Below, one piece after another: positions 1-64,000 of a stretch of DNA of 64,000 nt. This DNA comes from Myxococcales bacterium (GTDB lineage: Bacteria > Myxococcota > Myxococcia > Myxococcales > JAJYLH01). Each line of letters starts with the position of its first letter. The stretch's first letter is position 1. The stretch lies in assembly GCA_021787845.1 (NCBI GenBank), contig JAJYLH010000006.1, positions 62,001 through 126,000 of the forward strand, given 5' to 3'. A model generated the notes under the pieces. That model searched no databases. It saw nothing but the letters and a program-made list of their open reading frames with translations, and was not told the DNA's origin. The position numbers were made by a program, and so were the translations under genes.

Positions 1-1739
1 CTGTCGGTCGCGACCAGGACCAGGATGCGGCCGTCACGGGCGAAGAGCGCCTGGATGACGTTGGCCTCGCCATGCTGGACCACCTTCGCCGGGCCGGCCG
101 GGGTCGAGCCCCAGAGCACGCAGTCCGGGTACTGGCGGTCGATGAGGTCGGCTTTCGCGGGGTCCGGAGCGCCGACCGGGACCATCCAGAGCAGCGCGCT
201 GATGCCCGGAACGGTGTGGGGGGTGAAGAGCGACCCCGGCGTCGCGTTCACGCCGAGCTTGAGCGGTGCCGCTCCTCCCGGGCGGGTGACGTAGACGTTC
301 CCGCCGGTGATGCCCGCGCCGTCCGAGGCGATGTAGGCGAAGTGGCTGTTCTGGTCGGTGGCGTCGTTCGGGTCGACCAGGGCGACGTCGTCGGCCCGGA
401 TGCGGGTGGCGATCTGCGTGGGCTTGAGGCCGGGGACCCCGAACTGGAGGTTTCCCGCGCCGGAGTACAAGGGCATCCCGTTCATGCTGGTCAGGTCGCT
501 GACGACGGTCATCGCGCTGTTGGCTTTGGTCTTGGGGTCGATGGGGCCGAAGCGCACGGTGTCCCAGCCCACGTCGGAGCCGAGCGAAACCGGGTCCTGG
601 TCGCCGAGCGCCGAGATGATCTGCGCGGTGCCGACGGCGCCGGCGCTGAACGACATGTCGCCGAAGGCGATGACCCACTTGTTGTCCGGCGAGAACTCCG
701 GCCGCACCGAGTCCGGCGCCGGCATCAGCAACGTCGGCACCCCTTTCGCCCAAGCGTAGAGAGCGTCGCCCGAGTAGTACACGACCGTCTTGCCGTCCGG
801 AGATACACTAGGAGCGCTCCCGCTCGCCGCGATGACGGTCGGCTCGCCGCCGCCGGTCGGTTGGGCCATCACCTTCCCGTCCGAAGTGACGTAGGCCGCG
901 AGGGTCCCGCCGGCCGAGAGCGAGAAGTCGAGGTCGGTTCCGATGCCGTAGAGCTCGACGCTGCTCGCGATGGTGGTCTTGGAGCCGGTCTTCAGGTCGA
1001 TGGCGACGAGGTTGCCTTTCGGGTGCGCGACGCTCGCGTCGTAGGTGCAGTTGCCGCTGTCGTCGCACGACGTGCCCTGGACGAGGCCGACGAGGGCGAG
1101 GGTGCGGTCGGCGCTGAAAATCACCGCCCGCGGCGGCACGCCCACCCCGAGCTGGAGCGACTGGGTGCCGTTCGACCAGAACAAGTCGCCGGTATCGTCC
1201 GTCGAGTCGAAGTTGGCGATGAAGAGGATCTCGTCCCCCTTGGCGCCATACCAGAAGCCCTCGGCCGGCACGCCCGCGCCCTGGGGGAGGTCGACCGCCT
1301 TCCAGCCCTTGACCGGGCTCAAGTCGACGTACTCCAGCGTGCCGACGTTGTTCGCGAGGTCGGGATGCGCCAGGAACAGCGCGGTCTCCGGCCAGGTCTT
1401 CGGGTCGGGCGAGTCGTTGATGTTCGGGTCGCCCGGAGCGACGCGCACCGTCTGGGTCTCGGCAGCGTCGCTGAGGTCCGTCGCCGCCTCCGCCCCCTTC
1501 ACCAGGTAGTCGAGCTCCACGGTTCCGGAGTTGACGTCCGGCTGACCCTTTTCGGCCAGGGCGGTGAAGTCGAGGAAGCCGGAGTAGAGGTGCCGGTAGC
1601 TGCCGTCGGTCGTGAGCGCATCGGCCGGGTCGAAGGCGTGGCCGGTCAGCTTCGTCTTGCTCGAGCCGCAGGCGGCGACGAGCACGGCAGCGAGCGCCAG
1701 CCGCCCGAGCCGACCGAGGGCGCAAGGGACCTTGCACAT
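1..1739 (-). CDS. Beta-propeller (PD40/TolB-like) lipoprotein, C-terminus cut by window edge
   Basis: The reading frame is open from the ATG at 1739 to the window edge (579 codons visible), so the C-terminus is missing. The N-terminus is a lipoprotein signal peptide with lipobox LVAAC, so the mature protein should be lipidated and face the periplasm or outer membrane. The body contains repeated FSADRT, VSPDGKTVVYY and FSPDNKWVIA segments, typical of PD40/TolB-type beta-propeller blades. A GAGGAG-like ribosome site lies just upstream of the start. It diverges from the pseudopilin gene at 2306, so it may or may not belong to that system. The function is unknown; a structural or binding role in the envelope is inferred from fold only. 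Confidence 0.85.
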   Translation of the reverse strand, partial: MCKVPCALGRLGRLALAAVLVAACGSSKTKLTGHAFDPADALTTDGSYRHLYSGFLDFTALAEKGQPDVNSGTVELDYLVKGAEAATDLSDAAETQTVRVAPGDPNINDSPDPKTWPETALFLAHPDLANNVGTLEYVDLSPVKGWKAVDLPQGAGVPAEGFWYGAKGDEILFIANFDSTDDTGDLFWSNGTQSLQLGVGVPPRAVIFSADRTLALVGLVQGTSCDDSGNCTYDASVAHPKGNLVAIDLKTGSKTTIASSVELYGIGTDLDFSLSAGGTLAAYVTSDGKVMAQPTGGGEPTVIAASGSAPSVSPDGKTVVYYSGDALYAWAKGVPTLLMPAPDSVRPEFSPDNKWVIAFGDMSFSAGAVGTAQIISALGDQDPVSLGSDVGWDTVRFGPIDPKTKANSAMTVVSDLTSMNGMPLYSGAGNLQFGVPGLKPTQIATRIRADDVALVDPNDATDQNSHFAYIASDGAGITGGNVYVTRPGGAAPLKLGVNATPGSLFTPHTVPGISALLWMVPVGAPDPAKADLIDRQYPDCVLWGSTPAGPAKVVQHGEANVIQALFARDGRILVLVATD

Positions 1740-2305
1740 GGGCTACTCCTCGAAAGCGACGCCGCATCGCTCGAAGACGCCACGCCTCAAAGCCAGCCAC
1801 GACAGCGCGATCGCCGTCGCGCGCGGCGCCCGAGCCGACGCGGCCACGAGCCTATCATGGCCGCCCGGGCACGCAAAGTCACCGCGGCCTGCCCGTTGGC
1901 TTTCCCGACGATATTGCCGGAGGCGCTCCCCCGTGTTTGCACGCGGGTCCCGCCGGGTGGCCTGACCACTTTGTCTCTTTGCCTGGAACGACTCGAACAA
2001 GAGGTTGAGCGTCCTGCCCGATTCTGGTGTGGGGCGATGTCATTGCGGCTCGCGTCGAACGCCGATGCGCAGTGCGTCAAAGGGGAGCTTGCGGGGAGAC
2101 GGGGGCGAGAATCTCCCGAGAGCCCTTCCTTGACACCCGTCGCAGCACCGGCGTAGCGTCGGCTCCGCCCGAGGTGAGAGGGCCCCCACGAGCTGATGTT
2201 CTGCGTCGTCTCGTGCCCGGACCGCGCGAGACCGGGGGCAAGCGAGTTCCCATGGGGACAGTCCCAGCGGATGGGCTGACCCTTCGCCCAAAGGAGGCAG
2301 GCGCC
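1740..2305. other. Divergent intergenic region between lipoprotein and pilin genes
   Basis: This 566-base stretch separates two divergently transcribed genes and must hold both promoters. I see no convincing protein-coding gene. A TTGACA box at 2130 is the only clear promoter-like element (listed separately). No sigma-54 type GG-N10-GC site was recognised by eye. Confidence 0.5.
2130..2159 (+). promoter_or_regulatory. Putative sigma-70-type promoter of the pseudopilin gene
   Basis: TTGACA at 2130-2135 matches the -35 consensus exactly, followed after 18 bases by TAGCGT at 2154-2159 as a weak -10. This would give a leader of about 140 bases before the ATG at 2306. It is a pattern match only. 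Confidence 0.35.
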
Positions 2306-2815
2306 ATGGCAAGTCAGAGAAAGCAGGCAATGAAGGGCTTCACGCTCATCGAGCTGGTGATCGTCATCGCGGTGATCGCCATTCTGGCGGCGCTCCTGGT
2401 GCCGACGATTCTGAACCAGACCCAGCGGGCTCGCGAGTCGCGGGCGAAGAACGAGGTGGCCGAGATCGCGAAGACGCTGGCCCGGATGCGGGCGGACACC
2501 GACGCCACCACCGCGGCCTGCTACGACACGCTGGCCGACATGAACTCCGTTGCCGTTCCGGCCAACTGCGGGTCCACGCTCCCGACCTGCACCACCTCGA
2601 ACATCGGCCACGTCTGCTGGAACGGCCCGTACATGAGCCAGCCGGTGAACAACGACCCGTGGGACCACCCGTACATCGTCACCTACACCGCGCCCGCCAA
2701 CGGGCAGAGCGTCGGCGAGATCCAGGTGGTTTCTTTCGGTCCGGACGGCGTCAAGCAGATCGCCGACACGACGGACTGTACGACCTCCAGCGACGACCTC
2801 TGCGCCATCCAGTAG
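2306..2815 (+). CDS. GspG-like type II/IV pseudopilin (1st copy)
   Basis: 169 residues. The prepilin signal is short and basic, cleaved in KG/FTLIELVIV by a prepilin peptidase, followed by a hydrophobic alpha-1 helix of about 20 residues. The C-terminal half carries WNGPYM, DPWDHPY and SFGPDG, the layout of the GspG calcium-binding major pseudopilin. The start at 2306 is fixed by AAGGAGG at 2291-2297 with 8-base spacing; an upstream in-frame extension has no pilin character. Its own terminator follows directly, so it is probably expressed separately from, and more strongly than, the assembly genes behind it. The four cysteines in the body could form disulfides. Confidence 0.93.
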   Translation: MASQRKQAMKGFTLIELVIVIAVIAILAALLVPTILNQTQRARESRAKNEVAEIAKTLARMRADTDATTAACYDTLADMNSVAVPANCGSTLPTCTTSNIGHVCWNGPYMSQPVNNDPWDHPYIVTYTAPANGQSVGEIQVVSFGPDGVKQIADTTDCTTSSDDLCAIQ

Positions 2816-2833
2816 CGCTTGAGCTCTTCATGG

Positions 2834-2870
2834 AAGGGGTGAGCTCGAACAAGGGCTCACCCTTTTCCTT
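2834..2870 (+). terminator. Rho-independent terminator after the pseudopilin gene
   Basis: Perfect 8-base stem GGGTGAGC (2837-2844) and GCTCACCC (2855-2862), extendable by weak pairs, 10-base loop, followed by TTTTCCTTTT. It lies 19 bases after the pseudopilin stop and 100 bases before the ATPase gene. Confidence 0.85.
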
Positions 2871-2971
2871 TTCTCCGGCGGGCGCCGCGGGTCCGAGGCC
2901 GGGCGCCCAAGCGGGACCACGCGGACCGGAAGTTTTCAAGCGGCGACGAATCTGCGTAGACTCGGCCCCTC

Positions 2972-5900
2972 ATGGCGACGAAGGAGACGGCGCGCGAGTC
3001 GACGGTGCCAGAAGACGTCACGGTCGGTCCGTCGCCTGCGCCGGCGGGCGCTCCACCGGGGCCCCCCGAGCCAGGAACGACGGCCGGCCTCGCATCGTCC
3101 GACGAGTTGGAGACGCTCCTCGCCGAGGAGCTGTCCGAGGACGCCTTCGACCTCACGCCCGCCGCCGCTTCGCCCTCGAACGATCGCTTGCCGCGGGCGA
3201 CCGAGAGCCCGGGGCCGACGCGCGCGGCCGGCCCGGAGGCGCTATCCGCCAGGCCGCCCGTGCAAGGGGCACCTGCGACGGGAGCCCCAGCCGTTGCGGT
3301 GGTTCCTGAGGACATCTTCGAGGCAGACGACCTCTTCGACGCGCCGATTGCAGCCCCCGACCTCGGCACACCCTGGGAGGCGGGAGAGGTGGCGGTGGCT
3401 GGCACCGCTGCCGCCCCCCTTGTCACGAGCGAAGTGGTTGAACCACCCGACCTCGGCTCGCCCTGGGAGAGCGCCGAGCTTTCACGCCCAGCGGAACCGC
3501 TGCCGCCCGCCATCACCGAAGTGGTCGAGCTCGCGAGAATCCTCGAGCAGGTCGCTCCACCCGCGGCTCCCGAGGAAGCCATCTCCGACGAGGCCGTGGC
3601 CGAAGCCGAGCCGCCTCCGGCCGCGGTCGAGGCTCGGGCGGAAGAAGAGCTCGTCGCGGCGCCGGAGCTCGGCTCACCCTGGGAGAGCGCCGAGCTTTCA
3701 CGCCCAGCGGAACCGCTGCCGCCCGCCATCACCGAAGTGGTCGAGCTCGCGAGAATCTTGGGCGAGGTCGCTCCACCCGAGGCTCCCGAGGAAGCCATCT
3801 CCGACGAGGCCGTGGCCGAAGCCGAGCCGCCTCCCGGCGCGGTCGAGGCTCGGGCGGAAGAAGAGATCGTCGCGGCGCCGGAGCTCGGCTCGCCCTGGGA
3901 GAGCGCCGAGCTTACGCGCCCAGCGGAACCGCTGCCGACCGCCATTACCGAAGTGGTCGAGCTCGCGAGAATCCTCGAGCAAGTCGCTCCACCTGCGGCT
4001 CCCGAGGAAGCCGTCTCCGACGAGGCCGTGGCCGAAGCCGAGCCGCCTCCGCCTGCGGTCGAGACGCCAGCGGAAGAAGCGATCGTCGCGGCGCCGGAGC
4101 TCGGCTCGCTCTGGGAGAGCGCCGAGCTTCCGCGCCCAGCGGAACCGCTGCCGCCCGCCATTACCGAAGTGGTCGAGCTCGCGAGGATCTTGGGCGAGCT
4201 CGCTCCACCCGCGGCTCCCGAGGAAGCCGTCTCCGACGAGGCCGTGGCCGAAGCCGAGCCGCCTCCGCCTGCGGTCGAGGCTCCGGCGGAAGAAGAGATC
4301 GTCGCGGCGCCGGAGCTCGGCTCGCCCTGGGAGAGCGCCGAGCTTCCGCGCCCAGTGGAACCGCTGCCGCCCGCCATTACCGAAGTGGTCGAGCTCGCGA
4401 GGATCTTGGGCGAGCTCGCTCCACCCGCGGCTCCCGAGGAAGCCATCTCCGACGAGGCCGTGGCCGAAGCCGAGCCGCCTCCGGCCGCGGTCGAGGCTCG
4501 GGCGGAAGAAGAGCTCGTCGCGGCGCCGGAGCTCGGCTCGCCCTCGGAGAGCGCCGAGCTTCTACGCTCAGCGGAACCGCTACCGCCCGCCATCACCGAA
4601 GTGGTCGAGCTCGCGAGAATCCTCGAGCAAGTCGCTCCACCTGCGGCTCCCGAGGAAGCCATCTCCGACGAGGCCGTGGGCGAATCCGAGCCGCCTCCGC
4701 CTGCGGTCGAGGCTCCAGCCGAGGAACAGTTCGTCGCGCCACCGGCCATCAGGGCTGAAGAAGCGCACCCGGTTCCGTTCGCCGACGAGTCCCCGGTGCC
4801 CGAACCGGTCCCCCAGATCGCGCCGATCCCGGCGTTCGACGATGCGCCGGTCGCGCCACGCGATCGCGCTGAAACGGAGAGCCTCGAAGAGGAGCTCGCC
4901 TCCGCGCCGGACCAGGTTCTATCGGGCGCCGTCGCTGGACCCACGACGGATCTCGAAAGCGCTTCTCTCCCCCATGAGACCCAGGCGCCCAAGCTCGTCG
5001 CCTGGGCCGGAGAAGAATCCCCGCTCCCGGCGGAACCGATGGTCGCGCATGCGCCCCCGGCGCTTCGTCTGGCGCTGCCGGACGAGCCGATCAGCGAGGA
5101 GCCGGTCGACGCCGGACTGCTGCCGGAGATGGACGAGCTCGAGGCACTCGAGGAGATCCCCAAGGAGATTCCGCGCTTCGAGCGCAAACGGGAGGTGGTC
5201 CGCCGCAAGCTCCAGATCGGCGAGATGCTCCTCGAGAGCGGTGCCATCGGGCAGGACCAGCTCGAGATGGCGCTCGCCGAGCAGCGGCGCACGAAGAACC
5301 TGCTCGGCGAGGTCCTCGTCAACCTCGGCTTCGCGAGCGAGGACCTGGTCGCTCAGGCCGTCGCGGACCAGACCGGCATTCCGCTCGGGGTGGTTCCGAA
5401 AGACCCGCTCCCGCCCGAGCTGCGTAAGCTCATCCCCGAGGACATCGCCCGCAAGCACCGGCTCTTGCCGCTCGCGGTCGAGGGCAACGAGCTCCGGCTC
5501 GCGATGGCGAACCCGTTCGACGTCGTCGCCCTCGACCTGATTCGGGCGACGACCGGGCTCATCCCGCTGCCCTCGATCGCGCCGTGGGGACGAATCCTCG
5601 AGGCGATCGAGCGCAATTTCGTCCAGCGCGAGTCGTTCGACGAGACCTTCGAGCGGCTGATCGTCGCCGCCGAGGCCCGCGTCGGCAAGGACATCGACGA
5701 GGACGTGACGCACGGCCCGCTGGTGGAGCTGGTCGACCAGCTCATCGTCCGCGCCGTCGAGGAGCGCGCGACCGACATCCACATCGAGCCCGAAGAGGTG
5801 GTGGTCCGGATCCGGTATCGCATCGACTCGATTCTGCAGCCCGGCCCGATGATTCCGAAGAAGCTGCAAACCGCCATCGCCGCCCGCATCAAGGTGATGA

Positions 5901-6907
5901 GCGGCTTGAACATCGCCGAGAGCCGCGTCCCCCAGGACGGCCGCATCCGCTTCGGCATCAAGGGCCGGCAGATCGACCTGCGCGTGTCGACGTTCCTCTG
6001 CAACTACGGGGAGAACATCGTCCTGCGCGTGCTCGACAAGGCGAGCGTGGTCTTGAGCCTGGATAAGCTCGGGTTCTTAGCGGACGACCTCGAGACGTTC
6101 AACCGGCTCATCGAGAAACCGCACGGCATCATCTTCGTCACCGGCCCCACCGGCAGCGGCAAGACGACCACGCTCTACGCGGCGCTCGCCAAGCTCAACA
6201 CCATCGACGTCAACATCATGACGATCGAGGACCCGATCGAGTACGAAATCAACCTGATCCGCCAGAGCCAGGTCAACGAGAAGGCGGGCATCACCTTCGC
6301 CGGCGGCCTGCGCGCGATCATGCGCCAGGACCCGGACGTGGTGCTCATCGGCGAGACCCGCGACGAAGAGACCGCGTCGATGGCGACCCGCGCCGCGATG
6401 ACCGGGCACCTGGTCTTCACCACCCTCCACACGAACACCGCGGCCGGCGCGGTCAGCCGCATCGTCGACCTCGACGTGGAGCCGCTCCTGGTGGCCGACA
6501 CGGTGATCGCCTCCATCGGACAGCGGCTGATCCGGCTGGTCTGCCCCAAGTGCAAGACGCTCGTGCCGGCGCCGCCGGAGCGACGGGCGGAGTTGGAGGC
6601 CGCGGCCGAACGCGAGCACATGGACTGGGACGGCCTCGTCCCCGAGCCCAAGGGCTGTCCTTCCTGCCGGTTCCGGGGCTACCACGGCCGCAGCGGCCTG
6701 TTCGAGATCTTCGAGATGACTCGGGAGGCGCAGGATCTGGTGCTGCACCACCACTACGGCGCGGAGCTGACGCGACTCGCGCGCGCGCAAGGGATGCGAA
6801 CGATGTACGAGGACGGCTTGCGCCGGATAATCCTCAAGAGCTGCACGCTGGACGAGGTGGACCGGGTGATCGAAAGCGACAAGCGGGCGGAGGCTTCGGC
6901 AGGCTAG
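2972..6907 (+). CDS. PilB/GspE-type assembly ATPase with long repeat-bearing N-terminus
   Basis: 1311 residues, more than twice the usual 500-570 for PilB/GspE. Residues 1-730 are acidic and proline-rich and hold six tandem 72-residue repeats (159-590). A MshEN-type domain follows (about 739-883, IGEMLLESGAIGQDQLEMAL), then the hexameric ATPase with Walker A GPTGSGKTT (about 1058), the Walker B region DPDVVLIGE, a His-box HLVFTTLHTN and the C-terminal zinc tetracysteine CPKC/CPSC (about 1191 and 1229). It powers pilin polymerisation at the inner membrane. No strong ribosome site precedes the ATG, so the true start is uncertain. The stop abuts the next ATG. MshEN domains of related ATPases can bind cyclic-di-GMP, and a GGDEF protein is encoded at 47827; a link is only inference. 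Confidence 0.95.
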   Translation: MATKETARESTVPEDVTVGPSPAPAGAPPGPPEPGTTAGLASSDELETLLAEELSEDAFDLTPAAASPSNDRLPRATESPGPTRAAGPEALSARPPVQGAPATGAPAVAVVPEDIFEADDLFDAPIAAPDLGTPWEAGEVAVAGTAAAPLVTSEVVEPPDLGSPWESAELSRPAEPLPPAITEVVELARILEQVAPPAAPEEAISDEAVAEAEPPPAAVEARAEEELVAAPELGSPWESAELSRPAEPLPPAITEVVELARILGEVAPPEAPEEAISDEAVAEAEPPPGAVEARAEEEIVAAPELGSPWESAELTRPAEPLPTAITEVVELARILEQVAPPAAPEEAVSDEAVAEAEPPPPAVETPAEEAIVAAPELGSLWESAELPRPAEPLPPAITEVVELARILGELAPPAAPEEAVSDEAVAEAEPPPPAVEAPAEEEIVAAPELGSPWESAELPRPVEPLPPAITEVVELARILGELAPPAAPEEAISDEAVAEAEPPPAAVEARAEEELVAAPELGSPSESAELLRSAEPLPPAITEVVELARILEQVAPPAAPEEAISDEAVGESEPPPPAVEAPAEEQFVAPPAIRAEEAHPVPFADESPVPEPVPQIAPIPAFDDAPVAPRDRAETESLEEELASAPDQVLSGAVAGPTTDLESASLPHETQAPKLVAWAGEESPLPAEPMVAHAPPALRLALPDEPISEEPVDAGLLPEMDELEALEEIPKEIPRFERKREVVRRKLQIGEMLLESGAIGQDQLEMALAEQRRTKNLLGEVLVNLGFASEDLVAQAVADQTGIPLGVVPKDPLPPELRKLIPEDIARKHRLLPLAVEGNELRLAMANPFDVVALDLIRATTGLIPLPSIAPWGRILEAIERNFVQRESFDETFERLIVAAEARVGKDIDEDVTHGPLVELVDQLIVRAVEERATDIHIEPEEVVVRIRYRIDSILQPGPMIPKKLQTAIAARIKVMSGLNIAESRVPQDGRIRFGIKGRQIDLRVSTFLCNYGENIVLRVLDKASVVLSLDKLGFLADDLETFNRLIEKPHGIIFVTGPTGSGKTTTLYAALAKLNTIDVNIMTIEDPIEYEINLIRQSQVNEKAGITFAGGLRAIMRQDPDVVLIGETRDEETASMATRAAMTGHLVFTTLHTNTAAGAVSRIVDLDVEPLLVADTVIASIGQRLIRLVCPKCKTLVPAPPERRAELEAAAEREHMDWDGLVPEPKGCPSCRFRGYHGRSGLFEIFEMTREAQDLVLHHHYGAELTRLARAQGMRTMYEDGLRRIILKSCTLDEVDRVIESDKRAEASAG
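3446..4741 (+). repeat. Six tandem in-frame 216-bp repeats inside the ATPase gene
   Basis: Six copies of 216 bases, starting at 3446, 3662, 3878, 4094, 4310 and 4526, each encoding 72 residues that begin P-(D/E)-LGSPWESAEL and contain AITEVVELARIL and PEEAISDEAV. Copies differ by only a few substitutions, including at silent sites, which points to recent expansion or gene conversion. A diverged half-copy (DLGTPWEAGEV) precedes the array. Confidence 0.95.
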
Positions 6908-8137
6908 ATGGCGCGGTATCGCTACAAGGCGCGCACGCTCGACGGCCAGCCGGTGGAAGCGGTGGCCGACGCGCTGGACGACCGCGCGTTGGAGGAGCGC
7001 CTGACCGAGCAGGGCATGGTCCTCATCTCGGCCGCGCAGATGGAGCGCCGCTCGAAGTTCAAGGACGTGCTCTTCGGGACGGGGACGGCAGCGGTCCTGA
7101 ACCCCATGGAGCTGGTCCTCTTCACGATGGAGGTGTCGACGAGCTACAAGGCGGGGCTCCCGCTCCTGCAGACCCTCGAGGACATGGCGCTCAGCGGCGA
7201 GAAGCGCAACATCCGGGAGGTGTGCAAGGGCATCTCGGAAAGGGTGCGCGGCGGGGCGTCGCTCGGGGACAGCCTCGCCGCGTTCCCCAAGGCGTTTCCC
7301 GAGCTCTACGTCGACCTGATCCGGGCGGCGGAGCAGACCGGCAAGCTCGACCGGGTGCTGGACGACCTGGTCCGGTTCCTCGAATGGCAGAAGGAGACCC
7401 GGGGGCAGATCATCGGGGCGAGCGTCTACCCGGTCGCGCTCCTCGGCGCGGTGATCGGTCTGGGGCTCATCCTCACGCTCTTCGTGTTCCCTCGTTTTCT
7501 CGACACCTTCAAGAACATGGGGGGCAAGCTGCCGCTGCCGACGAAGATGCTGCTCGGAATCGAGAACTTCGTCCATGCCCACCACATCGCGTTGATCGTG
7601 GTGGTGGTGGGGGTGCCGACGGCCTACCTCTCCCTGCGCAACGTCCCCGCGGTGCGGATGACCATCGACATGGCGAAGCTGCGAAACCCCATCGTGGGAC
7701 CGCTGCTCACCAAGCTCTACATGAGCCTCTTCTCCCACAACCTGGGGATGATGATCGGCAGCGGGCTCGATTTCTCGAACGCGCTGCGGCTGGTCGAGCG
7801 AATCGTGAAGAACGTCGTGTTTCAGAACCTGATTGCGGACGCGCGCAACGCGGTCGAGAACGGCCGGCCGCTGTCGGACGCGATGACCCGCGGCAACCTC
7901 GTGCCTTCGCTCGTCAAGCGGATGCTGAAGCTGGGCGAGACCACCGGCTCGATGGAGGACAGCCTGGAGAACGTTTCCCGCTACTACGACAAGGAAGTGC
8001 CGCGGGCGATCAAGAAGATGTTCCAGATCATGGAGCCGCTCGTGCTGGTGACGATGGCGGGGGTGGTGCTCTTCATGGCGAGCGCGGTGCTCCTGCCCCT
8101 CTACGGGATGATCAACCAGATCGGGGGGCAACACTGA
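6908..8137 (+). CDS. GspF/PilC inner-membrane platform protein
   Basis: 409 residues, normal for the family. It begins MARYRYKARTLDG, has two GspF domains (about 70-195 and 275-400) with the internal SYKAGLPLLQ / GMMIGSGLDFSNAL signatures and three predicted membrane helices (about 170-195, 220-242, 375-400). It couples the cytoplasmic ATPase to the pilus base. The ATG follows the ATPase stop with no gap and the stop overlaps the next start, so it is translationally coupled on both sides. Confidence 0.95.
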   Translation: MARYRYKARTLDGQPVEAVADALDDRALEERLTEQGMVLISAAQMERRSKFKDVLFGTGTAAVLNPMELVLFTMEVSTSYKAGLPLLQTLEDMALSGEKRNIREVCKGISERVRGGASLGDSLAAFPKAFPELYVDLIRAAEQTGKLDRVLDDLVRFLEWQKETRGQIIGASVYPVALLGAVIGLGLILTLFVFPRFLDTFKNMGGKLPLPTKMLLGIENFVHAHHIALIVVVVGVPTAYLSLRNVPAVRMTIDMAKLRNPIVGPLLTKLYMSLFSHNLGMMIGSGLDFSNALRLVERIVKNVVFQNLIADARNAVENGRPLSDAMTRGNLVPSLVKRMLKLGETTGSMEDSLENVSRYYDKEVPRAIKKMFQIMEPLVLVTMAGVVLFMASAVLLPLYGMINQIGGQH

Positions 8138-9690
8138 TGGCGAGGCTCTCGGCGGGGGTCGAGATCAGCTCGTCGGCGATCCGCCTGGCCCTGGTCAGCT
8201 TCCGGCCGAACCCGACCGTGGTGCAGGTGCTCGAGCAGGAGCTGGGGCGCGGCGAAGACGCGCGCGCCGGCGCCATCGCCGCCCAGGCGCTGGACCGGCT
8301 GCGGGCGAAACACGCGAACGTCCACCTCGCGTTCACCCCCGGCCGCCCGGGGGCGATGCGCCATCAGCTCTTCGTCACTCCCAAGCGCTTGCGGCAGGCG
8401 GAGCTCAAGGCCCTGGCGCTGCGCGAGCTCAAGCGGGACTCGGCGCTCGACCAGAACAGCGCCCTGGTCGCGCTGGAGCGGCTGGGCCCCATGGACGGAC
8501 CCGCTGCGGGCGACACCCATCTGTTGGTCGCGCTCGCGAAGGGCGAGGTGGAGCCGGCGGCGGCGGCGCTCTTGAACGAAAGAAAGGTGGTGCGCTCGGC
8601 GACCAGCTCGGCGATGGCGCTCTACCGGGCGGCGGCGGTCTCGGACCTTCCGACGCAGGGCGTGACCGCTCTCGTCCTCCTGGATCAGCGCCACAGCTCG
8701 CTCATCGTTCTCGACGAGGGGCTCCCCCGTTTCTTCCGGGACCTTCCCGGCCTCTCCGGCGCGCGCGAGGTGGTGAGCGAAGGGGCGGCGTCCCAGGCGC
8801 TGGCCCGCGAGCTGGAAATCTCGCTCGTCTATTTCGCCCAGCAGCACCGTCCGAAGCAGGTCGAGACGGTGATGGTGGTCGGCGCGCCGGCGCTGGCGGA
8901 CCCGGTCGCCCATTCCCTGGAGGAGAGCCCCAAGTACCGGGTCGTCCGGTTCGGGCCGTCGCCCAAGCTCGCGGTCGACCCGGCCGTGAAGGGGCCCTTG
9001 TCGCCCTTCGCGGTCGCCATCGGGGCGGCGCTGGGGCCGAAGACGCGGCCGGTGCCGGACGTGCTCCCGGTGGAGCTGAAGGGCCGGCCCGAGCGGGCCA
9101 TCGCCTTCGTCGGCATCGCGCTCTTGGTCGTGGCGCTGATGACCGTCATCGTCCAGGTCCGCCGCGGCCGCTTCGTCGCGTTCGAGCGGGAACAGACGCG
9201 CCTTTCGACCTGGCGGGACAGGTACCAAGACGTCGCCCGCAAGGTGCAGAACGCCAAGAAGATCGACGCGGAGCTGGCGCAGGCGCAGGCATGGAAGCAT
9301 CTGTTCGACCACTACGACCGCTACCACCGGCGGGCGGCGGAGCTGTTCTACGCGCTGCCGGCGGCGCTTCCGGCCGACGCCAAGCTGACAAGCCTCCTGC
9401 TGGCGCCGCCGCTGCCGTCGGCCGGGGGCGAAAAGACGGTGCCGTCATCCAAGGCGCCGAACTGGCAGTTGAAGCTCAAGGGCATCGTCGAGGCCCAGGA
9501 CCTTCCGAGCGCCCAGACCGAGCTCGCGTCGCTCGTGGCCAACGCCCGCAAGCTTCCCGCGGTGACCGACGCCGTCCTGGAACCGATCACGCAGCCGACG
9601 ACGAAGGAAGACGCGAAGCAAGGCGCGCTCCGGCTTCCGTTCACGCTCGACCTCTCGGTGCGCGACACCATCGAGGAGCTGGAGCCATGA
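8137..9690 (+). CDS. PilM-PilN fusion (GspL-like) assembly protein
   Basis: 517 residues. Residues 1-310 look like the actin-like PilM/GspL cytoplasmic domain (MARLSAGVEISSSAIRLALV start; LVLLDQRHSSLIVLDEG and ELEISLVYF segments). One membrane helix lies at about 319-340 (FVGIALLVVALMTVIVQV), and the remaining 175 residues, with a coiled segment, match a PilN-like periplasmic domain. In many type IVa pilus loci these are two genes; here they are one chain, as in GspL. The TGATG overlap with the GspF gene and ATGA overlap with the next gene indicate a tight operon. Confidence 0.85.
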   Translation: MARLSAGVEISSSAIRLALVSFRPNPTVVQVLEQELGRGEDARAGAIAAQALDRLRAKHANVHLAFTPGRPGAMRHQLFVTPKRLRQAELKALALRELKRDSALDQNSALVALERLGPMDGPAAGDTHLLVALAKGEVEPAAAALLNERKVVRSATSSAMALYRAAAVSDLPTQGVTALVLLDQRHSSLIVLDEGLPRFFRDLPGLSGAREVVSEGAASQALARELEISLVYFAQQHRPKQVETVMVVGAPALADPVAHSLEESPKYRVVRFGPSPKLAVDPAVKGPLSPFAVAIGAALGPKTRPVPDVLPVELKGRPERAIAFVGIALLVVALMTVIVQVRRGRFVAFEREQTRLSTWRDRYQDVARKVQNAKKIDAELAQAQAWKHLFDHYDRYHRRAAELFYALPAALPADAKLTSLLLAPPLPSAGGEKTVPSSKAPNWQLKLKGIVEAQDLPSAQTELASLVANARKLPAVTDAVLEPITQPTTKEDAKQGALRLPFTLDLSVRDTIEELEP

Positions 9691-10307
9691 GCGCTCCCGT
9701 CCTCCAGCGGCGCAAGTCCACCCTTCCGAAACCGATCCTCGCCTTGGGGGCCGCTCTTCTCTTGTGCGGCTTGAGCTACTACGCGCTCGTCTATCGCGAG
9801 GACGCCGAGACGGTGGACGCGCGAGCGACGGCGGACCAGTACCGGGCCGAGGTGGCTCGGGCGACGCGCTACCTCGAGGGGCGGCCGGACAACGAGCATT
9901 CGCTCGCCACCATCCAGGGCGCGGCGGCGGCGCTCGACCGGATGGTTCCCCAGGGCCGCGACGACGTTCCGGTCCTCCAGTACCTGCAGACCCACGCCGC
10001 CGCGCTCGGCATCGCGGACTTCAAGGGAGACGTGGTCGGCGGAATCGTGATGCCCGAGGAAACCCAGGTGGCCAAGACGGACCCCGAACGTCGGCTGCCG
10101 ACGTCTCCGGCGCATCTGAAGGGGCAGATCATCACGATGGACTTCACCGCGAGCTACCGCGACTTCCTCGCGTTCGAGAAGGAAGTCGCGACCTCGCCGC
10201 GGCTGATCGAGCTGCTCGACATTTCCCTCAAGCGACGGCCACCGACACCGCTGTCGCCCGGCGAGTCCGTTGGCGCCCACCTCGAAGTGAGGTACCTCTA
10301 CCAGTGA
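9687..10307 (+). CDS. PilO/GspM-like inner-membrane assembly protein
   Basis: 206 residues with a short cytoplasmic N-terminus, one membrane helix at about 16-34, a coiled-coil stretch (TADQYRAEVARATRYLE) and a ferredoxin-like C-terminal domain (MDFTASYRDFLAFEKEVA). This is the PilO layout, and the protein lies where PilO is expected. It would pair with the PilN part of the preceding fusion. The start at 9687 overlaps the previous stop by four bases. Confidence 0.85.
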   Translation: MSAPVLQRRKSTLPKPILALGAALLLCGLSYYALVYREDAETVDARATADQYRAEVARATRYLEGRPDNEHSLATIQGAAAALDRMVPQGRDDVPVLQYLQTHAAALGIADFKGDVVGGIVMPEETQVAKTDPERRLPTSPAHLKGQIITMDFTASYRDFLAFEKEVATSPRLIELLDISLKRRPPTPLSPGESVGAHLEVRYLYQ

Positions 10308-10858
10308 CGCTCTTGGCCCGCCGGGGGATGCTCTTCTCGCTCGCGGCTCTCGCGGCGCTGCCGGCGTGCGGCCTCTTGGCCCCGCAGCCGGACGCGGCGA
10401 ACGTGCCGCCGCTCGACATCCCGCCTCTGGCCAGACAGCCGCCACCCGCGAGCGCGAAGGACGCGCGGCCGGCGTTCCCGAGCCTGGACCGGGTCCGCCG
10501 CGACCCGTTTCTCACCCAGGCGGAGCAGGACGCCCTCGAGCGTCCGGCGCCGGTGGTCGAGCCGGCGGTCGTGGTCCCCAAGTGGCACCGCCGGCTCCCG
10601 CGTTCGAAGCCGGCTCCCATCCGCCACATGGCGCTCGAATTCCAGAGCTGGATCGGCGGGGGCGGCAAGCAGCGCGCGATCGCCCGCGACGAGAAGTCGG
10701 GGCGGACCCTGCAACTGTGGGTCGGGCGGAAGTTCGGTGACTGGACGGTGATCAAGCTGACCAGCAGCGAGATCGTGCTCCAGTACAAGGACGGCCGGAC
10801 CACCGACACCTACAAGTTCCAGGTCCCCCTGAAGACCAGCCCCTGGTCGTCGCCGTGA
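10304..10858 (+). CDS. PilP-like lipoprotein of the pilus alignment complex
   Basis: 184 residues from GTG at 10304, which overlaps the preceding TGA; an in-frame ATG at 10328 is an alternative. The signal peptide ends in lipobox LPAC. A proline-rich linker with RRDPFLT (the usual PilP RDPF motif) leads into a compact C-terminal domain that resembles the PilP/GspC homology region. It should bridge the PilN-PilO complex to the secretin in the periplasm. Confidence 0.8.
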   Translation: MTLLARRGMLFSLAALAALPACGLLAPQPDAANVPPLDIPPLARQPPPASAKDARPAFPSLDRVRRDPFLTQAEQDALERPAPVVEPAVVVPKWHRRLPRSKPAPIRHMALEFQSWIGGGGKQRAIARDEKSGRTLQLWVGRKFGDWTVIKLTSSEIVLQYKDGRTTDTYKFQVPLKTSPWSSP

Positions 10859-10891
10859 TAAAAGCACGGTAGCCGACAACGAGGTTTTCCC

Positions 10892-12895
10892 GTGGAGCCC
10901 TCGACCCGACATCGCCCGAACCCGAGCGCGCTCACGCTCTGCTTGACCGCAGCCGCTACCCTCTTTGCCGGCGGCTGCGGCGCGACCCGGCCGCTGTTGG
11001 AATCGGCCCGGCCGTGGGACGTGGCGGCGGAGTCGGTCCGCCACGTGCCTCTGCCGATCCCGGTGATCGCGCCCGAGCTGCCGGGGCCGATCTCCTCGAT
11101 GCCGGCCCACCTGAACCCGATTCTCGAGGAGAAGGTCACCCTCCGCAGCGATTCGACCGACATCCGGTCGCTCCTGCTCGGCCTCTCGAAGCAGACCGGG
11201 CTGAACATCGTCCTCGGCACCGAGGTCAAGGGGAACGTCTCCGCCTACCTGAACGACGTCACCGTCCTCGATGCGCTCAAACGCATCGTCCAGCCTCTCG
11301 GGTACGAGCTGGACATCGAGCCGACGTACGTGCGGGTCTTCGCGCCCGAGGTGGAGACGCGCATCTACCGGCTCCAGTACCTGCGCGGCGAGCGCAAGGG
11401 CGAGACGACGGTGTCGATGATGGACATGTCGGCGACCGGCGGCCAGGTCGGCACCACCGGCACCGGCGCTGGCGGCGGCACCACCCAGAGCCCGATGATG
11501 ATGGGCGGCATGACGGGGGGCGCTGGTGGCGCGGGCGGGATGATGGGCAACATCTCGACGAGCCACGTCAAGACGACCTTCGACGTCGACTTCTGGAAGG
11601 ATCTCGGCGGCGAGCTGCAAGCGATCGTCTTCGACGGCGCCGACCCCAAGGATTTGGTGAGGGTCGACAAGAAGAGCGGGGGCATGAGCGTCTACGAGCT
11701 CGCCCCGTCGACCAAGGAGCTCAAGTCGGAGCCGTCGTCGGGCGGCGGGCAGATGCCGGTGATCGAGGAGAAGCGCGCGCCCGGCGGGCTCCAGCAGCTT
11801 CGGAGCCTGACCATCGACTCGCTCAGCGGGACCATCATGGTGCGCGCCAAGCCCGACGTTCTCGACGAGGTCGGCCGCTACCTGAACGTGCTCAAGGACA
11901 CGCTCTATCGGCAGGTGGTGATCGACGTCCACATCCTCGAGGTGTCGCTCCAGGACGAGAAGCATTTCGGCATCGATACCCAGAACCTGCCGCTGCTCCC
12001 CTCGGACCTGGTCAACAGCATCTTCGGAAGCAACTACTTCGGGCCCAATGCCAGCTCGAACCCGCGCGTGACGACCCCCTTGGGGTTCCCCAACCTCTCC
12101 ACCGGCGCCGGGGTCACCACCGGCGCCAGCGCCGGGGCCCCCCCGTTGACCGAGGAGATTCCCCCGTACGGCTTGACCATCGGCGCCACCACTCCGAGCG
12201 GGGACCAGTACAAGGTGATCATCGCCGCCCTCGCCAAGCTCGGAGACGTCAAGGTGGTGGCCGCTCCCCGGCTGACCGCGCTCAACAATCAGATGGCGAT
12301 GGTCAAGGTGGTCCGCGACCGCGTCTTCTTCATCTCCCAACAGGGCCAGAGCCTGGTCTCCTGGAACGGCGGCGCCCAGAACACCCAGCAGACGCAGATC
12401 ACCACCGAGGTCGTTCCCGAAGGGGTGGCGGTGGAGATGACGCCGATCATCGGTGACGACGGGAGCGTGACCCTGATGATCCACCCCTCCTTCTCGGTGA
12501 TCGCGGACGTGGTGCCGGTGCCGACCGCGGGCGGCAACGCGGGCGGCGCCCCCGAGGTCGACCGGCGCGAGTTCGACTCGACCGTCCACATCCAGAACGG
12601 CCAGACCGTGGTCCTGGGCGGCCTCGTCACCCAGCGCACCGAACGCGAGGAATCCGGTTTGCCCTATTTGAAGGATATCCCGTACTTCGGGGCGCTTTTC
12701 CGCCACACCGACGTGGTGACGGCCAAGAGCGAGATCATCGTGCTGTTGACACCGGAGGTGCAGGGGCCGAACCTGGCGGAGGAGATGGTGAATCATCAGG
12801 CGGAATCGGTGGGCGAGCCGGCGCCGTTTCCTCAGCCGAAGGAGACGCCGGGCCGCGGCAAGCCGCCTATCGTCATCGAGCCGTTGAAGCCCTGA
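10892..12895 (+). CDS. Secretin lipoprotein, MshL/PilQ/GspD family
   Basis: 667 residues from a GTG start, with GAGG 7 bases upstream. Lipobox AGGC at the N-terminus. An STN/N0-N1 region at about 76-150 is followed by a glycine- and methionine-rich loop (about 187-218), then DFWKDLGGELQAIVF and TIDSLSGTIMVRAKPD, which are features of MSHA-pilus secretin MshL. The C-terminal secretin barrel (about 440-635) includes VKVVAAPRLTALNNQMA and NGQTVVLGGLV. It forms the outer-membrane gate for the filament. It follows the PilP-like gene by 33 bases. Assignment to secretins is firm; the MshL subtype is my reading of the motifs. Confidence 0.93.
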   Translation: MEPSTRHRPNPSALTLCLTAAATLFAGGCGATRPLLESARPWDVAAESVRHVPLPIPVIAPELPGPISSMPAHLNPILEEKVTLRSDSTDIRSLLLGLSKQTGLNIVLGTEVKGNVSAYLNDVTVLDALKRIVQPLGYELDIEPTYVRVFAPEVETRIYRLQYLRGERKGETTVSMMDMSATGGQVGTTGTGAGGGTTQSPMMMGGMTGGAGGAGGMMGNISTSHVKTTFDVDFWKDLGGELQAIVFDGADPKDLVRVDKKSGGMSVYELAPSTKELKSEPSSGGGQMPVIEEKRAPGGLQQLRSLTIDSLSGTIMVRAKPDVLDEVGRYLNVLKDTLYRQVVIDVHILEVSLQDEKHFGIDTQNLPLLPSDLVNSIFGSNYFGPNASSNPRVTTPLGFPNLSTGAGVTTGASAGAPPLTEEIPPYGLTIGATTPSGDQYKVIIAALAKLGDVKVVAAPRLTALNNQMAMVKVVRDRVFFISQQGQSLVSWNGGAQNTQQTQITTEVVPEGVAVEMTPIIGDDGSVTLMIHPSFSVIADVVPVPTAGGNAGGAPEVDRREFDSTVHIQNGQTVVLGGLVTQRTEREESGLPYLKDIPYFGALFRHTDVVTAKSEIIVLLTPEVQGPNLAEEMVNHQAESVGEPAPFPQPKETPGRGKPPIVIEPLKP

Positions 12896-12906
12896 CGGAG
12901 GCCGTC

Positions 12907-14142
12907 ATGCGCAAGGCAACCGAGAGCGCCGCCGCTCGCCGGCAGCGGTTCGGCTTTACGCTGATCGAGCTGACGGTGGTCATCGCCATCATCGCCATCC
13001 TGGCGGGAGCGCTCCTGCCGGTGATCACCCAGCCGTATCTGAACGCCCGGCGCGCCGAGCTCGACCAGGAGATGGGCGCCGTCCACGACGCGATCGTCGG
13101 GCATCCCGAGGTCGGCGACTACGGATACTTGGGGACCATGGGAGCGCTGCCGATCACCTCCGATGGCAACAACTTCATCTCGGCCCACCTGCTCGCGCCC
13201 AACGGCGACGCCCCCACCCTGCCCAACGCGAGCTTCGCGAACGGCATCGTGGTGGGATGGAACGGCCCCTACCTGACCGCGACCACCCGCGACCCGCTGC
13301 TCGACCCGTGGGGGACCCGCTACCGCGTCTACTTCAACCCGGCCGACGGGACCCAGTGGCTGTTGCAGTCGGCGGGCCCCGACCGGGTCTTCGCGCAGCC
13401 CGGCTCCACCACGGACACCGACGACATCTACTTCCCCTCGCCGATACCTCCGGTGGCGGCCGGCGGCACCACCAGCATCGTCTATTGGGGATGGGAAGCG
13501 AAAGCGCTCACGGTCTACGTCGAGAACGTTCCTCAGGGCACCCGGGTCTACCTGCACTATCCCGCTGGCGCCGGGGGCGGCGTCGACACGACCTGGCCTG
13601 GCACCTACACCACCGATGCGAATGGCAAGGTCACCTTCTTGGTGGAGGGTAGCGGCGTCATCCCCTACGGGCACGACTACGTGGAGTTCGAAATCCCCAA
13701 CGGCACGCCTCCCTGGTACACTCGCGACATCACCATCGACACGCCGGTCGTGGTCGCGACGGTGCAAGGCCCCCGAGTGCCGTGGATCACGACCTGCAGC
13801 CTCTCGACCCCGGCCACCAATGGGGCCGCGTTCAACTGCCCGGCGCTGGCCATCCCGCCGAACAGCTCGGTGGAAGCCGACTTCTCGGGGACCATGAAAG
13901 GCTCATCGACGAACCCCTGTAGCCTTCACGTGGGCTTGGCGACCGCCAACCCCACCCAAGCCGACCCCGGCCTCGACATCGTTCCGGCGGTGACGCGGAG
14001 CACGACCTGGCAATCGGTCGCCACCACCCGAACCGTGCAGTTCGCCTCCGCCGCGCAACAGGTCGATGCCACGCTCGACCTCACCGGCAGCGGTTGCACG
14101 GTCGAGGACGGCGCTCTCACTATCCAGGTGCGCTACCCGTGA
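12907..14142 (+). CDS. GspG-like pseudopilin with long C-terminal extension (2nd copy)
   Basis: 411 residues, over twice the size of a normal pseudopilin. Prepilin signal with cleavage in FG/FTLIELTVVIAIIAIL, GspG-type body with WNGPYL, DPWGTRY and QSAGPDRVF, then about 230 residues of threonine- and glycine-rich beta-type sequence without recognised family. GGAG lies 5 bases before the ATG at 12907, 11 bases after the secretin stop. The extension could form an exposed tip domain; this is inference. Confidence 0.9.
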   Translation: MRKATESAAARRQRFGFTLIELTVVIAIIAILAGALLPVITQPYLNARRAELDQEMGAVHDAIVGHPEVGDYGYLGTMGALPITSDGNNFISAHLLAPNGDAPTLPNASFANGIVVGWNGPYLTATTRDPLLDPWGTRYRVYFNPADGTQWLLQSAGPDRVFAQPGSTTDTDDIYFPSPIPPVAAGGTTSIVYWGWEAKALTVYVENVPQGTRVYLHYPAGAGGGVDTTWPGTYTTDANGKVTFLVEGSGVIPYGHDYVEFEIPNGTPPWYTRDITIDTPVVVATVQGPRVPWITTCSLSTPATNGAAFNCPALAIPPNSSVEADFSGTMKGSSTNPCSLHVGLATANPTQADPGLDIVPAVTRSTTWQSVATTRTVQFASAAQQVDATLDLTGSGCTVEDGALTIQVRYP

Positions 14143-14993
14143 CCGTCGAGAGGCGAGCGTTCACGCTCCTCGAGCTGATGGTGGCTCTCGCCATCCTCGG
14201 CATCCTCTCGGTCATCAGCCTGAGCCTGGTCGAGGACATCGAATTCACCCGCGGGCGCCGGGCGCAGGCCGACGCCGTCGCCCTGTACAACGGCATCTTC
14301 GGGACCTACCAGACGAGCGGCTACTACGGCGACGTGGGCCAGCTTCCGCCCCAGCCGCTCAACCAGTCGATGCTGACCTCGCCCCCGAACAACGTCGTCC
14401 CCCACGTGCGCGCGGACAGCTCTCAGGGCATCGTCAGCGCCGGCTGGCAGGGGCCGTACCTCCTGGGGCCGAGCGGCTACGGCGGCGACGGGATGGACAC
14501 CGACCCCTGGGGGGACCCTTGGTCGATCGACCCGACCACCGGGAGCATCCGCAGCGCCGGCCCCGACGGCTACCTCGGCGACCAGGACGACATCGTCATG
14601 CCGCAGGGGGGCACGACCGACCTGCCGCTGGTGGCGCCCACGCCTCTGAGGGGCGGCGGCGCTACCGCTTCCCTCGCCGTGGTGGTGCTCGACCCGGCCA
14701 CCCTCGACCCGCTGACCGGCAGCGACATCCTCGTCCAGGTCAGCGACACCGGGAGCTGCGCCAGCAAGGGCCACGCCACCATGATGCCGACCAACGCGCC
14801 TTCGCCCGGCCAGGACACCTTCACCATCCGCAACCTCCATCCGGGCCGGCACCTCGTCGAGGCCGCGCACATCGCCCCCGATCCCGCCAATCCGAATGGG
14901 TACCCGACGACCTACATCCTCGACAAGGTCGACACCGTCGCCGCCTACGCCAACAACCAGGGCTGGGCGACCGTCCGGGTCGTGCTCAGGTAA
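14139..14993 (+). CDS. GspG-like pseudopilin with C-terminal extension (3rd copy)
   Basis: 284 residues from GTG at 14139, overlapping the previous stop (GTGA). Prepilin signal RRA/FTLLELMVALAILGIL carries alanine rather than glycine at position -1. The body has WQGPYL, DPWGDPW and SAGPDGYLGDQDD, then a roughly 120-residue beta-type extension with DTFTIRNLHPGRHLVEA, similar to carboxypeptidase-regulatory-like folds. Probably a minor pseudopilin of the same machine. Confidence 0.88.
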   Translation: MTVERRAFTLLELMVALAILGILSVISLSLVEDIEFTRGRRAQADAVALYNGIFGTYQTSGYYGDVGQLPPQPLNQSMLTSPPNNVVPHVRADSSQGIVSAGWQGPYLLGPSGYGGDGMDTDPWGDPWSIDPTTGSIRSAGPDGYLGDQDDIVMPQGGTTDLPLVAPTPLRGGGATASLAVVVLDPATLDPLTGSDILVQVSDTGSCASKGHATMMPTNAPSPGQDTFTIRNLHPGRHLVEAAHIAPDPANPNGYPTTYILDKVDTVAAYANNQGWATVRVVLR

Positions 14994-15142
14994 AGCGCTG
15001 CCACCCTCCGGCTGCGGCGCCGATCCCCTAGTTGCGCCATCGTTGGCCCGGCGCCGTCCGTGCAGACACCCGGGCGGCGAACCGGGAGGGGTGCCCCGCG
15101 CCGGTCCCGAGCGGCATGAGCGCTGTCGGCGATCGAGAGCGC

Positions 15143-18100
15143 CTACGCCCCGCTCGCGACCTTGTAGTCGCCCGCGTCGCGCGACAGGCCCCGGCCCAGG
15201 TCCTCTTCCTGCTCGACGAACCGCTGGAGCAGCGGCACCGGACAGACGAGCCGCCCTTGCGCGTCGGGCACGAGCGTATAGGCGAGCTCGAGCCGGTCCA
15301 GCGTCGCCGCGTAGAGCGCGGTCGACGGCTCGAGACCCGCCTCGGAGAGCCTCTTGCGCAGGTCCCCGCGGTCGACCGGCGGCCCCCAGAGCGCCGCCCG
15401 CACCGCCGCCCGCCCGAGCACGTCCCGCCGCCAGTGCTTGAACTCGCTCGCCAGCTCGGGATTGCGGTAGAGCGCCCTCTCCACCTGCTTCTCGCCGAAG
15501 GTCCGCGCGGTCGGGCCGAGCCCATCGATCAGCGCCTTGCACACCAGCGCCACCAGGTGGCCGCGACACGCGGTCTCGTCCAGAATCCGCTCGACGAGCT
15601 CCGGCGCTTCGTACGAGAGCCCCAGCGCCTCCATCGGCCTCGTCGCGAGGTCCCGCGCCGCGTCCCGGTCGAGCGGCGAGAGCCGGATGAGCTCGCCGAA
15701 ATTGCGCAAGGGATTGTTCGGGTTCAAGAACGCCGCCGCGTAGAGGTTCCAGAAGCCGGCGAGGATGAACGCGGCGGTTCCCTCCTCCGACAAGGTCCGC
15801 ATCGCCTGCACCAGCGGATACTTGTTCTTCGCGTCCTTCAGGATGAAGGCATCCGCCTCGTCGATCATCCACAGCTTGGGGTTCTTCCGGGTGCCCGCCG
15901 CGAGGTCGAGAAACCCCTCGCTGTGCGCCGGCACGGGCTGCGACAGCTCCCGCGCCATCCGAACGACGAGGTCGTCTTCGAACAGGGTCAGGTGGTGCAC
16001 CTCGACTTCCGGCCGAGCCGCGAGCCGCCGCTCCACTGCCTTGAGCAGGCTCGACTTCCCCATCTGCCGCGGCGCGACGACGATGAAGTTGCGCAGGCTC
16101 CGGTCGGTGATCAGCCGGATCTCCCGCTCTCGACCGACGAAGAGCGCCTGGTCGCTCACCCCGCCACCGATGGTGTACGGGCTCAGCTCCGCCACCGGCC
16201 GCTGCGCCACGAGCACCCGCTCGAGCTCCTTCGCCGGCTGGTCCGCGAAGATGAGATCCCGCAGCTCGTCCTGCCCCAGAACGACGAAGGACAGCCGCCC
16301 CACCGCTTCCAGCGCCGCCCGGCCGTTCTGACCGGCGGTCAGGTCCAGCGCCAGGCCGACGGCAGGACCGGTGCCGCCCGCATGGACCGCTTGTGCAAGC
16401 TGGCTGGCCTTCTCCTCCTCAGCGGCGGCGCCGGTCAGCACCGCGAGCTCGGTCCGGCTCGGGAAGCGCAACGTGAGGTTCGGCAGGTCGACCGCCCAGA
16501 GGTCGAAGGCGGCGTGTTTCTCCCCGAGCTTCGCGCCCAATGCCTCCGCGAAGGCCCGCGCCGCGCCCGACGGCGATGCCGTCGCCGCCACCGCCCGATC
16601 GAGCTTCTCCCGCGCGAGCTTGGCCCCCGCCAGCGCCTCGTCCAGCCGCCTGGCCCGCGTCAGCGCCCGCTCGACCAGCTTCACCTGCGGGAGCGCGTAG
16701 CGCCTGATCTCCGTCGGGTCGCGCCCCACCTGCTCGAGGATCGGATCGCGCCCCGTTCGGCGCCTCGCCAGGAGAACGAGCGCCAGGAGCAGCAAGAGCC
16801 CTCCTGCTATCTCAGCGGGCAACGCCCAGCTCGAGCGCCGCCTGAGAACCAGCTCCCCCGTCCAGCGCCCCCCGACAAGCTCGGTCGACCGCGCGGTCAG
16901 CTCCACCTGTGCCGTCTTCCCGACCGCGCCCGGCGCCGCGAACCCGACCCGCACCCGCTCGCCCGGTTTCAGGTCGGGGATCTGCTCGACGGGAGCGGTG
17001 CCGGCCGGCTTCGAAGCGGAGAAGAAGCGCGGCGCCAGGACGAGCGGGCCGGTGGGGGCGTCTCCCTGGTTCGCCACCTCGACCTGGACGGTCGGGCTCT
17101 TTCCGGCCCGGTCGAGCGAAACGAGCCGGAAGCGCACGACCGGCGCGCGCACGTGCACCCGGACGTTCACCGTGGGGCCTCGGCCGGCCGCCGTCCACAG
17201 CGCGAGCGGGACCTCGACGTCTTGCGGTGCCTTTGCGGTGCCGGGCACCACGGCGATGCCGGCGTCGAGCTTCGCCTGCTCGCCGGCCGCCAGGCGCGGC
17301 ACCACCGCCGGCGGGATGAGCGACAGCGTGCCAGGCATCGGCGCTCCCGCCAAGCGCAACCAGAACGCGCCGCCGCTTTCGTCGTGGACCACGAGCGACA
17401 CGGCGCCCGCGCGGTCGGCCGAGGCCGGAGTCGTCTTCCGTACCTCGAGCGAGAGCTTCAGCGTGGCCTTCGAAGCGGCGGGAGGCGACGCCTTCAACCC
17501 GCCGTGCTCGTCGGCCTTCAGGCGGACGAGCCGCCCGTCGTCCTCGCGAAACACCTTGCCAGCAACGAGGTTCGCAAACCGCGCGGCGCCAAGGTGCAGC
17601 TCGGCGACGAGGGCGTCACCCGGCCATCGATAGAGCGAGACGCCACCGTCGGCCGTCGCGACCGCGAGGAGCGTGCCGGCCGTGTCGAGCGAGAGCGCTC
17701 TCGGCTTGCCCGGCAGACCGAAGCTCGCGATCTGCCGGCCGGTCTTGGCGTCGAACGCCTGTGCCTTTGCGTCCGCGGTGGCGACGACCAACGTCCGGCC
17801 CTGGTCGGCGAAGACCGCGCCCGCCGCGGGAGCTGCGAACGACAAGCGGCGGACCTCCTTGCCCGTCACCGGATCGACCACACGTCCGGAGCCGTCGGCG
17901 AGAGCGGCGAGCACCGCGTTTCCCGCCGGAGCGACCGCGAGCGCGGTGACCCGCGCGTCGAACGAAATCGATCGGAGGACCGTGCCCCGCGCCAAGGACC
18001 AGATCTCGAGCTCGTCCTGCGAGGCGAAGGCGACGAGCTTTCCGTTCCCGGAGAACGCGAGCGCTCCCGCTCCTCCCGGAAGCTGGCCGGCCGGCCGCGC

Positions 18101-19429
18101 CTCGGCGGTCGCGAGGTCCACCAGCGTCGCCCGCCCGTCCCGCGTCAGGACGGCGAGCTGCTCACCGGAAGGGGAAAAGGCGACCTGCTGCACTCCCGCC
18201 TGGCCGAGGCGCATCCGCCGGACGACCCGACCGGAGGCGAGCTCCAGCCATTCGACCGTGCCGTCCGCCGCGCCGGCCGCGACCCTGGCGCCATCGGGGG
18301 AGAGCGCGACCTTTGCCGGGCCGGCGAGCGTCAAGAGCGGCGGCTTCGGCAGGCCGCTCTGCAGATCGACCGCCCGCACCACGCCGTCCTCGCCGCCGAG
18401 AACCGCCACCGAGCCATCGGCCGTCAGCGCCACCGAAGCCGCGCCGGCGGGTTGTCCGACAAAGGGGGTAAGAGCGGTCCCGCTTCCCAAATCCCACCGG
18501 AGGACCTCGTCTCTCGCCGCGCCCGCGACGGTGCGACCGCCGTCCAGGAGCGCGAGCGACCGGCAGCAGTCGACGTTCGAGGCGAAGCCAAGGCGCCTTT
18601 GGCCATCAGCCCGATCGAAAAGAGCCACGCCGCCCGCCGCGGACGCGGCAAGGACGAGCGCGCCGCCGGCAGCGAAGGCAACACCGGTCACCTCGCCGCC
18701 CGGGTCGTAGCTCGCGAGGACTCTGCCCGCCGCCGGGTCGACCAGCGTCACCGTGCCGGCCCGGGTCCCGACCGCGACAACAGCTCCCGAGTTCGAGAAG
18801 GCGAGCGCGGTCGCCTCCGCCGCGCGGCCCGGGAACGTGTGGACCTCGCCCGCACCGGGACCGACGAGGCGCAGGCTTCCATTGGCGAGGGCGAGCGCGA
18901 GGGTCCTGCCGTCCGGCGAATAGGCGGCGACTCGCGCGGGCCCGACGCCCGCCAGCGGCGCCGGAGGCGTACCCACCGTCGCGGCGAGCGGCGGCGCATC
19001 CGCTGTGCCGAAGAGCACCCGCCTCCCGTCGGGCGAAAGGGCGAGGAGCACGACCGGGCCCTTCGCGTCCGCCAGGAACAGCGTCTTCCCGCTGCCGCGC
19101 GCGACGACCTCGACCCGCCCGCCGCCGGTGCCCGCCGCGACCACCGTCCCGTCCGCGCTCGCCGCCACCCGGTCGACGCGGGAACCGAGGTCGACCCGCC
19201 GCACCTCGCGGCCAGCGGTGTCCCAGATTCTCAGGTGGCCGTCAGCGGAGCCGGTAACCAGGAACGCTCCCGCCGCCGCGACGGCGCGAAAGCCCTCGGC
19301 CGGCGCCCATCGCGCGCCCGCCAGGACCTCCGGCGGCTCTCCCGGAGGAACGAGGGGCGAGAGCGCCCCGGCCGAACCGCTCGCGAGGAAGAGCCCCGCG
19401 GCCAGCCCCGCCCATCGTGATGTTTTCAT
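15143..19429 (-). CDS. Signal peptide - 14 WD40-type blades - beta-sandwich - TM - AAA/STAND-like ATPase
   Basis: 1428 residues from ATG at 19429; the open frame extends upstream without signal-peptide character. Residues 1-22 are a secretion signal. About 40-605 contain 14 WD40-like blades (for example GHLRIWD, GTVTLVD, GVVRAVD, DELEIWS, GGVSLYR), enough for two seven-bladed propellers. About 656-860 are beta-rich, CARDB-like. A membrane helix (IAGGLLLLLALVLLA) lies near 868-888, followed by RRR. The C-terminal cytoplasmic part has VGREREIRLI, P-loop APRQMGKSS (about 1118) and Walker B LWMIDEADAF (about 1187), as in AAA/STAND ATPases. This suggests a periplasmic sensor coupled to an ATPase. 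Convergent with the pseudopilin operon. No family name is known to me for the full architecture. Confidence 0.9.
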   Translation of the reverse strand: MKTSRWAGLAAGLFLASGSAGALSPLVPPGEPPEVLAGARWAPAEGFRAVAAAGAFLVTGSADGHLRIWDTAGREVRRVDLGSRVDRVAASADGTVVAAGTGGGRVEVVARGSGKTLFLADAKGPVVLLALSPDGRRVLFGTADAPPLAATVGTPPAPLAGVGPARVAAYSPDGRTLALALANGSLRLVGPGAGEVHTFPGRAAEATALAFSNSGAVVAVGTRAGTVTLVDPAAGRVLASYDPGGEVTGVAFAAGGALVLAASAAGGVALFDRADGQRRLGFASNVDCCRSLALLDGGRTVAGAARDEVLRWDLGSGTALTPFVGQPAGAASVALTADGSVAVLGGEDGVVRAVDLQSGLPKPPLLTLAGPAKVALSPDGARVAAGAADGTVEWLELASGRVVRRMRLGQAGVQQVAFSPSGEQLAVLTRDGRATLVDLATAEARPAGQLPGGAGALAFSGNGKLVAFASQDELEIWSLARGTVLRSISFDARVTALAVAPAGNAVLAALADGSGRVVDPVTGKEVRRLSFAAPAAGAVFADQGRTLVVATADAKAQAFDAKTGRQIASFGLPGKPRALSLDTAGTLLAVATADGGVSLYRWPGDALVAELHLGAARFANLVAGKVFREDDGRLVRLKADEHGGLKASPPAASKATLKLSLEVRKTTPASADRAGAVSLVVHDESGGAFWLRLAGAPMPGTLSLIPPAVVPRLAAGEQAKLDAGIAVVPGTAKAPQDVEVPLALWTAAGRGPTVNVRVHVRAPVVRFRLVSLDRAGKSPTVQVEVANQGDAPTGPLVLAPRFFSASKPAGTAPVEQIPDLKPGERVRVGFAAPGAVGKTAQVELTARSTELVGGRWTGELVLRRRSSWALPAEIAGGLLLLLALVLLARRRTGRDPILEQVGRDPTEIRRYALPQVKLVERALTRARRLDEALAGAKLAREKLDRAVAATASPSGAARAFAEALGAKLGEKHAAFDLWAVDLPNLTLRFPSRTELAVLTGAAAEEEKASQLAQAVHAGGTGPAVGLALDLTAGQNGRAALEAVGRLSFVVLGQDELRDLIFADQPAKELERVLVAQRPVAELSPYTIGGGVSDQALFVGREREIRLITDRSLRNFIVVAPRQMGKSSLLKAVERRLAARPEVEVHHLTLFEDDLVVRMARELSQPVPAHSEGFLDLAAGTRKNPKLWMIDEADAFILKDAKNKYPLVQAMRTLSEEGTAAFILAGFWNLYAAAFLNPNNPLRNFGELIRLSPLDRDAARDLATRPMEALGLSYEAPELVERILDETACRGHLVALVCKALIDGLGPTARTFGEKQVERALYRNPELASEFKHWRRDVLGRAAVRAALWGPPVDRGDLRKRLSEAGLEPSTALYAATLDRLELAYTLVPDAQGRLVCPVPLLQRFVEQEEDLGRGLSRDAGDYKVASGA

Positions 19430-19560
19430 CCGCTTCCGCCTCGAAAGAGGCCGCCGCCGACCGCCGTTCCCGTCGGCGACGGCTGCCCCCGGTTCGTGGC
19501 CGAGGCTAGCAAGACCGCGAGAAATGCGCCTCTCCCTCGCTGGCGGCCGGGCGGCCCCTG

Positions 19561-22500
19561 CTACCCGAGCGAAGCGGTCAAGGTGTACGAGTCGCAGGTG
19601 ACCGGGGCGCCCGAAACCCGGAAGACGCGGACATAGACGGTGCTCGGCCAAGTGTCGTTGCGGGTCGTGCAGTTGTTGCCGCTCGCCGTACAGGTGTCGT
19701 CAAAGGTGTACTGGTCGAGAACCGTGCCGCACCCGCCCCAGTTGCCGCAGGCCGTGGTGATCACCTGCAGCTTGAACTCCGGCGTGGAGACCCCGCTGAC
19801 GATCACGGTCGGGTTGCTCGAGAAGCGGATGTTGACGGTGCCCGAGTAGCCCGAGTGGTAGTAGGCGGTTTCGGCGAAGCTGACCTCGTACCAGTCGCTC
19901 AAGGTTGCGGCGGGAATCTTGCCCGGGGTCGAGTTGACGGTCCCGCCCATGCCGACGAAACCCAAGTTGGTCAACGACGCGGGGCACGCGCCGGTAGTCG
20001 TCACCGACGAGTCGTCCTGGCACTCGCAGCCGTTCGAGAAGATCTTGTCGACGTCGTACCACCCCGCGTTGCAGGAGGAGACGACGCAGGTCGCGCTCTG
20101 GCAGAGGGTGCCCGACGCGTTCGGCGCGGAGCCGCAGATGACGTTCGCCGGGTTGTCGATCTGCCCATCGCAGTTGTCGTCGATGCCATTGCAGACCTCG
20201 GGCTGCGGAAGCTGCTGGCCGGCGCAGGCGCCCCAGGAAGCGGTCCCGGGGTACGCCGGCGGATAAGTGGTGTAGGTCCCGTTGCCGTTGTTGATCGACG
20301 GGGTGACGGAGACGAACGGTGCGTCGCAGGTCTGGCTGCCGCCATGGCAGATGCCGACCCCGTCGGTGCCGGCGGGGCCGTTGTAACAGTACTGGGTGAG
20401 GGTGTCGTTCGCGGTCGTCCCCGGCGCGTTGTCGATGTAGCCGTCGCAGTCGTCGTCGACGCCGTTGCACGTTTCCGGCTCGGAGAGCGCCACGTCGGGC
20501 ACGCAGGACTGACTCTGACCGTTGATGCAGTTCTGGGTCTTTACCGAGCACCGCCCGTAGCCGCAGGCGCTCTGGCCGAGGCCGTCGTCCACCAACCCGT
20601 TGCAATCGTTGTCGGTCCCGTCGCAGACCTCCGGCGTCGGCCCGACGTAGTCGTGGCAGGCCTGGTAGGAGCTGACGCCGGACCCCGGCGTCGCGTTGCA
20701 GTACTGGATGCCGTCCTTGCAGTCTCCGACCCCCCGGTCGCCCGCCGGCAGCGTGCTCGGCCAGCAGGCGAGGTGCAAGGTGTCGTTGGCGTTCGTGCCC
20801 GGCACGTTGTCGACGTAGCCGTCGCAATCGTTGTCGAAGCCGTCGCAGACGTCGGTCTGCGGCTCGACGTCGGGGGTGGTCACCGTCCAGGTCGCGGTAC
20901 CGCTGCCGACGACCGCGGTGCAGGTCTGCACGCCCGGTTTGCAGAGGCCGACGTTCTCGGTGCCGTTCGGCCCCCAGTAGTACCACCGCTTCAGGCTGTC
21001 CTGTTGCATCGACGCGGTGAACCCGTTCACGGACTGATCCTGGTTGTCCACCACCCCGTCGCAGTTGTTGTCGAGCCCGTCGCAGATCTCCGCCGTCTTC
21101 TTGGCCACGTCTCCGTTGGGCGGGCACACGTTCGGCGCGTCGTTGGGGGCGACCGCGATGCCGTCGGGCCCCCCGTAGGTCGGATTGGTCTGGCTGACAT
21201 CGCACGGCGGGGCGGTCATCTGGCCGTCGACGAGCGGGGCCGTGCTACAGGCGCAGTTCGGCAGCGTCTCCCGGCACACGCCCAAGCCGCAGGTCGAGTA
21301 GCCGAGGCCGGGGCCGTTCGGGTCGCTGGTCAGCTCGTCGATCTTCCCGTCGCAGTCGTCGTCCTTGTTGTCGCAGGCCTCGTTCGTCTTCTTGGAAGCG
21401 TCGCCGTAGACGGTGATGTTCGGGCCCGGCGTGTAGCTCGCCACCACCGTCGCGTGGCAGCCCGCCGTTCCCGGAGTGCAGCCGACGCAGGTCTGGGTGA
21501 CCCCGTTGATGCAGTTGTCGATGTGGATCTGACAGACGCCGTTGCCGCAGTATTGCATCCCCAGACCATGGAAATGCCAGGCCTGGAGCCAGGACGGAGT
21601 CGGGTTGGGAATCTCGTCGACGATGCCGTCGCAGTCGTTGTCGACGAGGTCGCACGTCTCCTGGGTCGGCAGCTTCGAGGTGCAATTGATCGCATCGAAG
21701 TTCGCGGGCGGGCTGTCCGGGTTCACGTAGCCGCCGGTCGAATTGTAGTAGGCCACCTCGTCGAAGCAGACCGGCTCGGCCTCTCCCGGCTGCGGCTGCG
21801 CGTCGCACTTGACCAGGTCGCCCATCGTGTTGCACTGCCGGGCGTTCAGGTTGCAGGCTCCGACCCCGCAGGAAATCGGCTTGTTGATCCAGTGCCCGCT
21901 GCTCGACGGGTACTGGACCATGTCGCAGCCGTTGTCGAGGGTCATCGCGAAGTTGATGTCGCGCTTGTCCTGCGTGAACGCCGGGGTCGTGTACACCGGC
22001 GCGCTGGTCCCGCCGCCGCTGAGCAACCGTTCCTGGCGCACGAAACCCGCGAGCTGGTCCCGGCCGCCGACCACCTTCGAGTACACCGTCCCATCGTCTT
22101 CGGCGGCGATGCCCACCGACATCGGCTCGTTGCCGCTGGAACCCTGGGAAGGCGCGATGTAGAAGTCCATCGAGTAGAGGGTGTTCGCGGTCAAGCCCCC
22201 GCCCGGAAGTCCGTCGTAGTGGAAGAAGTGCTTCATCAACGTGTAATCGGAACCGACCGGCATTTCGTCCGCGTACACCGGTAGATATCCTTGCGCGTAG
22301 GCTTGCAGGTCGCTTTGGGAAAACGCGGTGGCGTCGACGACCCCGCCGATGAGCACGAAGACGTAGATTCCCATCTCCGGATTGGTGCCGGACGGAACGT
22401 CGAAGAGCCGCTTCACGGTGATGGTCAGCGAGCCGGGGTAGCGGATGTCCTTCCCGGCGGGGAATGGCCCGGTCATGAAGGTCTGCGCCACCTGCTTCTC

Positions 22501-22758
22501 GAGGCGGTCGTCGTTGCCGCCGCCGGTCGCCACGAAGTAGGCGCTGTCGACCAGCTTCAGAGCGCTGGGGTCCGAGCAGATCAACGCGGTCGGGTCCGCC
22601 GAGTACGTCGCCGTCGGGCAGGTCACCGGGACAGCCAGGGAGCTGTCCGCCTGCTGCGTCGAGCCCAGCGGCGGCGCTTCCCCTGAGCCCGGGCTGGTGC
22701 ACGCGCAGGCGGTCAAGACGGCCAGCGCGAGAGCGGATCGAGCGAAGGGGCCGGACAT
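19561..22758 (-). CDS. MopE-type repeat lipoprotein, cysteine-rich
   Basis: 1065 residues from ATG at 22758, preceded by GGAGG. Lipobox LTAC near residue 19. An N-terminal domain of about 330 residues without recognised family is followed by seven copies of the putative metal-binding motif CNG-x-D-x-DCDG-xx-D (CDLVDNDCDGIVD, CDNKDDDCDGKID, CDGLDNNCDGVVD, CDGFDNDCDGYVD, CDGTDNDCNGLVD, CNGVDDDCDGYID, CNGIDDNCDGQID). The C-terminal 200 residues are beta-type. The motif is named for the surface copper protein MopE of Methylococcus and is abundant in Myxococcota surface proteins. Acidic loops suggest calcium binding. Likely surface exposed; ligand unknown. Confidence 0.9.
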   Translation of the reverse strand: MSGPFARSALALAVLTACACTSPGSGEAPPLGSTQQADSSLAVPVTCPTATYSADPTALICSDPSALKLVDSAYFVATGGGNDDRLEKQVAQTFMTGPFPAGKDIRYPGSLTITVKRLFDVPSGTNPEMGIYVFVLIGGVVDATAFSQSDLQAYAQGYLPVYADEMPVGSDYTLMKHFFHYDGLPGGGLTANTLYSMDFYIAPSQGSSGNEPMSVGIAAEDDGTVYSKVVGGRDQLAGFVRQERLLSGGGTSAPVYTTPAFTQDKRDINFAMTLDNGCDMVQYPSSSGHWINKPISCGVGACNLNARQCNTMGDLVKCDAQPQPGEAEPVCFDEVAYYNSTGGYVNPDSPPANFDAINCTSKLPTQETCDLVDNDCDGIVDEIPNPTPSWLQAWHFHGLGMQYCGNGVCQIHIDNCINGVTQTCVGCTPGTAGCHATVVASYTPGPNITVYGDASKKTNEACDNKDDDCDGKIDELTSDPNGPGLGYSTCGLGVCRETLPNCACSTAPLVDGQMTAPPCDVSQTNPTYGGPDGIAVAPNDAPNVCPPNGDVAKKTAEICDGLDNNCDGVVDNQDQSVNGFTASMQQDSLKRWYYWGPNGTENVGLCKPGVQTCTAVVGSGTATWTVTTPDVEPQTDVCDGFDNDCDGYVDNVPGTNANDTLHLACWPSTLPAGDRGVGDCKDGIQYCNATPGSGVSSYQACHDYVGPTPEVCDGTDNDCNGLVDDGLGQSACGYGRCSVKTQNCINGQSQSCVPDVALSEPETCNGVDDDCDGYIDNAPGTTANDTLTQYCYNGPAGTDGVGICHGGSQTCDAPFVSVTPSINNGNGTYTTYPPAYPGTASWGACAGQQLPQPEVCNGIDDNCDGQIDNPANVICGSAPNASGTLCQSATCVVSSCNAGWYDVDKIFSNGCECQDDSSVTTTGACPASLTNLGFVGMGGTVNSTPGKIPAATLSDWYEVSFAETAYYHSGYSGTVNIRFSSNPTVIVSGVSTPEFKLQVITTACGNWGGCGTVLDQYTFDDTCTASGNNCTTRNDTWPSTVYVRVFRVSGAPVTCDSYTLTASLG

Positions 22759-23185
22759 GCAGCCTCCACGCGCGGGGATGGGACGAGCCCCCAGCGGCTC
22801 GCTATCGGTCAGGGAATCAGACTTCACGCCAGGGCGCAACTTCCAACGCCCCGAGGTGCGGCCAGGCAGGTTGCCGACCTCGGAAACCGAGGGGCAAAAA
22901 CACGGGGGCGCGTCGGACTTCGGAGGGGCCTCAGGGAGGGGATGTTCCCCCTGTCGCCGACCCGGGGCTGACGCGCCGCGTCGTCCGATGTCGTCGCGGG
23001 TGGGCTCTGGCTCCTCGAGGCCTTCGCGCGGCGGGAGCCCGCGGCTCGCCTGGTGGGCAGGAGCGCTGTCTGACCAAGGCAGGACTCCCGCTGCCCAGCG
23101 ATGGCACCCCCCGATAGCGCTGCCGGTGATCGACATCGCGGGAGGAGGGCGCGCGGCTTGACCCGAGGCGCCTTTCGCTTCCAGG
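22759..23185. other. Intergenic region without recognisable gene
   Basis: These 427 bases lie between divergent genes. They hold the MopE lipoprotein ribosome site and presumably its promoter. I see no coding region or repeat of the dispersed families here. Confidence 0.4.
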
Positions 23186-23422
23186 ATGCGGCGCATGGAC
23201 GAGGTGCGCGGCCCGCACGAGGCGCCGCGGGGCGAACCGGGCGACACGGAGGTCGTGCTCCGGCTCACCAGCTCGGCGCGAGCGCTGGAATTCGGCTTCG
23301 TGCTCGAAGCGCTGGCGATTCCCTGGCGGCTCGAGGCGGAGGGCGACCTCCAGCGGCTCATCGTGCCCGCCGCGGACGCTCAGCTCGCCGCGCGGGAGCT
23401 CGACGAGTACGTGCGGGAGTGA
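23186..23422 (+). CDS. Small DUF2007-like protein
   Basis: 78 residues. The segment ALEFGFVLEALAIPWRLEAE followed by LIVPAADAQLAARELDEYV resembles the DUF2007/putative signal-transducing fold, which also occurs at the N-terminus of some myxobacterial rhomboid proteases. No rhomboid follows here; the next gene is convergent and only 18 bases away. An alternative ATG at 23195 has AGGA at better spacing. Soluble, function unknown. Confidence 0.55.
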   Translation: MRRMDEVRGPHEAPRGEPGDTEVVLRLTSSARALEFGFVLEALAIPWRLEAEGDLQRLIVPAADAQLAARELDEYVRE

Positions 23423-23440
23423 AGCGCCAGCCTTCGCCGA

Positions 23441-24031
23441 TCAGTGCTTCAGGGGCTCGCCGCGCCTGGATTTCCCGTAAGTGATGGCGTCGGTCGGATG
23501 GGAGACGGCAGGGCCCTTGAGGAGCGCCTCCTTGTCGAAGGTCGCGAGCGGCCGGGAGAGGACCGCCGGCGAGTGGGTGCCGGTGTCCATCCGGATCGCG
23601 TCCTTCGGACAGGCCTCGACGCAGAAGCCGCAGACGATACAGCGCAGCTCGTCGATTTCGAACCGGGTCGGGTACTTCTCGATGCCCTCCTGGTCATACT
23701 CGCCCGCCTCGATGTAGATGCACTGCGCCGGGCAGACGGTGGCGCACATGTAGCAAGCGACGCAGCGGGGCTTGCCGTCCTCGCGGGGAACGAGCCGGTG
23801 CATGCCGCGATAGCCAGGAGGGTAGGCGCGCCGCTCCTCGGGGTAGGAGACGGTGGCGATGAGGTTCGCGCCCTGGCGCTCGCCGACCTCGCTGTTCAGG
23901 TCGCGCTCGCCGAAGAGGTTGCGGAAGAAGTGGCGGCTCGTGATCAGGAGGCCGCGGACCAGCTCGCGCAGGTAGAGCCTCTCGCGCGGGCCGTAGTCGG
24001 GCTCCCGGATGGTGACGGTGTCGATCGGCAT
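23441..24031 (-). CDS. nuoI: NADH-quinone oxidoreductase subunit I
   Basis: 196 residues. Two [4Fe-4S] ferredoxin motifs, [12 protein letters not shown] and [12 protein letters not shown], carry clusters N6a and N6b between NuoG and NuoB in the peripheral arm of complex I. The N-terminal helix [14 protein letters not shown] packs on the membrane arm. Last gene of the nuoABCDGHI set in this window; a small convergent gene lies downstream, so nuoJ-N do not follow. Confidence 0.96.
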
Positions 24032-24074
24032 CGGTCCTACTCTCCGCTTGCGAATCTAGTGGGCGGCAGCGGTC

Positions 24075-25565
24075 TCAGCCATGCTCGGATGCGGCAGCGC
24101 TCTCGGTAGGCAGGAGCGTTTCCTTCCCGCTGCGGCGCACTCCCACGGCGCCGACGACCCAGGCGAGGAGGATGACCAGCTCGACGATGCCCATGATCGC
24201 CGCGCCGTGCATGCCGCCGGCGAGGATGACGACTCCGGTAAGGGCGACGTTGGCGATGGACGCCGGGAGCAAGAGCTTCCAGCCGAGGTTCATCACCTGG
24301 TCGTAGCGGAAGCGGGGATAGGTCCAGCGCACCGCGAGGGACAGCCAGCAGAAGAAGACGGTCTTGGCGAGGAAGGTGAGCACCTGGAGGCCGGCGAGCC
24401 AGGTCGGGCCGAGGTGCCCGGCGAGCCAGCCCTCGCCCCAGGGCAGGTGGTAGCCGCCGAAGAACAGGGTGGTGAAGAGGCCGGCGAAGACCACCACCTC
24501 GACGAACTCGCCGATCATGTAGATGCCGAATTTGAGGCCGGAGTACTCGATGAAGTAGCCGACGATCTCGCTGTCGCCCTCGGGGAGGTCGAAGGGGGCG
24601 CGCTTGATTTCGGCGCTGGCCGCGGCGAAGTAGGCGACGATGGCGAGCGGCTGGTAGAAGACGCCCCAATTCGGCAGGAAGCCGAAGAGGTGGCCGGTCT
24701 GCTGGCTCATCATCGAGTCGAGGCGGAGGGTGCCGAAAATCAGCATCAGCCCCACCAGCGTCAGGCCCAGCGTCACCTCGTAGCTGATCATCTGCGCCGA
24801 CGCGCGCATCGCGCCCAACAGGCCGTACTTGTTGTTCGACGCCCAGCCGCCGAGGCTCGTGCCGAGAACGCCGATGGACGCGATGGCGAAGATGTAGAGC
24901 AGGCCCTGGTTCAGGTGCGGCGCGACGCCGATGTGCAGGTGCTCGCCCCAGAGGGTGAAGTCGGGGCTCAGCGGAATCACCGCGAAGAGGATGACGGCGG
25001 GAGCGAAGGCGATGGCCGGCGCGAGGTGGAAGAGGGTCTGGTTTCCCATCGCCGGGACGACCTCTTCCTTGGTCATCATCTTGCCGACGTCGGCGAGGAT
25101 GTGGGGGATGCCCCAAAACGCGTGGTTCTTCAAGCCCGGCAGGCGGGCCCGGTTCGGGCCGATGCGGTCCTGGATGAACGCGCTCCACTTGCGCTCGCCC
25201 ATGGTGAGCAGCGTCGCCAGCAACATCACGAAGGCCAGCACGACGAAGAGAATGTTCGCGATCGCGTTGCCCCACAGCTCCGCTGCCGGGAGGCTCGCAC
25301 CCAGGACCCGGAACAGCCCCACGATCGCCCAGTCGCCGAAGATCATCATCGCGGCCCAGACGGCGCAGAGGACGACCAGGTAGCCGATGAGCGCGACCGC
25401 GCCGGCGATTTCCTTGGGCCGGAACGGCGCGTAGAAGTTGCTCGGCGGTAGCCCTTGCGGACCCTTCGGCGCCTCGCGATGCACGTCGTGCCCGGTCAGG
25501 GCTCCGGCACCGATGCCGACCGGCTCCATCGCCTGGTTCTGCGGGTGGCTCATGGTGCTGCTCAT
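24075..25565 (-). CDS. nuoH: NADH-quinone oxidoreductase subunit H
   Basis: 496 residues from ATG at 25565 (GAGG upstream); longer than the usual 325-430 because of an N-terminal extension of about 50 residues. Multiple membrane helices, and the quinone-site signature loops GERKWSAFIQDRIGPNR and EIKRAPFDLPEGDSEIVGY with conserved acidic residues are intact. Forms the junction of the proton-pumping arm with the quinone tunnel. A hydrophilic loop near residues 345-385 is also unusually long. Confidence 0.95.
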   Translation of the reverse strand: MSSTMSHPQNQAMEPVGIGAGALTGHDVHREAPKGPQGLPPSNFYAPFRPKEIAGAVALIGYLVVLCAVWAAMMIFGDWAIVGLFRVLGASLPAAELWGNAIANILFVVLAFVMLLATLLTMGERKWSAFIQDRIGPNRARLPGLKNHAFWGIPHILADVGKMMTKEEVVPAMGNQTLFHLAPAIAFAPAVILFAVIPLSPDFTLWGEHLHIGVAPHLNQGLLYIFAIASIGVLGTSLGGWASNNKYGLLGAMRASAQMISYEVTLGLTLVGLMLIFGTLRLDSMMSQQTGHLFGFLPNWGVFYQPLAIVAYFAAASAEIKRAPFDLPEGDSEIVGYFIEYSGLKFGIYMIGEFVEVVVFAGLFTTLFFGGYHLPWGEGWLAGHLGPTWLAGLQVLTFLAKTVFFCWLSLAVRWTYPRFRYDQVMNLGWKLLLPASIANVALTGVVILAGGMHGAAIMGIVELVILLAWVVGAVGVRRSGKETLLPTESAAASEHG

Positions 25566-25616
25566 CGGTGCCTCACATTCAATCGACTGACTTGCACGAT
25601 CGACTGAGCGCATCCT

Positions 25617-25790
25617 TCCCGCTCATCCCGAGCGCGGTCGAACGATGAGCGCGCGACCGCGGCCTGGATCGCTCGTCCCTCGACTGCCCTCGGGATGAGC
25701 GGGGTGGATGCGCTCGGGATGAGCGGGGTGGAGTCGCTCGGGATGAGCGGGGTGGATGCGCTCGGGATGAGCGGTTCGGGTTTCCGAAAG
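25617..25790. repeat. REP-like palindrome plus 24-bp tandem repeat
   Basis: Between nuoG and nuoH lies a long imperfect inverted repeat (arms containing GCTCATCCCGAGCGCGGTCG and CTCGGGATGAGCGG). It is followed by 24-base tandem units starting at 25689, 25713 and 25737 plus a partial unit at 25761, each beginning CTCGGGATGAGCGG, so the tandem array is built from the right arm of the palindrome. Similar arms recur at 29518, 34989, 38463, 47042 and 54640. Confidence 0.85.
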
Positions 25791-25824
25791 CGATTGCCAT
25801 CGGCACGGACCATTCCGCGTGCGC

Positions 25825-27543
25825 TCATTTCGTCCCCGCCGGTCGCGGCGCGCGGGCCGGATACTCGGCCGGCGCCAACCCTTCCAGCACCACGCCGGTG
25901 TCCGGCAGCGCTTCCAAGCTCTTGCCACCGAGAGGTGCGCTCTTCGCCGCCAAGACCCCAAATGCCTCGGCAGCGCTCTCGAAGAGCCACTGCCCGCCCA
26001 GGGCCTTCGACAGCCGGGTCACCCAGGCCCACGCCGGCATCGAGTCGAACCGCTGCGGTATCGCCTGGCGGAAGCGCTGCAGCCGGCCGTAATAGTTGAG
26101 GAAGGTGCCCTCCTGCTCCAGGTGGGTCGACAGCGGCAAGAGGTGCGTCGCCGCTTCGGTGATCGGCGTGTGCTGTACACCGAGGACGACCAGCGTCTTG
26201 AGCGCCTGCGCCATCGCTTGGCCGCGTGCGCTCAGATCGCCCGTCATTTCCGCGCCGAACATCACGAGGTGTTGGGCGTGGTTCTTGGGGTCGTCCGCGT
26301 CGATGAGCTCGAGGCCGAGCGCCTTCGCCACCAGATCGAGCCCCGGTGCGTTGGGATTCTTGTCCGTGCGGATGAGAAAATCGTCGCCGCTACCCGGCGG
26401 CCGTCCCGTCGAGTAGATGCGCTTCTGCCCCAGGACATCCCGGGCGAAGACCGCGGCGGCCAGCATCTCCTCCGTGGTCAGGGTCTTCGAAATCAACACC
26501 GCCAGCTCGGAGCTCCCCACGAGAGGCTTGAGCGCTTCCGCTGTGCTCTGAACCGCCGCCTCGTCGCTCAGGAACCGGGCCGCATCACCGCGCCCGATTC
26601 GCGCCGTCTCCACGCGCCCGTCCATCGCGCGGTGGTACGAGACGCGGCCGTCGTCGCACAGCCAGACGTCGTTGACCTCCTCGTTGCGCTTGGGGAGGTA
26701 GCGGTAGACCTCGTCGGCGCGCACGTCCGCTCCCACGTTGCACCCGTTCGCGCAGGCGTCGCAGACGGTCCGCTCGTTCTCGAGGTACCAAACGCGGCTC
26801 GTGAACCGGAAGTCGCGGTTCAGGAGCGCTCCTACCGGGCAGATATCCACCGTGTTCCCGGAGTACTTCGAGTCGAGCTGCCCACCAGGAACGGTGTCGA
26901 TCTCCGAGTGGTCGCCGCGGCCGACCATGGCGATTTGCGGCTCCTTCGCGATCTCGTTCATGAACCTCACGCAGCGGGTGCAGAGGATGCAGCGCTCGCC
27001 GTCGTAGACCACGAGGGGGCCGAAGATCTTCCGCTTCGGCTTGTTGACCTTGTAGGTCGCGATGCGCGAGGGCTTGGCGTCGTAGCCGACGTAGTAATCC
27101 TGCAGCTTGCACTCGCCGGACTGGTCGCAGATGGCGCAATCGACCGGGTGATTGACGAGGTGGAACTCCTCCGAGGCGCGCTGGGCGTCCTTCACGAGGT
27201 CGGTCTTCGTGAAGATCTGCAAGCCTTCCTTGACCCGAATCTGGCAGCCGGCGACCAGGCGGCCGCGGGCGTCGCTCGTCTCGACCAGGCACATCCGGCA
27301 TTGCCCGGCGATGGAGAGCTTCGGGTGGTAGCAGAAGTACGGGATGGCGACGTTCACCTGTCGCGCCGCCTCGATGAGGTTGACGCCCTGGGGGACGACG
27401 GCGTGCTTCCCATCGACGACGACGTTGACGAACCCTTCCGGCGCGGGCGCAATGGTCGTCGCCGAGGTCGAAGGCCCAGCGGGAGCGGCAGCGGTCGACG
27501 GCGGCGGTGCCGGAGAGGCGGTTGCGGTGTTGGGCTCGGCCAT
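25825..27543 (-). CDS. nuoG: NADH-quinone oxidoreductase subunit G
   Basis: 572 residues, shorter than the about 800-900 of enterobacterial NuoG but common for compact versions. A proline/alanine-rich start of 35 residues precedes a [2Fe-2S] ferredoxin domain (CYHPKLSIAGQCRMC), the His/Cys cluster region HPVDCAICDQSGEC, a 4Fe-4S pair (CILCTRC) and CDACANGCNV of the molybdopterin-oxidoreductase-like domain. It passes electrons from NuoEF towards NuoI. NuoE and NuoF are not encoded beside it. 27 bases separate it from nuoD. Confidence 0.94.
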   Translation of the reverse strand: MAEPNTATASPAPPPSTAAAPAGPSTSATTIAPAPEGFVNVVVDGKHAVVPQGVNLIEAARQVNVAIPYFCYHPKLSIAGQCRMCLVETSDARGRLVAGCQIRVKEGLQIFTKTDLVKDAQRASEEFHLVNHPVDCAICDQSGECKLQDYYVGYDAKPSRIATYKVNKPKRKIFGPLVVYDGERCILCTRCVRFMNEIAKEPQIAMVGRGDHSEIDTVPGGQLDSKYSGNTVDICPVGALLNRDFRFTSRVWYLENERTVCDACANGCNVGADVRADEVYRYLPKRNEEVNDVWLCDDGRVSYHRAMDGRVETARIGRGDAARFLSDEAAVQSTAEALKPLVGSSELAVLISKTLTTEEMLAAAVFARDVLGQKRIYSTGRPPGSGDDFLIRTDKNPNAPGLDLVAKALGLELIDADDPKNHAQHLVMFGAEMTGDLSARGQAMAQALKTLVVLGVQHTPITEAATHLLPLSTHLEQEGTFLNYYGRLQRFRQAIPQRFDSMPAWAWVTRLSKALGGQWLFESAAEAFGVLAAKSAPLGGKSLEALPDTGVVLEGLAPAEYPARAPRPAGTK

Positions 27544-27570
27544 CTTTTCAGGCGCTCTCTCGTGCGACGG

Positions 27571-28809
27571 CTACTGCTCGACCTCGCCGCCGATCATGTT
27601 GATGGAGTCGAACGTGGGGATGAGGTCGGCCAGCATGTGCCCTTGGACGATGTGCCCGAGCGCGCTCAGGAGGGGGAACCCGGGCGCGCGCACGTGGACC
27701 CGGTAGGGCTTGCCCTGGCCGTTGGAGACGATGTAGAAGCCGAGCTCTCCGTTACCGCCCTCGGTGTACTGGTACGCTTCCCCTGGCGGAATCTGCGGGC
27801 CCTGCATGATGAGCTTGAAGTGCGCCATCACGCCCTCGATCGAGCCGTAGACCTGCGCCTTGGGCGGCAAGGCGATGCGCCAGTCGTCGACGATCACCGG
27901 CCCGTCGGGAAGCTGGTCGAGCGCCTGGAGGATGATCCGCTCGCTCTGCCGCAGCTCCTCCACCCGCAAGAGGAAGCGGTCGTAGTTGTCGCCGCGGGTA
28001 CCGAGCGGCACAGTGAAATCGAACCGGTCGTAGACCAGGTACGGGTGCGCCTTTCGCACGTCGTAATCGACCCCGGTCGCCCGCAGGCACGGTCCGGTGA
28101 AGCCGAAGTCGAGCGCGTCCTCCCGGGTGATGACGCCGGTGCCCCGGGTGCGGTCGATGAAGATGCGGTTCTTCGAGAGGAGCTTGTCCATCTCCTCCCG
28201 CAGCTCCGCCACCTTGACGAGCGTCCCCTTGAGCTTGTCGGTCCAGCCCGGCGGCAGGTCGTTCGCGACCCCGCCGATGCGGGTGTAGGCCGTCGTCACC
28301 CGGGCGCCGCACAGCTCGGTGATGCGGTCGTACAGCAGCTCCCGGGCCTCCATCCCGTAGAGGAACGGCGCGAACCCGCCGAGCTCCAGGCTCATCGCGC
28401 CGAGCATGGTCAGGTGGTCGGCCATCCGGCTGACCTCGCCCGCGATGACCCGGATGTACTGCGACCGCTCGGGGTCCTGGATGCCGAGGAGCTTCTCGAC
28501 CGCCATCGCCCAGCCGACGTTGTTCAGGAGGGGCGAGACGTAGTTCAGCCGGTCGGTGTAGGGCAGCACCTGGGCCCAGGTCGCGTTCTCGCACGACTTC
28601 TCGAAACCGCGGTGGAGGTAGCCGATTTCGACGTCGGCCTTCTGGATGATCTCGCCGTCGAGCTCCGCCACGATGCGCACGGTCCCGTGGGTCGCCGGGT
28701 GCGAGGGCCCGAGGTTGATGGTCATCGGCTCGGTCGGCAGCTCCTGCTCGACGCTGAGCGCGTCCTGCTCGGCAGGGGCGCTTTCGCTGGCCATCGTTTG
28801 CTCGAGCAT
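27571..28809 (-). CDS. nuoD: NADH-quinone oxidoreductase subunit D
   Basis: 412 residues from ATG at 28809, with AAGGA upstream; a GTG at 28851 would add 14 residues. The 49-kDa subunit signatures LGPSHPATHGTVR, YLHRGFEK and the C-terminal RVHVRAPGF are present. With NuoB it lines the quinone-binding site. Upstream nuoC ends close by, so the two are probably co-translated. Confidence 0.96.
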   Translation of the reverse strand: MLEQTMASESAPAEQDALSVEQELPTEPMTINLGPSHPATHGTVRIVAELDGEIIQKADVEIGYLHRGFEKSCENATWAQVLPYTDRLNYVSPLLNNVGWAMAVEKLLGIQDPERSQYIRVIAGEVSRMADHLTMLGAMSLELGGFAPFLYGMEARELLYDRITELCGARVTTAYTRIGGVANDLPPGWTDKLKGTLVKVAELREEMDKLLSKNRIFIDRTRGTGVITREDALDFGFTGPCLRATGVDYDVRKAHPYLVYDRFDFTVPLGTRGDNYDRFLLRVEELRQSERIILQALDQLPDGPVIVDDWRIALPPKAQVYGSIEGVMAHFKLIMQGPQIPPGEAYQYTEGGNGELGFYIVSNGQGKPYRVHVRAPGFPLLSALGHIVQGHMLADLIPTFDSINMIGGEVEQ

Positions 28810-28851
28810 CGGGTCCGTCCTTCGCGAGCGCGGCGCCGAAACGGGCGGCAC

Positions 28852-29469
28852 CTAGTCGTAGTCGTCCGCCTTCACGTTGGGCCGCGCGCCCGGTCGCTGG
28901 GACATCGGCGCGTGCAAGCTGCTCGGCCCCGGTCCCGGTCCCCGGATGAGGTCCTGCACCCTTCGCTCCGGCGTCAGCGGCTGGCGCAGGTGGATGGGGT
29001 AGTCCTTGCGCAGCGCGTGGCCCTTGAATTCCTCGTAGGTGAGGATGCGGCGCAGGTCCGGATGCCCCTCGAACCGGACGCCGAAGAAGTCCCACACCAG
29101 CCGCTCCCACCAGTTCGCGGTGCGAAAGACGCCGGTGATCGACGGCACGACGATCTCCTCCGCGCCGCCGCAGCGGACTTTCAAGGACAGCCGCTCGCGG
29201 GTGGTGACCGAGGCGAAGTGATAGACCACCTCGAACCGCTCCGGGTCGTCGAGCGCCAGCCGCTTCTGCGGGTCGAACTCCAGGTAGTCGACGCACGTCA
29301 GGTCGGCGAGGAGCTTCATCTCCAGCGCCGGGTCGTTCTTGAGGAAGCTCGCCATCGCCTGGATGCGCGCGCCGTCGACCCGGGCCCACTCGTCGCCGTG
29401 GGAAGAGCCGGTCGCCTTCACCGCGTCGCCGAAATTCTGAACAAAGAGGTCGAGCGCTCGTTGGCTCAT
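28852..29469 (-). CDS. nuoC: NADH-quinone oxidoreductase subunit C
   Basis: 205 residues. The 30-kDa subunit motif ERLVWDFFGVRFEGHPDLRR followed by ILTYEEFKGHALRKDYPI is clear. The peripheral arm subunit lacks cofactors. A separate protein, not fused to NuoD. GAGGG lies 6 bases before the ATG. A REP-like palindrome sits between nuoB and this gene. Confidence 0.95.
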   Translation of the reverse strand: MSQRALDLFVQNFGDAVKATGSSHGDEWARVDGARIQAMASFLKNDPALEMKLLADLTCVDYLEFDPQKRLALDDPERFEVVYHFASVTTRERLSLKVRCGGAEEIVVPSITGVFRTANWWERLVWDFFGVRFEGHPDLRRILTYEEFKGHALRKDYPIHLRQPLTPERRVQDLIRGPGPGPSSLHAPMSQRPGARPNVKADDYD

Positions 29470-29517
29470 GGGAGACCCTCATTCCTATCCAAACAACTCT
29501 TGCCAGAGAGTGAAAAA

Positions 29518-29597
29518 CCGCTCGTCCCGAGCGCCGTCGAAGGGCGGGCGGTTCTTCGCACGCGCGCTCGTCCCTCGACTGCGCTCGGGATGAGCGG
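29518..29597. repeat. REP-like dispersed palindrome between nuoB and nuoC
   Basis: Imperfect inverted repeat: left arm CCGCTCGTCCCGAGCGCCG from 29519, right arm ending CTGCGCTCGGGATGAGCGG at 29597. Same family as at 25617 and 34989. It could form a strong hairpin in the nuo transcript. Confidence 0.8.
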
Positions 29598-29639
29598 TAG
29601 TTCCAGGGAGAAGCGGCGCAGCGACAGCAATCGGCGTCC

Positions 29640-30206
29640 CTAGCGGCGGAAGAGGCGGAAGAGCGGGTTCTTCTTGGGGCCTTTTTCGGCGAACGGGTCG
29701 TGCTCCTCGCGCCGGATCTTGCTCTGCAACAGGCGGATGCCGTCGAGGACCTGCTCCGGTCTCGGAGGGCAGCCCGGGACGTAGACGTCCACCGGAATCA
29801 CCTGGTCGACGCCGGGCACCACCGCGTAGTTGTCGTAAAAGCCGCCGGTCGAGGCGCAGACGCCGAAGGCCATCACCCACTTGGGCTCGGCCATCGACTC
29901 GTACACCCGGCACACCACCGGCGCCTGCTTGTTGTTGATGGTGCCGACGATCATCATCAGGTCGGCCTGACGGGGCGAGAAGCGGGGGAACTCGGCGCCG
30001 AAGCGGGCGATGTCGTAGCGCGCCGAGGCGACGGACATGTACTCCATCCCGCAGCAGGCGGTGACGAAGGGGTAGGAAAAGAGGCTCCACGCCCGCGCCC
30101 AGCCGAGGCCCTGGTTCAAGGCCGACTGGAAGAAGCCCTCGGCCTCGGTCAGGCGGGTGACGACCGCGGGAATCAGGTCGGTGTCGTTGGACTGGATCGT
30201 GGCCAT
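29640..30206 (-). CDS. nuoB: NADH-quinone oxidoreductase subunit B
   Basis: 188 residues. The cluster N2 ligands are visible: adjacent cysteines in TACCGMEYM, CASTGG and VPGCPPRPE. N2 is the terminal iron-sulfur cluster that reduces quinone. GGAG precedes the ATG, and nuoA ends 18 bases upstream. The C-terminal tail is basic. Confidence 0.96.
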   Translation of the reverse strand: MATIQSNDTDLIPAVVTRLTEAEGFFQSALNQGLGWARAWSLFSYPFVTACCGMEYMSVASARYDIARFGAEFPRFSPRQADLMMIVGTINNKQAPVVCRVYESMAEPKWVMAFGVCASTGGFYDNYAVVPGVDQVIPVDVYVPGCPPRPEQVLDGIRLLQSKIRREEHDPFAEKGPKKNPLFRLFRR

Positions 30207-30224
30207 CCGCTCTCCGCTAGCGCT

Positions 30225-30596
30225 CTAGACCCAGGTGAGCGCTCCCTTTCTCCAGACGTAGATGAGCCCCACGATCAGGGTCGAGATGAAGATGCCCATG
30301 CTGATCATGGCGGCCCAGCCGAGCGATTTGAGGAGCACCGCCCAGGGGTAGATGAAGACCGCCTCGATGTCGAAGACGATGAACAAGAGCGCCACCATGT
30401 AGTACTTGACGCTGAACCGCTCACGAGCGCTGCCGATGGGCGAGGAGCCGGCCTCGAAGGGGCTCGCCTTGACCGCGTTGGGGTCGCGGGGCCCGAAGAT
30501 GCGGGTCATCGCCACCATCGCCAGGCTCAAGCCGACGCCGACGACGAAGAGCAGGGCGAGCGGAAGGTAGTCGGCCAGGGTGATCGGCTGCGGCAT
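30225..30596 (-). CDS. nuoA: NADH-quinone oxidoreductase subunit A
   Basis: 123 residues from ATG at 30596, preceded by GGGAGG at 7 bases. Three membrane helices and the conserved SPFEAG and VALLFIVFDIEAVFIYPW segments define NuoA. First gene of the nuo transcript. Its upstream region (30597-30780) contains a CCGATCGGTC palindrome rather than an obvious consensus promoter. Confidence 0.95.
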   Translation of the reverse strand: MPQPITLADYLPLALLFVVGVGLSLAMVAMTRIFGPRDPNAVKASPFEAGSSPIGSARERFSVKYYMVALLFIVFDIEAVFIYPWAVLLKSLGWAAMISMGIFISTLIVGLIYVWRKGALTWV

Positions 30597-30713
30597 CGCC
30601 AAGCCTCCCGGCCCGGCCCTGAGGCGCCGGACCGTTCGAAAGGCGGCGGAGACTAAGTGCTATCGCGCGCGCGCGTCAACGGCTAAGTGGGGGCGCCGAC
30701 CGCACCGCCTGGC

Positions 30714-30765
30714 GGATCCGACCGATCGGTCCGATCCAACCGATCGGTCTGATCCACCGCGGAAT
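30714..30765. repeat. CCGATCGGTC-family palindrome, copy 1
   Basis: Two copies of CCGATCGGTC within near-palindromic sequence flanked by GGATCC and GATCC, between the msrA stop and the nuoA start. Related copies lie at 39279 and 42589. Confidence 0.8.
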
Positions 30766-30780
30766 ACCCTGCCCTTCGGG

Positions 30781-31434
30781 TCACGCCACCCGGTTGCCCA
30801 CCGGGCAGGCGACACCGGTGCCGCCGAGCCCGCAGTAGCCGTCCGGGTTCTTCGAGAGGTACTGCTGGTGGTAGGTCTCGGCGAAGTAGAACGGCCCCGC
30901 GTCGGCGATCTCGGTCGTGACGTCCCCGAAGCCGGCGGCGCGCAGCTTCGCCTGGTACGCCTCGCGCGAGGCGAGCGCCGCCGCTTTCTGCGCGCCCGAC
31001 GCGGTGTAGACAGCGCTGCGGTACTGGGTGCCGACGTCGTTTCCCTGCCGCATCCCTTGCGTCGGGTCGTGGCTCTCCCAGAACACCCGCAGGAGGTCGT
31101 CGTACGAAATCCGCGCCGGGTCGAACGCGACCCGCACCGCCTCCGCATGCCCGGTCAGACCACTGCAGACCTCCTCGTAGGTGGGATGGGGCGTGAAGCC
31201 GCCCGAATAACCGACCGCGGTGGAGACGACCCCCGGCAACGTCCAGAACGCCCGCTCGGCGCCCCAGAAGCAACCGAGCGCCAAAATCGCCACCTCGGTC
31301 CCCGGTGGGTCGCGGTCGAGCGGCGTGCCGAAGACGTGATGCGGCTCGGTTAGCGGCAGCGCAGCCGCCCGGCCCGGCAGTGCCTGCTCGCGCGCCGGCA
31401 GCCTTCCCTTGTCCCCAACCAATCCCGCACCCAT
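30781..31434 (-). CDS. msrA: Peptide-methionine (S)-S-oxide reductase
   Basis: 217 residues from ATG at 31434, GGAGG 5 bases upstream. Catalytic [11 protein letters not shown], followed by [19 protein letters not shown] and the C-terminal [12 protein letters not shown], whose cysteines may resolve the disulfide. It repairs oxidised methionine in proteins using thioredoxin. No signal peptide, so cytosolic. The 45-residue lead before the catalytic core is usual for the long MsrA form. Divergent from panB. Confidence 0.95.
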
Positions 31435-31633
31435 GAAAGCCTCCACGGCGGAGAATAGGGGCACGCGGAGCGCGTCGGCCGGCCCGCGGGGTCCAAGCGG
31501 GGCTTCGCAATCACCAAGCGCCTCTGCTACCTTGTTCGTGCCCGCGGCGGGCCTAGAGGCGCGCAGCCGTTTGCGCGCGACCTCACCCAAGGTTCGTCGG
31601 CGGGCGGACAACCCGAGTCTTCGGAGGTTAACC

Positions 31634-32524
31634 ATGAAGAAGGTAACCATCCACGCGCTCCGCCAGATGAAAGCCCAGGGTGAGCGCATCACGATGCTCA
31701 CCGCGTACGACGCGACGTTCGCTCGCCTGTTCGACGAGGCGGGCGTCGACGTGCTGCTCGTCGGCGACTCGGTCGGGATGGTGGTGCAGGGCCACGACTC
31801 GACGCTGCCGGTGACGGTCGACGACATCGTCTACCACTGCCGAGCTGTCCAGCGGGGCACCCGCAGGGCGCACCTCGTCGGCGACCTGCCCTTCATGAGC
31901 TACCAGGCGTCGGTCGACGAGGCGGTGAAGAACGCCGGCCGGCTGGTGGCGGAGGGCGGCGCCGAGAGCGTCAAGCTCGAAGGCGGCGCCGACTTCACGA
32001 ACGTCGTCTCCCGCATCGTCCGCGCCGGCATCCCGGTGATGGGCCACATCGGCCTGACCCCGCAGAGCGTCCACAAGATGGGCGGCTACATCGTGCAGGG
32101 CAAGGACGAGGAGAAGGCGCGGCAGCTTCTCGCCGACGCGCTCGCGCTCGAGGCCGCGGGCGCCTACGCCCTGGTTCTCGAAGGCATCCCGACCGAGCTC
32201 GCGAGCGAAATCACCCGCCGGCTTTCGATTCCGACCATCGGCATCGGCGCCGGCGTCCACTGCGACGGCCAGGTGCTCGTCTGCTACGACCTGCTCGGCT
32301 TCAACCGCGACTTCGCGCCGAAATTCGTGAAGAAGTACGTCGACGGCGCGAGCGTCATCGGCGGCGCGGCGAAGCAGTACATCGACGAGGTGCGCCAGAG
32401 CGCGTTCCCCGGCGACGAGCACTCGTTCCACTCGAAGGCGCTCCGGCTCTACCCGACACCGGTGCCGGAGGGCTCGACCGAGGACGACGAGTCGCTCTCC
32501 CGCATCTACGCCGCGCCGGTCTAG
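31634..32524 (+). CDS. panB: 3-methyl-2-oxobutanoate hydroxymethyltransferase
   Basis: 296 residues. TIM-barrel PanB signatures: [54 protein letters not shown] and GIGAG. It transfers a hydroxymethyl group from methylenetetrahydrofolate to ketoisovalerate, the first committed pantothenate step. GGAGG lies 6 bases before the ATG. panC follows after 4 bases; panD and ketopantoate reductase are not in the window. Confidence 0.97.
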
Positions 32525-32528
32525 GGCG

Positions 32529-33368
32529 ATGCGGGTGTTCGACGATCCGCGGGCGTTCCAGGCGGCCTGCCTGAATGCGCGCCGGACGGGCGACCTCGGC
32601 TTCGTGCCGACGATGGGGTTTCTCCACCAGGGGCACGAGAGCCTGCTGCGCCTGGCGGCGGGCCACGCTTCGAGCGCGCTGTCGATCTTCGTCAACCCGA
32701 CGCAGTTCGGACCGAACGAGGACCTCGCCCGCTACCCGCGCGACCTTCCGGGCGACCTCGCCAAGGCCGAGCGCTGCGGCATCGACCTGGTCCTGGCGCC
32801 GAAGGAGGCAGAAGCGCTCTACCCCTCCGATTTCCAGACCTATGTCGAGCTGGGGCCCCTCGCGGCGACGCTGGAGGGCGCGCTGCGGCCGGGCCACTTC
32901 CGCGGGATGGCGACGGTGGTCCTGAAACTCTTGGCGCTCGCGCAACCGACGCACGCCTACTTCGGGCGCAAGGATTTCCAGCAGCTCGCCATCGTCCGGC
33001 GGATGGCGCGGGACTTCGACCTGCCGGTCGAGATCGTCGGCGCGCCGATCGTCCGCGAGCCGGACGGGCTCGCCCTGAGCTCACGCAACGTCTACCTCTC
33101 GCCCGACGAGCGAGCGCGGGCGCTCTGCCTCTGGCGCGGGCAGCAGGCGGCGCTCGCGGCCGTGCGCACGGGCGAACGCCGAGCGAAAGCGCTGGAGCTT
33201 GCCGCGCGGGTCGAGGTGGAGAAAGGCGCGGATCGCATCGATTACGTTGCCGTGCGAGATGCGGAATCGCTCCAGGAGATCGAGACCGCTACCCCTAGGC
33301 AGGCGGTGATCCTCTTTGCCGCCTTCGTCGGGAAGACCCGGCTCATCGACAACGGACTGCTCGAATAG
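32529..33368 (+). CDS. panC: Pantothenate synthetase
   Basis: 279 residues. ATP-binding motif FVPTMGFLHQGHESLL with the HxGH-type sequence, FVNPTQFGPNEDLARYPR, FGRKDFQQLAIVRRM and the KMSKS-like SSRNVYLS are all present. It joins pantoate and beta-alanine with ATP. Forms an operon with panB. Ends close to the convergent PBP4-like gene. Confidence 0.96.
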   Translation: MRVFDDPRAFQAACLNARRTGDLGFVPTMGFLHQGHESLLRLAAGHASSALSIFVNPTQFGPNEDLARYPRDLPGDLAKAERCGIDLVLAPKEAEALYPSDFQTYVELGPLAATLEGALRPGHFRGMATVVLKLLALAQPTHAYFGRKDFQQLAIVRRMARDFDLPVEIVGAPIVREPDGLALSSRNVYLSPDERARALCLWRGQQAALAAVRTGERRAKALELAARVEVEKGADRIDYVAVRDAESLQEIETATPRQAVILFAAFVGKTRLIDNGLLE

Positions 33369-33392
33369 GCGGGCGGACGGCCCCCGGGGCGC

Positions 33393-34862
33393 CTACCGAA
33401 TCGGCGCCGTCACCAGCGCGTCAGCGGCGCGATCGAAGAAGGCGTCGGCCGGCACGGTCGGATGGTCGAGGCCGTCGATCTGGATCGCGAAGACGAGCCG
33501 CGGATGCCGGTGATCGTTCGGCCGAACCGTGACGCCTGCCCAGGCGTGGACGCCGGTCATGCTCCCCGTCTTCGCGTGAACGCGCCCCCTCGCTTCACCC
33601 TTCGGCGTCCGGTGCGCGAGCGTCCCATCGACCCCCGAAATCGGCAGGCTCGCAAGGTAGGCGGCACCGTAGCTGCTTGCCAGCGACGCGCGCAGAACCT
33701 GGACCAGCGCCGCCGGCGTCGCGAGGTCGTACCGAGACAGGCCGCTGCCGTCCACCTGCACGACCTCGCGGCCGCTAACGCCCAGCTTCTGCGCCGCCCC
33801 GTGCATCGTCTCGCCCAGCGCGGCATAGCTCTCGGTGCCCGCCCGCATCTGCGTCAAGAAAAGCGCGAACCGCTCCGCGTAGAGGTTCAGCGACTCCTTG
33901 TTCGTCGCCTTCACGAGCTCCGAAAGCGGCGGGCTCTCCAAGGTGATGAGCGGCTGCGCTACCGCCAGAGAGCTGGGGGCCTGCGGACCGACAATCGGCG
34001 GCCGATGGACGACGTGTGCCCGCGTCAGCGCCCGATCGAGATAGGCGGCGAATAGCGCCCGCGGGTCGTCGACCGCGACCGGCACCTCCGTCTCGCGCGG
34101 GCACCCCCGCGCGGGCGTGCGCCACGTACACGCGATGCGCTCGCCTCCGAGCACGCGAAGGCAGTCGAGCGAGCTCTTCGTCGCCGACGGATCGAGCACC
34201 ACGTCGGCGACCATCGCGGCGATCGGCGGATCCCACGCGACCGTCGGCGGCGCGTCGCAGCCGTGCCCGGGTCGGCTCAGGCGGAGGTCGACCACGTTTT
34301 CGCGAAAGACGAACCGCGTCGGCGGCGCGCTGAAGTCTTCGGCGGCGTCGTCCCAGGCCCAGCCCGGCCCCAGCTCCGCGCGATCGTCCGCCGAAATGGC
34401 GAGCCGTACCGCTCCCGCCCAGGTCCGAATGCCGCGCGCGGCCAGCGCCTGCGCCACCCGGTCGCAGGTCGCCTCCGGCGCAGTCTCCGGCCACCGCCAC
34501 GAACCGAACGACGGATCGCCGGACGCCGCGATCACCAGGTCGCCGTCGAAGACGCCCCCCGAGACCGGTCCTGTGAGGCTAAACGCCGTTCGGAACCGGT
34601 AGTCCGGACCCAGCGCCGCGAGGATCGCCGAGGTCGTCAAGAGCTTCAGCGTCGACGCCGGAATCAACCGTTCGTGCGCCCGGTGGGCATAGACCACGCG
34701 CCCGGTCGCGGCGTCGACGACGAGCACTCCGATAGCGCTGCCGTCGTGCTCGGTCGCCCCCACCAGCCGGTCCAGCCGCTCATCGAGCGTCGCCCGCCGA
34801 GGGCGGAGAAAGACACAGCCGGCGGCGAGGAGGGCGATCGCGACGACGAGAAGACGACGCAT
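33393..34862 (-). CDS. dacB: D-alanyl-D-alanine carboxypeptidase/endopeptidase (PBP4 family), lipoprotein
   Basis: 489 residues from ATG at 34862 (an alternative ATG is at 34889). Signal with lipobox LLAAGC predicts a lipoprotein, unlike the usual soluble periplasmic DacB. Peptidase S13 motifs: serine nucleophile PASTLK, SLN in TNKESLNLYAE, and HAKTGSM. It trims or cleaves peptidoglycan crosslinks. The gene is convergent with panC. Confidence 0.9.
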   Translation of the reverse strand: MRRLLVVAIALLAAGCVFLRPRRATLDERLDRLVGATEHDGSAIGVLVVDAATGRVVYAHRAHERLIPASTLKLLTTSAILAALGPDYRFRTAFSLTGPVSGGVFDGDLVIAASGDPSFGSWRWPETAPEATCDRVAQALAARGIRTWAGAVRLAISADDRAELGPGWAWDDAAEDFSAPPTRFVFRENVVDLRLSRPGHGCDAPPTVAWDPPIAAMVADVVLDPSATKSSLDCLRVLGGERIACTWRTPARGCPRETEVPVAVDDPRALFAAYLDRALTRAHVVHRPPIVGPQAPSSLAVAQPLITLESPPLSELVKATNKESLNLYAERFALFLTQMRAGTESYAALGETMHGAAQKLGVSGREVVQVDGSGLSRYDLATPAALVQVLRASLASSYGAAYLASLPISGVDGTLAHRTPKGEARGRVHAKTGSMTGVHAWAGVTVRPNDHRHPRLVFAIQIDGLDHPTVPADAFFDRAADALVTAPIR

Positions 34863-35378
34863 CCGATGGCCGACCCGATTGTCGCGCATCCCCGCCGCCC
34901 ATCGAAGGTCGCACGCGAGAAGCGAACCGAACACCTCGGCCTGCATCCCACGCTGCTCCTGTCGACAGAATCTGTGCCCAAGCGAAGAACCGTTCATCCC
35001 GATCGTCGTCGGAGAGACGAGCGGTTCCTCGCGGCGGCGGCGCCCCTCGACTGCGCTCGGCACGAGCGGAAGCCGCCGATGCGGCCTGTCCTGGACCGCA
35101 ATGATTACACGCATAGAGTTGCCGTCCTTCGCTGTGCTCCGCACCGACGGATGCCCGCTTCGCCGCGACGGCCGACACCCAACGGCGCCGGGCGTCCGAA
35201 CGGGTTCTCGCCCAGAGGCTCGGCACCACCAGTCCTCAGCAGCGCGACGAGTCGAAGTCGGCGCGAAACCGGAGCCCGCCTCCAGCGGACGATGCCTCGG
35301 GCCGGTGGGCGACCGCCCGGCGCCGCCGAGGCAGCGCTTCGACTCCCTCGCCCTTCCGGCGCCGTCGGCCGGCGGCTC
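34863..35378. other. Intergenic region with REP-like palindrome
   Basis: 516 bases between divergent dacB and the GH1 gene. It contains a REP-like palindrome (listed separately at 34989). I see no credible gene in the rest; open frames through it are low-complexity extensions of the neighbours. Confidence 0.5.
34989..35069. repeat. REP-like dispersed palindrome
   Basis: Left arm CCGTTCATCCCGATCGTCGT at about 34990, right arm CCCTCGACTGCGCTCGGCAC to 35064 and GAGCGG. A diverged copy of the family seen at 25617 and 29518. Confidence 0.7.
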
Positions 35379-36941
35379 ATGCGAAAGTGCGGCGCGATGT
35401 TCCGCCCGCCTTCCGCCGCCGAGGTGCGCGAGCTCGTCTCCGGCCTCGAGCTCCCCGAGCGCTTCTTCATCGGAACCGCCACCAGCGGCTACCAGTGCGA
35501 GGGGGGGTACAACAGCGGTGACGGTCCCCGAAACAACTGGGCGGAATGGGAGCCGCTCCCCGGACGCGAACGCACCGGCTCCACCACGCGCTTCTTCGAT
35601 TTCCCCGAGCGCGACCTGGACCTCGCCCGAGGCCTCGGCCTGAACGCGCACCGGCTGACCCTCGAGTGGGCGCGGCTCGTTCCCGTCCGCGTCCGCATGA
35701 AGCTAGCGGCACCGCCGCCGTGGGACGACGCCGCTCTCACCCGGTACGTCGACATCCTCGCCGGCTGCCGCCAGCGCGGGCTCGAGCCGATCGTCTCCCT
35801 CCACCACTTCACGCACCCCTACTGGCTGGGGCTCGACCCCTGGCTCTCCGACGAGGGGCAAGAGCACTTCTGCTCCCATGTCGAGACGCTCGTCGCGCGC
35901 ATCAACGAGCGGCTGCTCGCCCGAGGCCACGATCCCATCCGCCTTTGGCTGACCGTCAACGAACCGAACGTTCTCGCGCCGGGCACCTACCTCGCACGAT
36001 GGATGCCGTCCGCCTACTCGCTCGACCTGCGCGCGCCCAGCCGGCTGGTTCGGGCTCTCGACGGCCTCTACACCGCCCACGTCCTCGCGTATGGCATCCT
36101 GCACCGCTGGTACGAAGCGAGAGGGCTTAAGCCCCCGAGCGTCAGCTTCAACAACTTCGCCGTCGACTTCTACGAGGGCGACCGGCTCTTCGTCGACCTC
36201 ATCCTCTCGCGCTCGCGCGGGCTGCGCTTCGGCGGCCACTCGCTGCGCGCCGACCTCGTCGACCGCGCGCGCGCACACGCGGCGCTGCTCTCGCCGCTCG
36301 ACGAGGAGGCCCACGCCGCCTCCCCGGAACGATGGCTCGTCGCCCGCACGGTGCGCCGGCTCGGACCGCGCCTGATGCATCCGGGCCGCTTCCCCCGCCT
36401 GCGGCGCGCCGTCGAAGAGAGCGACTACCTGCGCCCGCTCGATTTCGTCGCCTTCGACTACTACGACGCCTCGCTCGCGAACCAGGTGAAGTTCGCCGCT
36501 TCCACCTACGAGCCCTGGGAGTGGTGCGCCTCACCGGAAGGGCTAGAGCTCCTCCTGCGAGCGAACGCGACCGACTCGCTGCCGGTCTTCGTCGCCGAGA
36601 ACGGGATGGCGACCCGCCGGCCCGTCGGCGCTCCCCCGCAGCCCCGGGTGGACGGCATCCGCCGCGACGACTTCGTCCGCGCCCACCTCTTCCACCTGCT
36701 CTCGGCCATCAAGCAGGGGGTCGACGTGATGGGCTACCTGCACTGGTCGTTGACCGACAACTACGAATGGGGCCGGTTCTCGCCCCGGTTCGGGCTCCAT
36801 GCGGTCGACTTCCAGGACCCCGCCCGCCATCGAGACGCGCTGGACGCCTCGGGCGTAAACGCGGCCTCGGCCTACGGGAGAATCGCGCGAGCGATCGTCC
36901 TGCGCGACAAGGAAGCGCTGGCCGTCGCGCTCGCCGGTTGA
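35379..36941 (+). CDS. Glycoside hydrolase family 1 (beta-glucosidase-like)
   Basis: 520 residues from ATG at 35379 (35397 is an alternative; no clear ribosome site for either). GH1 features in order: GTATSGYQCEGG near the N-terminus, acid/base in TVNEPN, substrate loop, nucleophile in FVAENGM, and HWSLTDNYEWGRF near the C-terminus. It should hydrolyse terminal beta-glycosides by a retaining mechanism. No signal peptide, so probably cytosolic. Substrate cannot be told from sequence. Confidence 0.92.
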   Translation: MRKCGAMFRPPSAAEVRELVSGLELPERFFIGTATSGYQCEGGYNSGDGPRNNWAEWEPLPGRERTGSTTRFFDFPERDLDLARGLGLNAHRLTLEWARLVPVRVRMKLAAPPPWDDAALTRYVDILAGCRQRGLEPIVSLHHFTHPYWLGLDPWLSDEGQEHFCSHVETLVARINERLLARGHDPIRLWLTVNEPNVLAPGTYLARWMPSAYSLDLRAPSRLVRALDGLYTAHVLAYGILHRWYEARGLKPPSVSFNNFAVDFYEGDRLFVDLILSRSRGLRFGGHSLRADLVDRARAHAALLSPLDEEAHAASPERWLVARTVRRLGPRLMHPGRFPRLRRAVEESDYLRPLDFVAFDYYDASLANQVKFAASTYEPWEWCASPEGLELLLRANATDSLPVFVAENGMATRRPVGAPPQPRVDGIRRDDFVRAHLFHLLSAIKQGVDVMGYLHWSLTDNYEWGRFSPRFGLHAVDFQDPARHRDALDASGVNAASAYGRIARAIVLRDKEALAVALAG

Positions 36942-36963
36942 AGGGAGCAGGAGCGCTGCCGGG

Positions 36964-37356
36964 CTAATCGATCCGGCACGTGGAGAGGTCGGCGGTGACC
37001 TTCTTCATGCTTCCCTGCTCGATGACCACGTTCGACACGACCGCGCTGCACTTGATCGCGTTGCCTTGCCAGACCTGGACGGTGATGGCGCACTCGTAGT
37101 GCTTGGTCTGGTCCGCGTAGACGTAGACGACGTAGGGCGTCGGGGTCAACCGCGAGATCGGGTACGGGTCGCCGACCGGGTTGATGCCCCCATCCGCCTG
37201 GACCTTGACGTAGAGGCTGTCGAAGTTCGTCCCCGGCACCGCGCTCGGCGGCATCTGAATCACGACTTCCAACCCGGTGTGCCCGCCGCATCCGGGAAGC
37301 AGGAGCGCTCCCGCGAGGACGGCGAGCGCGGCCAAGCGAAGGGGGGTTGGGCGCAT
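36964..37356 (-). CDS. Small hypothetical lipoprotein
   Basis: 130 residues. Signal peptide with lipobox LLPGC, then a compact beta-type domain beginning TGLEVVIQMP with three further cysteines. GAGGAG precedes the ATG at 37356. It follows the TPR-like gene by 8 bases on the same strand, so the two are probably co-transcribed. No family recognised. Confidence 0.75.
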   Translation of the reverse strand: MRPTPLRLAALAVLAGALLLPGCGGHTGLEVVIQMPPSAVPGTNFDSLYVKVQADGGINPVGDPYPISRLTPTPYVVYVYADQTKHYECAITVQVWQGNAIKCSAVVSNVVIEQGSMKKVTADLSTCRID

Positions 37357-37364
37357 GGGGCTCC

Positions 37365-38387
37365 TCACGGCAGGTTCAGGACGCCGATGTGCGGGTCGAG
37401 CGGCTTCGGCTGCGCGGCGATGACGATGGCGGTCACCACTCCGGCCACCACCACCGCGCCGCCGGTGATGGTGTACCAGCGCCGCCACCAGGGCGTCCCC
37501 GCGCTCACCCTGGGCAGCGGCGGCGGTGCCGGGGGGCGACTGTGGATCTCCAGTGCGGCGAGGTTCAGGTTCTTCGTCGCCTGCGAGGTGATTCGCAGCG
37601 TTCTGGGCGAGCTCGCATCGCCGTTCGAGTCGAGGGTCTTGCCGCTCGCGTCCTCGGCGGAGACGAAGTAGTCGACCACGTAGTCGTCCGTCACCCCCGG
37701 CGGGGCGAGCAGGGTCGGGTCGTCGATGTACGCCGTCCAGCGGCCGTCCTGCCCGGCTTGCATCGGCTCGGTCGTCCAGCCTCCGGTGTCGTGGCCCTTC
37801 AAGTGGAGCGAGAGGGACGCCACCTGGCCTTTCGGGTCGCGCGCGCGGGCCCGGATGCGCACCGGCAGACCAGGAGGGCTCATGTCGGGCGCGTCGACCA
37901 GGACCAGCGCGTGCTCGCTCTTCAAGTCGCTCAGGAGCTCCTGCACCGGGTCGGACGCGTTCTCGTAGAGCGCGGCGTCCGGGTCGCGGTGGAGGACGTA
38001 GAGCATCAGCTTGCGCGCGGCGGCCTTGTCCGGATGGCGCTTCATCAAGAGCGCCTCCGAACGAACCGCCGCGATCTCGGTGACGGTCCGGTCGGTGTTG
38101 CCGGGGAGGCTTTCGGCGACGTCGAGCTGCCGGAGCGCCGCCTCCGCGCGTCCGAGCGCCAACAGCCGCTTGGCAGACTCGAGATCCTGGTTCTTCGGCG
38201 GCGCCGCCGGTGCCGCGGGCGCGGAAGCCTGGGGGACGGCAGCGGTCTTGCCAGGAGCCGGCGCTGTCGGGGGCCCGCTGGGCTTCGCCCCCTCGGCACG
38301 AGCGGCGGACCCGAGGGCGACCGCGAGCACGAGCGGGAGAACGGCCGGCAGACCCCAGGGCTGGCGCTTCATGGCGGGGCGCATCAT
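37365..38387 (-). CDS. Secreted repeat/Ig-like protein with C-terminal TM helix
   Basis: 340 residues. Three possible ATGs near the start; MKRQPWGLP at 38372 begins the clearest signal peptide. A proline/alanine linker leads to a helical TPR-like region (about 65-145), then a beta domain with ARARDPKGQVASLSLHL and DYFVSAEDASGK, like domains that evaluate physical effect vectors in myxobacterial envelope proteins. A membrane helix (TITGGAVVVAGVVTAIVIAA) lies near the C-terminus. Function unknown; likely partner of the small lipoprotein downstream. Confidence 0.75.
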   Translation of the reverse strand: MMRPAMKRQPWGLPAVLPLVLAVALGSAARAEGAKPSGPPTAPAPGKTAAVPQASAPAAPAAPPKNQDLESAKRLLALGRAEAALRQLDVAESLPGNTDRTVTEIAAVRSEALLMKRHPDKAAARKLMLYVLHRDPDAALYENASDPVQELLSDLKSEHALVLVDAPDMSPPGLPVRIRARARDPKGQVASLSLHLKGHDTGGWTTEPMQAGQDGRWTAYIDDPTLLAPPGVTDDYVVDYFVSAEDASGKTLDSNGDASSPRTLRITSQATKNLNLAALEIHSRPPAPPPLPRVSAGTPWWRRWYTITGGAVVVAGVVTAIVIAAQPKPLDPHIGVLNLP

Positions 38388-38462
38388 GCCTTTGGGCCCG
38401 CACCGATGGCAATCGGCGGGAACGGCTTGGCGGGTTCACCGCGCCAGTCCACCTGGGCAACG

Positions 38463-38482
38463 CCGCTCATCCCGAGCGGTCG
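38463..38482. repeat. REP-like half element
   Basis: CCGCTCATCCCGAGCGGTCG matches one arm of the dispersed palindrome family; the second arm is not evident. Confidence 0.5.
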
Positions 38483-38605
38483 GGAGCTCGAGCCAGGCGC
38501 GATCAACCGGACAACCAGGCCGGCTCTCTGATGCGCCCTTTTTTCAGGCAGGCTGGCGGTCGCCGGACGGTGGGATCTCGTTCCGGCGGGGCGGGCGCGT
38601 GCTCG

Positions 38606-38992
38606 TCACGAGCGCGAGCGGGAGGGCTTCTTCGCTTTCAGCGCCCGGACGATGCCTTCGCGCCGGGGGTTCGGCTGGGCGGCGGCAACGGGCGGCACCG
38701 CCACCTGCGCGTGCGGGTCGGGACGCACCTGCGTCTGCCGTTCGCGCCACTGGCGCAGGAGCTCCAGCTCCAGCGAGAGCAGCTTCTCCCGCGAGTCCGG
38801 GTGGTCCTGGCCCACCCGCTCGAGCACGACCGGGCGCGGTACCATCGCGCCGCTGCGCATGCGCAGGACCTTCTCCTCGTCGGCTGCCAGCTCGGGCGTC
38901 GCGCGGGCGAGCGCCCGGCGAACCGCCGCGTTCGACAGCGTCCGGCTCTGGGCGCGGGACTCGACCGTTTCGTGGCCGGGCTTCTTGGGCAT
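38606..38992 (-). CDS. Small hypothetical protein with ADEEKVLRMRSG motif
   Basis: 128 residues from ATG at 38992, which has GAGGAG 9 bases upstream; an earlier ATG at 39076 would add 28 residues. A helical core with ELAADEEKVLRMRSGAMV and LLSLELELLRQWRERQ, then a basic tail. The EEKVLRMRxG element resembles the loop of sigma-70 region 4, and I believe similar short proteins occur in myxobacteria, but I cannot name a family. Cytosolic. Confidence 0.55.
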   Translation of the reverse strand: MPKKPGHETVESRAQSRTLSNAAVRRALARATPELAADEEKVLRMRSGAMVPRPVVLERVGQDHPDSREKLLSLELELLRQWRERQTQVRPDPHAQVAVPPVAAAQPNPRREGIVRALKAKKPSRSRS

Positions 38993-39434
38993 GGACCGTC
39001 GCTCCTCGATGGCGGGCGGCCGCTCCAAAGCCGGCCTGGCCTTCCACCCGCCGGCCGGGCGCCCTCGCTTCGCCACGAGCTGCCCGGCTCGTTCGTCACT
39101 CTACCGACTTCCCGTCGGCCCGCAATTTTTCGGCCACGCTTGGGCCATCGGGCAGACCAGAAGCACAGGCATGCTAGCGGCGAGCGATCGGCGGTCAACT
39201 TTTCGGCGGGATGCCCAGCGCTCTCGCCTCTCAGCGCGGGCCTGACGCCCGCAACCCGAACCGCAGTGGTCGACCGCTTCAGACCGATCGGTCGGATCGG
39301 TCCGATCGGTCTGATCGACGAGCGCGCCGATGGGTGAAGCGAGCGGAGCTCATCGGCGAGCGCCGCGACGATGGGTTTCGCCCTCGCGCCACCCATCCCG
39401 CGAGTTGGCGCGGCGCGTGCCTTTCGCGGCTGGC
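38993..39434. other. Intergenic region with CCGATCGGTC palindrome
   Basis: 442 bases. The only structure seen is the palindrome at 39279-39314; the rest has no credible reading frame. Confidence 0.45.
39279..39314. repeat. CCGATCGGTC-family palindrome, copy 2
   Basis: Perfect 13-base arms TCAGACCGATCGG and CCGATCGGTCTGA around a 10-base centre. It lies about 120 bases beyond the stop of the lipoprotein gene that ends at 39435 (minus). Confidence 0.88.
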
Positions 39435-40457
39435 TCAGGGTCCGGGAGGGGTGCCGATGCCCGGCGGTGCTGCCGTTCCCCCGTCCGGGTTCGCCGTCCC
39501 GATTCCGAGAAACCAGAGGGGGTCGTTCGGCGTCTGCGGCAACTTCTCCGCGACGATCTTCGCCGGCGGCTCGACATGGATCGTCCGATCGAGCGCGACC
39601 GAGAAGGTCAGGTCGTAGGTCAGCGTCGCCGTCGGCTCGGCCGGGAGGCCGGGAACCGAAAAGGTCGCGTGCGCACTCGCCGCGAGGACCACGCCGGTCG
39701 CCCGGTCGACTTCGATTTCGCCGGTGGCGCTCTCCGGCACCCGGTGCTGTTCGAATCGCAGCCGGCGAGCGGTGTCCGGGTCCGGTCCCGGATGGTCGGC
39801 GCCGTCCGGCGAGCGCCACTTGCCGTACACCACCGGCGGCAGGCCGGCGCGCCCCTCCGGGGACCCCCAGGGCTTGCCCAGCTCGAGGGCGAATCGCGCG
39901 ACCGGCCGCCCGTCGTGGCTCCCGTCGCCCAGCGGCGACAGGTGCAGCCGCCCGTCGCACAGCTCGTCGAGGGTCGAGAGCGCTGCCGTGGAGCGATTTC
40001 GCCAGACGTCGCGCGCCGCCTGGTCCAGCCGACGAGCGTGGAACGGTCCGTAGCGGCTCTTCGCGTAGGCCTTCCCGCCGACGAAGACGACTTCCAGCCC
40101 CGCGTCCTGGTCGTTGGTCTCGATCGCGCGAAAGGCGCCGGTCGCGTCGGCGAACAGCTCGTCCCGCTCGCTCAAGGAGACGGTCTTCCCCGGCCGCGTC
40201 CAGGTGAAGCCGAGGCGGGTGACGGCGTGTTGCGGGCCGGCCCGGCGGATCGCCTCCAGCCGATCCATCCGCACGATGTGCCGGAAGACGGCGTGGTTCG
40301 TCGGCGCCTCGGCGACCGGAATCCTCTTGCGGGCGCGCAGAACGTCCGGCGGCGGGCCCTGTGGCGAGAAGATGCGCTTTCCCGCCTCCTCGTTGACGCG
40401 GCTCGTGCACCCGACGGCGATGGCAGCAAGAAGGAGAACGAGTCGGCTGGCGCGCAT
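39435..40457 (-). CDS. Hypothetical lipoprotein
   Basis: 340 residues from ATG at 40457. Lipobox AVGC. Body with RIPVAEAPTNHAVFRHIVR, VVFVGGKAYAKSRYGPF and EIEVDRATGVVLAASAHATF, which reads like a LolA/LppX-type or outer-membrane-lipoprotein beta fold that tests residual lipid or probe state, but this is not certain. The tail is glycine/proline-rich. Lies 109 bases behind the methyltransferase gene, same strand. Confidence 0.75.
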   Translation of the reverse strand: MRASRLVLLLAAIAVGCTSRVNEEAGKRIFSPQGPPPDVLRARKRIPVAEAPTNHAVFRHIVRMDRLEAIRRAGPQHAVTRLGFTWTRPGKTVSLSERDELFADATGAFRAIETNDQDAGLEVVFVGGKAYAKSRYGPFHARRLDQAARDVWRNRSTAALSTLDELCDGRLHLSPLGDGSHDGRPVARFALELGKPWGSPEGRAGLPPVVYGKWRSPDGADHPGPDPDTARRLRFEQHRVPESATGEIEVDRATGVVLAASAHATFSVPGLPAEPTATLTYDLTFSVALDRTIHVEPPAKIVAEKLPQTPNDPLWFLGIGTANPDGGTAAPPGIGTPPGP

Positions 40458-40566
40458 GCGGCGGGTGAACCTATCCGTCCAGCCCCGGAAAGCAAAGGGC
40501 CCGCGCGGCACGGCGTAACGACCCGACGGAGAGCCGGCCGGCCGGCCTCGTCGAGCCCCGCCCGAA

Positions 40567-41232
40567 TCAGCGCGTGGCGCGCAGGAGCACGCCACCCGAG
40601 AGCAGCTCGCGCACCAGCCACCGCCGCGCGAGATGCCGGTTCTCCAGGCGGTTCCAGAGCCCCCGGCGCTCGACGACGCGCAGCCCCGCACGCTCCAGGA
40701 GCTCCGCGACGTCCCGGGAGGTGAAGTAGTGCAGGTGCCCGCCGTCGACGCCGAAGTCGTCGCCGCTGGTGCGCGGGCCGCGGCCGGCGAGGGCGATCCG
40801 CGCGAGCTGCCGGATCGATCTCGCGTTCGGCGTCGTGACGACCGCCTGGCCGCCGGGCTGGAGCATCCGCGCGATCTCGCGCACGAGCCGCGCCGGGTCG
40901 ACCAGGTGCTCGACCACGTCGAGGCAGAGAATCGCGTCGAAGTGCGCGTCGGGGTACGGGAGCGCTTCCGCTTCCAGGTCGACCCGGGCGACCCGGGTCC
41001 CCCGCGCGCGCGCCCGCTCCAGCGCGGCCTCGGTGCCGTCTACCCCGTGCACCTCGGCGAAATCTGGCGCGAGAAGCTCATGGCCGAGCCCCTGGCCGCA
41101 GCCGATGTCCAGGACGCGCCGGCCGGGCCGCAGACCCTCGACGGCAGCGCTGAACCTCAGAGGCACCGCTCTCGGGGGGATTTCGAGCTTCGAGCGCCAC
41201 AGCTCGTCGTAGGTCCTGGCTTCCCGCGCCAT
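40567..41232 (-). CDS. Class I SAM-dependent methyltransferase
   Basis: 221 residues. SAM motif I VLDIGCGQG, acidic motif II GVDGTEAALERA, motif IV DAILCLDVVEHL and the post-motif LQPGGQAVVTTPN identify a Methyltransf_11-type enzyme. The HLHYFTSRDVAELLERAG segment is common in methyltransferases found with glycan or polyketide genes. Divergent from a glycosyltransferase. Substrate unknown. Confidence 0.88.
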   Translation of the reverse strand: MAREARTYDELWRSKLEIPPRAVPLRFSAAVEGLRPGRRVLDIGCGQGLGHELLAPDFAEVHGVDGTEAALERARARGTRVARVDLEAEALPYPDAHFDAILCLDVVEHLVDPARLVREIARMLQPGGQAVVTTPNARSIRQLARIALAGRGPRTSGDDFGVDGGHLHYFTSRDVAELLERAGLRVVERRGLWNRLENRHLARRWLVRELLSGGVLLRATR

Positions 41233-41460
41233 GCGCGGAGAATAGCCTGACCCCTGGTTCGTCGAGCGCGCGCGTCGCCGGCCCCGGCGAAGCCCAGCTT
41301 GTCGTCGAGGATGCACCGGTCGGTCTTCGCCGCGCCCGGAGGAGTGTCGGGGCTAACCTCGCGGGCGGGCGGCGTGTCGCGGCTCGTCAGGGAGGCGCTT
41401 GACCCCGGCGCGGGAAAGAGACCACAACGGAGGTCCACGCCGGACGTCTCAGGGAGCTTG

Positions 41461-42558
41461 ATGAAGCTCGCCATCAACGGGAGGTTCCTGACCCAACGCA
41501 TCACCGGCGTCCAGCGTTACGCGCGCGAAATCGTCGGCGCTCTCGACGGCCTGCTGGGACGCGGCGACATCGACGCGAGCCGGTGGGAAATCGACCTGTT
41601 GTCGCCCAAGGGAGCGCTCGACGTGCCGCGACTGACCCACATCCGCCACCGCGAGGTGGGCCGGCTGACCGGCCACGCCTGGGAGCAGCTCGACCTGCCC
41701 CGCGCCATGCGCGCCGACGTTTTATTCTGCCCCGGTAATACCGCGCCGCTCGCCTCGCTCGCGGGCTCGACCCGGATGGTCGTCACGGTGCACGACCTGT
41801 CGTACGCGTACTTTCCGCAGGCGTACACCCGGGCCTTTCGGGTCGCCTACGGCACGCTGATGCCGACCGTGCTCCGACTGGCCGACAGGGTGATCACGGT
41901 CTCCGAGTCGGAGAAGCGGGCGATCGCCGAGCGGTATCCGTTCGCCGGCGGGCGGCTGGTCGCCATCCAGAACGGAGGGCTTCCCGGGGGCACCCGCTCC
42001 GACGCGCCGGCGCCGCCGCGTTCGCATGCGCTTTACGTCGGCGCCCTCTCGAAGCGGAAGAACTTCCCAGGAGCGCTTCAGGCTGCCATCCGGCTGAACT
42101 TGGAGCGCGAGCTGCCGTTCGTCTTCGTCGGCGCGCAGCCGAGCGGCTTCCACCAGGTGACCACCGACGTTCCCGCGCATCTCACGGGCCGCATCACCTT
42201 CACCGGCCAGATCGACCGGGTGGACGAGACCCTCCGGTGGTACCGGTCGGCGTTGTGCCTCGTCTTCCCCTCCTTCTACGAAGCGTCGCCGCTGCCCCCC
42301 ATCGAAGCGATGGCCTGTGGCTGCCCGGTGATCGCCTCGTGCATTCCCTCCCTCGTCGAACGGTGCGGCGATGCGGCGCTCTACTGCGACGCGGGCGACG
42401 TCGAAAGCATCGTGCAAGCCGTCCGCCGCATCGCCGACGAGCCGGACCTGCGGCAATCGCTGGTCGAGCGGGGCCTCGAGCGGGCCCGCCGCTTCACCTG
42501 GGAAGCTTGCGCGCGCCAGACTTTCGAGGTGCTCCAGCGGGTCGCGACCGCGGGCTGA
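41461..42558 (+). CDS. Glycosyltransferase family 4
   Basis: 365 residues. GT-B fold: N-terminal GRFLTQRITGVQRYAREIV, HDLSYAYFPQAYT, VITVSESEKRAI, and the C-terminal donor site YVGALSKRKN...LVFPSFYEASPLPPIEAMACGCPVI with the EX7E-type glutamates. Transfers a sugar from a nucleotide donor, probably for a surface polysaccharide. AGGGAG upstream of the ATG. Stand-alone gene; no other capsule genes are adjacent. Confidence 0.92.
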   Translation: MKLAINGRFLTQRITGVQRYAREIVGALDGLLGRGDIDASRWEIDLLSPKGALDVPRLTHIRHREVGRLTGHAWEQLDLPRAMRADVLFCPGNTAPLASLAGSTRMVVTVHDLSYAYFPQAYTRAFRVAYGTLMPTVLRLADRVITVSESEKRAIAERYPFAGGRLVAIQNGGLPGGTRSDAPAPPRSHALYVGALSKRKNFPGALQAAIRLNLERELPFVFVGAQPSGFHQVTTDVPAHLTGRITFTGQIDRVDETLRWYRSALCLVFPSFYEASPLPPIEAMACGCPVIASCIPSLVERCGDAALYCDAGDVESIVQAVRRIADEPDLRQSLVERGLERARRFTWEACARQTFEVLQRVATAG

Positions 42559-42588
42559 CCCTGGCGGCGGCCCGCCCAGTTCCCGGCC

Positions 42589-42629
42589 CTCCGACGAGCG
42601 ATCGGACCGATCGGTCGGATCCGTCGGAG
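42589..42629. repeat. CCGATCGGTC-family palindrome, copy 3
   Basis: Outer arms CTCCGACG (42589) and CGTCGGAG enclose GATCGGACCGATCGGTCGGATC. It lies between the convergent glycosyltransferase and argD stops, where a bidirectional terminator would be expected. Confidence 0.8.
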
Positions 42630-42698
42630 CGGTCCTGGGGAGCGCCGGCGAGGGCCGCCCCCTCGCCGAACAGCCGCTCAGGCCTTGCCCCCGCCCAG

Positions 42699-43892
42699 TC
42701 ACGCCGTCCGAATCGCCTCCGCCAGGCGCTGCACGCCCTCGTCGATGTCGCCGTCGGAGACGAGCAGGCTCGGGGCCAGCCGAATCACCCGGTCGCCGAT
42801 GGCGTTGACGAGGAGCGAAAGGTCGCGCGCGCGCGCAAGCACGCGGGACGCGCGGTCGTCCGCGAGCTGGAGGCCGACCCACATCCCCCGGCCGCGCACC
42901 TGCTCGACGAGACCGCCGCTATCGGCCTTGAGCGCTTCGAGCCCCCGCCAGAGCCGCTGGGCACCTAGAGCGCCGCGGACGAGCGCGCCGTTCTCCAACT
43001 CGTCGTAGACCGCCACCGCCGCCGAACAGGTGACCGGGTTTCCGCCGAACGTCGAAGCGTGGGTGCCGGGCTGGAACACCCGGGCGACGCGCTCCTTCGC
43101 GAGCAGCGCCCCGATGGGCAGGCCATTGCCCAGGCTCTTCGCCAGCGTGAAGACGTCCGGCTCCACGTTCTCCCACTCGAAGCTAAAGAGCTTGCCGGTC
43201 CGGCCCATCCCGCCCTGGACCTCGTCGAAGACGAGCAGGAGGCCGCGTTCGTCGGCGAGCTTTCGCAGCCCTGCGATGAAGCCCGGCGGCGGCACCCGGA
43301 CGCCCGCCTCGCCCTGGATGCACTCGACGAGGATAGCGGCAGTGCTCTCGCCCACCGCCGCGGTGAACGCCGCGAGGTCGCCGAACGGCAGGTGCTTGAA
43401 GCCCTCCGGGAGCGGTTCGAACCCCCGGTGGTACTTCGGCTGTCCGGTCGCCGCGAGGGCACCCATCGTGCGGCCGTGGAACGACTGCTCGGCGCAGAGG
43501 ATTTCGAACCGCTCCGGATGCCCGTTCTCTCGCTGCCACTTGCGCACGAGCTTGAGCGCCCCTTCGTTCGCCTCCGCGCCCGAGTTGCAGAAGAACGCCC
43601 GCTCGGCGTGGCCGTCCGAGACCAGCCGCTCGGCGAGCTCGACCTGCGGCTCGGTGTAGACGAGGTTCGAGGCATGCCAGAGCTCTTGAAGCTGCGCCTC
43701 GACCGCGCGGCGCACCGCCGGATGGTTGTGGCCGAGCGCGCAGGTCGCGATGCCGCCGAGGAAGTCGAGGTACTCCTTGCCGTCGGCGTCCCACACCCTC
43801 GAGCCGAGGCCACGCACGAGCGCGATCGGCGCCTGGCGGTAGTTCGGGAAGAGCACCTGCTTCGCGCGTTCGGCGATCGACGCGTTGGACAT
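42699..43892 (-). CDS. argD: Acetylornithine/succinylornithine aminotransferase family
   Basis: 397 residues. Class III aminotransferase signatures: FLGGIATCALGHNHPAV, FCNSGAEANEGALKL, SFHGRTMGALAATGQ, LLVFDEVQGGMGRTGKLF, and the PLP lysine in FTLAKSLGNGLPIGA. Reaction: acetylornithine plus 2-oxoglutarate to the semialdehyde and glutamate. No other arginine gene is adjacent. Related omega-transaminases share these motifs, so the substrate is likely but not proven. Confidence 0.9.
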   Translation of the reverse strand: MSNASIAERAKQVLFPNYRQAPIALVRGLGSRVWDADGKEYLDFLGGIATCALGHNHPAVRRAVEAQLQELWHASNLVYTEPQVELAERLVSDGHAERAFFCNSGAEANEGALKLVRKWQRENGHPERFEILCAEQSFHGRTMGALAATGQPKYHRGFEPLPEGFKHLPFGDLAAFTAAVGESTAAILVECIQGEAGVRVPPPGFIAGLRKLADERGLLLVFDEVQGGMGRTGKLFSFEWENVEPDVFTLAKSLGNGLPIGALLAKERVARVFQPGTHASTFGGNPVTCSAAVAVYDELENGALVRGALGAQRLWRGLEALKADSGGLVEQVRGRGMWVGLQLADDRASRVLARARDLSLLVNAIGDRVIRLAPSLLVSDGDIDEGVQRLAEAIRTA

Positions 43893-44144
43893 CGAGGATG
43901 GACCTCCGTGAGTCGGCCGCCGGCCTTATAGCGCGGCCGCGTCCGCCGGCAGGAAGACGCCTGCCCGGTGGACCCGCCGAGCGCGATCGTCGGAGCCGCC
44001 GCGAGTTCCGGCGGCCGCTGCCCCGTGAGTACCCGAGCACCTGCGGGCTTCGGTTCCGATTTCGGGTCGGTGAATCGGTTCCTCGGGGCCGGAAATAGAG
44101 CCTAGAGGGGTGCCGCTGGACGGAACCGGCGCCGGTGGGCTTTC

Positions 44145-45482
44145 CTAGGGCCAGGGCCAGACGTTGACCTGGCGCGTCCGGTCGGTCACCGCCGTGTAGG
44201 GCTCGTCGTCCGAGTCGACGAGGCCCCAGTTGTCGTTCTCGCCGTCAAAACGCCCCGCGGCCGGCTCGTCCGCCCACTCGAACCAGTGGTAGCCGACCAT
44301 CCACGGTGAACCGAGACAAGCGCGCGCGAACTTCTCGAATCGGTCGGCCCGGTCCGATTGGGTCGCGAGCGTCGGGTAGATGGGCGGATAGGTGTTCGGA
44401 AGCCCCGAGTCCTTCGCGCGCCAGCCGAACTCCGAGATCAGAATCGGCTTCTTCGTCGCCTCGTACAGCCCCTCGAGGCAGGGGCCGGCCGAGAGGTCGA
44501 CGAATCCGTACTCGCCGGCGGGCATGGCCGACTGCGGGTCGGTCACGAACTCGTAGTCGTTGGCCGAGACGACATCACAGTACTTCCCCGCGGCGGCGGC
44601 CACCTCGAGCGGCACGAAGGCCGCGACGAAACGGACGCCGAGCACCAGGTGGTGCGGGTCGGCGGCGCGAATGGCGCCTGCCGTCACCTGGAAGAACTGG
44701 TCCGCCGCAAGCGAGATGAACGCCGACCGATCGTCGTGGGCGGCAGCGGTAATGCCCGGATTTAGCGCTTTCGCCGAGCCAAGCGCGTCGAACGAAGCGA
44801 AGCGGCTCCCCCAAGCAGCGTTGAAGTCGGCGATGGACCCGTGGTGCCGGTCCTCCATCAGCTCGACGAGCGCCTGCTTTCCGGGAGCGCTGGCGCTGAG
44901 CGCGAAAAAGTCGTCGAACAGATCGTTCGACGTGCGCCAGTCGGGCCCCCAGTGCATCTCGTTGTCGATGAAGTAGCCGACGAGGTTGTGGTCCTGCGCG
45001 TGGCTCGCCGCGCCGGACGCCGCCGCCGCCTTCACGCCCGCCACCCAGGCCGGGTCGAAGTAGTCGGGAACGCTCCCGGTCTGCCAGTTCGCTCCCGAGA
45101 GGCTCAGGTTCACCGTGTAGGGCATCAGCTCGCCGATGGAGTCGCTGCTCCAGGCCCCGGCCGTGTTCCAACCCCACGCCCTTAGCCGTGCCGCGGTGGC
45201 CTTCGCCCAGGCGTCTTCCGTGCCGTATTTCGCGACGACGGCCGCGTGATACGGGTTGGTTCCGTCCCGCGCGGCATCCCCCTCCCACTGGAGGTGGTTG
45301 ACGCCGAACGAGAAGAACGGCTTTCCGCTCGGGTCGACGAGCAGGGGTCGGCCGCAGTCCCAAGCGACGCGAAAGAAGCCGGTGGCGGAAAAAGTCCGGG
45401 CCTTCACACAGGCCGAGGGGGCGGGCTTCGAGCCCGTGCAAGCGGCAACGAAAGCCACGAGCAGCGCCAGGCGCGACCGCAT
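44145..45482 (-). CDS. Secreted glycosidase-like lipoprotein (clan GH-A type)
   Basis: 445 residues from ATG at 45482. Lipobox FVAAC. A (beta/alpha)8-barrel pattern: FFSFGVNHLQWEGD at the start, GYFIDNEMHWG with the likely acid/base Glu, and ILISEFGWRAKDSG with the likely nucleophile Glu, ending VGYHWFEWADEP. This resembles agarase-like and other clan GH-A enzymes. It would act on polysaccharide at the cell surface. Substrate unknown. Confidence 0.8.
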   Translation of the reverse strand: MRSRLALLVAFVAACTGSKPAPSACVKARTFSATGFFRVAWDCGRPLLVDPSGKPFFSFGVNHLQWEGDAARDGTNPYHAAVVAKYGTEDAWAKATAARLRAWGWNTAGAWSSDSIGELMPYTVNLSLSGANWQTGSVPDYFDPAWVAGVKAAAASGAASHAQDHNLVGYFIDNEMHWGPDWRTSNDLFDDFFALSASAPGKQALVELMEDRHHGSIADFNAAWGSRFASFDALGSAKALNPGITAAAHDDRSAFISLAADQFFQVTAGAIRAADPHHLVLGVRFVAAFVPLEVAAAAGKYCDVVSANDYEFVTDPQSAMPAGEYGFVDLSAGPCLEGLYEATKKPILISEFGWRAKDSGLPNTYPPIYPTLATQSDRADRFEKFARACLGSPWMVGYHWFEWADEPAAGRFDGENDNWGLVDSDDEPYTAVTDRTRQVNVWPWP

Positions 45483-45969
45483 CTCGCAAGCCTTACCACC
45501 CGGCGGCCCAAGGGGCCAACTCGGATGATCCAGGCGGTCACGCATCGAAAGAGAACGCGCGGAGTCGCGCGCCAGGCGACGAGGACGACGGCGATGGCGA
45601 GCAACAAGGGCACGGCTCCTCCCGAGCGACCGTGAAGACGGTAGCAGGGGGGGCGGACACGCCTGGTTCTCGCGACGCGAAGGCGCTCGGTTTCGGGGCC
45701 TGACCGCATGTCCGGTCGACTGGACCAGCGGCTCGATGATTCGGTGGTCGCGGGCCGTTGGCCCGCGAGCTGAGGACAAGGGTGCATCTCTGGCGGGCCA
45801 GCGGCTCGCCACCACCGACTTGGGCGCAGGCGCTCTCATCCAGGTGAGGTCAACCGGACGAGAGTCTGGCCTTTTCGTGGCGGGTCCGACCGGGTCGCTG
45901 GCCGGCGCGAAACGTGGGGCGGAAGCGCTCCAGACCAGCGACGCGAGCGGCGATCGATCACCCGGGCAG
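45483..45969. other. Intergenic region without firm gene
   Basis: 487 bases between two minus-strand genes. A minus-strand frame encodes a hydrophobic stretch (SGGAVPLLLAIAVVLVAW) at about 45590, but it overlaps the glycosidase start and has no clear ribosome site, so I do not call it. Short GGGCC-rich inverted repeats occur near 45750-45800. Confidence 0.4.
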
Positions 45970-46662
45970 TCAGCGCGTCGGGCGAGCCCCGAAAATCGCC
46001 GTACCGATTCGCACGTGCGTCGCGCCCTCGGCGATGGCGACCTCGAAGTCGTGCGTCATGCCCATCGAGAGCAGGTCGAAGCCCGGGCGGCCCTCCTGGA
46101 GCCGGTCGCGCAGCTCGCGCAGCCGCCGGAAGAACGGGCGGGACGCCTCCGGGCGCTCGGCCGCGGGCGGCACGCACATCAGGCCGCGCACGCGCACGCC
46201 CTCGACGCCCTCGCACCCCACGACGAACGGCTCCACCTCGTCGAACGGGAGGCCGGACTTCGACGCTTCGTCGCCGACGTTCACCTCGACCAGGACGCCC
46301 GCAATCTCGCCGTGCGCGCGCGCGCGTCGGCCCAGGGCTTGCGCGGTGCTCGCGCGATCGATCGCGTGGACGAGGACCGTTCCGGGCACCACCAGCTTCG
46401 CCTTGTTCGACTGGAGGGCGCCGATGAAGTGCCAGCGCAGGTCGGTCAGGTCCGCCAGCGACTCGCGCTTTTGCGCGAGCTCTTGTGCGTAGTTCTCGCC
46501 GAAGTCGCGTTGGCCGGCCGCGTAGGCTTCGCGAATCGCTTCGGCGGGACGGGTCTTCGAGACGGCGATGAGCGTCACCGCTGCCGCTTGGCGTCCAGCC
46601 GCCGCGGCGGACGCGGCGATCCGTGCACGCACGTCGCCCAGGCGCTGAGCGATGTCGTTCAC
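45970..46662 (-). CDS. yggS: YggS-type pyridoxal phosphate homeostasis protein
   Basis: 230 residues from GTG at 46662, with GGAGG 7 bases upstream. PLP lysine in LIAVSKTRP, followed by FGENYAQE, WHFIGALQSNK, and the C-terminal LSMGMTHDFEVAI and RIGTAIFG. Single-domain alanine-racemase-fold protein that buffers PLP. The GTG overlaps the TGA of a small upstream frame. Family assignment is firm. Confidence 0.94.
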   Translation of the reverse strand: MNDIAQRLGDVRARIAASAAAAGRQAAAVTLIAVSKTRPAEAIREAYAAGQRDFGENYAQELAQKRESLADLTDLRWHFIGALQSNKAKLVVPGTVLVHAIDRASTAQALGRRARAHGEIAGVLVEVNVGDEASKSGLPFDEVEPFVVGCEGVEGVRVRGLMCVPPAAERPEASRPFFRRLRELRDRLQEGRPGFDLLSMGMTHDFEVAIAEGATHVRIGTAIFGARPTR

Positions 46663-46823
46663 CAGGCGCCTCCGCCCGCCGCCGGCACCACTCGCCGCAC
46701 GAGACGCAGACCTGGATCGCTGTCGCTGACCAGCACCGGTGTGGTTACCTTGGCGAGCGCGCGGCGCCGGCTCGTGTGGTCGACCGGGCGCCCGCTGTCA
46801 TCCGAAGGGAGAGGTCGGTTCAT
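46659..46823 (-). CDS. Possible small protein coupled to yggS
   Basis: 54 residues from ATG at 46823. Basic and serine-rich, with SRRRALAKVTTPVLVSDSDP and RLVRRVVPAAGG. Its TGA overlaps the yggS GTG in a GTGA arrangement, which favours a translated frame. There is no good ribosome site at the ATG. I do not recognise a family; it may be spurious. Confidence 0.35.
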   Translation of the reverse strand: MNRPLPSDDSGRPVDHTSRRRALAKVTTPVLVSDSDPGLRLVRRVVPAAGGGAW

Positions 46824-46911
46824 CGTCGCTCGGACGTTCTCCAAAAGGGTCCGGCCAAGAAGTCAGCGCCGCGCGCGATGACGCTCCTCGAAGAGTCTCG
46901 GCTGCGCTGCC

Positions 46912-46969
46912 ATGAAAAAGGGCCCGTAACCCCGCGAAAGTCCTGCACTTCGCCCGGACCCTTTTTCAT
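46912..46969. terminator. Nested hairpin, probable bidirectional terminator
   Basis: Arms ATGAAAAAGGGCCCG (46912-46926) and CGGACCCTTTTTCAT (46955-46969) pair over 15 bases with one mismatch. The 28-base loop itself folds (GCGAA...TTCGC). Each strand ends in a T-run. It lies beyond the maf stop (minus strand) and upstream of yggS, so it would end the maf transcript. Confidence 0.6.
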
Positions 46970-47041
46970 CGCCCATGCTGAGCCATCGGCTCATGACGTC
47001 TCGGGATGAAATTCGTCGAGAGAGGAGCGGTGACGCCCCGG

Positions 47042-47104
47042 CCAGAACCCGCTGTCCTTCGCCCTCGCCAGCGCTCGATGAACGCTCAGGATGAGCGGTT
47101 CTGG
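47042..47104. repeat. REP-like hairpin downstream of maf
   Basis: CCAGAACCCGCT and AGCGGTTCTGG form the outer stem with one bulge, and CGCTCAGGATGAGCGG is the family core. It sits 34 bases beyond the maf stop. Confidence 0.6.
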
Positions 47105-47137
47105 CCCACGCGGTGCACCGCATCTTGGCCGCGACCT

Positions 47138-47734
47138 TCAAGAGCGCACGCGAGGATCGATCCACGGCGGCTTGACGCCCGCCTCCTCCAGCATGGCGAG
47201 CGTCTCGGCGAGCGGCAGGCCGATGACGTTCGAGCTCGACCCCTCGATGCGGGTGACGAAGACGCCGCCCTTGCCTTGCAGCGCGTAGCCGCCCGCTTTG
47301 TCCCTCGGCTCGTTCGTCGCCCAATACCACGCGATTTCCTGCTCCGAAAGAGGCCGCATCCAGACCCGCGTCGACACCAGCCGCTCGAATGTCGGGCCGG
47401 CGATGACCCGAGCGACCACCGCCGTCACCACTTCATGCGCCGCGCCCGAAAGCTTCCCCATCATCCGCCGGAAGTCCCCCTCGTCCCGCGGCTTTCCGAG
47501 AATCTCGCCTTCCTGCACCACCACGGTGTCCGCCGAGAGGACCACCGCGCTGTCGGTCGCACCCGAAGCGTTGACCGCTTTCGCGCGCGCGACCCGCCGT
47601 GCGTACTCTTGAGCCGTCTCGCCCTCCTGCACCGCCTCGTCGGCGCGGGAGCGGACGACGCGGAAGTCGAACCCCATCTCGAGCAGGAACTGCTTGCGGC
47701 GGGGCGAAGCGGAGGCAAGAAAAAGCGGCGGCAT
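47138..47734 (-). CDS. Maf-like nucleotide pyrophosphatase
   Basis: 198 residues from ATG at 47734 (GGGAG upstream). LASASPRRKQFLLEMGFDF at the N-terminus, SADTVVV, GEILGKPRDEGDFRRMM, GKGGVFVTRIEGSSSNVIGLPL define the Maf/Ham1-like family. These enzymes hydrolyse non-canonical or canonical nucleoside triphosphates. It diverges from the GGDEF gene. Confidence 0.93.
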   Translation of the reverse strand: MPPLFLASASPRRKQFLLEMGFDFRVVRSRADEAVQEGETAQEYARRVARAKAVNASGATDSAVVLSADTVVVQEGEILGKPRDEGDFRRMMGKLSGAAHEVVTAVVARVIAGPTFERLVSTRVWMRPLSEQEIAWYWATNEPRDKAGGYALQGKGGVFVTRIEGSSSNVIGLPLAETLAMLEEAGVKPPWIDPRVRS

Positions 47735-47826
47735 GCGTTCTCCCGGCGGGCGCCTCGAGCCGACCCTGGGGCGAGGACCTCGCAGGTCACGCATGTTACG
47801 CGAAGGTCCGACCCAGAGGAGCGGCG

Positions 47827-48873
47827 ATGGAGGGCGACGCGCTGGAGGGGCTTTCGGCCAGGCTGCGCGAGCTGGAAGCAGTGTTGGCGGCGGGAAAGTC
47901 CCTCGCGTCGTCGCTCGACCTCGGCGCGGTCCTCGACGCCGTCGCGCGCCATTTCGGTGAGCTGCTGCGCCCTCGCTATGTGGCAGTGCTGCTGCGTGGC
48001 GCCGACGGAGCGTGCGCGGTCGCGCTGGCGACCGGCACCGGTGCCGAGCGGCTCACGGGGTTGCGGCTCGAGCCGGGCGAGGGCATCGCCGGCGTCGCGG
48101 CGCAGGCGCAGAGGCTGCTGCTCGTTCCGGACGTCCTCGCGCACGCGCCCGCGGCGCCTCGCCTCGCACAAGCTCTGGGGCAGCCCATCCGGTCGGTGCT
48201 GGCGGTGCCGCTCGTCGCGCGGGGCCGGACGCTGGGCGTGGTGGAGATCCTGAACGGTCCCGGCGACCAGCCGTTCGGAGAGGAGCAGCGGCGGCTCGCC
48301 CAGGACGTCGCGGACTTCGCGGCGAGCGCGGTCGATCACGCCCGCCACTACCGCCGGGTCCAAGAGCTGACGATCATCGACGAGCGCACGGGCCTGTTCA
48401 ACGCGCGCTTCCTGCGCCACCTGCTCGCCGCGGAAATCGAGCGCTCCCGCCGGTTCCAGCGCGCCTGCTCGGTCATGTTCTTCGACCTCGACCGGTTCAA
48501 GAGCGTCAACGACACGCACGGCCACGCCGCGGGAAACGCGCTGCTCGAGGAGCTGGCGCAGGTGATGGTGGCGACGCTTCGGAGCGTCGACGTTCCAGTG
48601 CGCTACGGCGGGGACGAGTTCGTGGTGGTGCTGCCGGAGACGGAGCGGGCAGCGGCGCTCGAGGTGGCGGCGCGTCTCAAGGAGGCCATCGGCGGCCACG
48701 AGTTCCTCGGCGACGCGGGCCTTCGCGTGCGGGTGACCGGCTCGTTCGGCGTCGCCACCTTCCCGCAGGACGGCGCCCGTCCCGAGGAGCTGATCCGGGC
48801 GGCCGACCGCGCGATGTACGACCTCAAGAGTCGCGAGGGTAACGCCACCGGTGCCGTTACCCCGCAGCCCTAG
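47827..48873 (+). CDS. GAF-GGDEF diguanylate cyclase
   Basis: 348 residues. An N-terminal helix, a GAF domain (about 28-170) with ILNGPGDQPFGEEQRRLAQDVA, and a GGDEF domain (about 180-340). Active-site motif RYGGDEFVVVLP is intact, and MFFDLDRFKSVNDTHGH is present, so it should make cyclic-di-GMP. No RxxD inhibitory site is evident five residues before GGDEF. Ligand of the GAF is unknown. GAGGAG precedes the ATG. Convergent with the kinase-like gene at 48911. Confidence 0.93.
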   Translation: MEGDALEGLSARLRELEAVLAAGKSLASSLDLGAVLDAVARHFGELLRPRYVAVLLRGADGACAVALATGTGAERLTGLRLEPGEGIAGVAAQAQRLLLVPDVLAHAPAAPRLAQALGQPIRSVLAVPLVARGRTLGVVEILNGPGDQPFGEEQRRLAQDVADFAASAVDHARHYRRVQELTIIDERTGLFNARFLRHLLAAEIERSRRFQRACSVMFFDLDRFKSVNDTHGHAAGNALLEELAQVMVATLRSVDVPVRYGGDEFVVVLPETERAAALEVAARLKEAIGGHEFLGDAGLRVRVTGSFGVATFPQDGARPEELIRAADRAMYDLKSREGNATGAVTPQP

Positions 48874-48910
48874 AGGGAAGCGTCAGGCCCGTTGGGTCCG
48901 GGCGAAGGGC

Positions 48911-49813
48911 TTAGCCCGCCGCCGGGCGCGGGCTGGACGAGCCACGGGGCAGCTCGACCGTGAACCTGGAGCCGAGCCCCGGCTCGCTCTCCACCCGCAC
49001 CGTCCCGCCGTGGGCCGCGACGATGCGGCGGACGATGAAGAGCCCCAGCCCCAGCCCCTCGCCGCTGGAGCCGGTCCGGGCGAAGGGCTCGAAGAGCCGC
49101 GCGCGCTCGTCGGGGGCGATGCCCGCGCCGTGGTCCTCGACGGTGAGGCGCGCGACGAGGCCGCCCTGCATCCGCACCCGCACCCGCACCCGCCGGCCGT
49201 GGCCGAACTTGACCGCGTTGGAGACGAGGTGCGAGACGACCTCTTCCAGGCGGGCCCGGTCCCACTCGCCGGTCACCTGACCAGGAGCGTCGACGTCCAG
49301 CGGGAGCGCTGCCCCATGCTTCCGGCCGACCCGCAAGGACACCTCACGGGCGAGGCGGGCGAGGTCGACCCGCTCCAGCGCGAGCTGTTCGATGCCGGCG
49401 GACAGCGTCGTCGCCTCTTCGAGCTCCCAACACACCTCGTCGAGCCGAGCGAGGGCCGCGTCCTGGCCGGCGACCGCCCGGGCGAGGCTCGGGTCGCTCG
49501 GGACGCGCGGGCGCAACGCCGACAGCTCCTCTTCCAGCGTTTCGAGGGGCCGCTTCAGGGCGCGGGCGGTGCTCGCGATGAGCCTGCGATGCGCGGCGAG
49601 CACCCGCTCCGCGTCGTCCAGGTCGCGCACGAAACGCAGTGCGAGCACGAACGCGAGCACCGCGGCGGCGACGAGGGTCGAGCGCACGGCGACGCCGGTG
49701 ACGAACGCGGCGAGCAGGGTCGCGAGAACGCCGACCGCGAAGGCGGCGGTCATCCGATTGGCGAACCGGCGAGGCGCGCGCGTCAAGCGTCCCCCTTGGG
49801 AAGACGGTCTCAA
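48911..49813 (-). CDS. Histidine kinase-like protein without H-box histidine
   Basis: 300 residues from a TTG at 49813; ATG at 49753 is the alternative. Two membrane helices near residues 22-62, then a HisKA-like helix and a full HATPase_c domain: N-box HLVSNAVKFG, G1 DHGAGI, F-box FEPF and G2 GLGLGLFIV. In the H-box, the usual SHELRTPL position reads ARALKRPL, so the phosphoacceptor histidine is replaced by arginine. It probably does not autophosphorylate there and may act as a regulator or bind a partner. No response regulator is adjacent. Confidence 0.82.
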   Translation of the reverse strand: MRPSSQGGRLTRAPRRFANRMTAAFAVGVLATLLAAFVTGVAVRSTLVAAAVLAFVLALRFVRDLDDAERVLAAHRRLIASTARALKRPLETLEEELSALRPRVPSDPSLARAVAGQDAALARLDEVCWELEEATTLSAGIEQLALERVDLARLAREVSLRVGRKHGAALPLDVDAPGQVTGEWDRARLEEVVSHLVSNAVKFGHGRRVRVRVRMQGGLVARLTVEDHGAGIAPDERARLFEPFARTGSSGEGLGLGLFIVRRIVAAHGGTVRVESEPGLGSRFTVELPRGSSSPRPAAG

Positions 49814-49969
49814 TTCACGATGGTCACCGGCCGACGCCGCGGCCTGCCTGATCCCTTTGGCCCCGGCCGATCGGCGCGGCGGCCGCCTCGTCCTCAGGCG
49901 CGAAGAGAGCGTCGAGAGGCAGCGGCACCAGCCAAGGCCCGATCCGATCGACCGCTTTAGGCGAGCGCC

Positions 49970-51529
49970 CTAGCGGAAGACGCCCCGCCGCTCCCGCAAG
50001 AGCTTGTCGAGGCGCGCCTGGATGTCGCTGCGGACGTCCTCGGTCAGCTTCTCGACTTGGAGCTCGTCGGCCGCCTGCTCCCGGGTCAGGCGGATTTGCG
50101 GACCGAGCTCGATGTGCCACTTGGTCGGCAGCGGAACGAGGCCCAAGGGGCCCAGGAGCGGAAACGTGGGGGTCACCGGCAGGAACGGCAGCCCGAAGGG
50201 CGCCACCGGCTTGACGAGCCGCCAGAGAAGTGGGTGCGCCTCCTCCGCGCCGACGATGGCGACCGGGACGATGGGCGCACCGGTGCGGACGGCGAGCTTG
50301 ACGAACCCGCCGCGGCCGAACCGCTGGAGGCGATAGCGCCGCCCGAAGGTCTTGCCCAGGCCCTGGACGCCCTCGGGGAACACCGCCACCGCTTCGCCCG
50401 CGTGAAGGAGCGCTTCCGCGTTCTCCTGGCAGGCGCGGACGGCGCCGAAGCGGTTGAGCCACACCCCGACGAAGGGGAAGTGGAAGATGAAGTTCTCGAC
50501 CAGCGGCCGGACCGTGCGCTGGCGGGGATGGTCGTAGGCGACGGCGCACTTGAGCATCACCGTGTCCCACGGCAGCGCTCCCGAACGGTTCGAGACCAGG
50601 ATCACCGGGCCCTCTTCGGGCAGATGCTCCAAGCCCTTCGCCTCCACCCGGAAGTAGCGCTGGTAGAGGGGCCGGAGCGCATCGAGGGCCTTCTGCTCGA
50701 AGCGGGCGTCGCGCCCGAAGGCGTCGACCTCGCGGGCGACGGGCGCGCGGGAGGCGGCGGCGACCAGACCCAGGCGGCTGAAGAGCCCTTCGGCCATCCG
50801 GCGCCCCTCGGCGCTGGAGAGCTGACCGGAAATCGCGGCCACCACCTTGCGCATCTCCTCGGTCGCGGCGGCGGCGGGCTTCTCCGCGAGCTTCTCCACC
50901 GTCTGGAAGGCTCCGGCGAGGGTCCGGTCGAGCTCCGGGCGGTCGAAGCGCAGGAGCCTCAGCCGGGGTCGGGAGCGCTTCTCCTCGGCGGGAGGCGGCG
51001 CGTCCTCCGGGGTGATCCCGTCGGCGGGCGTCGGCACCGTCGAAGTCTCGAGGCGGGCAGCCACCCGATGCGGGGACACGGGCGCGGGCGGCTCGGGCGC
51101 CGCGACCTCCTCGGTGGGCTCAGCCCCGGCGGCCTCCTCGGTGAGTCCGGCGGCGAGCTCGCGCTCCTCGGCGAACACGGGGCTTTCCACGTGCTCCGGC
51201 TCCGCTTCCGCCAGGCGCGGCTCGTCGGCGATCGGCTCGTCGGCGATCGGCTCGTCGGCCATCGGCTCGTCGGCCATCGGCTCGTCGGCCATCGGCTCGT
51301 CGGCGATCGGCTCGTCGGCGACCGCCGCTTCCGCGGGCGGCAGCGAGTCCATCTCGATGGGGGGAGCCGAAGCGGTCACGCCAGGCTCTTGCGGCCCCGG
51401 CGGGGTGCGGCGCTTGTGCTTGCCTTTCTTGCCCGAGGCCGCCGGCTGGTCCGGGGCCTGGCCACTTTCCGGCTCCCGCGGAGCGGCGCCTCGTTCGAAG
51501 GGGTCGTTGCCGAGCTTTCGCCGAGCCAT
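49970..51529 (-). CDS. PlsC-like acyltransferase with disordered N-terminal region
   Basis: 519 residues from ATG at 51529 (AGGAGGAGAAG upstream). Residues 1-190 are low complexity, lysine-rich then acidic with repeats of DEPIA/DEPMA. The C-terminal 280 residues are a PlsC-type acyltransferase: VILVSNRSGALPWDTVM, AVRACQENAEALLHAGEAVAVFPEGVQG and GAPIVPVAIVGAEEA. The standard HxxxxD motif has arginine instead of histidine (NRSGALPWD), a variant I have seen in family members annotated as acyltransferases. It follows the epimerase gene on the same strand; lipid substrate unknown. Confidence 0.85.
   Translation of the reverse strand: MARRKLGNDPFERGAAPREPESGQAPDQPAASGKKGKHKRRTPPGPQEPGVTASAPPIEMDSLPPAEAAVADEPIADEPMADEPMADEPMADEPIADEPIADEPRLAEAEPEHVESPVFAEERELAAGLTEEAAGAEPTEEVAAPEPPAPVSPHRVAARLETSTVPTPADGITPEDAPPPAEEKRSRPRLRLLRFDRPELDRTLAGAFQTVEKLAEKPAAAATEEMRKVVAAISGQLSSAEGRRMAEGLFSRLGLVAAASRAPVAREVDAFGRDARFEQKALDALRPLYQRYFRVEAKGLEHLPEEGPVILVSNRSGALPWDTVMLKCAVAYDHPRQRTVRPLVENFIFHFPFVGVWLNRFGAVRACQENAEALLHAGEAVAVFPEGVQGLGKTFGRRYRLQRFGRGGFVKLAVRTGAPIVPVAIVGAEEAHPLLWRLVKPVAPFGLPFLPVTPTFPLLGPLGLVPLPTKWHIELGPQIRLTREQAADELQVEKLTEDVRSDIQARLDKLLRERRGVFR
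51224..51320. repeat. 12-bp tandem repeat encoding DEP-x-A units
   Basis: About seven 12-base units (plus-strand TCGGCGATCGGC and TCGGCCATCGGC) in the acyltransferase gene, encoding DEPIA or DEPMA on the minus strand. Confidence 0.85.
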
Positions 51530-51540
51530 CTTCTCCTCCT

Positions 51541-52509
51541 TCAGGCGGCGGCCCGGCCCAGGCGGGTCGAGCCGGCGAATGAGAGAATCGCGTCGCGGAT
51601 GCCGTACTTGGGCGAAAGGCCCAGCTCGTCGTGCATCCGCTTCAGGTCCCCCACGCACAGGTACTTGAGGAAGTCGACCAGCCCCGGCGGGAACGCGCCC
51701 CACTGGACGGCCCACAAGGTCTGCGAGAACGAGCGGACCCAAGGGCCGGGCAGCGGCAGCGCCCGGGCGCCGGCGAGGCGGATCGCCTGCGAGAGCGCGA
51801 GCACCTCGGGAGCGCCGATGTTCACCGGGCCGCGGACGTCGCGGTGGAGGGCGAGCCGGGTCGCCTCGACCGCGTCCTCCTCATGGAGCAGTTGCACGAG
51901 GGGGTCGTAGCCGAGCAGGGTCGGGCAGAGCGCGCGCTGGAAGTAGAGGGTGGCGATGGTGTCGGCACTGGGGCCGAGGAGCGGCGCGAACCGGAGGACC
52001 GTCACCACCTTCTCCGGGTGCGCTTGCGCGAAGCGGGAGGCCTGCCGCTCGACTTCGACCTTGTCGGCGAGGAAGGCGCTCTGGCCCTGGCCGTCGAGCG
52101 GCGCCGACTCGGGGAGGAAGTTCGGGTGGTTGGCGGTCGCACCGTAGGTGAGCGTGGTCGAGCGCAGGACCACCTTGCCGACCCCGGTCGCCTCGGCCGC
52201 CGAGAGCACGTGGCGGGTGCCGATGGCCTCCAGCTCGTGGGCCCAGCCGCCCTTGTGGACCGGGCGCGCGAGAAAGGCGGTGTGGACGAGCGTGTCCAGG
52301 GCGTATTTTTCGATGAGCTCGGCGAGAAGCTCGCCGGAACGCGGATGGACGAGGTCGAGCCGGTGCCAGACCGCCTTCTCCAGGTCGCGCCCCGGCGCCT
52401 TGAAGTCGAGCGCCACCACCCGCTCGACCGTCTCGTCGGCCTCGAGCGCGAGCAGCAGCGCCCGGCCGAAGAAGGTCTCGCTCCCCGTCACCAGGACCCT
52501 GCGCCCCAT
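51541..52509 (-). CDS. NAD-dependent epimerase/dehydratase family protein
   Basis: 322 residues from ATG at 52509 (GGAGG upstream). Rossmann start RVLVTGSETFFGRALLLALE, LVHTAFLARP, RSTTLTYGATANHPNFLPE and LLHEEDAVEATRLALH are typical of extended SDR enzymes. The catalytic tyrosine is at TLTYG, but the following YxxxK lysine is not evident. Eleven bases upstream of the acyltransferase gene, suggesting a two-gene operon for lipid or envelope metabolism. Substrate unknown. Confidence 0.85.
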   Translation of the reverse strand: MGRRVLVTGSETFFGRALLLALEADETVERVVALDFKAPGRDLEKAVWHRLDLVHPRSGELLAELIEKYALDTLVHTAFLARPVHKGGWAHELEAIGTRHVLSAAEATGVGKVVLRSTTLTYGATANHPNFLPESAPLDGQGQSAFLADKVEVERQASRFAQAHPEKVVTVLRFAPLLGPSADTIATLYFQRALCPTLLGYDPLVQLLHEEDAVEATRLALHRDVRGPVNIGAPEVLALSQAIRLAGARALPLPGPWVRSFSQTLWAVQWGAFPPGLVDFLKYLCVGDLKRMHDELGLSPKYGIRDAILSFAGSTRLGRAAA

Positions 52510-52658
52510 CGAAAAGCCTCCGTTCGGCCTCATCGCATGTTCGATGCGCCGCGTCAATCGCTTTTTGACGCAGCGCGTTGAGCGGCGGACAGTGCGGGGA
52601 AAGAGGCATTGATGCCCAGGCTTCGCGGCGGGCGGCGGGGGCTATGCTGGCGAGGCCG

Positions 52659-54593
52659 ATGCCGACGGTCCACCGCCTTTCCGAAGCGCTCGCCAACCAG
52701 ATCGCCGCGGGCGAGGTGGTCGAGCGGCCGGCGGCTGCGGTCAAGGAGCTGGTGGAGAACGCGCTCGACGCGGGCGCCGGGCGGGTCGAGGTGCGGCTCG
52801 TGGACGGGGGGCGAAGGCGCCTCGAGGTGGTCGACGACGGGTCCGGAATGGGGCGGGAGGATGCGTTGCTCGCCCTCGAGCGGCACACGACCAGCAAGCT
52901 CTCCCTCGCCGCCGACCTCTTCGACCTGCGCACCTTCGGGTTTCGGGGGGAAGCGCTCCCGTCGATCGCGTCGGTCTCGCGGATGACCCTGACCACGCGG
53001 CCGGCCGGGGCGGTGGCGGCGACGCGGATCCGGATCGAGGGGGGCAAGGTCCTGGCGGTGGAAGAAGCAGGAGCGCCGCCGGGGACCCGGGTGGAAGTAG
53101 ACGACTTGTTCTTCAACGTGCCGGCCCGGCTCAAGTTCTTGAAGTCGCGCGCGACCGAGCAGGGGCACGTCGTCGACTGGGTGTCGCACCTGGCGCTCGC
53201 GAACCCGGAGGTCGCGTTTTCGGTGAGCGAGAGCGGTCGTGCCCTCTTCAAGGCGGAGCGGGCGGGGGAGCTCAAGGAGCGGATCGCGGCGGTGTTGGGG
53301 CGGGAGCTGTTCGAAGGGCTGCATCGGCTCGACGCCCGGGTGGGCGAGGTCTTTCTGACGGGGTACTGCGCCGGTCCCGGCCGGCAGAACGCGACCAGCC
53401 GGGAGATCTTCACGTTCGTCAACGGCCGCTACGTCCGGGAGAAGAGCCTCCTCGCGGCGGTGGCGCGCGCTTACGAGGGGGTCCTCCAGGTCGGACGCTC
53501 ACCGGCGGCGGTCCTGTTCATCGAGGTGCCGCCGGGGAAGGTCGACGTCAACGTCCATCCGCAGAAGCTGGAGGTGCGCTTCTCCGAGCCGCGGGAGGTT
53601 TTCGAGGCGGTCTTCCGGAGCGTCCGGGACCTGCTCGCGGGCTCGCCCTGGCTTTCGAAGGCGCCGGCGCGGACCTACGCGCTCAGGCCCTCCCCGGCGG
53701 CGCAGCAGCGAAGCGACAGCGGTACCGAAGAGCTTTCGAGCCCGCCGCGGCCGATCGCGCCGCCCCATTCCGCACCCCAGGAGCCCTCCTGGGTGCCTCG
53801 GCAGGAGCGCATCGCCGGCGCCCTCTCCCGGTGGGCAACGCGGCAGGGCCAGCGCGAGAGCCCGGACGAGCGGCCGCTCATCGCGCGCGATTCGGCCACC
53901 GACCCGCCGAACCCGCCCCCGGTCGAACCGGGTCAGGAGCAAGGCGAGAGCGGTCCCGTCCTACGCTTGGCCGAGCTGCGTTACCTGGGCCAGGTGCACC
54001 GCACCTATCTCGTCTTGGAGGCGCCGGAGGGGCTGGTGCTCCTGGACCAGCACGCGGCGCACGAGCGGGTCCTCTACGAGCGGTTTCGCGCCGAGCGGGC
54101 GGGAGAAGCGAAGGAGGGCGTGCCGCTCTTGGTGCCGCGGACGCTCGAGTTCTCGGCGGCGGATGCCCGGCTCATCGAGAGCGCTCTCGATGAGCTTCGC
54201 GACCTGGGCTTCGACCTGGAGCCCTTCGGCGGCTCGACCTTCTCCCTGACCGCGGTGCCGGCGGCGCTCGAAGGAGCGGATGCGAACCGGCTCCTGCGTC
54301 AGCTCGCGCAGGAGCTGCGGCAGACGGGGACCCCGAGCGCGGCGGACCGGCTGGAGGAGGCGCTGCTCGCGCGGATGGCCTGCCACGCGGCGGTGCGCGC
54401 GGGAGACGCGCTCTCGCCGGAGGAGGCGAAAGCGCTCCTCGTGACCCTGGACGGGACGCCGTTTCACGCGCAGTGTCCGCACGGGCGGCCGGTGGTGGTG
54501 CGCTTCGACGCGGCGAGGCTCGAGGAGCTGTTCCAGCGAAAGTACCCGGGCACGCCGAAGGCGGCCGGGCGCGACCGGGTGGAGCGCAGCTAG
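52659..54593 (+). CDS. mutL: DNA mismatch repair protein MutL
   Basis: 644 residues from ATG at 52659 (in-frame ATG at 52644 possible). GHKL ATPase motifs: NQIAAGEVVERPAAAVKELVENALDAGA, DDGSGM, TFGFRGEALPSIASVS. The transducer region ends with PPGKVDVNVHPQKLEVRF. The C-terminal dimerisation domain includes LLDQHAAHERVLYERF and CPHGRPVVVRF. The DQHAAHE and CPHGRP segments occupy the positions of the family endonuclease site; activity is uncertain. Links MutS to downstream repair. No mutS in the window. Confidence 0.95.
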   Translation: MPTVHRLSEALANQIAAGEVVERPAAAVKELVENALDAGAGRVEVRLVDGGRRRLEVVDDGSGMGREDALLALERHTTSKLSLAADLFDLRTFGFRGEALPSIASVSRMTLTTRPAGAVAATRIRIEGGKVLAVEEAGAPPGTRVEVDDLFFNVPARLKFLKSRATEQGHVVDWVSHLALANPEVAFSVSESGRALFKAERAGELKERIAAVLGRELFEGLHRLDARVGEVFLTGYCAGPGRQNATSREIFTFVNGRYVREKSLLAAVARAYEGVLQVGRSPAAVLFIEVPPGKVDVNVHPQKLEVRFSEPREVFEAVFRSVRDLLAGSPWLSKAPARTYALRPSPAAQQRSDSGTEELSSPPRPIAPPHSAPQEPSWVPRQERIAGALSRWATRQGQRESPDERPLIARDSATDPPNPPPVEPGQEQGESGPVLRLAELRYLGQVHRTYLVLEAPEGLVLLDQHAAHERVLYERFRAERAGEAKEGVPLLVPRTLEFSAADARLIESALDELRDLGFDLEPFGGSTFSLTAVPAALEGADANRLLRQLAQELRQTGTPSAADRLEEALLARMACHAAVRAGDALSPEEAKALLVTLDGTPFHAQCPHGRPVVVRFDAARLEELFQRKYPGTPKAAGRDRVERS

Positions 54594-54872
54594 GAACCCG
54601 GGAGGAAATCGACTGTTCATGTCCACATCGGCTCCTCGTTTCCGCTCATCGCGAGCCTGCCGAAAGGCTCAGGGGAAGCGGTCCAGGACAGCACGACGCG
54701 TCAAGCCTATTCGATTCCGGCCACTGACTGGTCGGAAGCGCCGCCGAGATCGAGCTCGAGCTCGTCCGGACCGCGGTCGAGTGGCGAGCGTCCGCGGAGA
54801 AGTCGGTCGCCCATCGACTGCGCCCCGGGCGTGTTCGTTGCCTCGAGGCTTCTGGCAGGTCACGTCAGACCG
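54594..54872. other. Intergenic region with REP-like hairpin
   Basis: 279 bases between mutL and the convergent STAS gene. A hairpin GAGCCTGCCGAAAGGCTC (54653-54670) sits within a diverged REP-like element starting at CCGCTCATCG (54642) and ending near GAAGCGG at 54681. No gene seen. Confidence 0.55.
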
Positions 54873-55187
54873 CTAGTCCTCGGTGTCGATTCCAAAATAG
54901 CGGAACATCCGGAGTTGATGGGTGCGCAGTCCCTTGAGCGAGACCTTCGGCTCCCGCTCCGTGCGGCGCAGCGCGAGGTCGTGCGCCAGCACCGCGACCC
55001 CGAAGTCGTAGAATTCGCGGACTTTCGTGAAGTCGAGGACCACGGGATCGCTCCCACCCAGCATCGCCTCCAGGGTGTGCGCCAGCTCGGCCGCCCTGGC
55101 GCCGTCGAAGACCCCCTCCACGACGATGGTCCGCACCTCTCCCGTCGCGTGGACGGCTCCCGATTTCGGTCGCGAGGTGGTCGTCAT
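54873..55187 (-). CDS. STAS domain protein without canonical serine
   Basis: 104 residues from ATG at 55187 with GGAG upstream. The STAS fold is indicated by IVVEGVFDGARAAELAHTLEAML, PVVLDFTKVREFYDFGVAVLAHDL and LKGLRTHQLRMFRYFGI. In anti-sigma factor antagonists the phosphorylated serine lies at D-S-S-G; here the equivalent site reads YDFG. Phosphorylation control is therefore unlikely at that site. No anti-sigma factor is adjacent. Confidence 0.8.
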   Translation of the reverse strand: MTTTSRPKSGAVHATGEVRTIVVEGVFDGARAAELAHTLEAMLGGSDPVVLDFTKVREFYDFGVAVLAHDLALRRTEREPKVSLKGLRTHQLRMFRYFGIDTED

Positions 55188-55550
55188 CTCGAGCTCTCCT
55201 TCCTTCGTCGCGTGGGGCGCGCGGTCGGTGGCTCGGACCTCTGGATCATACACCCGTCCTCAGCGGCCACCCAAGCCAAAGAACCGGGCACCGGCGTCAC
55301 GTCTTTCGATGAGGTCTGTTCCTGTCCCTCGCAAAGGGGCGACGAGGCTCAAGCAAGCCCCCGGCCAGAGGGGAAGATCGGCGGCGAAAGGCGGGAGCCC
55401 GGTCGACCCGGACGCGCCCCGGCGTCGATTTTCCCGGTTCACGAAGGGCGAACGCGCAAGATGTGCACGCCTCGCTCGGGGCCTCGGGCGAGAAACCCCG
55501 GCTGGCGAGCGTCCACGGGCTGTCCCCAGCGTCGCTCGGGTCCGGTCGAG

Positions 55551-56285
55551 CTATCCGCCGCGGTGCGCCAAGGCCTCGCGGGCCAGGCGGTCGCGCTCCG
55601 AGAGCACCCGCGCCGGATACCCGTCGAGAGCCGAGCGGGTGTCGCCACTGAGCGCCTGCCGCGCCCCGGCCGGGCCCCGGTTGTAGGCGAGCAGCGCCTC
55701 CCGCAGGGTCGGGTAGCGCTTCTCGAGCTTCTCCAGGTATCGCGCGCCGAGGGCGACGTTGGTTTCGACGTCGTAGAGCTGGGCCGGCCCGACGAGCCGC
55801 CGCCCCGCGCGCAAGGCGAGCTCGGCCCCGGTGGGGGGCCGAATCTGCATCAGGCCCACCGCGCCGGCGCCACTGTGCGCGTACGGGTCGAACCGGCTCT
55901 CGACCCGGGCGACGGCGACGAGCAGCAGCGGGTCCAGGTGATGCCGGTGCGCCTGGGTGACGAGGGCGATGCCGAGCCGGCGCACGGTCTCGGGGGGCAG
56001 GCTCGGCCGCGCTCTGGCGACCTCGCGGAGGATTCCCAGCCGCGAGGCTTCCGACAGCGCTTTCGCCTGGCGGCGGCCCTCGAGCGCGGTCGCGAGCTCC
56101 CGGAAGCGCTCTTCGGCGTCGGTCGCCCGGACCAGGGCGGCGCGCGCGGCGGCTTGGGCCTGGGCGATCTGGAGGGACGCGGCGCGGGGGGCGCGGGCCC
56201 AGGAGCCGGTGGGCAGGAGCCCTCCGGCGGCGATCCCGAGGTAGGCCGCGAACACGTTGGTCACGAGACCGTGCGAGCTCTGCAT
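55551..56285 (-). CDS. Lytic transglycosylase (SLT domain)
   Basis: 244 residues from ATG at 56285. A hydrophobic N-terminal segment (FAAYLGIAAGGLL) may anchor or export it. A helical stretch rich in alanine leads to an SLT catalytic domain (about 110-230) with catalytic glutamate in VARVESRFDPYA, GAVGLMQI and LLAYNRGP. It cleaves peptidoglycan glycan strands to anhydro-muropeptides. GGGGGG precedes the ATG. Divergent from rplC. Confidence 0.88.
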   Translation of the reverse strand: MQSSHGLVTNVFAAYLGIAAGGLLPTGSWARAPRAASLQIAQAQAAARAALVRATDAEERFRELATALEGRRQAKALSEASRLGILREVARARPSLPPETVRRLGIALVTQAHRHHLDPLLLVAVARVESRFDPYAHSGAGAVGLMQIRPPTGAELALRAGRRLVGPAQLYDVETNVALGARYLEKLEKRYPTLREALLAYNRGPAGARQALSGDTRSALDGYPARVLSERDRLAREALAHRGG

Positions 56286-56700
56286 CGTTCCCCCCGGCCC
56301 GGAAAGGCCCGGCGCCGGCGAGGCCTCGGCGCCTCGCTGCCGGGTAGAGCCAGAGCAGCGGCCGTGCCGAGCCGAAGACCCGCCCTCCGACGTGCGTCTC
56401 TTCGCTCGTCGCGGGAAGAGCCGGTGCGCGCGCGGCCACCCGGGCGCCTCGGATGGGCACCGCCGAGCCCCGGGCGGGAAAACCGGTCGCGATCTGGGTC
56501 TGGCGCGCGGGATGCGCAACCGCGGCACGGTGTGCGCCGGAAAAGGGCTTGACAAGGCGTGCCCAGTCGAGGCAGTTAAGCGCGCCCTCCAAGCGAAGCG
56601 GGGGCCGAAAACTCAGGCGCGTTCGAAAGCGGACGGCGCCCCGGACGACGGTCGCTCTCGGCAGGCGATGCGCTCCGGAGACCAGAGAAAGAGGTGGAAG
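56286..56700. other. Leader/promoter region of rplC
   Basis: 415 bases between divergent genes. No rpsJ or other ribosomal gene is present. A TTGACA box lies at 56549. The 140 bases between it and the rplC start would be an untranslated leader; I see no clear riboswitch or L4-type leader fold by eye. Confidence 0.5.
56549..56578 (+). promoter_or_regulatory. Putative rplC promoter
   Basis: TTGACA at 56549-56554 matches the -35 box. The -10 is weak: CAGTTA at 56573-56578 with 18-base spacing. It is the only promoter-like element upstream of rplC. Confidence 0.35.
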
Positions 56701-57354
56701 ATGCCGGTCGGGTTGATCGGTCGGAAGATGGGGATGACGCGCGTCTTCACCGACGACGGGGAGCAGATTCCCGTCACGGTGGTGGCGGTCGGGCCCTGCG
56801 TCGTCGTCGGCAAGCGCACCGAGGAGCAGGACCGCTACAGCGCCCTCCGGGTGGGCTTCGGCGAGCGCAAGCCCAAGCACACGAACAAGCCACGGGCGGG
56901 CGAGGCGAAGAAGAGCGGGCAGAAGGCGCCGCTGAAGATCCGGGAGATGCGGCTGACCGCGGAGGAGCTTGCGAAGTTCGAAATCGGCCAGGAGCTCAAG
57001 GCCGACCTGTTCCAGAAGGGGCAGGCGGTCGACGTCGTCGGCACCAGCAAGGGCAAGGGGTTCCAGGGCGTCGTCAAGCGCCACCACATGGCGGGCTTCG
57101 TCGAGGGCCACGGCACCCACGAGTACTACCGGCACCCGGGCTCCATCGGCCAGCGCAAGACGCCGGGCCGGGTCTTCCTCAACAAGCGGCTGCCGGGGCA
57201 CATGGGCGTCGAGCGCACCACGATCCAGAACCTCGAAATCGCCGGCGTCGACGTGGAGAACAACCTCCTGCTCGTGCGCGGGGCGATTCCCGGCCACAAG
57301 CAGGCGATCGTGGTGGTGAACCCGTCGGTCAAGGCGCGGGCGGCGAAGAAGTAG
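56701..57354 (+). CDS. rplC: 50S ribosomal protein L3
   Basis: 217 residues, full length. MPVGLIGRKMGMTRVF, GTSKGKGFQGVVKRHHMAG, HPGSIGQRKTPGRVF and LPGHMGVERTTIQNLEI cover the conserved globular and tail segments that reach the peptidyl-transferase centre. AGAGGTGGAAG precedes the ATG. L3 is normally in the S10 operon between rpsJ and rplD; here neither neighbour is present, and the next gene encodes an unrelated lipoprotein. It may be a relocated or second copy. Confidence 0.96.
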   Translation: MPVGLIGRKMGMTRVFTDDGEQIPVTVVAVGPCVVVGKRTEEQDRYSALRVGFGERKPKHTNKPRAGEAKKSGQKAPLKIREMRLTAEELAKFEIGQELKADLFQKGQAVDVVGTSKGKGFQGVVKRHHMAGFVEGHGTHEYYRHPGSIGQRKTPGRVFLNKRLPGHMGVERTTIQNLEIAGVDVENNLLLVRGAIPGHKQAIVVVNPSVKARAAKK

Positions 57355-57412
57355 CGCTCGCGTTCGGCGCTCGCCCCGGGGGCCCCAAGTTTCTGCTACC
57401 CTCGCCCGCTCG

Positions 57413-59158
57413 ATGATGCGCGCCCGTTCCCTGGTCCTCGCGCCCCTGCTGCTCGGCCTCGCCTGCTCGACGAGCAGCTTGGGCAACAAGCTCGGGCTCG
57501 GCGGCGCCTGCGGGGGAAAGAACGACGCCTGCCAGAGCGGGCTCTGCTACGCCATCGACACCCAGTCCAGCGTCTGCACCAAGACCTGCGCCGCGGCCGC
57601 CGACTGCCCGGCGAGGTGGATCTGCGACTCGGTGCCGGGGATTTTGAACGGGAAGATCTGCCTGCCGACCGGGCAGGGCGGGCGCTGCACCGTGGAGAGC
57701 GACTGCCCTGCCGGATACCTCTGCGACACGACCGCCGACCGCTGCTACATCCCGGTGTCGCGGGAGCTGTGCTCGCCCTGCACCTCGTCCAAGCAGTGCC
57801 CGACCGGCGGCGCCTGCGCGACCGTGCCCGCCACCGGCGAGATGTACTGCACGGTCGGCTGCGACTCGGGCGCCTGTCCCGCGGGCTTCTCCTGCGAGAG
57901 CGTCGCCGGGGCCTCGGGGAAGCAGTGCGTTCCCGACAACCAGGAGCGCACCTGCCATGCAGGAAAGGCGCTGTGCAGCCCCTGCCGGTCCGACGACGAG
58001 TGCGGCGGCCCCGGGGACCTGTGCGTGCGCAACGTGGCGAGCGGCGAAGAGTTCTGCGGAAAGAAGTGTACGAAGGACGCCGACTGTCCGCCGGCCTTCA
58101 ACTGCCTGGACCTCTCGGGGAACGGCAGCGGTCCTACCCAGTGCGTGCCCGACGCGCAGACCTGCGTCGGCTACTGCGACTCGACCGACGCCAGCGCCGT
58201 GCAGCGGGAATGCGGCCTCGGGTCGACCTGCGACTTGAGCTCGCGCCGCTGCCAGCCGGCGACCGACGGGAGCGAGTGCGCGGCCTGCGCCACCGACGAC
58301 GACTGCGCGGCGAAGTCGGGGAGCCGGTGCCTGGTCAACGACTGCACCGACTGCCCCTTCAAGGGCCAGAAGTTCTGCGCCCTCTCCTGCGACGACGGCA
58401 GCGGCCACGCGGATGCGTCGAAGTGCGGGGTGGGCTTCTTCTGCGTCGGCTTGGGCGCGGGCGGTTCGAGCGGCCCCTGGCACTGCGCGCCGAAGAGCGG
58501 CACCTGCCGGGCGGGCGCGGGGTCCTTGGGCGACGACTGCACCGGCGGCGGCGCGGCCCAGTGCTTGTCGGGGCTCTGCCTCACCTTCACCGAGGAGAGC
58601 GTCTGCTCCGCGCCGTGCCACGAGGACAGCGACTGCGGTGACGCTCGGTACAAGTGCTGCGCCCTGACGAACGGGGGGAAGACCTTCGACTGCCAACAGG
58701 CGCCGGGCGCTTCGGGCGGGGTGTGCAGCCCGCGCGGCGGCGGCTTCGGGGACGACTGCTCTCCGGGAGAGCCGCCGTGCTTGAGCGGCGCTTGCCTCGA
58801 CCTCGGGACCGCGGCCTTGTGCACGAAGGACTGCGCGGCCGACGCGGACTGCCCGTCGGGCTTCGGCTGCCGGGAGGCGCGCAAGCCCAACGGGGACGGC
58901 ACCTACGCGGCGGAGAAGGTGTGCTTCCCGAACGGCGGGGGAACCCTGGGGGCGGACTGCACCTTCGGGCCGGCGGCGTGCGAGAGCGGGCTGTGCCTGA
59001 AGAAGGCGTCGGGCAACATCTGCACGAACACGTGCCAGGCGGCGGCCGACTGCGGCTCGAGCGGCGACTACGGCTGCCAGACGGTGGAGAAGGCGGACCT
59101 GTTCGGGGGCGCGGCGACCGATCCGACGGCGAAGTTCTGCGTGCCGAAGGTCCTGTGA
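57413..59158 (+). CDS. Cysteine-rich lipoprotein
   Basis: 581 residues. Lipobox LGLAC at residue 18. The rest is a string of short disulfide-type modules with segments such as CTVESDCPAGYLC, CTKDADCPPAFNC, CATDDDCAAKSGSRC, CHEDSDCGDARYKCC and CAADADCPSGFGC. No enzymatic motif. Such proteins are common on myxobacterial surfaces. It starts 58 bases after rplC and may be read from its own promoter. Likely exported and anchored; function unknown. Confidence 0.88.
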   Translation: MMRARSLVLAPLLLGLACSTSSLGNKLGLGGACGGKNDACQSGLCYAIDTQSSVCTKTCAAAADCPARWICDSVPGILNGKICLPTGQGGRCTVESDCPAGYLCDTTADRCYIPVSRELCSPCTSSKQCPTGGACATVPATGEMYCTVGCDSGACPAGFSCESVAGASGKQCVPDNQERTCHAGKALCSPCRSDDECGGPGDLCVRNVASGEEFCGKKCTKDADCPPAFNCLDLSGNGSGPTQCVPDAQTCVGYCDSTDASAVQRECGLGSTCDLSSRRCQPATDGSECAACATDDDCAAKSGSRCLVNDCTDCPFKGQKFCALSCDDGSGHADASKCGVGFFCVGLGAGGSSGPWHCAPKSGTCRAGAGSLGDDCTGGGAAQCLSGLCLTFTEESVCSAPCHEDSDCGDARYKCCALTNGGKTFDCQQAPGASGGVCSPRGGGFGDDCSPGEPPCLSGACLDLGTAALCTKDCAADADCPSGFGCREARKPNGDGTYAAEKVCFPNGGGTLGADCTFGPAACESGLCLKKASGNICTNTCQAAADCGSSGDYGCQTVEKADLFGGAATDPTAKFCVPKVL

Positions 59159-59448
59159 GGGCCGGTGACCGCGAACGGAGCGACGGGCGTCTCGCCGGCA
59201 TCGGGAGCGCGGGCCCCGCGCCAGCGGCTGGGACACCCGCGTTCGCCGGCGTCGGCCGCCGCTCCCCCGCGACGCCGGGCGGGGTCGGACATTCGTCCGA
59301 TGCGGGCCGAGGGGTCTTGCCGGCCCGAAAGGCGTGTGCTATCTCGACGCGGCTTTTTCCGGCCGGGAGCCGGCGCGTTCTTCTGAGCGGACGTGGACTT
59401 CCAGCCGGTCCGACCGGCGAGAGGCTCTTGCCACTGGAGGGCGTCATC

Positions 59449-60798
59449 ATGAGCGGACGGGCCGCCGGCGGGCGCGCCCCCCCTCTCGCGCGAGGCTCGG
59501 TGAAGGCCGGGGCCCGGCGCGCGTGTCCGCTCGCGCTGGCCGTCCTCGTGCTCTGCGCTTGCGGTTCCAATAAGCTTCTGACCACCCCGCAGACCTTCTC
59601 CATCGTCGGCGGCGAGCCGGCGATCGACACGACGCAGCCGGCGGTGCAAGAGAGCGACGGGGGGGCGAAGCCCTCCGACTTCGGCTCCAGCGCGCCGGTG
59701 CAGGTGGACCTGTTCAAGCAGCACGAGTCGGCGAAGGTCGACATCCTCTGGGTGGTCGACAACTCGACCTCGATGGCGGCGAAGCAGAACCGGCTGAAAG
59801 CCAATTTCCAGGGCTTCATCGACCAGCTCACCCAGGCGAACGAGGCCATCGACTACCACATCGGGGTGGTGACGACCGACACCGTCAGCGGCGACCAGAG
59901 CGGGAAGCTGCAGAACCGGGCGGGGCTTTCGCACCCCTGGGTGGGCGAGGACACCTGCGGCGCGGGCTGCGACCAGGTGACGGCGTTCCAGGAGAACGCG
60001 AGCGTGGGGGAGAGCGGCTCCGGTGACGAGAAGCCGCTCTTGGCGGCGGAGATGGCGCTGACGCCGCCGCTGTCGACGGTGGGCCAGAACGCGGGCTTCC
60101 TCCGGGCGGACGCGACGCTCTTCATCATCGTCCTGACCGACGAGGACGACCACTCCTGCGCGCCGATCTCGGGGTACGTCGACGGGCAGCCAGATCCGGT
60201 CGTCGGCACCGAGGCGTGCGAGCCGGGGCAGGAGACGTGGGGGTCGACCGAGTACTTCGCGCGGCTGTTTTCGGGCCTCAAGGGGCCGAGCAACAGCGCT
60301 CTCGTTACCTTCGGGGCGATCGTGGCTCCCGCGCCGGCGACGCCGATCCACGATGACGCGGGAGCGGGGATGGGTTGCGTCGATCCGAGCGACAACTCGG
60401 TCAGCGCGCTCTACGCCCGGCGGATCGTCACCGTGGCGCAAGAGATGGGGATGACCAACACCGTCGCCAGCATCTGCGACTCGAACTACAACGAGAGCCT
60501 GAGCAGCATGGGCTTTCTCGCGACCGGGGCGAAGACCACCTTCTACCTCACCCGGGCGCCGTTCCAGAGCGAGATCCAGGTCTACGTGACGACGCCGGAC
60601 GGCGGCACCCGGACGCTCGAGAAGGGAGGCGCCGACTCGAGCGTGGACGACTACCAGTACCTCCCGTGCAGCCAGGGCGCCCCCAGCAGCGTGGAGAACG
60701 CGATAGTATTCTATTCAAACAAGGTCCCTCCGACCGGCTCGACGATCGAAGTGGACTACCCGGTGGACGTCGGCGGGGTGCAGTGCCCGCCACCCTAG
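59449..60798 (+). CDS. VWA-domain lipoprotein
   Basis: 449 residues from ATG at 59449, with TGGAGGG 8-9 bases upstream. Lipobox LCAC near residue 37. VWA domain (about 95-330) with MIDAS DNSTS in VDILWVVDNSTSM and IIVLTDEDDHS. Several cysteines. A C-terminal beta region (about 370-449) contains IQVYVTTPDGG. MIDAS domains bind metal and ligand. Its position before two outer-membrane barrels and a TPR-like protein recalls the gliding adhesin CglB and Glt proteins of Myxococcus, but VWA lipoproteins of this kind have many paralogues, so this is only a hypothesis. Confidence 0.88.
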   Translation: MSGRAAGGRAPPLARGSVKAGARRACPLALAVLVLCACGSNKLLTTPQTFSIVGGEPAIDTTQPAVQESDGGAKPSDFGSSAPVQVDLFKQHESAKVDILWVVDNSTSMAAKQNRLKANFQGFIDQLTQANEAIDYHIGVVTTDTVSGDQSGKLQNRAGLSHPWVGEDTCGAGCDQVTAFQENASVGESGSGDEKPLLAAEMALTPPLSTVGQNAGFLRADATLFIIVLTDEDDHSCAPISGYVDGQPDPVVGTEACEPGQETWGSTEYFARLFSGLKGPSNSALVTFGAIVAPAPATPIHDDAGAGMGCVDPSDNSVSALYARRIVTVAQEMGMTNTVASICDSNYNESLSSMGFLATGAKTTFYLTRAPFQSEIQVYVTTPDGGTRTLEKGGADSSVDDYQYLPCSQGAPSSVENAIVFYSNKVPPTGSTIEVDYPVDVGGVQCPPP

Positions 60799-60989
60799 CC
60801 GCCCCAGCCCGTCGGTGGGCGGCACCCCTGCTGAGAAGGGGAGACGAGATAGCCACCGCTCCGACCGGCGGAGCGGAAGCGAGAGCCGGACTGAAGCGGC
60901 GCAGGTGGGCGGAGAAGGTTCGGACCCGAACGGGTTGTCGTCGGTTCGTCGAAGACGTGACGCTGAAACGAAACGAGAAGGCGAGGACG

Positions 60990-61823
60990 ATGCGGACGAA
61001 CACCAACGCGCGGCGAGGACTCGGGATGCTCTTGAGCCTCGCCCTGGCGCTCCTGCCCTCCGTGGCGGGCGCGAAGAGCCTGTTGCCCCCGGACGAAGGG
61101 TTCATGAAGGAGCCGAAGAGCGTCGCCTACCGGCTCTATTCGCTCTCGAGCAAGAGCGACATCGGCCTCTACTACGCGCTCTCGATGAAGAACAAGCTGA
61201 CCCAGCACAACGGGGGCGCGCTCACCTTCGACCAGCAGATCGGCGAGTACTTCGCCATCGACGTCTTCGCCGACGCGGGCGCGGGGACCCTGACCAACCT
61301 GGTGACGAACATCCGCTTCGAGGCGGGGCTCGACCCGACGAACCCCTCGCGGGGGCGGATGACCACCACCGGCAGCGACCTCGCCGACGCCGGCGCGCTC
61401 ATCGCCACCGGACAGGTGGGCCTCAGGTTCACGCCCATCTACGGGAAGATGAGCCTCTCCTCCGAGCTGCCGGTCCACTTCAACTTCTACGTCGCCGCGG
61501 GGGTCGGCGCCGCTTACGTCCAGTTCAACGACATCCTCACCTGCCAGAGCAACCTCGACGGAAACAACCACTGCCCCGGCGGGAGCAGCCCCAGCGGCTA
61601 CCGGAGCCAGAACCTGACCAAGGTCGGCTTCAACGTCGGCGGCGGCCTGCGCTTGTACATCACCCAGCTCCTGTCGCTTCGGGTCGAGGTGCGCGACGTC
61701 CTCTTCCCCGACCAATACCTCGCCGACGTCAACTTCAAGAGCCCGGTCGGAACGGGCACCGTCACCAGCTCGGGCGTGAGCCAGACGCCGCTCGTCCTGC
61801 TCGGAATAGGTTTCTTGCTGTGA
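60990..61823 (+). CDS. Outer-membrane beta-barrel protein (myxobacterial OMP type), copy 1
   Basis: 277 residues from ATG at 60990. Signal peptide ending VAGA. Beta-barrel pattern with alternating hydrophobic strands; the LRLYITQLLSLRVEVRDVLF segment and terminal aromatic-free GIGFLL end match the family described as outer membrane beta-barrel domain, myxobacterial. Two cysteines in an extracellular-type loop (TCQSNLDGNNHC). Stop overlaps the GTG of the second barrel, so translation is coupled. Confidence 0.85.
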   Translation: MRTNTNARRGLGMLLSLALALLPSVAGAKSLLPPDEGFMKEPKSVAYRLYSLSSKSDIGLYYALSMKNKLTQHNGGALTFDQQIGEYFAIDVFADAGAGTLTNLVTNIRFEAGLDPTNPSRGRMTTTGSDLADAGALIATGQVGLRFTPIYGKMSLSSELPVHFNFYVAAGVGAAYVQFNDILTCQSNLDGNNHCPGGSSPSGYRSQNLTKVGFNVGGGLRLYITQLLSLRVEVRDVLFPDQYLADVNFKSPVGTGTVTSSGVSQTPLVLLGIGFLL

Positions 61824-62839
61824 GCTCCCGCTTGTCCCCGGTGGATACCGCCTTGAAAAACCTCCTCTCGCACCCGGCCGCGCGCGCGGCCCTCCTCGCT
61901 TGTGGCGCGCTCGTTCTCGCCCTGCCCGCCCAGGCCGACCCGACTCCGGGCGCACCCGCTTCCGGAGGGCTGACGCCGGTGACGGCGGCGCCGGAGGTGC
62001 CGGCGGCCAGGAGCTCGGGGCCGAAGACCGCCGCCCAGGCGGAGGCGCTCGACCCCATCCTCGGGGTCAAGCTGGGCACGAGCGGTCCTCGCCAGTACGT
62101 GCACGTCCTCATCCGCCGCAAGGAGCGCGACGAGGGGAAGAACGAGTTCTCGCTGAACGAGAGCCTCCAGGTGAACGGCAAGTTCACCGACCAGATCGGC
62201 ACCGGGGTCGACTGGCTCTACCACCTCAGGGAGGCGTTCGCGTTCGGGCTCGGCGGCACCTGGTACGAGTACCGGGCGGACAGCGCCTTCACCGAGGACG
62301 AGCTCGTCACCAAGGCGAAGCAGCAGCCCTACACCGCGAGCGCGCTCTTGATGAACTGGGAGGCGCACGCGGGCTTCGAGCTGTCGCCGATCTACGGGAA
62401 GTTCGCCTGGTTCAACTCGGGGGTGGTCCAGTTCGGCCTCTACGTGGGCAGCGCCCTCGGCCTCGCGAGCACCGAGGTCGAGCTGAGGCCGGCGGACCCC
62501 AACACCGGACGGGGACGGACCTTCGGCGACACCGGGTTCAAACCGGTCGGCCTGTTCGACGTGGGCTATCGGATGTTCTTCTCCGAGCACTGGGCGCTCC
62601 GGGCGGAGATTCGGGACACCCTGTTCTCGTCGGATGTCCAGACCATCAACGGGTGCACCGCGAACGACCTGCAGGCGATGACGAGCGGGGACACCTCGCA
62701 CATCGCGGCCACCTGCAACCAGAACGCCTTCCTCGACAAGCAGGCGGACGGCAACACCGCGCACGATCTGTTGAAGGACCCGTCGAGCGACGTGCTCAAC
62801 GACTTCGCGTTCAACCTGGCGCTCTCGTTCCTTTTCTAG
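61820..62839 (+). CDS. Outer-membrane beta-barrel protein (myxobacterial OMP type), copy 2
   Basis: 339 residues from GTG at 61820, overlapping the preceding TGA; GTG at 61841 is an alternative and begins the signal peptide closer. Signal ends LPAQA. A proline-rich linker leads to a barrel with LRAEIRDTLF (same motif as copy 1) and final phenylalanine in LALSFLF, the usual BAM signal. Resembles GltA/GltB of gliding motility in its position and family; substrate or partner unproven. Confidence 0.85.
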   Translation: MSSRLSPVDTALKNLLSHPAARAALLACGALVLALPAQADPTPGAPASGGLTPVTAAPEVPAARSSGPKTAAQAEALDPILGVKLGTSGPRQYVHVLIRRKERDEGKNEFSLNESLQVNGKFTDQIGTGVDWLYHLREAFAFGLGGTWYEYRADSAFTEDELVTKAKQQPYTASALLMNWEAHAGFELSPIYGKFAWFNSGVVQFGLYVGSALGLASTEVELRPADPNTGRGRTFGDTGFKPVGLFDVGYRMFFSEHWALRAEIRDTLFSSDVQTINGCTANDLQAMTSGDTSHIAATCNQNAFLDKQADGNTAHDLLKDPSSDVLNDFAFNLALSFLF

Positions 62840-62880
62840 GTTCGGCCTCTTCTAGCTTTGGAAGTAAAGGACAAGGTCCC

Positions 62881-64000
62881 ATGAGGTTTTCGGTTCCGCG
62901 CTCGCTCGCCGTCATCGCCCTGGTCTTGTCGGGCCTGGTCGCTCGTCCGGCGCGGGCGGCCGGCGCCGAGGCGCTGGCGCGGGCGGTGAACGAGTACGAG
63001 GGCGGCGACTACGCCCGGGCGGCGCTCGGTTTCTACGACGTGGCGGAGGGGTCGGGGCAGGCGGAGCTGGCGGACCGGGCGCAGTATTACCTGGCGCTCA
63101 CCCTCTACAAGATGGGGCTGCCCCACTCGGCGGTGACCTTCGACCGGATGATCATCCAGCAGGGGCCGACCCACCCCTACTACACGGAAGCGGTGACGAA
63201 CACCCTGGACGTGATGGACGCGGTCGGCGACAAGTCGATCATCCCGTCGATGCTGGACCGGGAGTACAACGACTCCTTCGCGAAGCTGCCCAAGGCGGTG
63301 ATCGACCGCATCAACTTCCTGGTGTCGCTCTGGAGCTACAACCAGATGCGGTGGGGGGACGCGGAGGCGTTTCTCAAGGCGGTGCCGCGGACGTCGGCCT
63401 ACTATCCGAGGGCGCGCTACATCCACGCGTTGAACCTCGCGCGGCAGGCGCTGGTGCCGGGCGCGCCGGATCCGATCGCCCTCGACAAGCGGTCGGTGCG
63501 GGTCTTCCGGTCGATTCTCGACCTTTCGGACCACGACGGCGTCCACTACGCCGACTTGAAGGACATCCAGGAGCTGGCCCAGCTCGGCCTCGCACGGGTG
63601 ATCTACGCCGAAGGCGGCTACCTCTTCGGCCACGACCAGGATCCCGGCGACCTCTTCGGCCAGGCCTTCGACGAGTTCAACAAGATTCCCCGCTTCGCCA
63701 AGCACTGGCGGGACGCGCTCTTCGAAGGAGCCTACGCGGCGTTCATGAACCACGAGCCGGGCAAGGCCCTGGGGCTGCTCGAGACCCTCCACGCGCCGGT
63801 CGCGAAGGAGCAGTTCGTCCCGGAGTCGTGGCTCCTGCAATCGCTCATCTACTATAGCCGCTGCCTCTTCGACGAGACCGGGGCCGCGCTGCACAAGATG
63901 CAGTCGACCTATCGCCCGATCCAGAAGAGCATCACCCAGCTCTTGGGCGCGGGGCTCGACCCCGACGTGTTCTACCGGCTCGTGCAGTTCGGCGGGGTCC
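62881..64000 (+). CDS. TPR-like periplasmic protein, truncated by window edge
   Basis: 373 residues visible, C-terminus beyond the window. Signal peptide ends ARA. Helical repeats begin at AVNEYEGGDYARAALGFYDVA, with LADRAQYYLALTLYKMGLPHSAVTFDRMI as a second unit, as in TPR proteins. It lies 41 bases behind the second barrel. In Myxococcus, TPR protein GltC is encoded with GltA and GltB; equivalence is a hypothesis. Confidence 0.85.
   Translation, partial: MRFSVPRSLAVIALVLSGLVARPARAAGAEALARAVNEYEGGDYARAALGFYDVAEGSGQAELADRAQYYLALTLYKMGLPHSAVTFDRMIIQQGPTHPYYTEAVTNTLDVMDAVGDKSIIPSMLDREYNDSFAKLPKAVIDRINFLVSLWSYNQMRWGDAEAFLKAVPRTSAYYPRARYIHALNLARQALVPGAPDPIALDKRSVRVFRSILDLSDHDGVHYADLKDIQELAQLGLARVIYAEGGYLFGHDQDPGDLFGQAFDEFNKIPRFAKHWRDALFEGAYAAFMNHEPGKALGLLETLHAPVAKEQFVPESWLLQSLIYYSRCLFDETGAALHKMQSTYRPIQKSITQLLGAGLDPDVFYRLVQFGGV

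What the first reader, a model, noticed from the sequence alone, without database searches (positions are those of the whole stretch)
15143..19429. Inverted STAND-like receptor: exported 14-blade WD40 sensor fused through one TM helix to a cytoplasmic AAA ATPase
WD40 domains in STAND proteins usually follow the ATPase and are cytosolic. Here the order is reversed: signal peptide, 14 blades (two seven-bladed propellers), beta-sandwich region, TM helix followed by RRR, then VGRE-type motif, P-loop APRQMGKSS and Walker B LWMIDEADAF. The layout predicts that a periplasmic or outer ligand controls an inner ATPase. I know no named family with this full order.
Basis: partly seen in the sequence, partly recalled or inferred. 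Interest (0 to 1): 0.82.

Follow-up and report, generated by a model that had tools for sequence, protein, structure and literature searches.

The report
Membrane receptor with propeller sensor, ATPase
This bacterial gene encodes a membrane receptor with two propeller-shaped sensor domains outside the cytoplasm and an immune-receptor-like ATPase inside; relatives almost always sit beside a gene whose protein often carries an NAD-destroying or DNA-binding domain, so it looks like one half of a previously undescribed sensing or defence system, although here the second half is missing.

Summary
Window 15143-19429, minus strand, encodes 1428 aa: signal peptide, 14 WD-like blades, beta-strand region, one TM helix, then an intact P-loop ATPase with a winged-helix-like end. 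The order is not a one-off: a Ca. Thiosymbion protein aligns end to end (1e-72), and the TM-ATPase module occurs in many Myxococcota and gammaproteobacterial genomes, with WD40, NHL, short two-TM or no ectodomain.

In 42 of 45 evaluable relative loci, always on the same strand and often overlapping by 4 bp, lies a gene with a swappable N-terminus (TIR, SIR2, XRE-like HTH, TM) and a C-terminal domain that is a P-loop-less relative of the sensor's own ATPase. The system looks like a two-gene transmembrane switch: periplasmic propeller, membrane ATPase, paralogous adaptor, NADase or HTH output.

The window copy is an orphan: no partner is beside it or detectable in its 98%-complete genome, although its tree neighbours all have SIR2 partners. 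No named family or open-licence paper found here describes this pair. Function (defence or signalling) is inferred, not shown. I rate it a new variant of STAND/NLR-like conflict systems.

The parts
15143..19429 (-). whole gene, 1428 aa sensor ATPase (P0001)
   Evidence: full-length homolog
19364..19429 (-). signal peptide, residues 1-22, AGA|LS site (by inspection)
   Evidence: same position in relatives
19334..19357 (-). PLVPPGEP motif, residues 25-32, just after the signal peptide; family-wide PLVPxGE
18455..19276 (-). first seven-bladed WD-like propeller, residues ~52-325
   Evidence: seven repeats; strands
17630..18436 (-). second seven-bladed WD-like propeller, residues ~332-600
   Evidence: (seven repeats)
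16835..17467 (-). beta-strand-rich juxtamembrane region, residues ~655-865, probably Ig/CARDB-like sandwiches (low confidence)
   Evidence: searches (strands, pLDDT 25-77; CARDB E 0.19), conserved in the Thiosymbion homolog
16766..16822 (-). single transmembrane helix, residues 870-888, followed by RRR
16190..16717 (-). cytoplasmic helical and alpha/beta domain before the ATPase, residues ~905-1080
   Evidence: conserved FPLNL ... WVxP..EL block in the family
15440..16183 (-). AAA/STAND-like ATPase core, residues ~1083-1330
16049..16075 (-). Walker A APRQMGKSS, residues 1119-1127
15845..15874 (-). Walker B LWMIDEADAF, residues 1186-1195
15146..15427 (-). C-terminal winged-helix-like domain with the conserved VPL motif, residues ~1335-1428
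   Evidence: (pLDDT 70-90)
19561..22758 (-). upstream neighbour, MopE-type metal-binding-motif protein, 131 bp away; occupies the place where relatives have the partner gene, but is not that partner
   Evidence: no homolog next to relatives' sensors

Best explanation
The gene encodes the sensor of a two-gene transmembrane signalling and probably abortive-defence system. Proposed steps: (1) two WD-like propellers in the periplasm bind an external or envelope ligand [location shown by sequence features; ligand unknown]; (2) binding is transmitted through the beta-rich stalk and one TM helix [inferred]; (3) the cytoplasmic P-loop ATPase changes nucleotide state and oligomerises at the membrane [inferred from intact Walker A/B and STAND/AAA kinship]; (4) it recruits a partner whose C-terminal domain is a P-loop-less paralog of the same ATPase, by AAA-AAA contact [homology and gene linkage shown; contact inferred]; (5) clustering switches on the partner's N-terminal TIR or SIR2 NADase, or in other lineages an HTH that redirects transcription [domains shown; activation inferred]. 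In the window genome the partner is missing, so this copy is either an orphan receptor using another output or a system that has lost its effector.
For: Layout and motifs. Same full order in Ca. Thiosymbion at 1e-72. Module found in 9 Myxococcota genomes of one other family plus the window and, at E < 1e-50, in 24 of 43 genomes of the Thiomargarita order. Partner gene in 42 of 45 loci not cut by contig ends, always on the same strand, often with 4-bp overlaps, plus one further locus with a broken partner; loci without an adjacent partner (G773, G783) or cut by a contig end (G700) have one elsewhere in the genome. Partner N-termini: TIR_2 (E 1e-29 to 1e-9) and SIR2_2 (7e-19); XRE-like HTH (match to LexA-like 2kpj, E 0.008; sequences). 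The partner C-domain is homologous to the sensor ATPase over its length (hhalign E 1e-6 and 4e-5) without a P-loop. Ectodomains differ between clades (WD40, NHL, 2TM, none) on a shared ATPase, as expected of a sensor.
Against: Most sampled partners outside the Myxococcota and the TIR clades carry an HTH, not a NADase, so defence is not the only reading. No PADLOC family covers the sensor ATPase or the HTH-type partners. The window genome has no detectable partner. There is no experiment, no defence-island context was shown, and the ATPase fold model is poor (pLDDT 51).
Confidence: 0.6

Rival explanations
1. A general transmembrane signalling system, not defence: the propeller senses a nutrient, cell-contact or envelope cue, and the partner acts as an HTH transcription regulator in most lineages, with TIR or SIR2 versions acting as signalling enzymes.
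For: HTH is the commonest partner N-terminus in the sampled loci; one whole clade with a short two-TM ectodomain is HTH only; the organisms are behaviourally complex.
Against: TIR and SIR2 domains in bacterial operons are usually NADases of conflict systems (general knowledge; PADLOC matches to LmuA, ThsA and TIR effectors); patchy distribution, up to 7 matches per genome and broken copies look like conflict genes.
Confidence: 0.3
2. The window copy is a decaying leftover of a system whose SIR2 partner has been lost, with no present function (this concerns the window copy only and is compatible with the best explanation for the family).
For: No partner adjacent or in the genome, although its sister group of eight all have a SIR2 partner.
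Against: The 1428-codon frame is intact and all nucleotide-binding residues are kept despite a long branch (0.79), so divergence has gone on without frame loss. The genome is a 153-contig draft, so the partner could be in a gap.
Confidence: 0.3
3. An envelope scaffold or secretion-linked ATPase working with the neighbouring type II secretion cluster.
For: Lies next to a secretin and pseudopilin-like genes; propellers are common scaffolds.
Against: The secretion neighbours are not conserved next to relatives, whereas the TIR/SIR2/HTH partner is; the secretion genes are on the other strand.
Confidence: 0.06
4. The WD40 region is cytoplasmic and the first hydrophobic stretch is not a signal peptide, making this an ordinary WD40-STAND protein with a membrane anchor.
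For: Most described WD40-STAND fusions are cytosolic (general knowledge).
Against: Signal-peptide-like N-terminus with a conserved mature motif in relatives from two phyla, TM between propeller and ATPase in relatives, positive charge after the TM.
Confidence: 0.04

Closest known systems
STAND NTPases with C-terminal WD40 (Apaf-1 type) and nSTAND1 (PF20703)
   Same: P-loop ATPase plus winged-helix-like end plus tandem 7-bladed propellers; Foldseek lists Apaf-1 among the matches of the ectodomain.
   Different: Domain order reversed, sensor exported across the membrane, effector on a separate protein that carries an inactive copy of the same ATPase; GxP motif not kept.
iSTAND in MoxR-vWA ternary conflict systems (Kaur et al. 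2020, PMC7159879; 2021, PMC8195603)
   Same: An inactive STAND domain with N-terminal TIR or other effectors, in multicellular bacteria including Beggiatoa and myxobacteria.
   Different: Those need MoxR and vWA genes; here the partner is a single membrane ATPase with an exported propeller. No MoxR-vWA pair recurs next to these genes. Sequence kinship to iSTAND was not tested.
Avs/AVAST and other antiviral STAND proteins
   Same: STAND-like ATPase with effector logic.
   Different: Known Avs sensors are cytosolic and single-chain (general knowledge); no PADLOC match to the ATPase.
Thoeris, LmuA and other TIR/SIR2 NADase systems
   Same: TIR and SIR2 domains resemble those effectors (LmuA 3e-20 and ThsA 8e-13 to the Myxococcota partner).
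   Different: Only the effector domain is shared; the adaptor domain and membrane sensor are different.
Large AAA proteins of about 2000 aa, e.g. Methylocystis plasmid WP_154420413
   Same: Same ATPase module, and in part the preceding domain, at about 30% identity.
   Different: Much longer and differently built N-terminal part; no partner of this kind was looked for there.

Membership tests
STAND NTPase | P-loop with Walker B hhhhDE and upstream hGRE motif | tested here: met
   FVGRERE, APRQMGKSS, LWMIDEAD; near invariant in 51 sequences
STAND NTPase | Significant match to a STAND profile | tested here: inconclusive
   nSTAND1 3.2e-8, above cut-off for residues 1090-1428 and in 17 of 24 members, but AAA_22 and TniB match more members and the longer window segment lost the nSTAND1 hit
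STAND NTPase | GxP motif between ATPase core and winged helix | tested here: not met
   Sensor family has TGQRANLIA (window TACRGHLVA); the partner has GGHPxLL. It is therefore called STAND-like, not STAND
STAND NTPase | Winged-helix domain C-terminal to the ATPase | tested here: inconclusive
   Helical C-terminus at pLDDT 70-90; weak matches to sso1545 archaeal ATPase (E 0.009), RuvB, CED-4
STAND NTPase | Nucleotide-dependent oligomerisation | not testable with these tools
   needs biochemistry
MoxR-vWA iSTAND ternary system | MoxR and vWA genes in the same operon | tested here: not met
   Only the partner family recurs beside sensors in the all-against-all neighbour comparison
MoxR-vWA iSTAND ternary system | iSTAND domain homologous to the partner's C-domain | not tested
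   No iSTAND sequence at hand; no Pfam hit above cut-off for the partner C-domain
Known anti-phage system (PADLOC models) | Match of the sensor ATPase or of the adaptor domain to a defence model | tested here: not met
   ATPase: no families; only the TIR and SIR2 N-termini match; the HEAT-ARM_XIII hit of the full protein covers WD repeats
Type II secretion component | Conserved linkage with the secretion cluster | tested here: not met
TM-ATPase sensor family described here | Signal peptide or N-terminal export signal, TM, SPYxxxGG..FFGR..RQxGKS..DEAD..AGFW.LY..VPL module | tested here: met
Two-gene sensor/partner system described here | P-loop-less partner present in the genome | tested here: not met
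   Absent in the window genome, so the window gene is a family member by sequence but an orphan

The most novel reading that the evidence does not exclude
A bacterial transmembrane immune receptor: a periplasmic propeller (WD40 or NHL) detects phage, predator or kin contact and, through a membrane-bound NLR-like ATPase, assembles an inactive ATPase paralog that fires a TIR or SIR2 NADase. It would combine the topology of Toll-like receptors with the switch of NLRs and the sensor of Apaf-1, with interchangeable sensors and effectors.
Probability: 0.35. Interest if true: 0.87.

Novelty: new variant of a known kind. Interest (0 to 1): 0.72.

Why it matters
The STAND-type defence receptors I know of in bacteria are cytosolic. 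A conserved pair that puts an Apaf-1-like propeller outside the cytoplasm and links it through one helix to an ATPase and a NADase or HTH would mean that bacteria couple outside sensing to cell-death-type effectors. Sensors and outputs are modular, and the system occurs in myxobacteria and in sulphur bacteria related to Thiomargarita, so it is directly testable.

Tried and rejected
PDB sequence search of the ATPase and its profile: no hit. Partner in the window genome: profiles A2 and A5 and SIR2_2 all empty or E > 0.1, with positive controls ringing for A2 and A5. MopE neighbour as substitute partner: rejected, not conserved next to relatives. FabH/KAS III hits in the cytoplasmic linker (E 0.002-0.1): taken as chance. 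PADLOC HEAT-ARM_XIII hit: cross-match to WD repeats. Plasmid search: only the ATPase module in other architectures, no full system. Literature: eight searches found no description of this pair; the library lacks most subscription papers. Distribution outside Myxococcota and Gammaproteobacteria could not be sampled.
Full report
OBSERVATION. The gene is real and at the stated coordinates, on the minus strand. From ATG 19429 it encodes 1428 aa. The N-terminus reads as a type I signal peptide ending AGA|LS (inspection). A WD profile iterated on relatives finds 14 repeats between residues 52 and 600. Pfam reports many WD40/propeller families over the same stretch. AlphaFold2 on residues 24-870 with only one homolog still gives a continuous array of strands, pLDDT mostly 70-90, for both propellers, and Foldseek ranks tandem propellers first (2ymu, E 3e-35; Utp21, Pwp2, Apaf-1 also listed). 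Overall pTM is 0.41, so the relative placement of domains is not reliable. A single strong TM helix lies at 870-888, followed by RRR. The C-terminal part carries Walker A and B motifs; in 51 aligned sequences K1125 and D1190 are invariant and E1191 is 92% conserved.

NOT A ONE-OFF. A scan of GTDB contigs found relatives in Thiomargarita and Ca. Thiosymbion. The Thiosymbion protein (P0002, 1134 aa) aligns with the window protein from the PLVPxGEP motif to the C-terminus, E 1e-72, with signal peptide, propeller, beta-rich region, TM and ATPase in the same order. Profile searches of whole genomes found the TM-ATPase module strongly in nine Myxococcota genomes of one other family (9-14 Mb), in several genomes of the Thiosymbion order, in 24 of 43 genomes of the Thiomargarita order at E < 1e-50 (my count) and in 12 of 150 genomes of another gammaproteobacterial order, but in only 4 of 369 evenly drawn gammaproteobacteria, one of these weak. 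Distribution is therefore patchy. Genome handles carry no species names; that the Myxococcota family is Myxococcaceae is my inference from genome size and kinship.

MODULAR ECTODOMAIN. The same ATPase is attached to WD40 arrays (counts cluster near 14 and near 7), to NHL propellers (L112, L113, L120, L123; TEN_NHL/NHL E 1e-19 to 1e-44 in the three scanned), to short two-TM N-termini (L126-L137) or to almost nothing but the TM (L138-L140). On a tree of 51 ATPase modules these types are clustered and need five changes in all, and the window protein groups with the eight Myxococcota proteins (SH-aLRT 100). A swapped outside domain on a constant TM-ATPase is the pattern of a receptor family.

THE PARTNER. 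All-against-all comparison of ORFs around the relatives showed one gene family next to them. Its members have a variable N-terminus: TIR_2 (for example 1e-29 in L105), SIR2_2 (7e-19 in L030; all eight Myxococcota loci L025-L032 carry the same type by sequence similarity), an XRE-like HTH (for example MRRIRASAxxVAxEIGxSREAVNNWR; profile match to LexA-like 2kpj, E 0.008), or a TM. The C-terminal ~300 aa domain is conserved and lacks a P-loop, yet profile comparison aligns it with the sensor's ATPase over nearly its full length (hhalign E 1.3e-6 and 3.7e-5). The partner keeps GGHPxLL, which I equate with the GxP element of STAND/ATPase_2 proteins, while the sensor keeps Walker A and B. Of 51 relative loci, six are cut by contig ends; of the other 45, 42 have the partner, always on the same strand, 40 upstream and 2 downstream, many with 4-bp start/stop overlaps; one of the remaining three has a broken partner just upstream, and the other two genomes encode a partner elsewhere. 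Near-identical genomes were counted separately, so the number of independent events is smaller.

THE WINDOW COPY IS AN ORPHAN. No partner lies beside it. Its upstream neighbour is a MopE-type protein 131 bp away and its downstream neighbours are type II secretion genes on the other strand. Whole-genome searches with the partner profile (the same profile rings in 10 of 12 genomes), with a C-domain profile weighted to Myxococcota (best E 0.19) and with SIR2_2 found nothing. The genome is 98% complete in 153 contigs, so loss is likely but not proven. The intact frame and motifs argue against simple decay.

MECHANISM. Shown: domains, order, topology signals, conserved linkage, paralogy of sensor and partner ATPases, nature of partner N-termini. 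Inferred: that ligand binding to the propellers changes the nucleotide state of the ATPase, that the two paralogous ATPase domains assemble together at the membrane, and that assembly activates the NADase or HTH. The TIR/SIR2 outputs, patchy distribution, multiple copies (up to seven matches per genome) and broken copies favour a conflict role; the abundance of HTH partners favours signalling. I give 0.6 to the overall two-gene switch model and about 0.35 to an immune role in particular.

PRIOR KNOWLEDGE. No Pfam, NCBIfam or PADLOC model describes the sensor or the partner as a unit. The nearest published idea is the inactive STAND (iSTAND) component of MoxR-vWA ternary systems (PMC7159879, PMC8195603); here MoxR and vWA are absent and the partner is a membrane ATPase. 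A 2024 study of antigen sensors in multicellular bacteria (PMC10907252) predicts periplasmic sensors in related organisms but with C-type lectin, not propeller, sensors. The literature library holds only open-licence papers, so absence there is weak evidence.

VERDICT. Its interpretation is right on layout and incomplete on function. The finding is a new variant of STAND-like conflict or signalling systems, with an inverted, exported propeller sensor and a split paralogous adaptor.

Noticed in passing
window 19561-22758 (-): Secreted MopE-type protein with repeated DNDCDG metal-binding motifs, same strand as the sensor, 131 bp upstream of it.
   Followed up: partly
window 6908-14993 (+): Type II secretion genes: T2SS F, secretin, and two proteins with pilin-type N-terminal methylation motifs that carry unusually long C-terminal extensions.
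   Followed up: no
window ~23441-27543 (-): Genes that read as respiratory complex I subunits (NuoI-, NuoH- and NuoG-like) upstream of the MopE gene, by inspection only.
   Followed up: no
L138:6160-7287(-), L140:5881-7032(-): In the clade without an ectodomain a ~380 aa gene on the opposite strand lies between partner and sensor; possible third component.
   Followed up: no
L039:4673-7948(+): TPR protein with a CHAT-like caspase signature (HFATHG, SACETG) between a partner and its sensor, opposite strand; by inspection only.
   Followed up: no
L006:7610-11011: The Thiosymbion propeller contains in-frame ILGN micro-repeats (GNILGNILGNILGN) inserted in blades, as if expanding.
   Followed up: no
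L051/L057 (G583), L058/L061 (G622), L068 (G793), L080 (G766), L125 (G772): Split frames or stops in sensor or partner genes in several genomes; either pseudogenes or assembly errors.
   Followed up: no
L034:6531-12755(-), L153:1554-7337(+): Proteins of about 2000 aa share the ATPase module; a related family of unknown role, one on a Methylocystis plasmid.
   Followed up: partly
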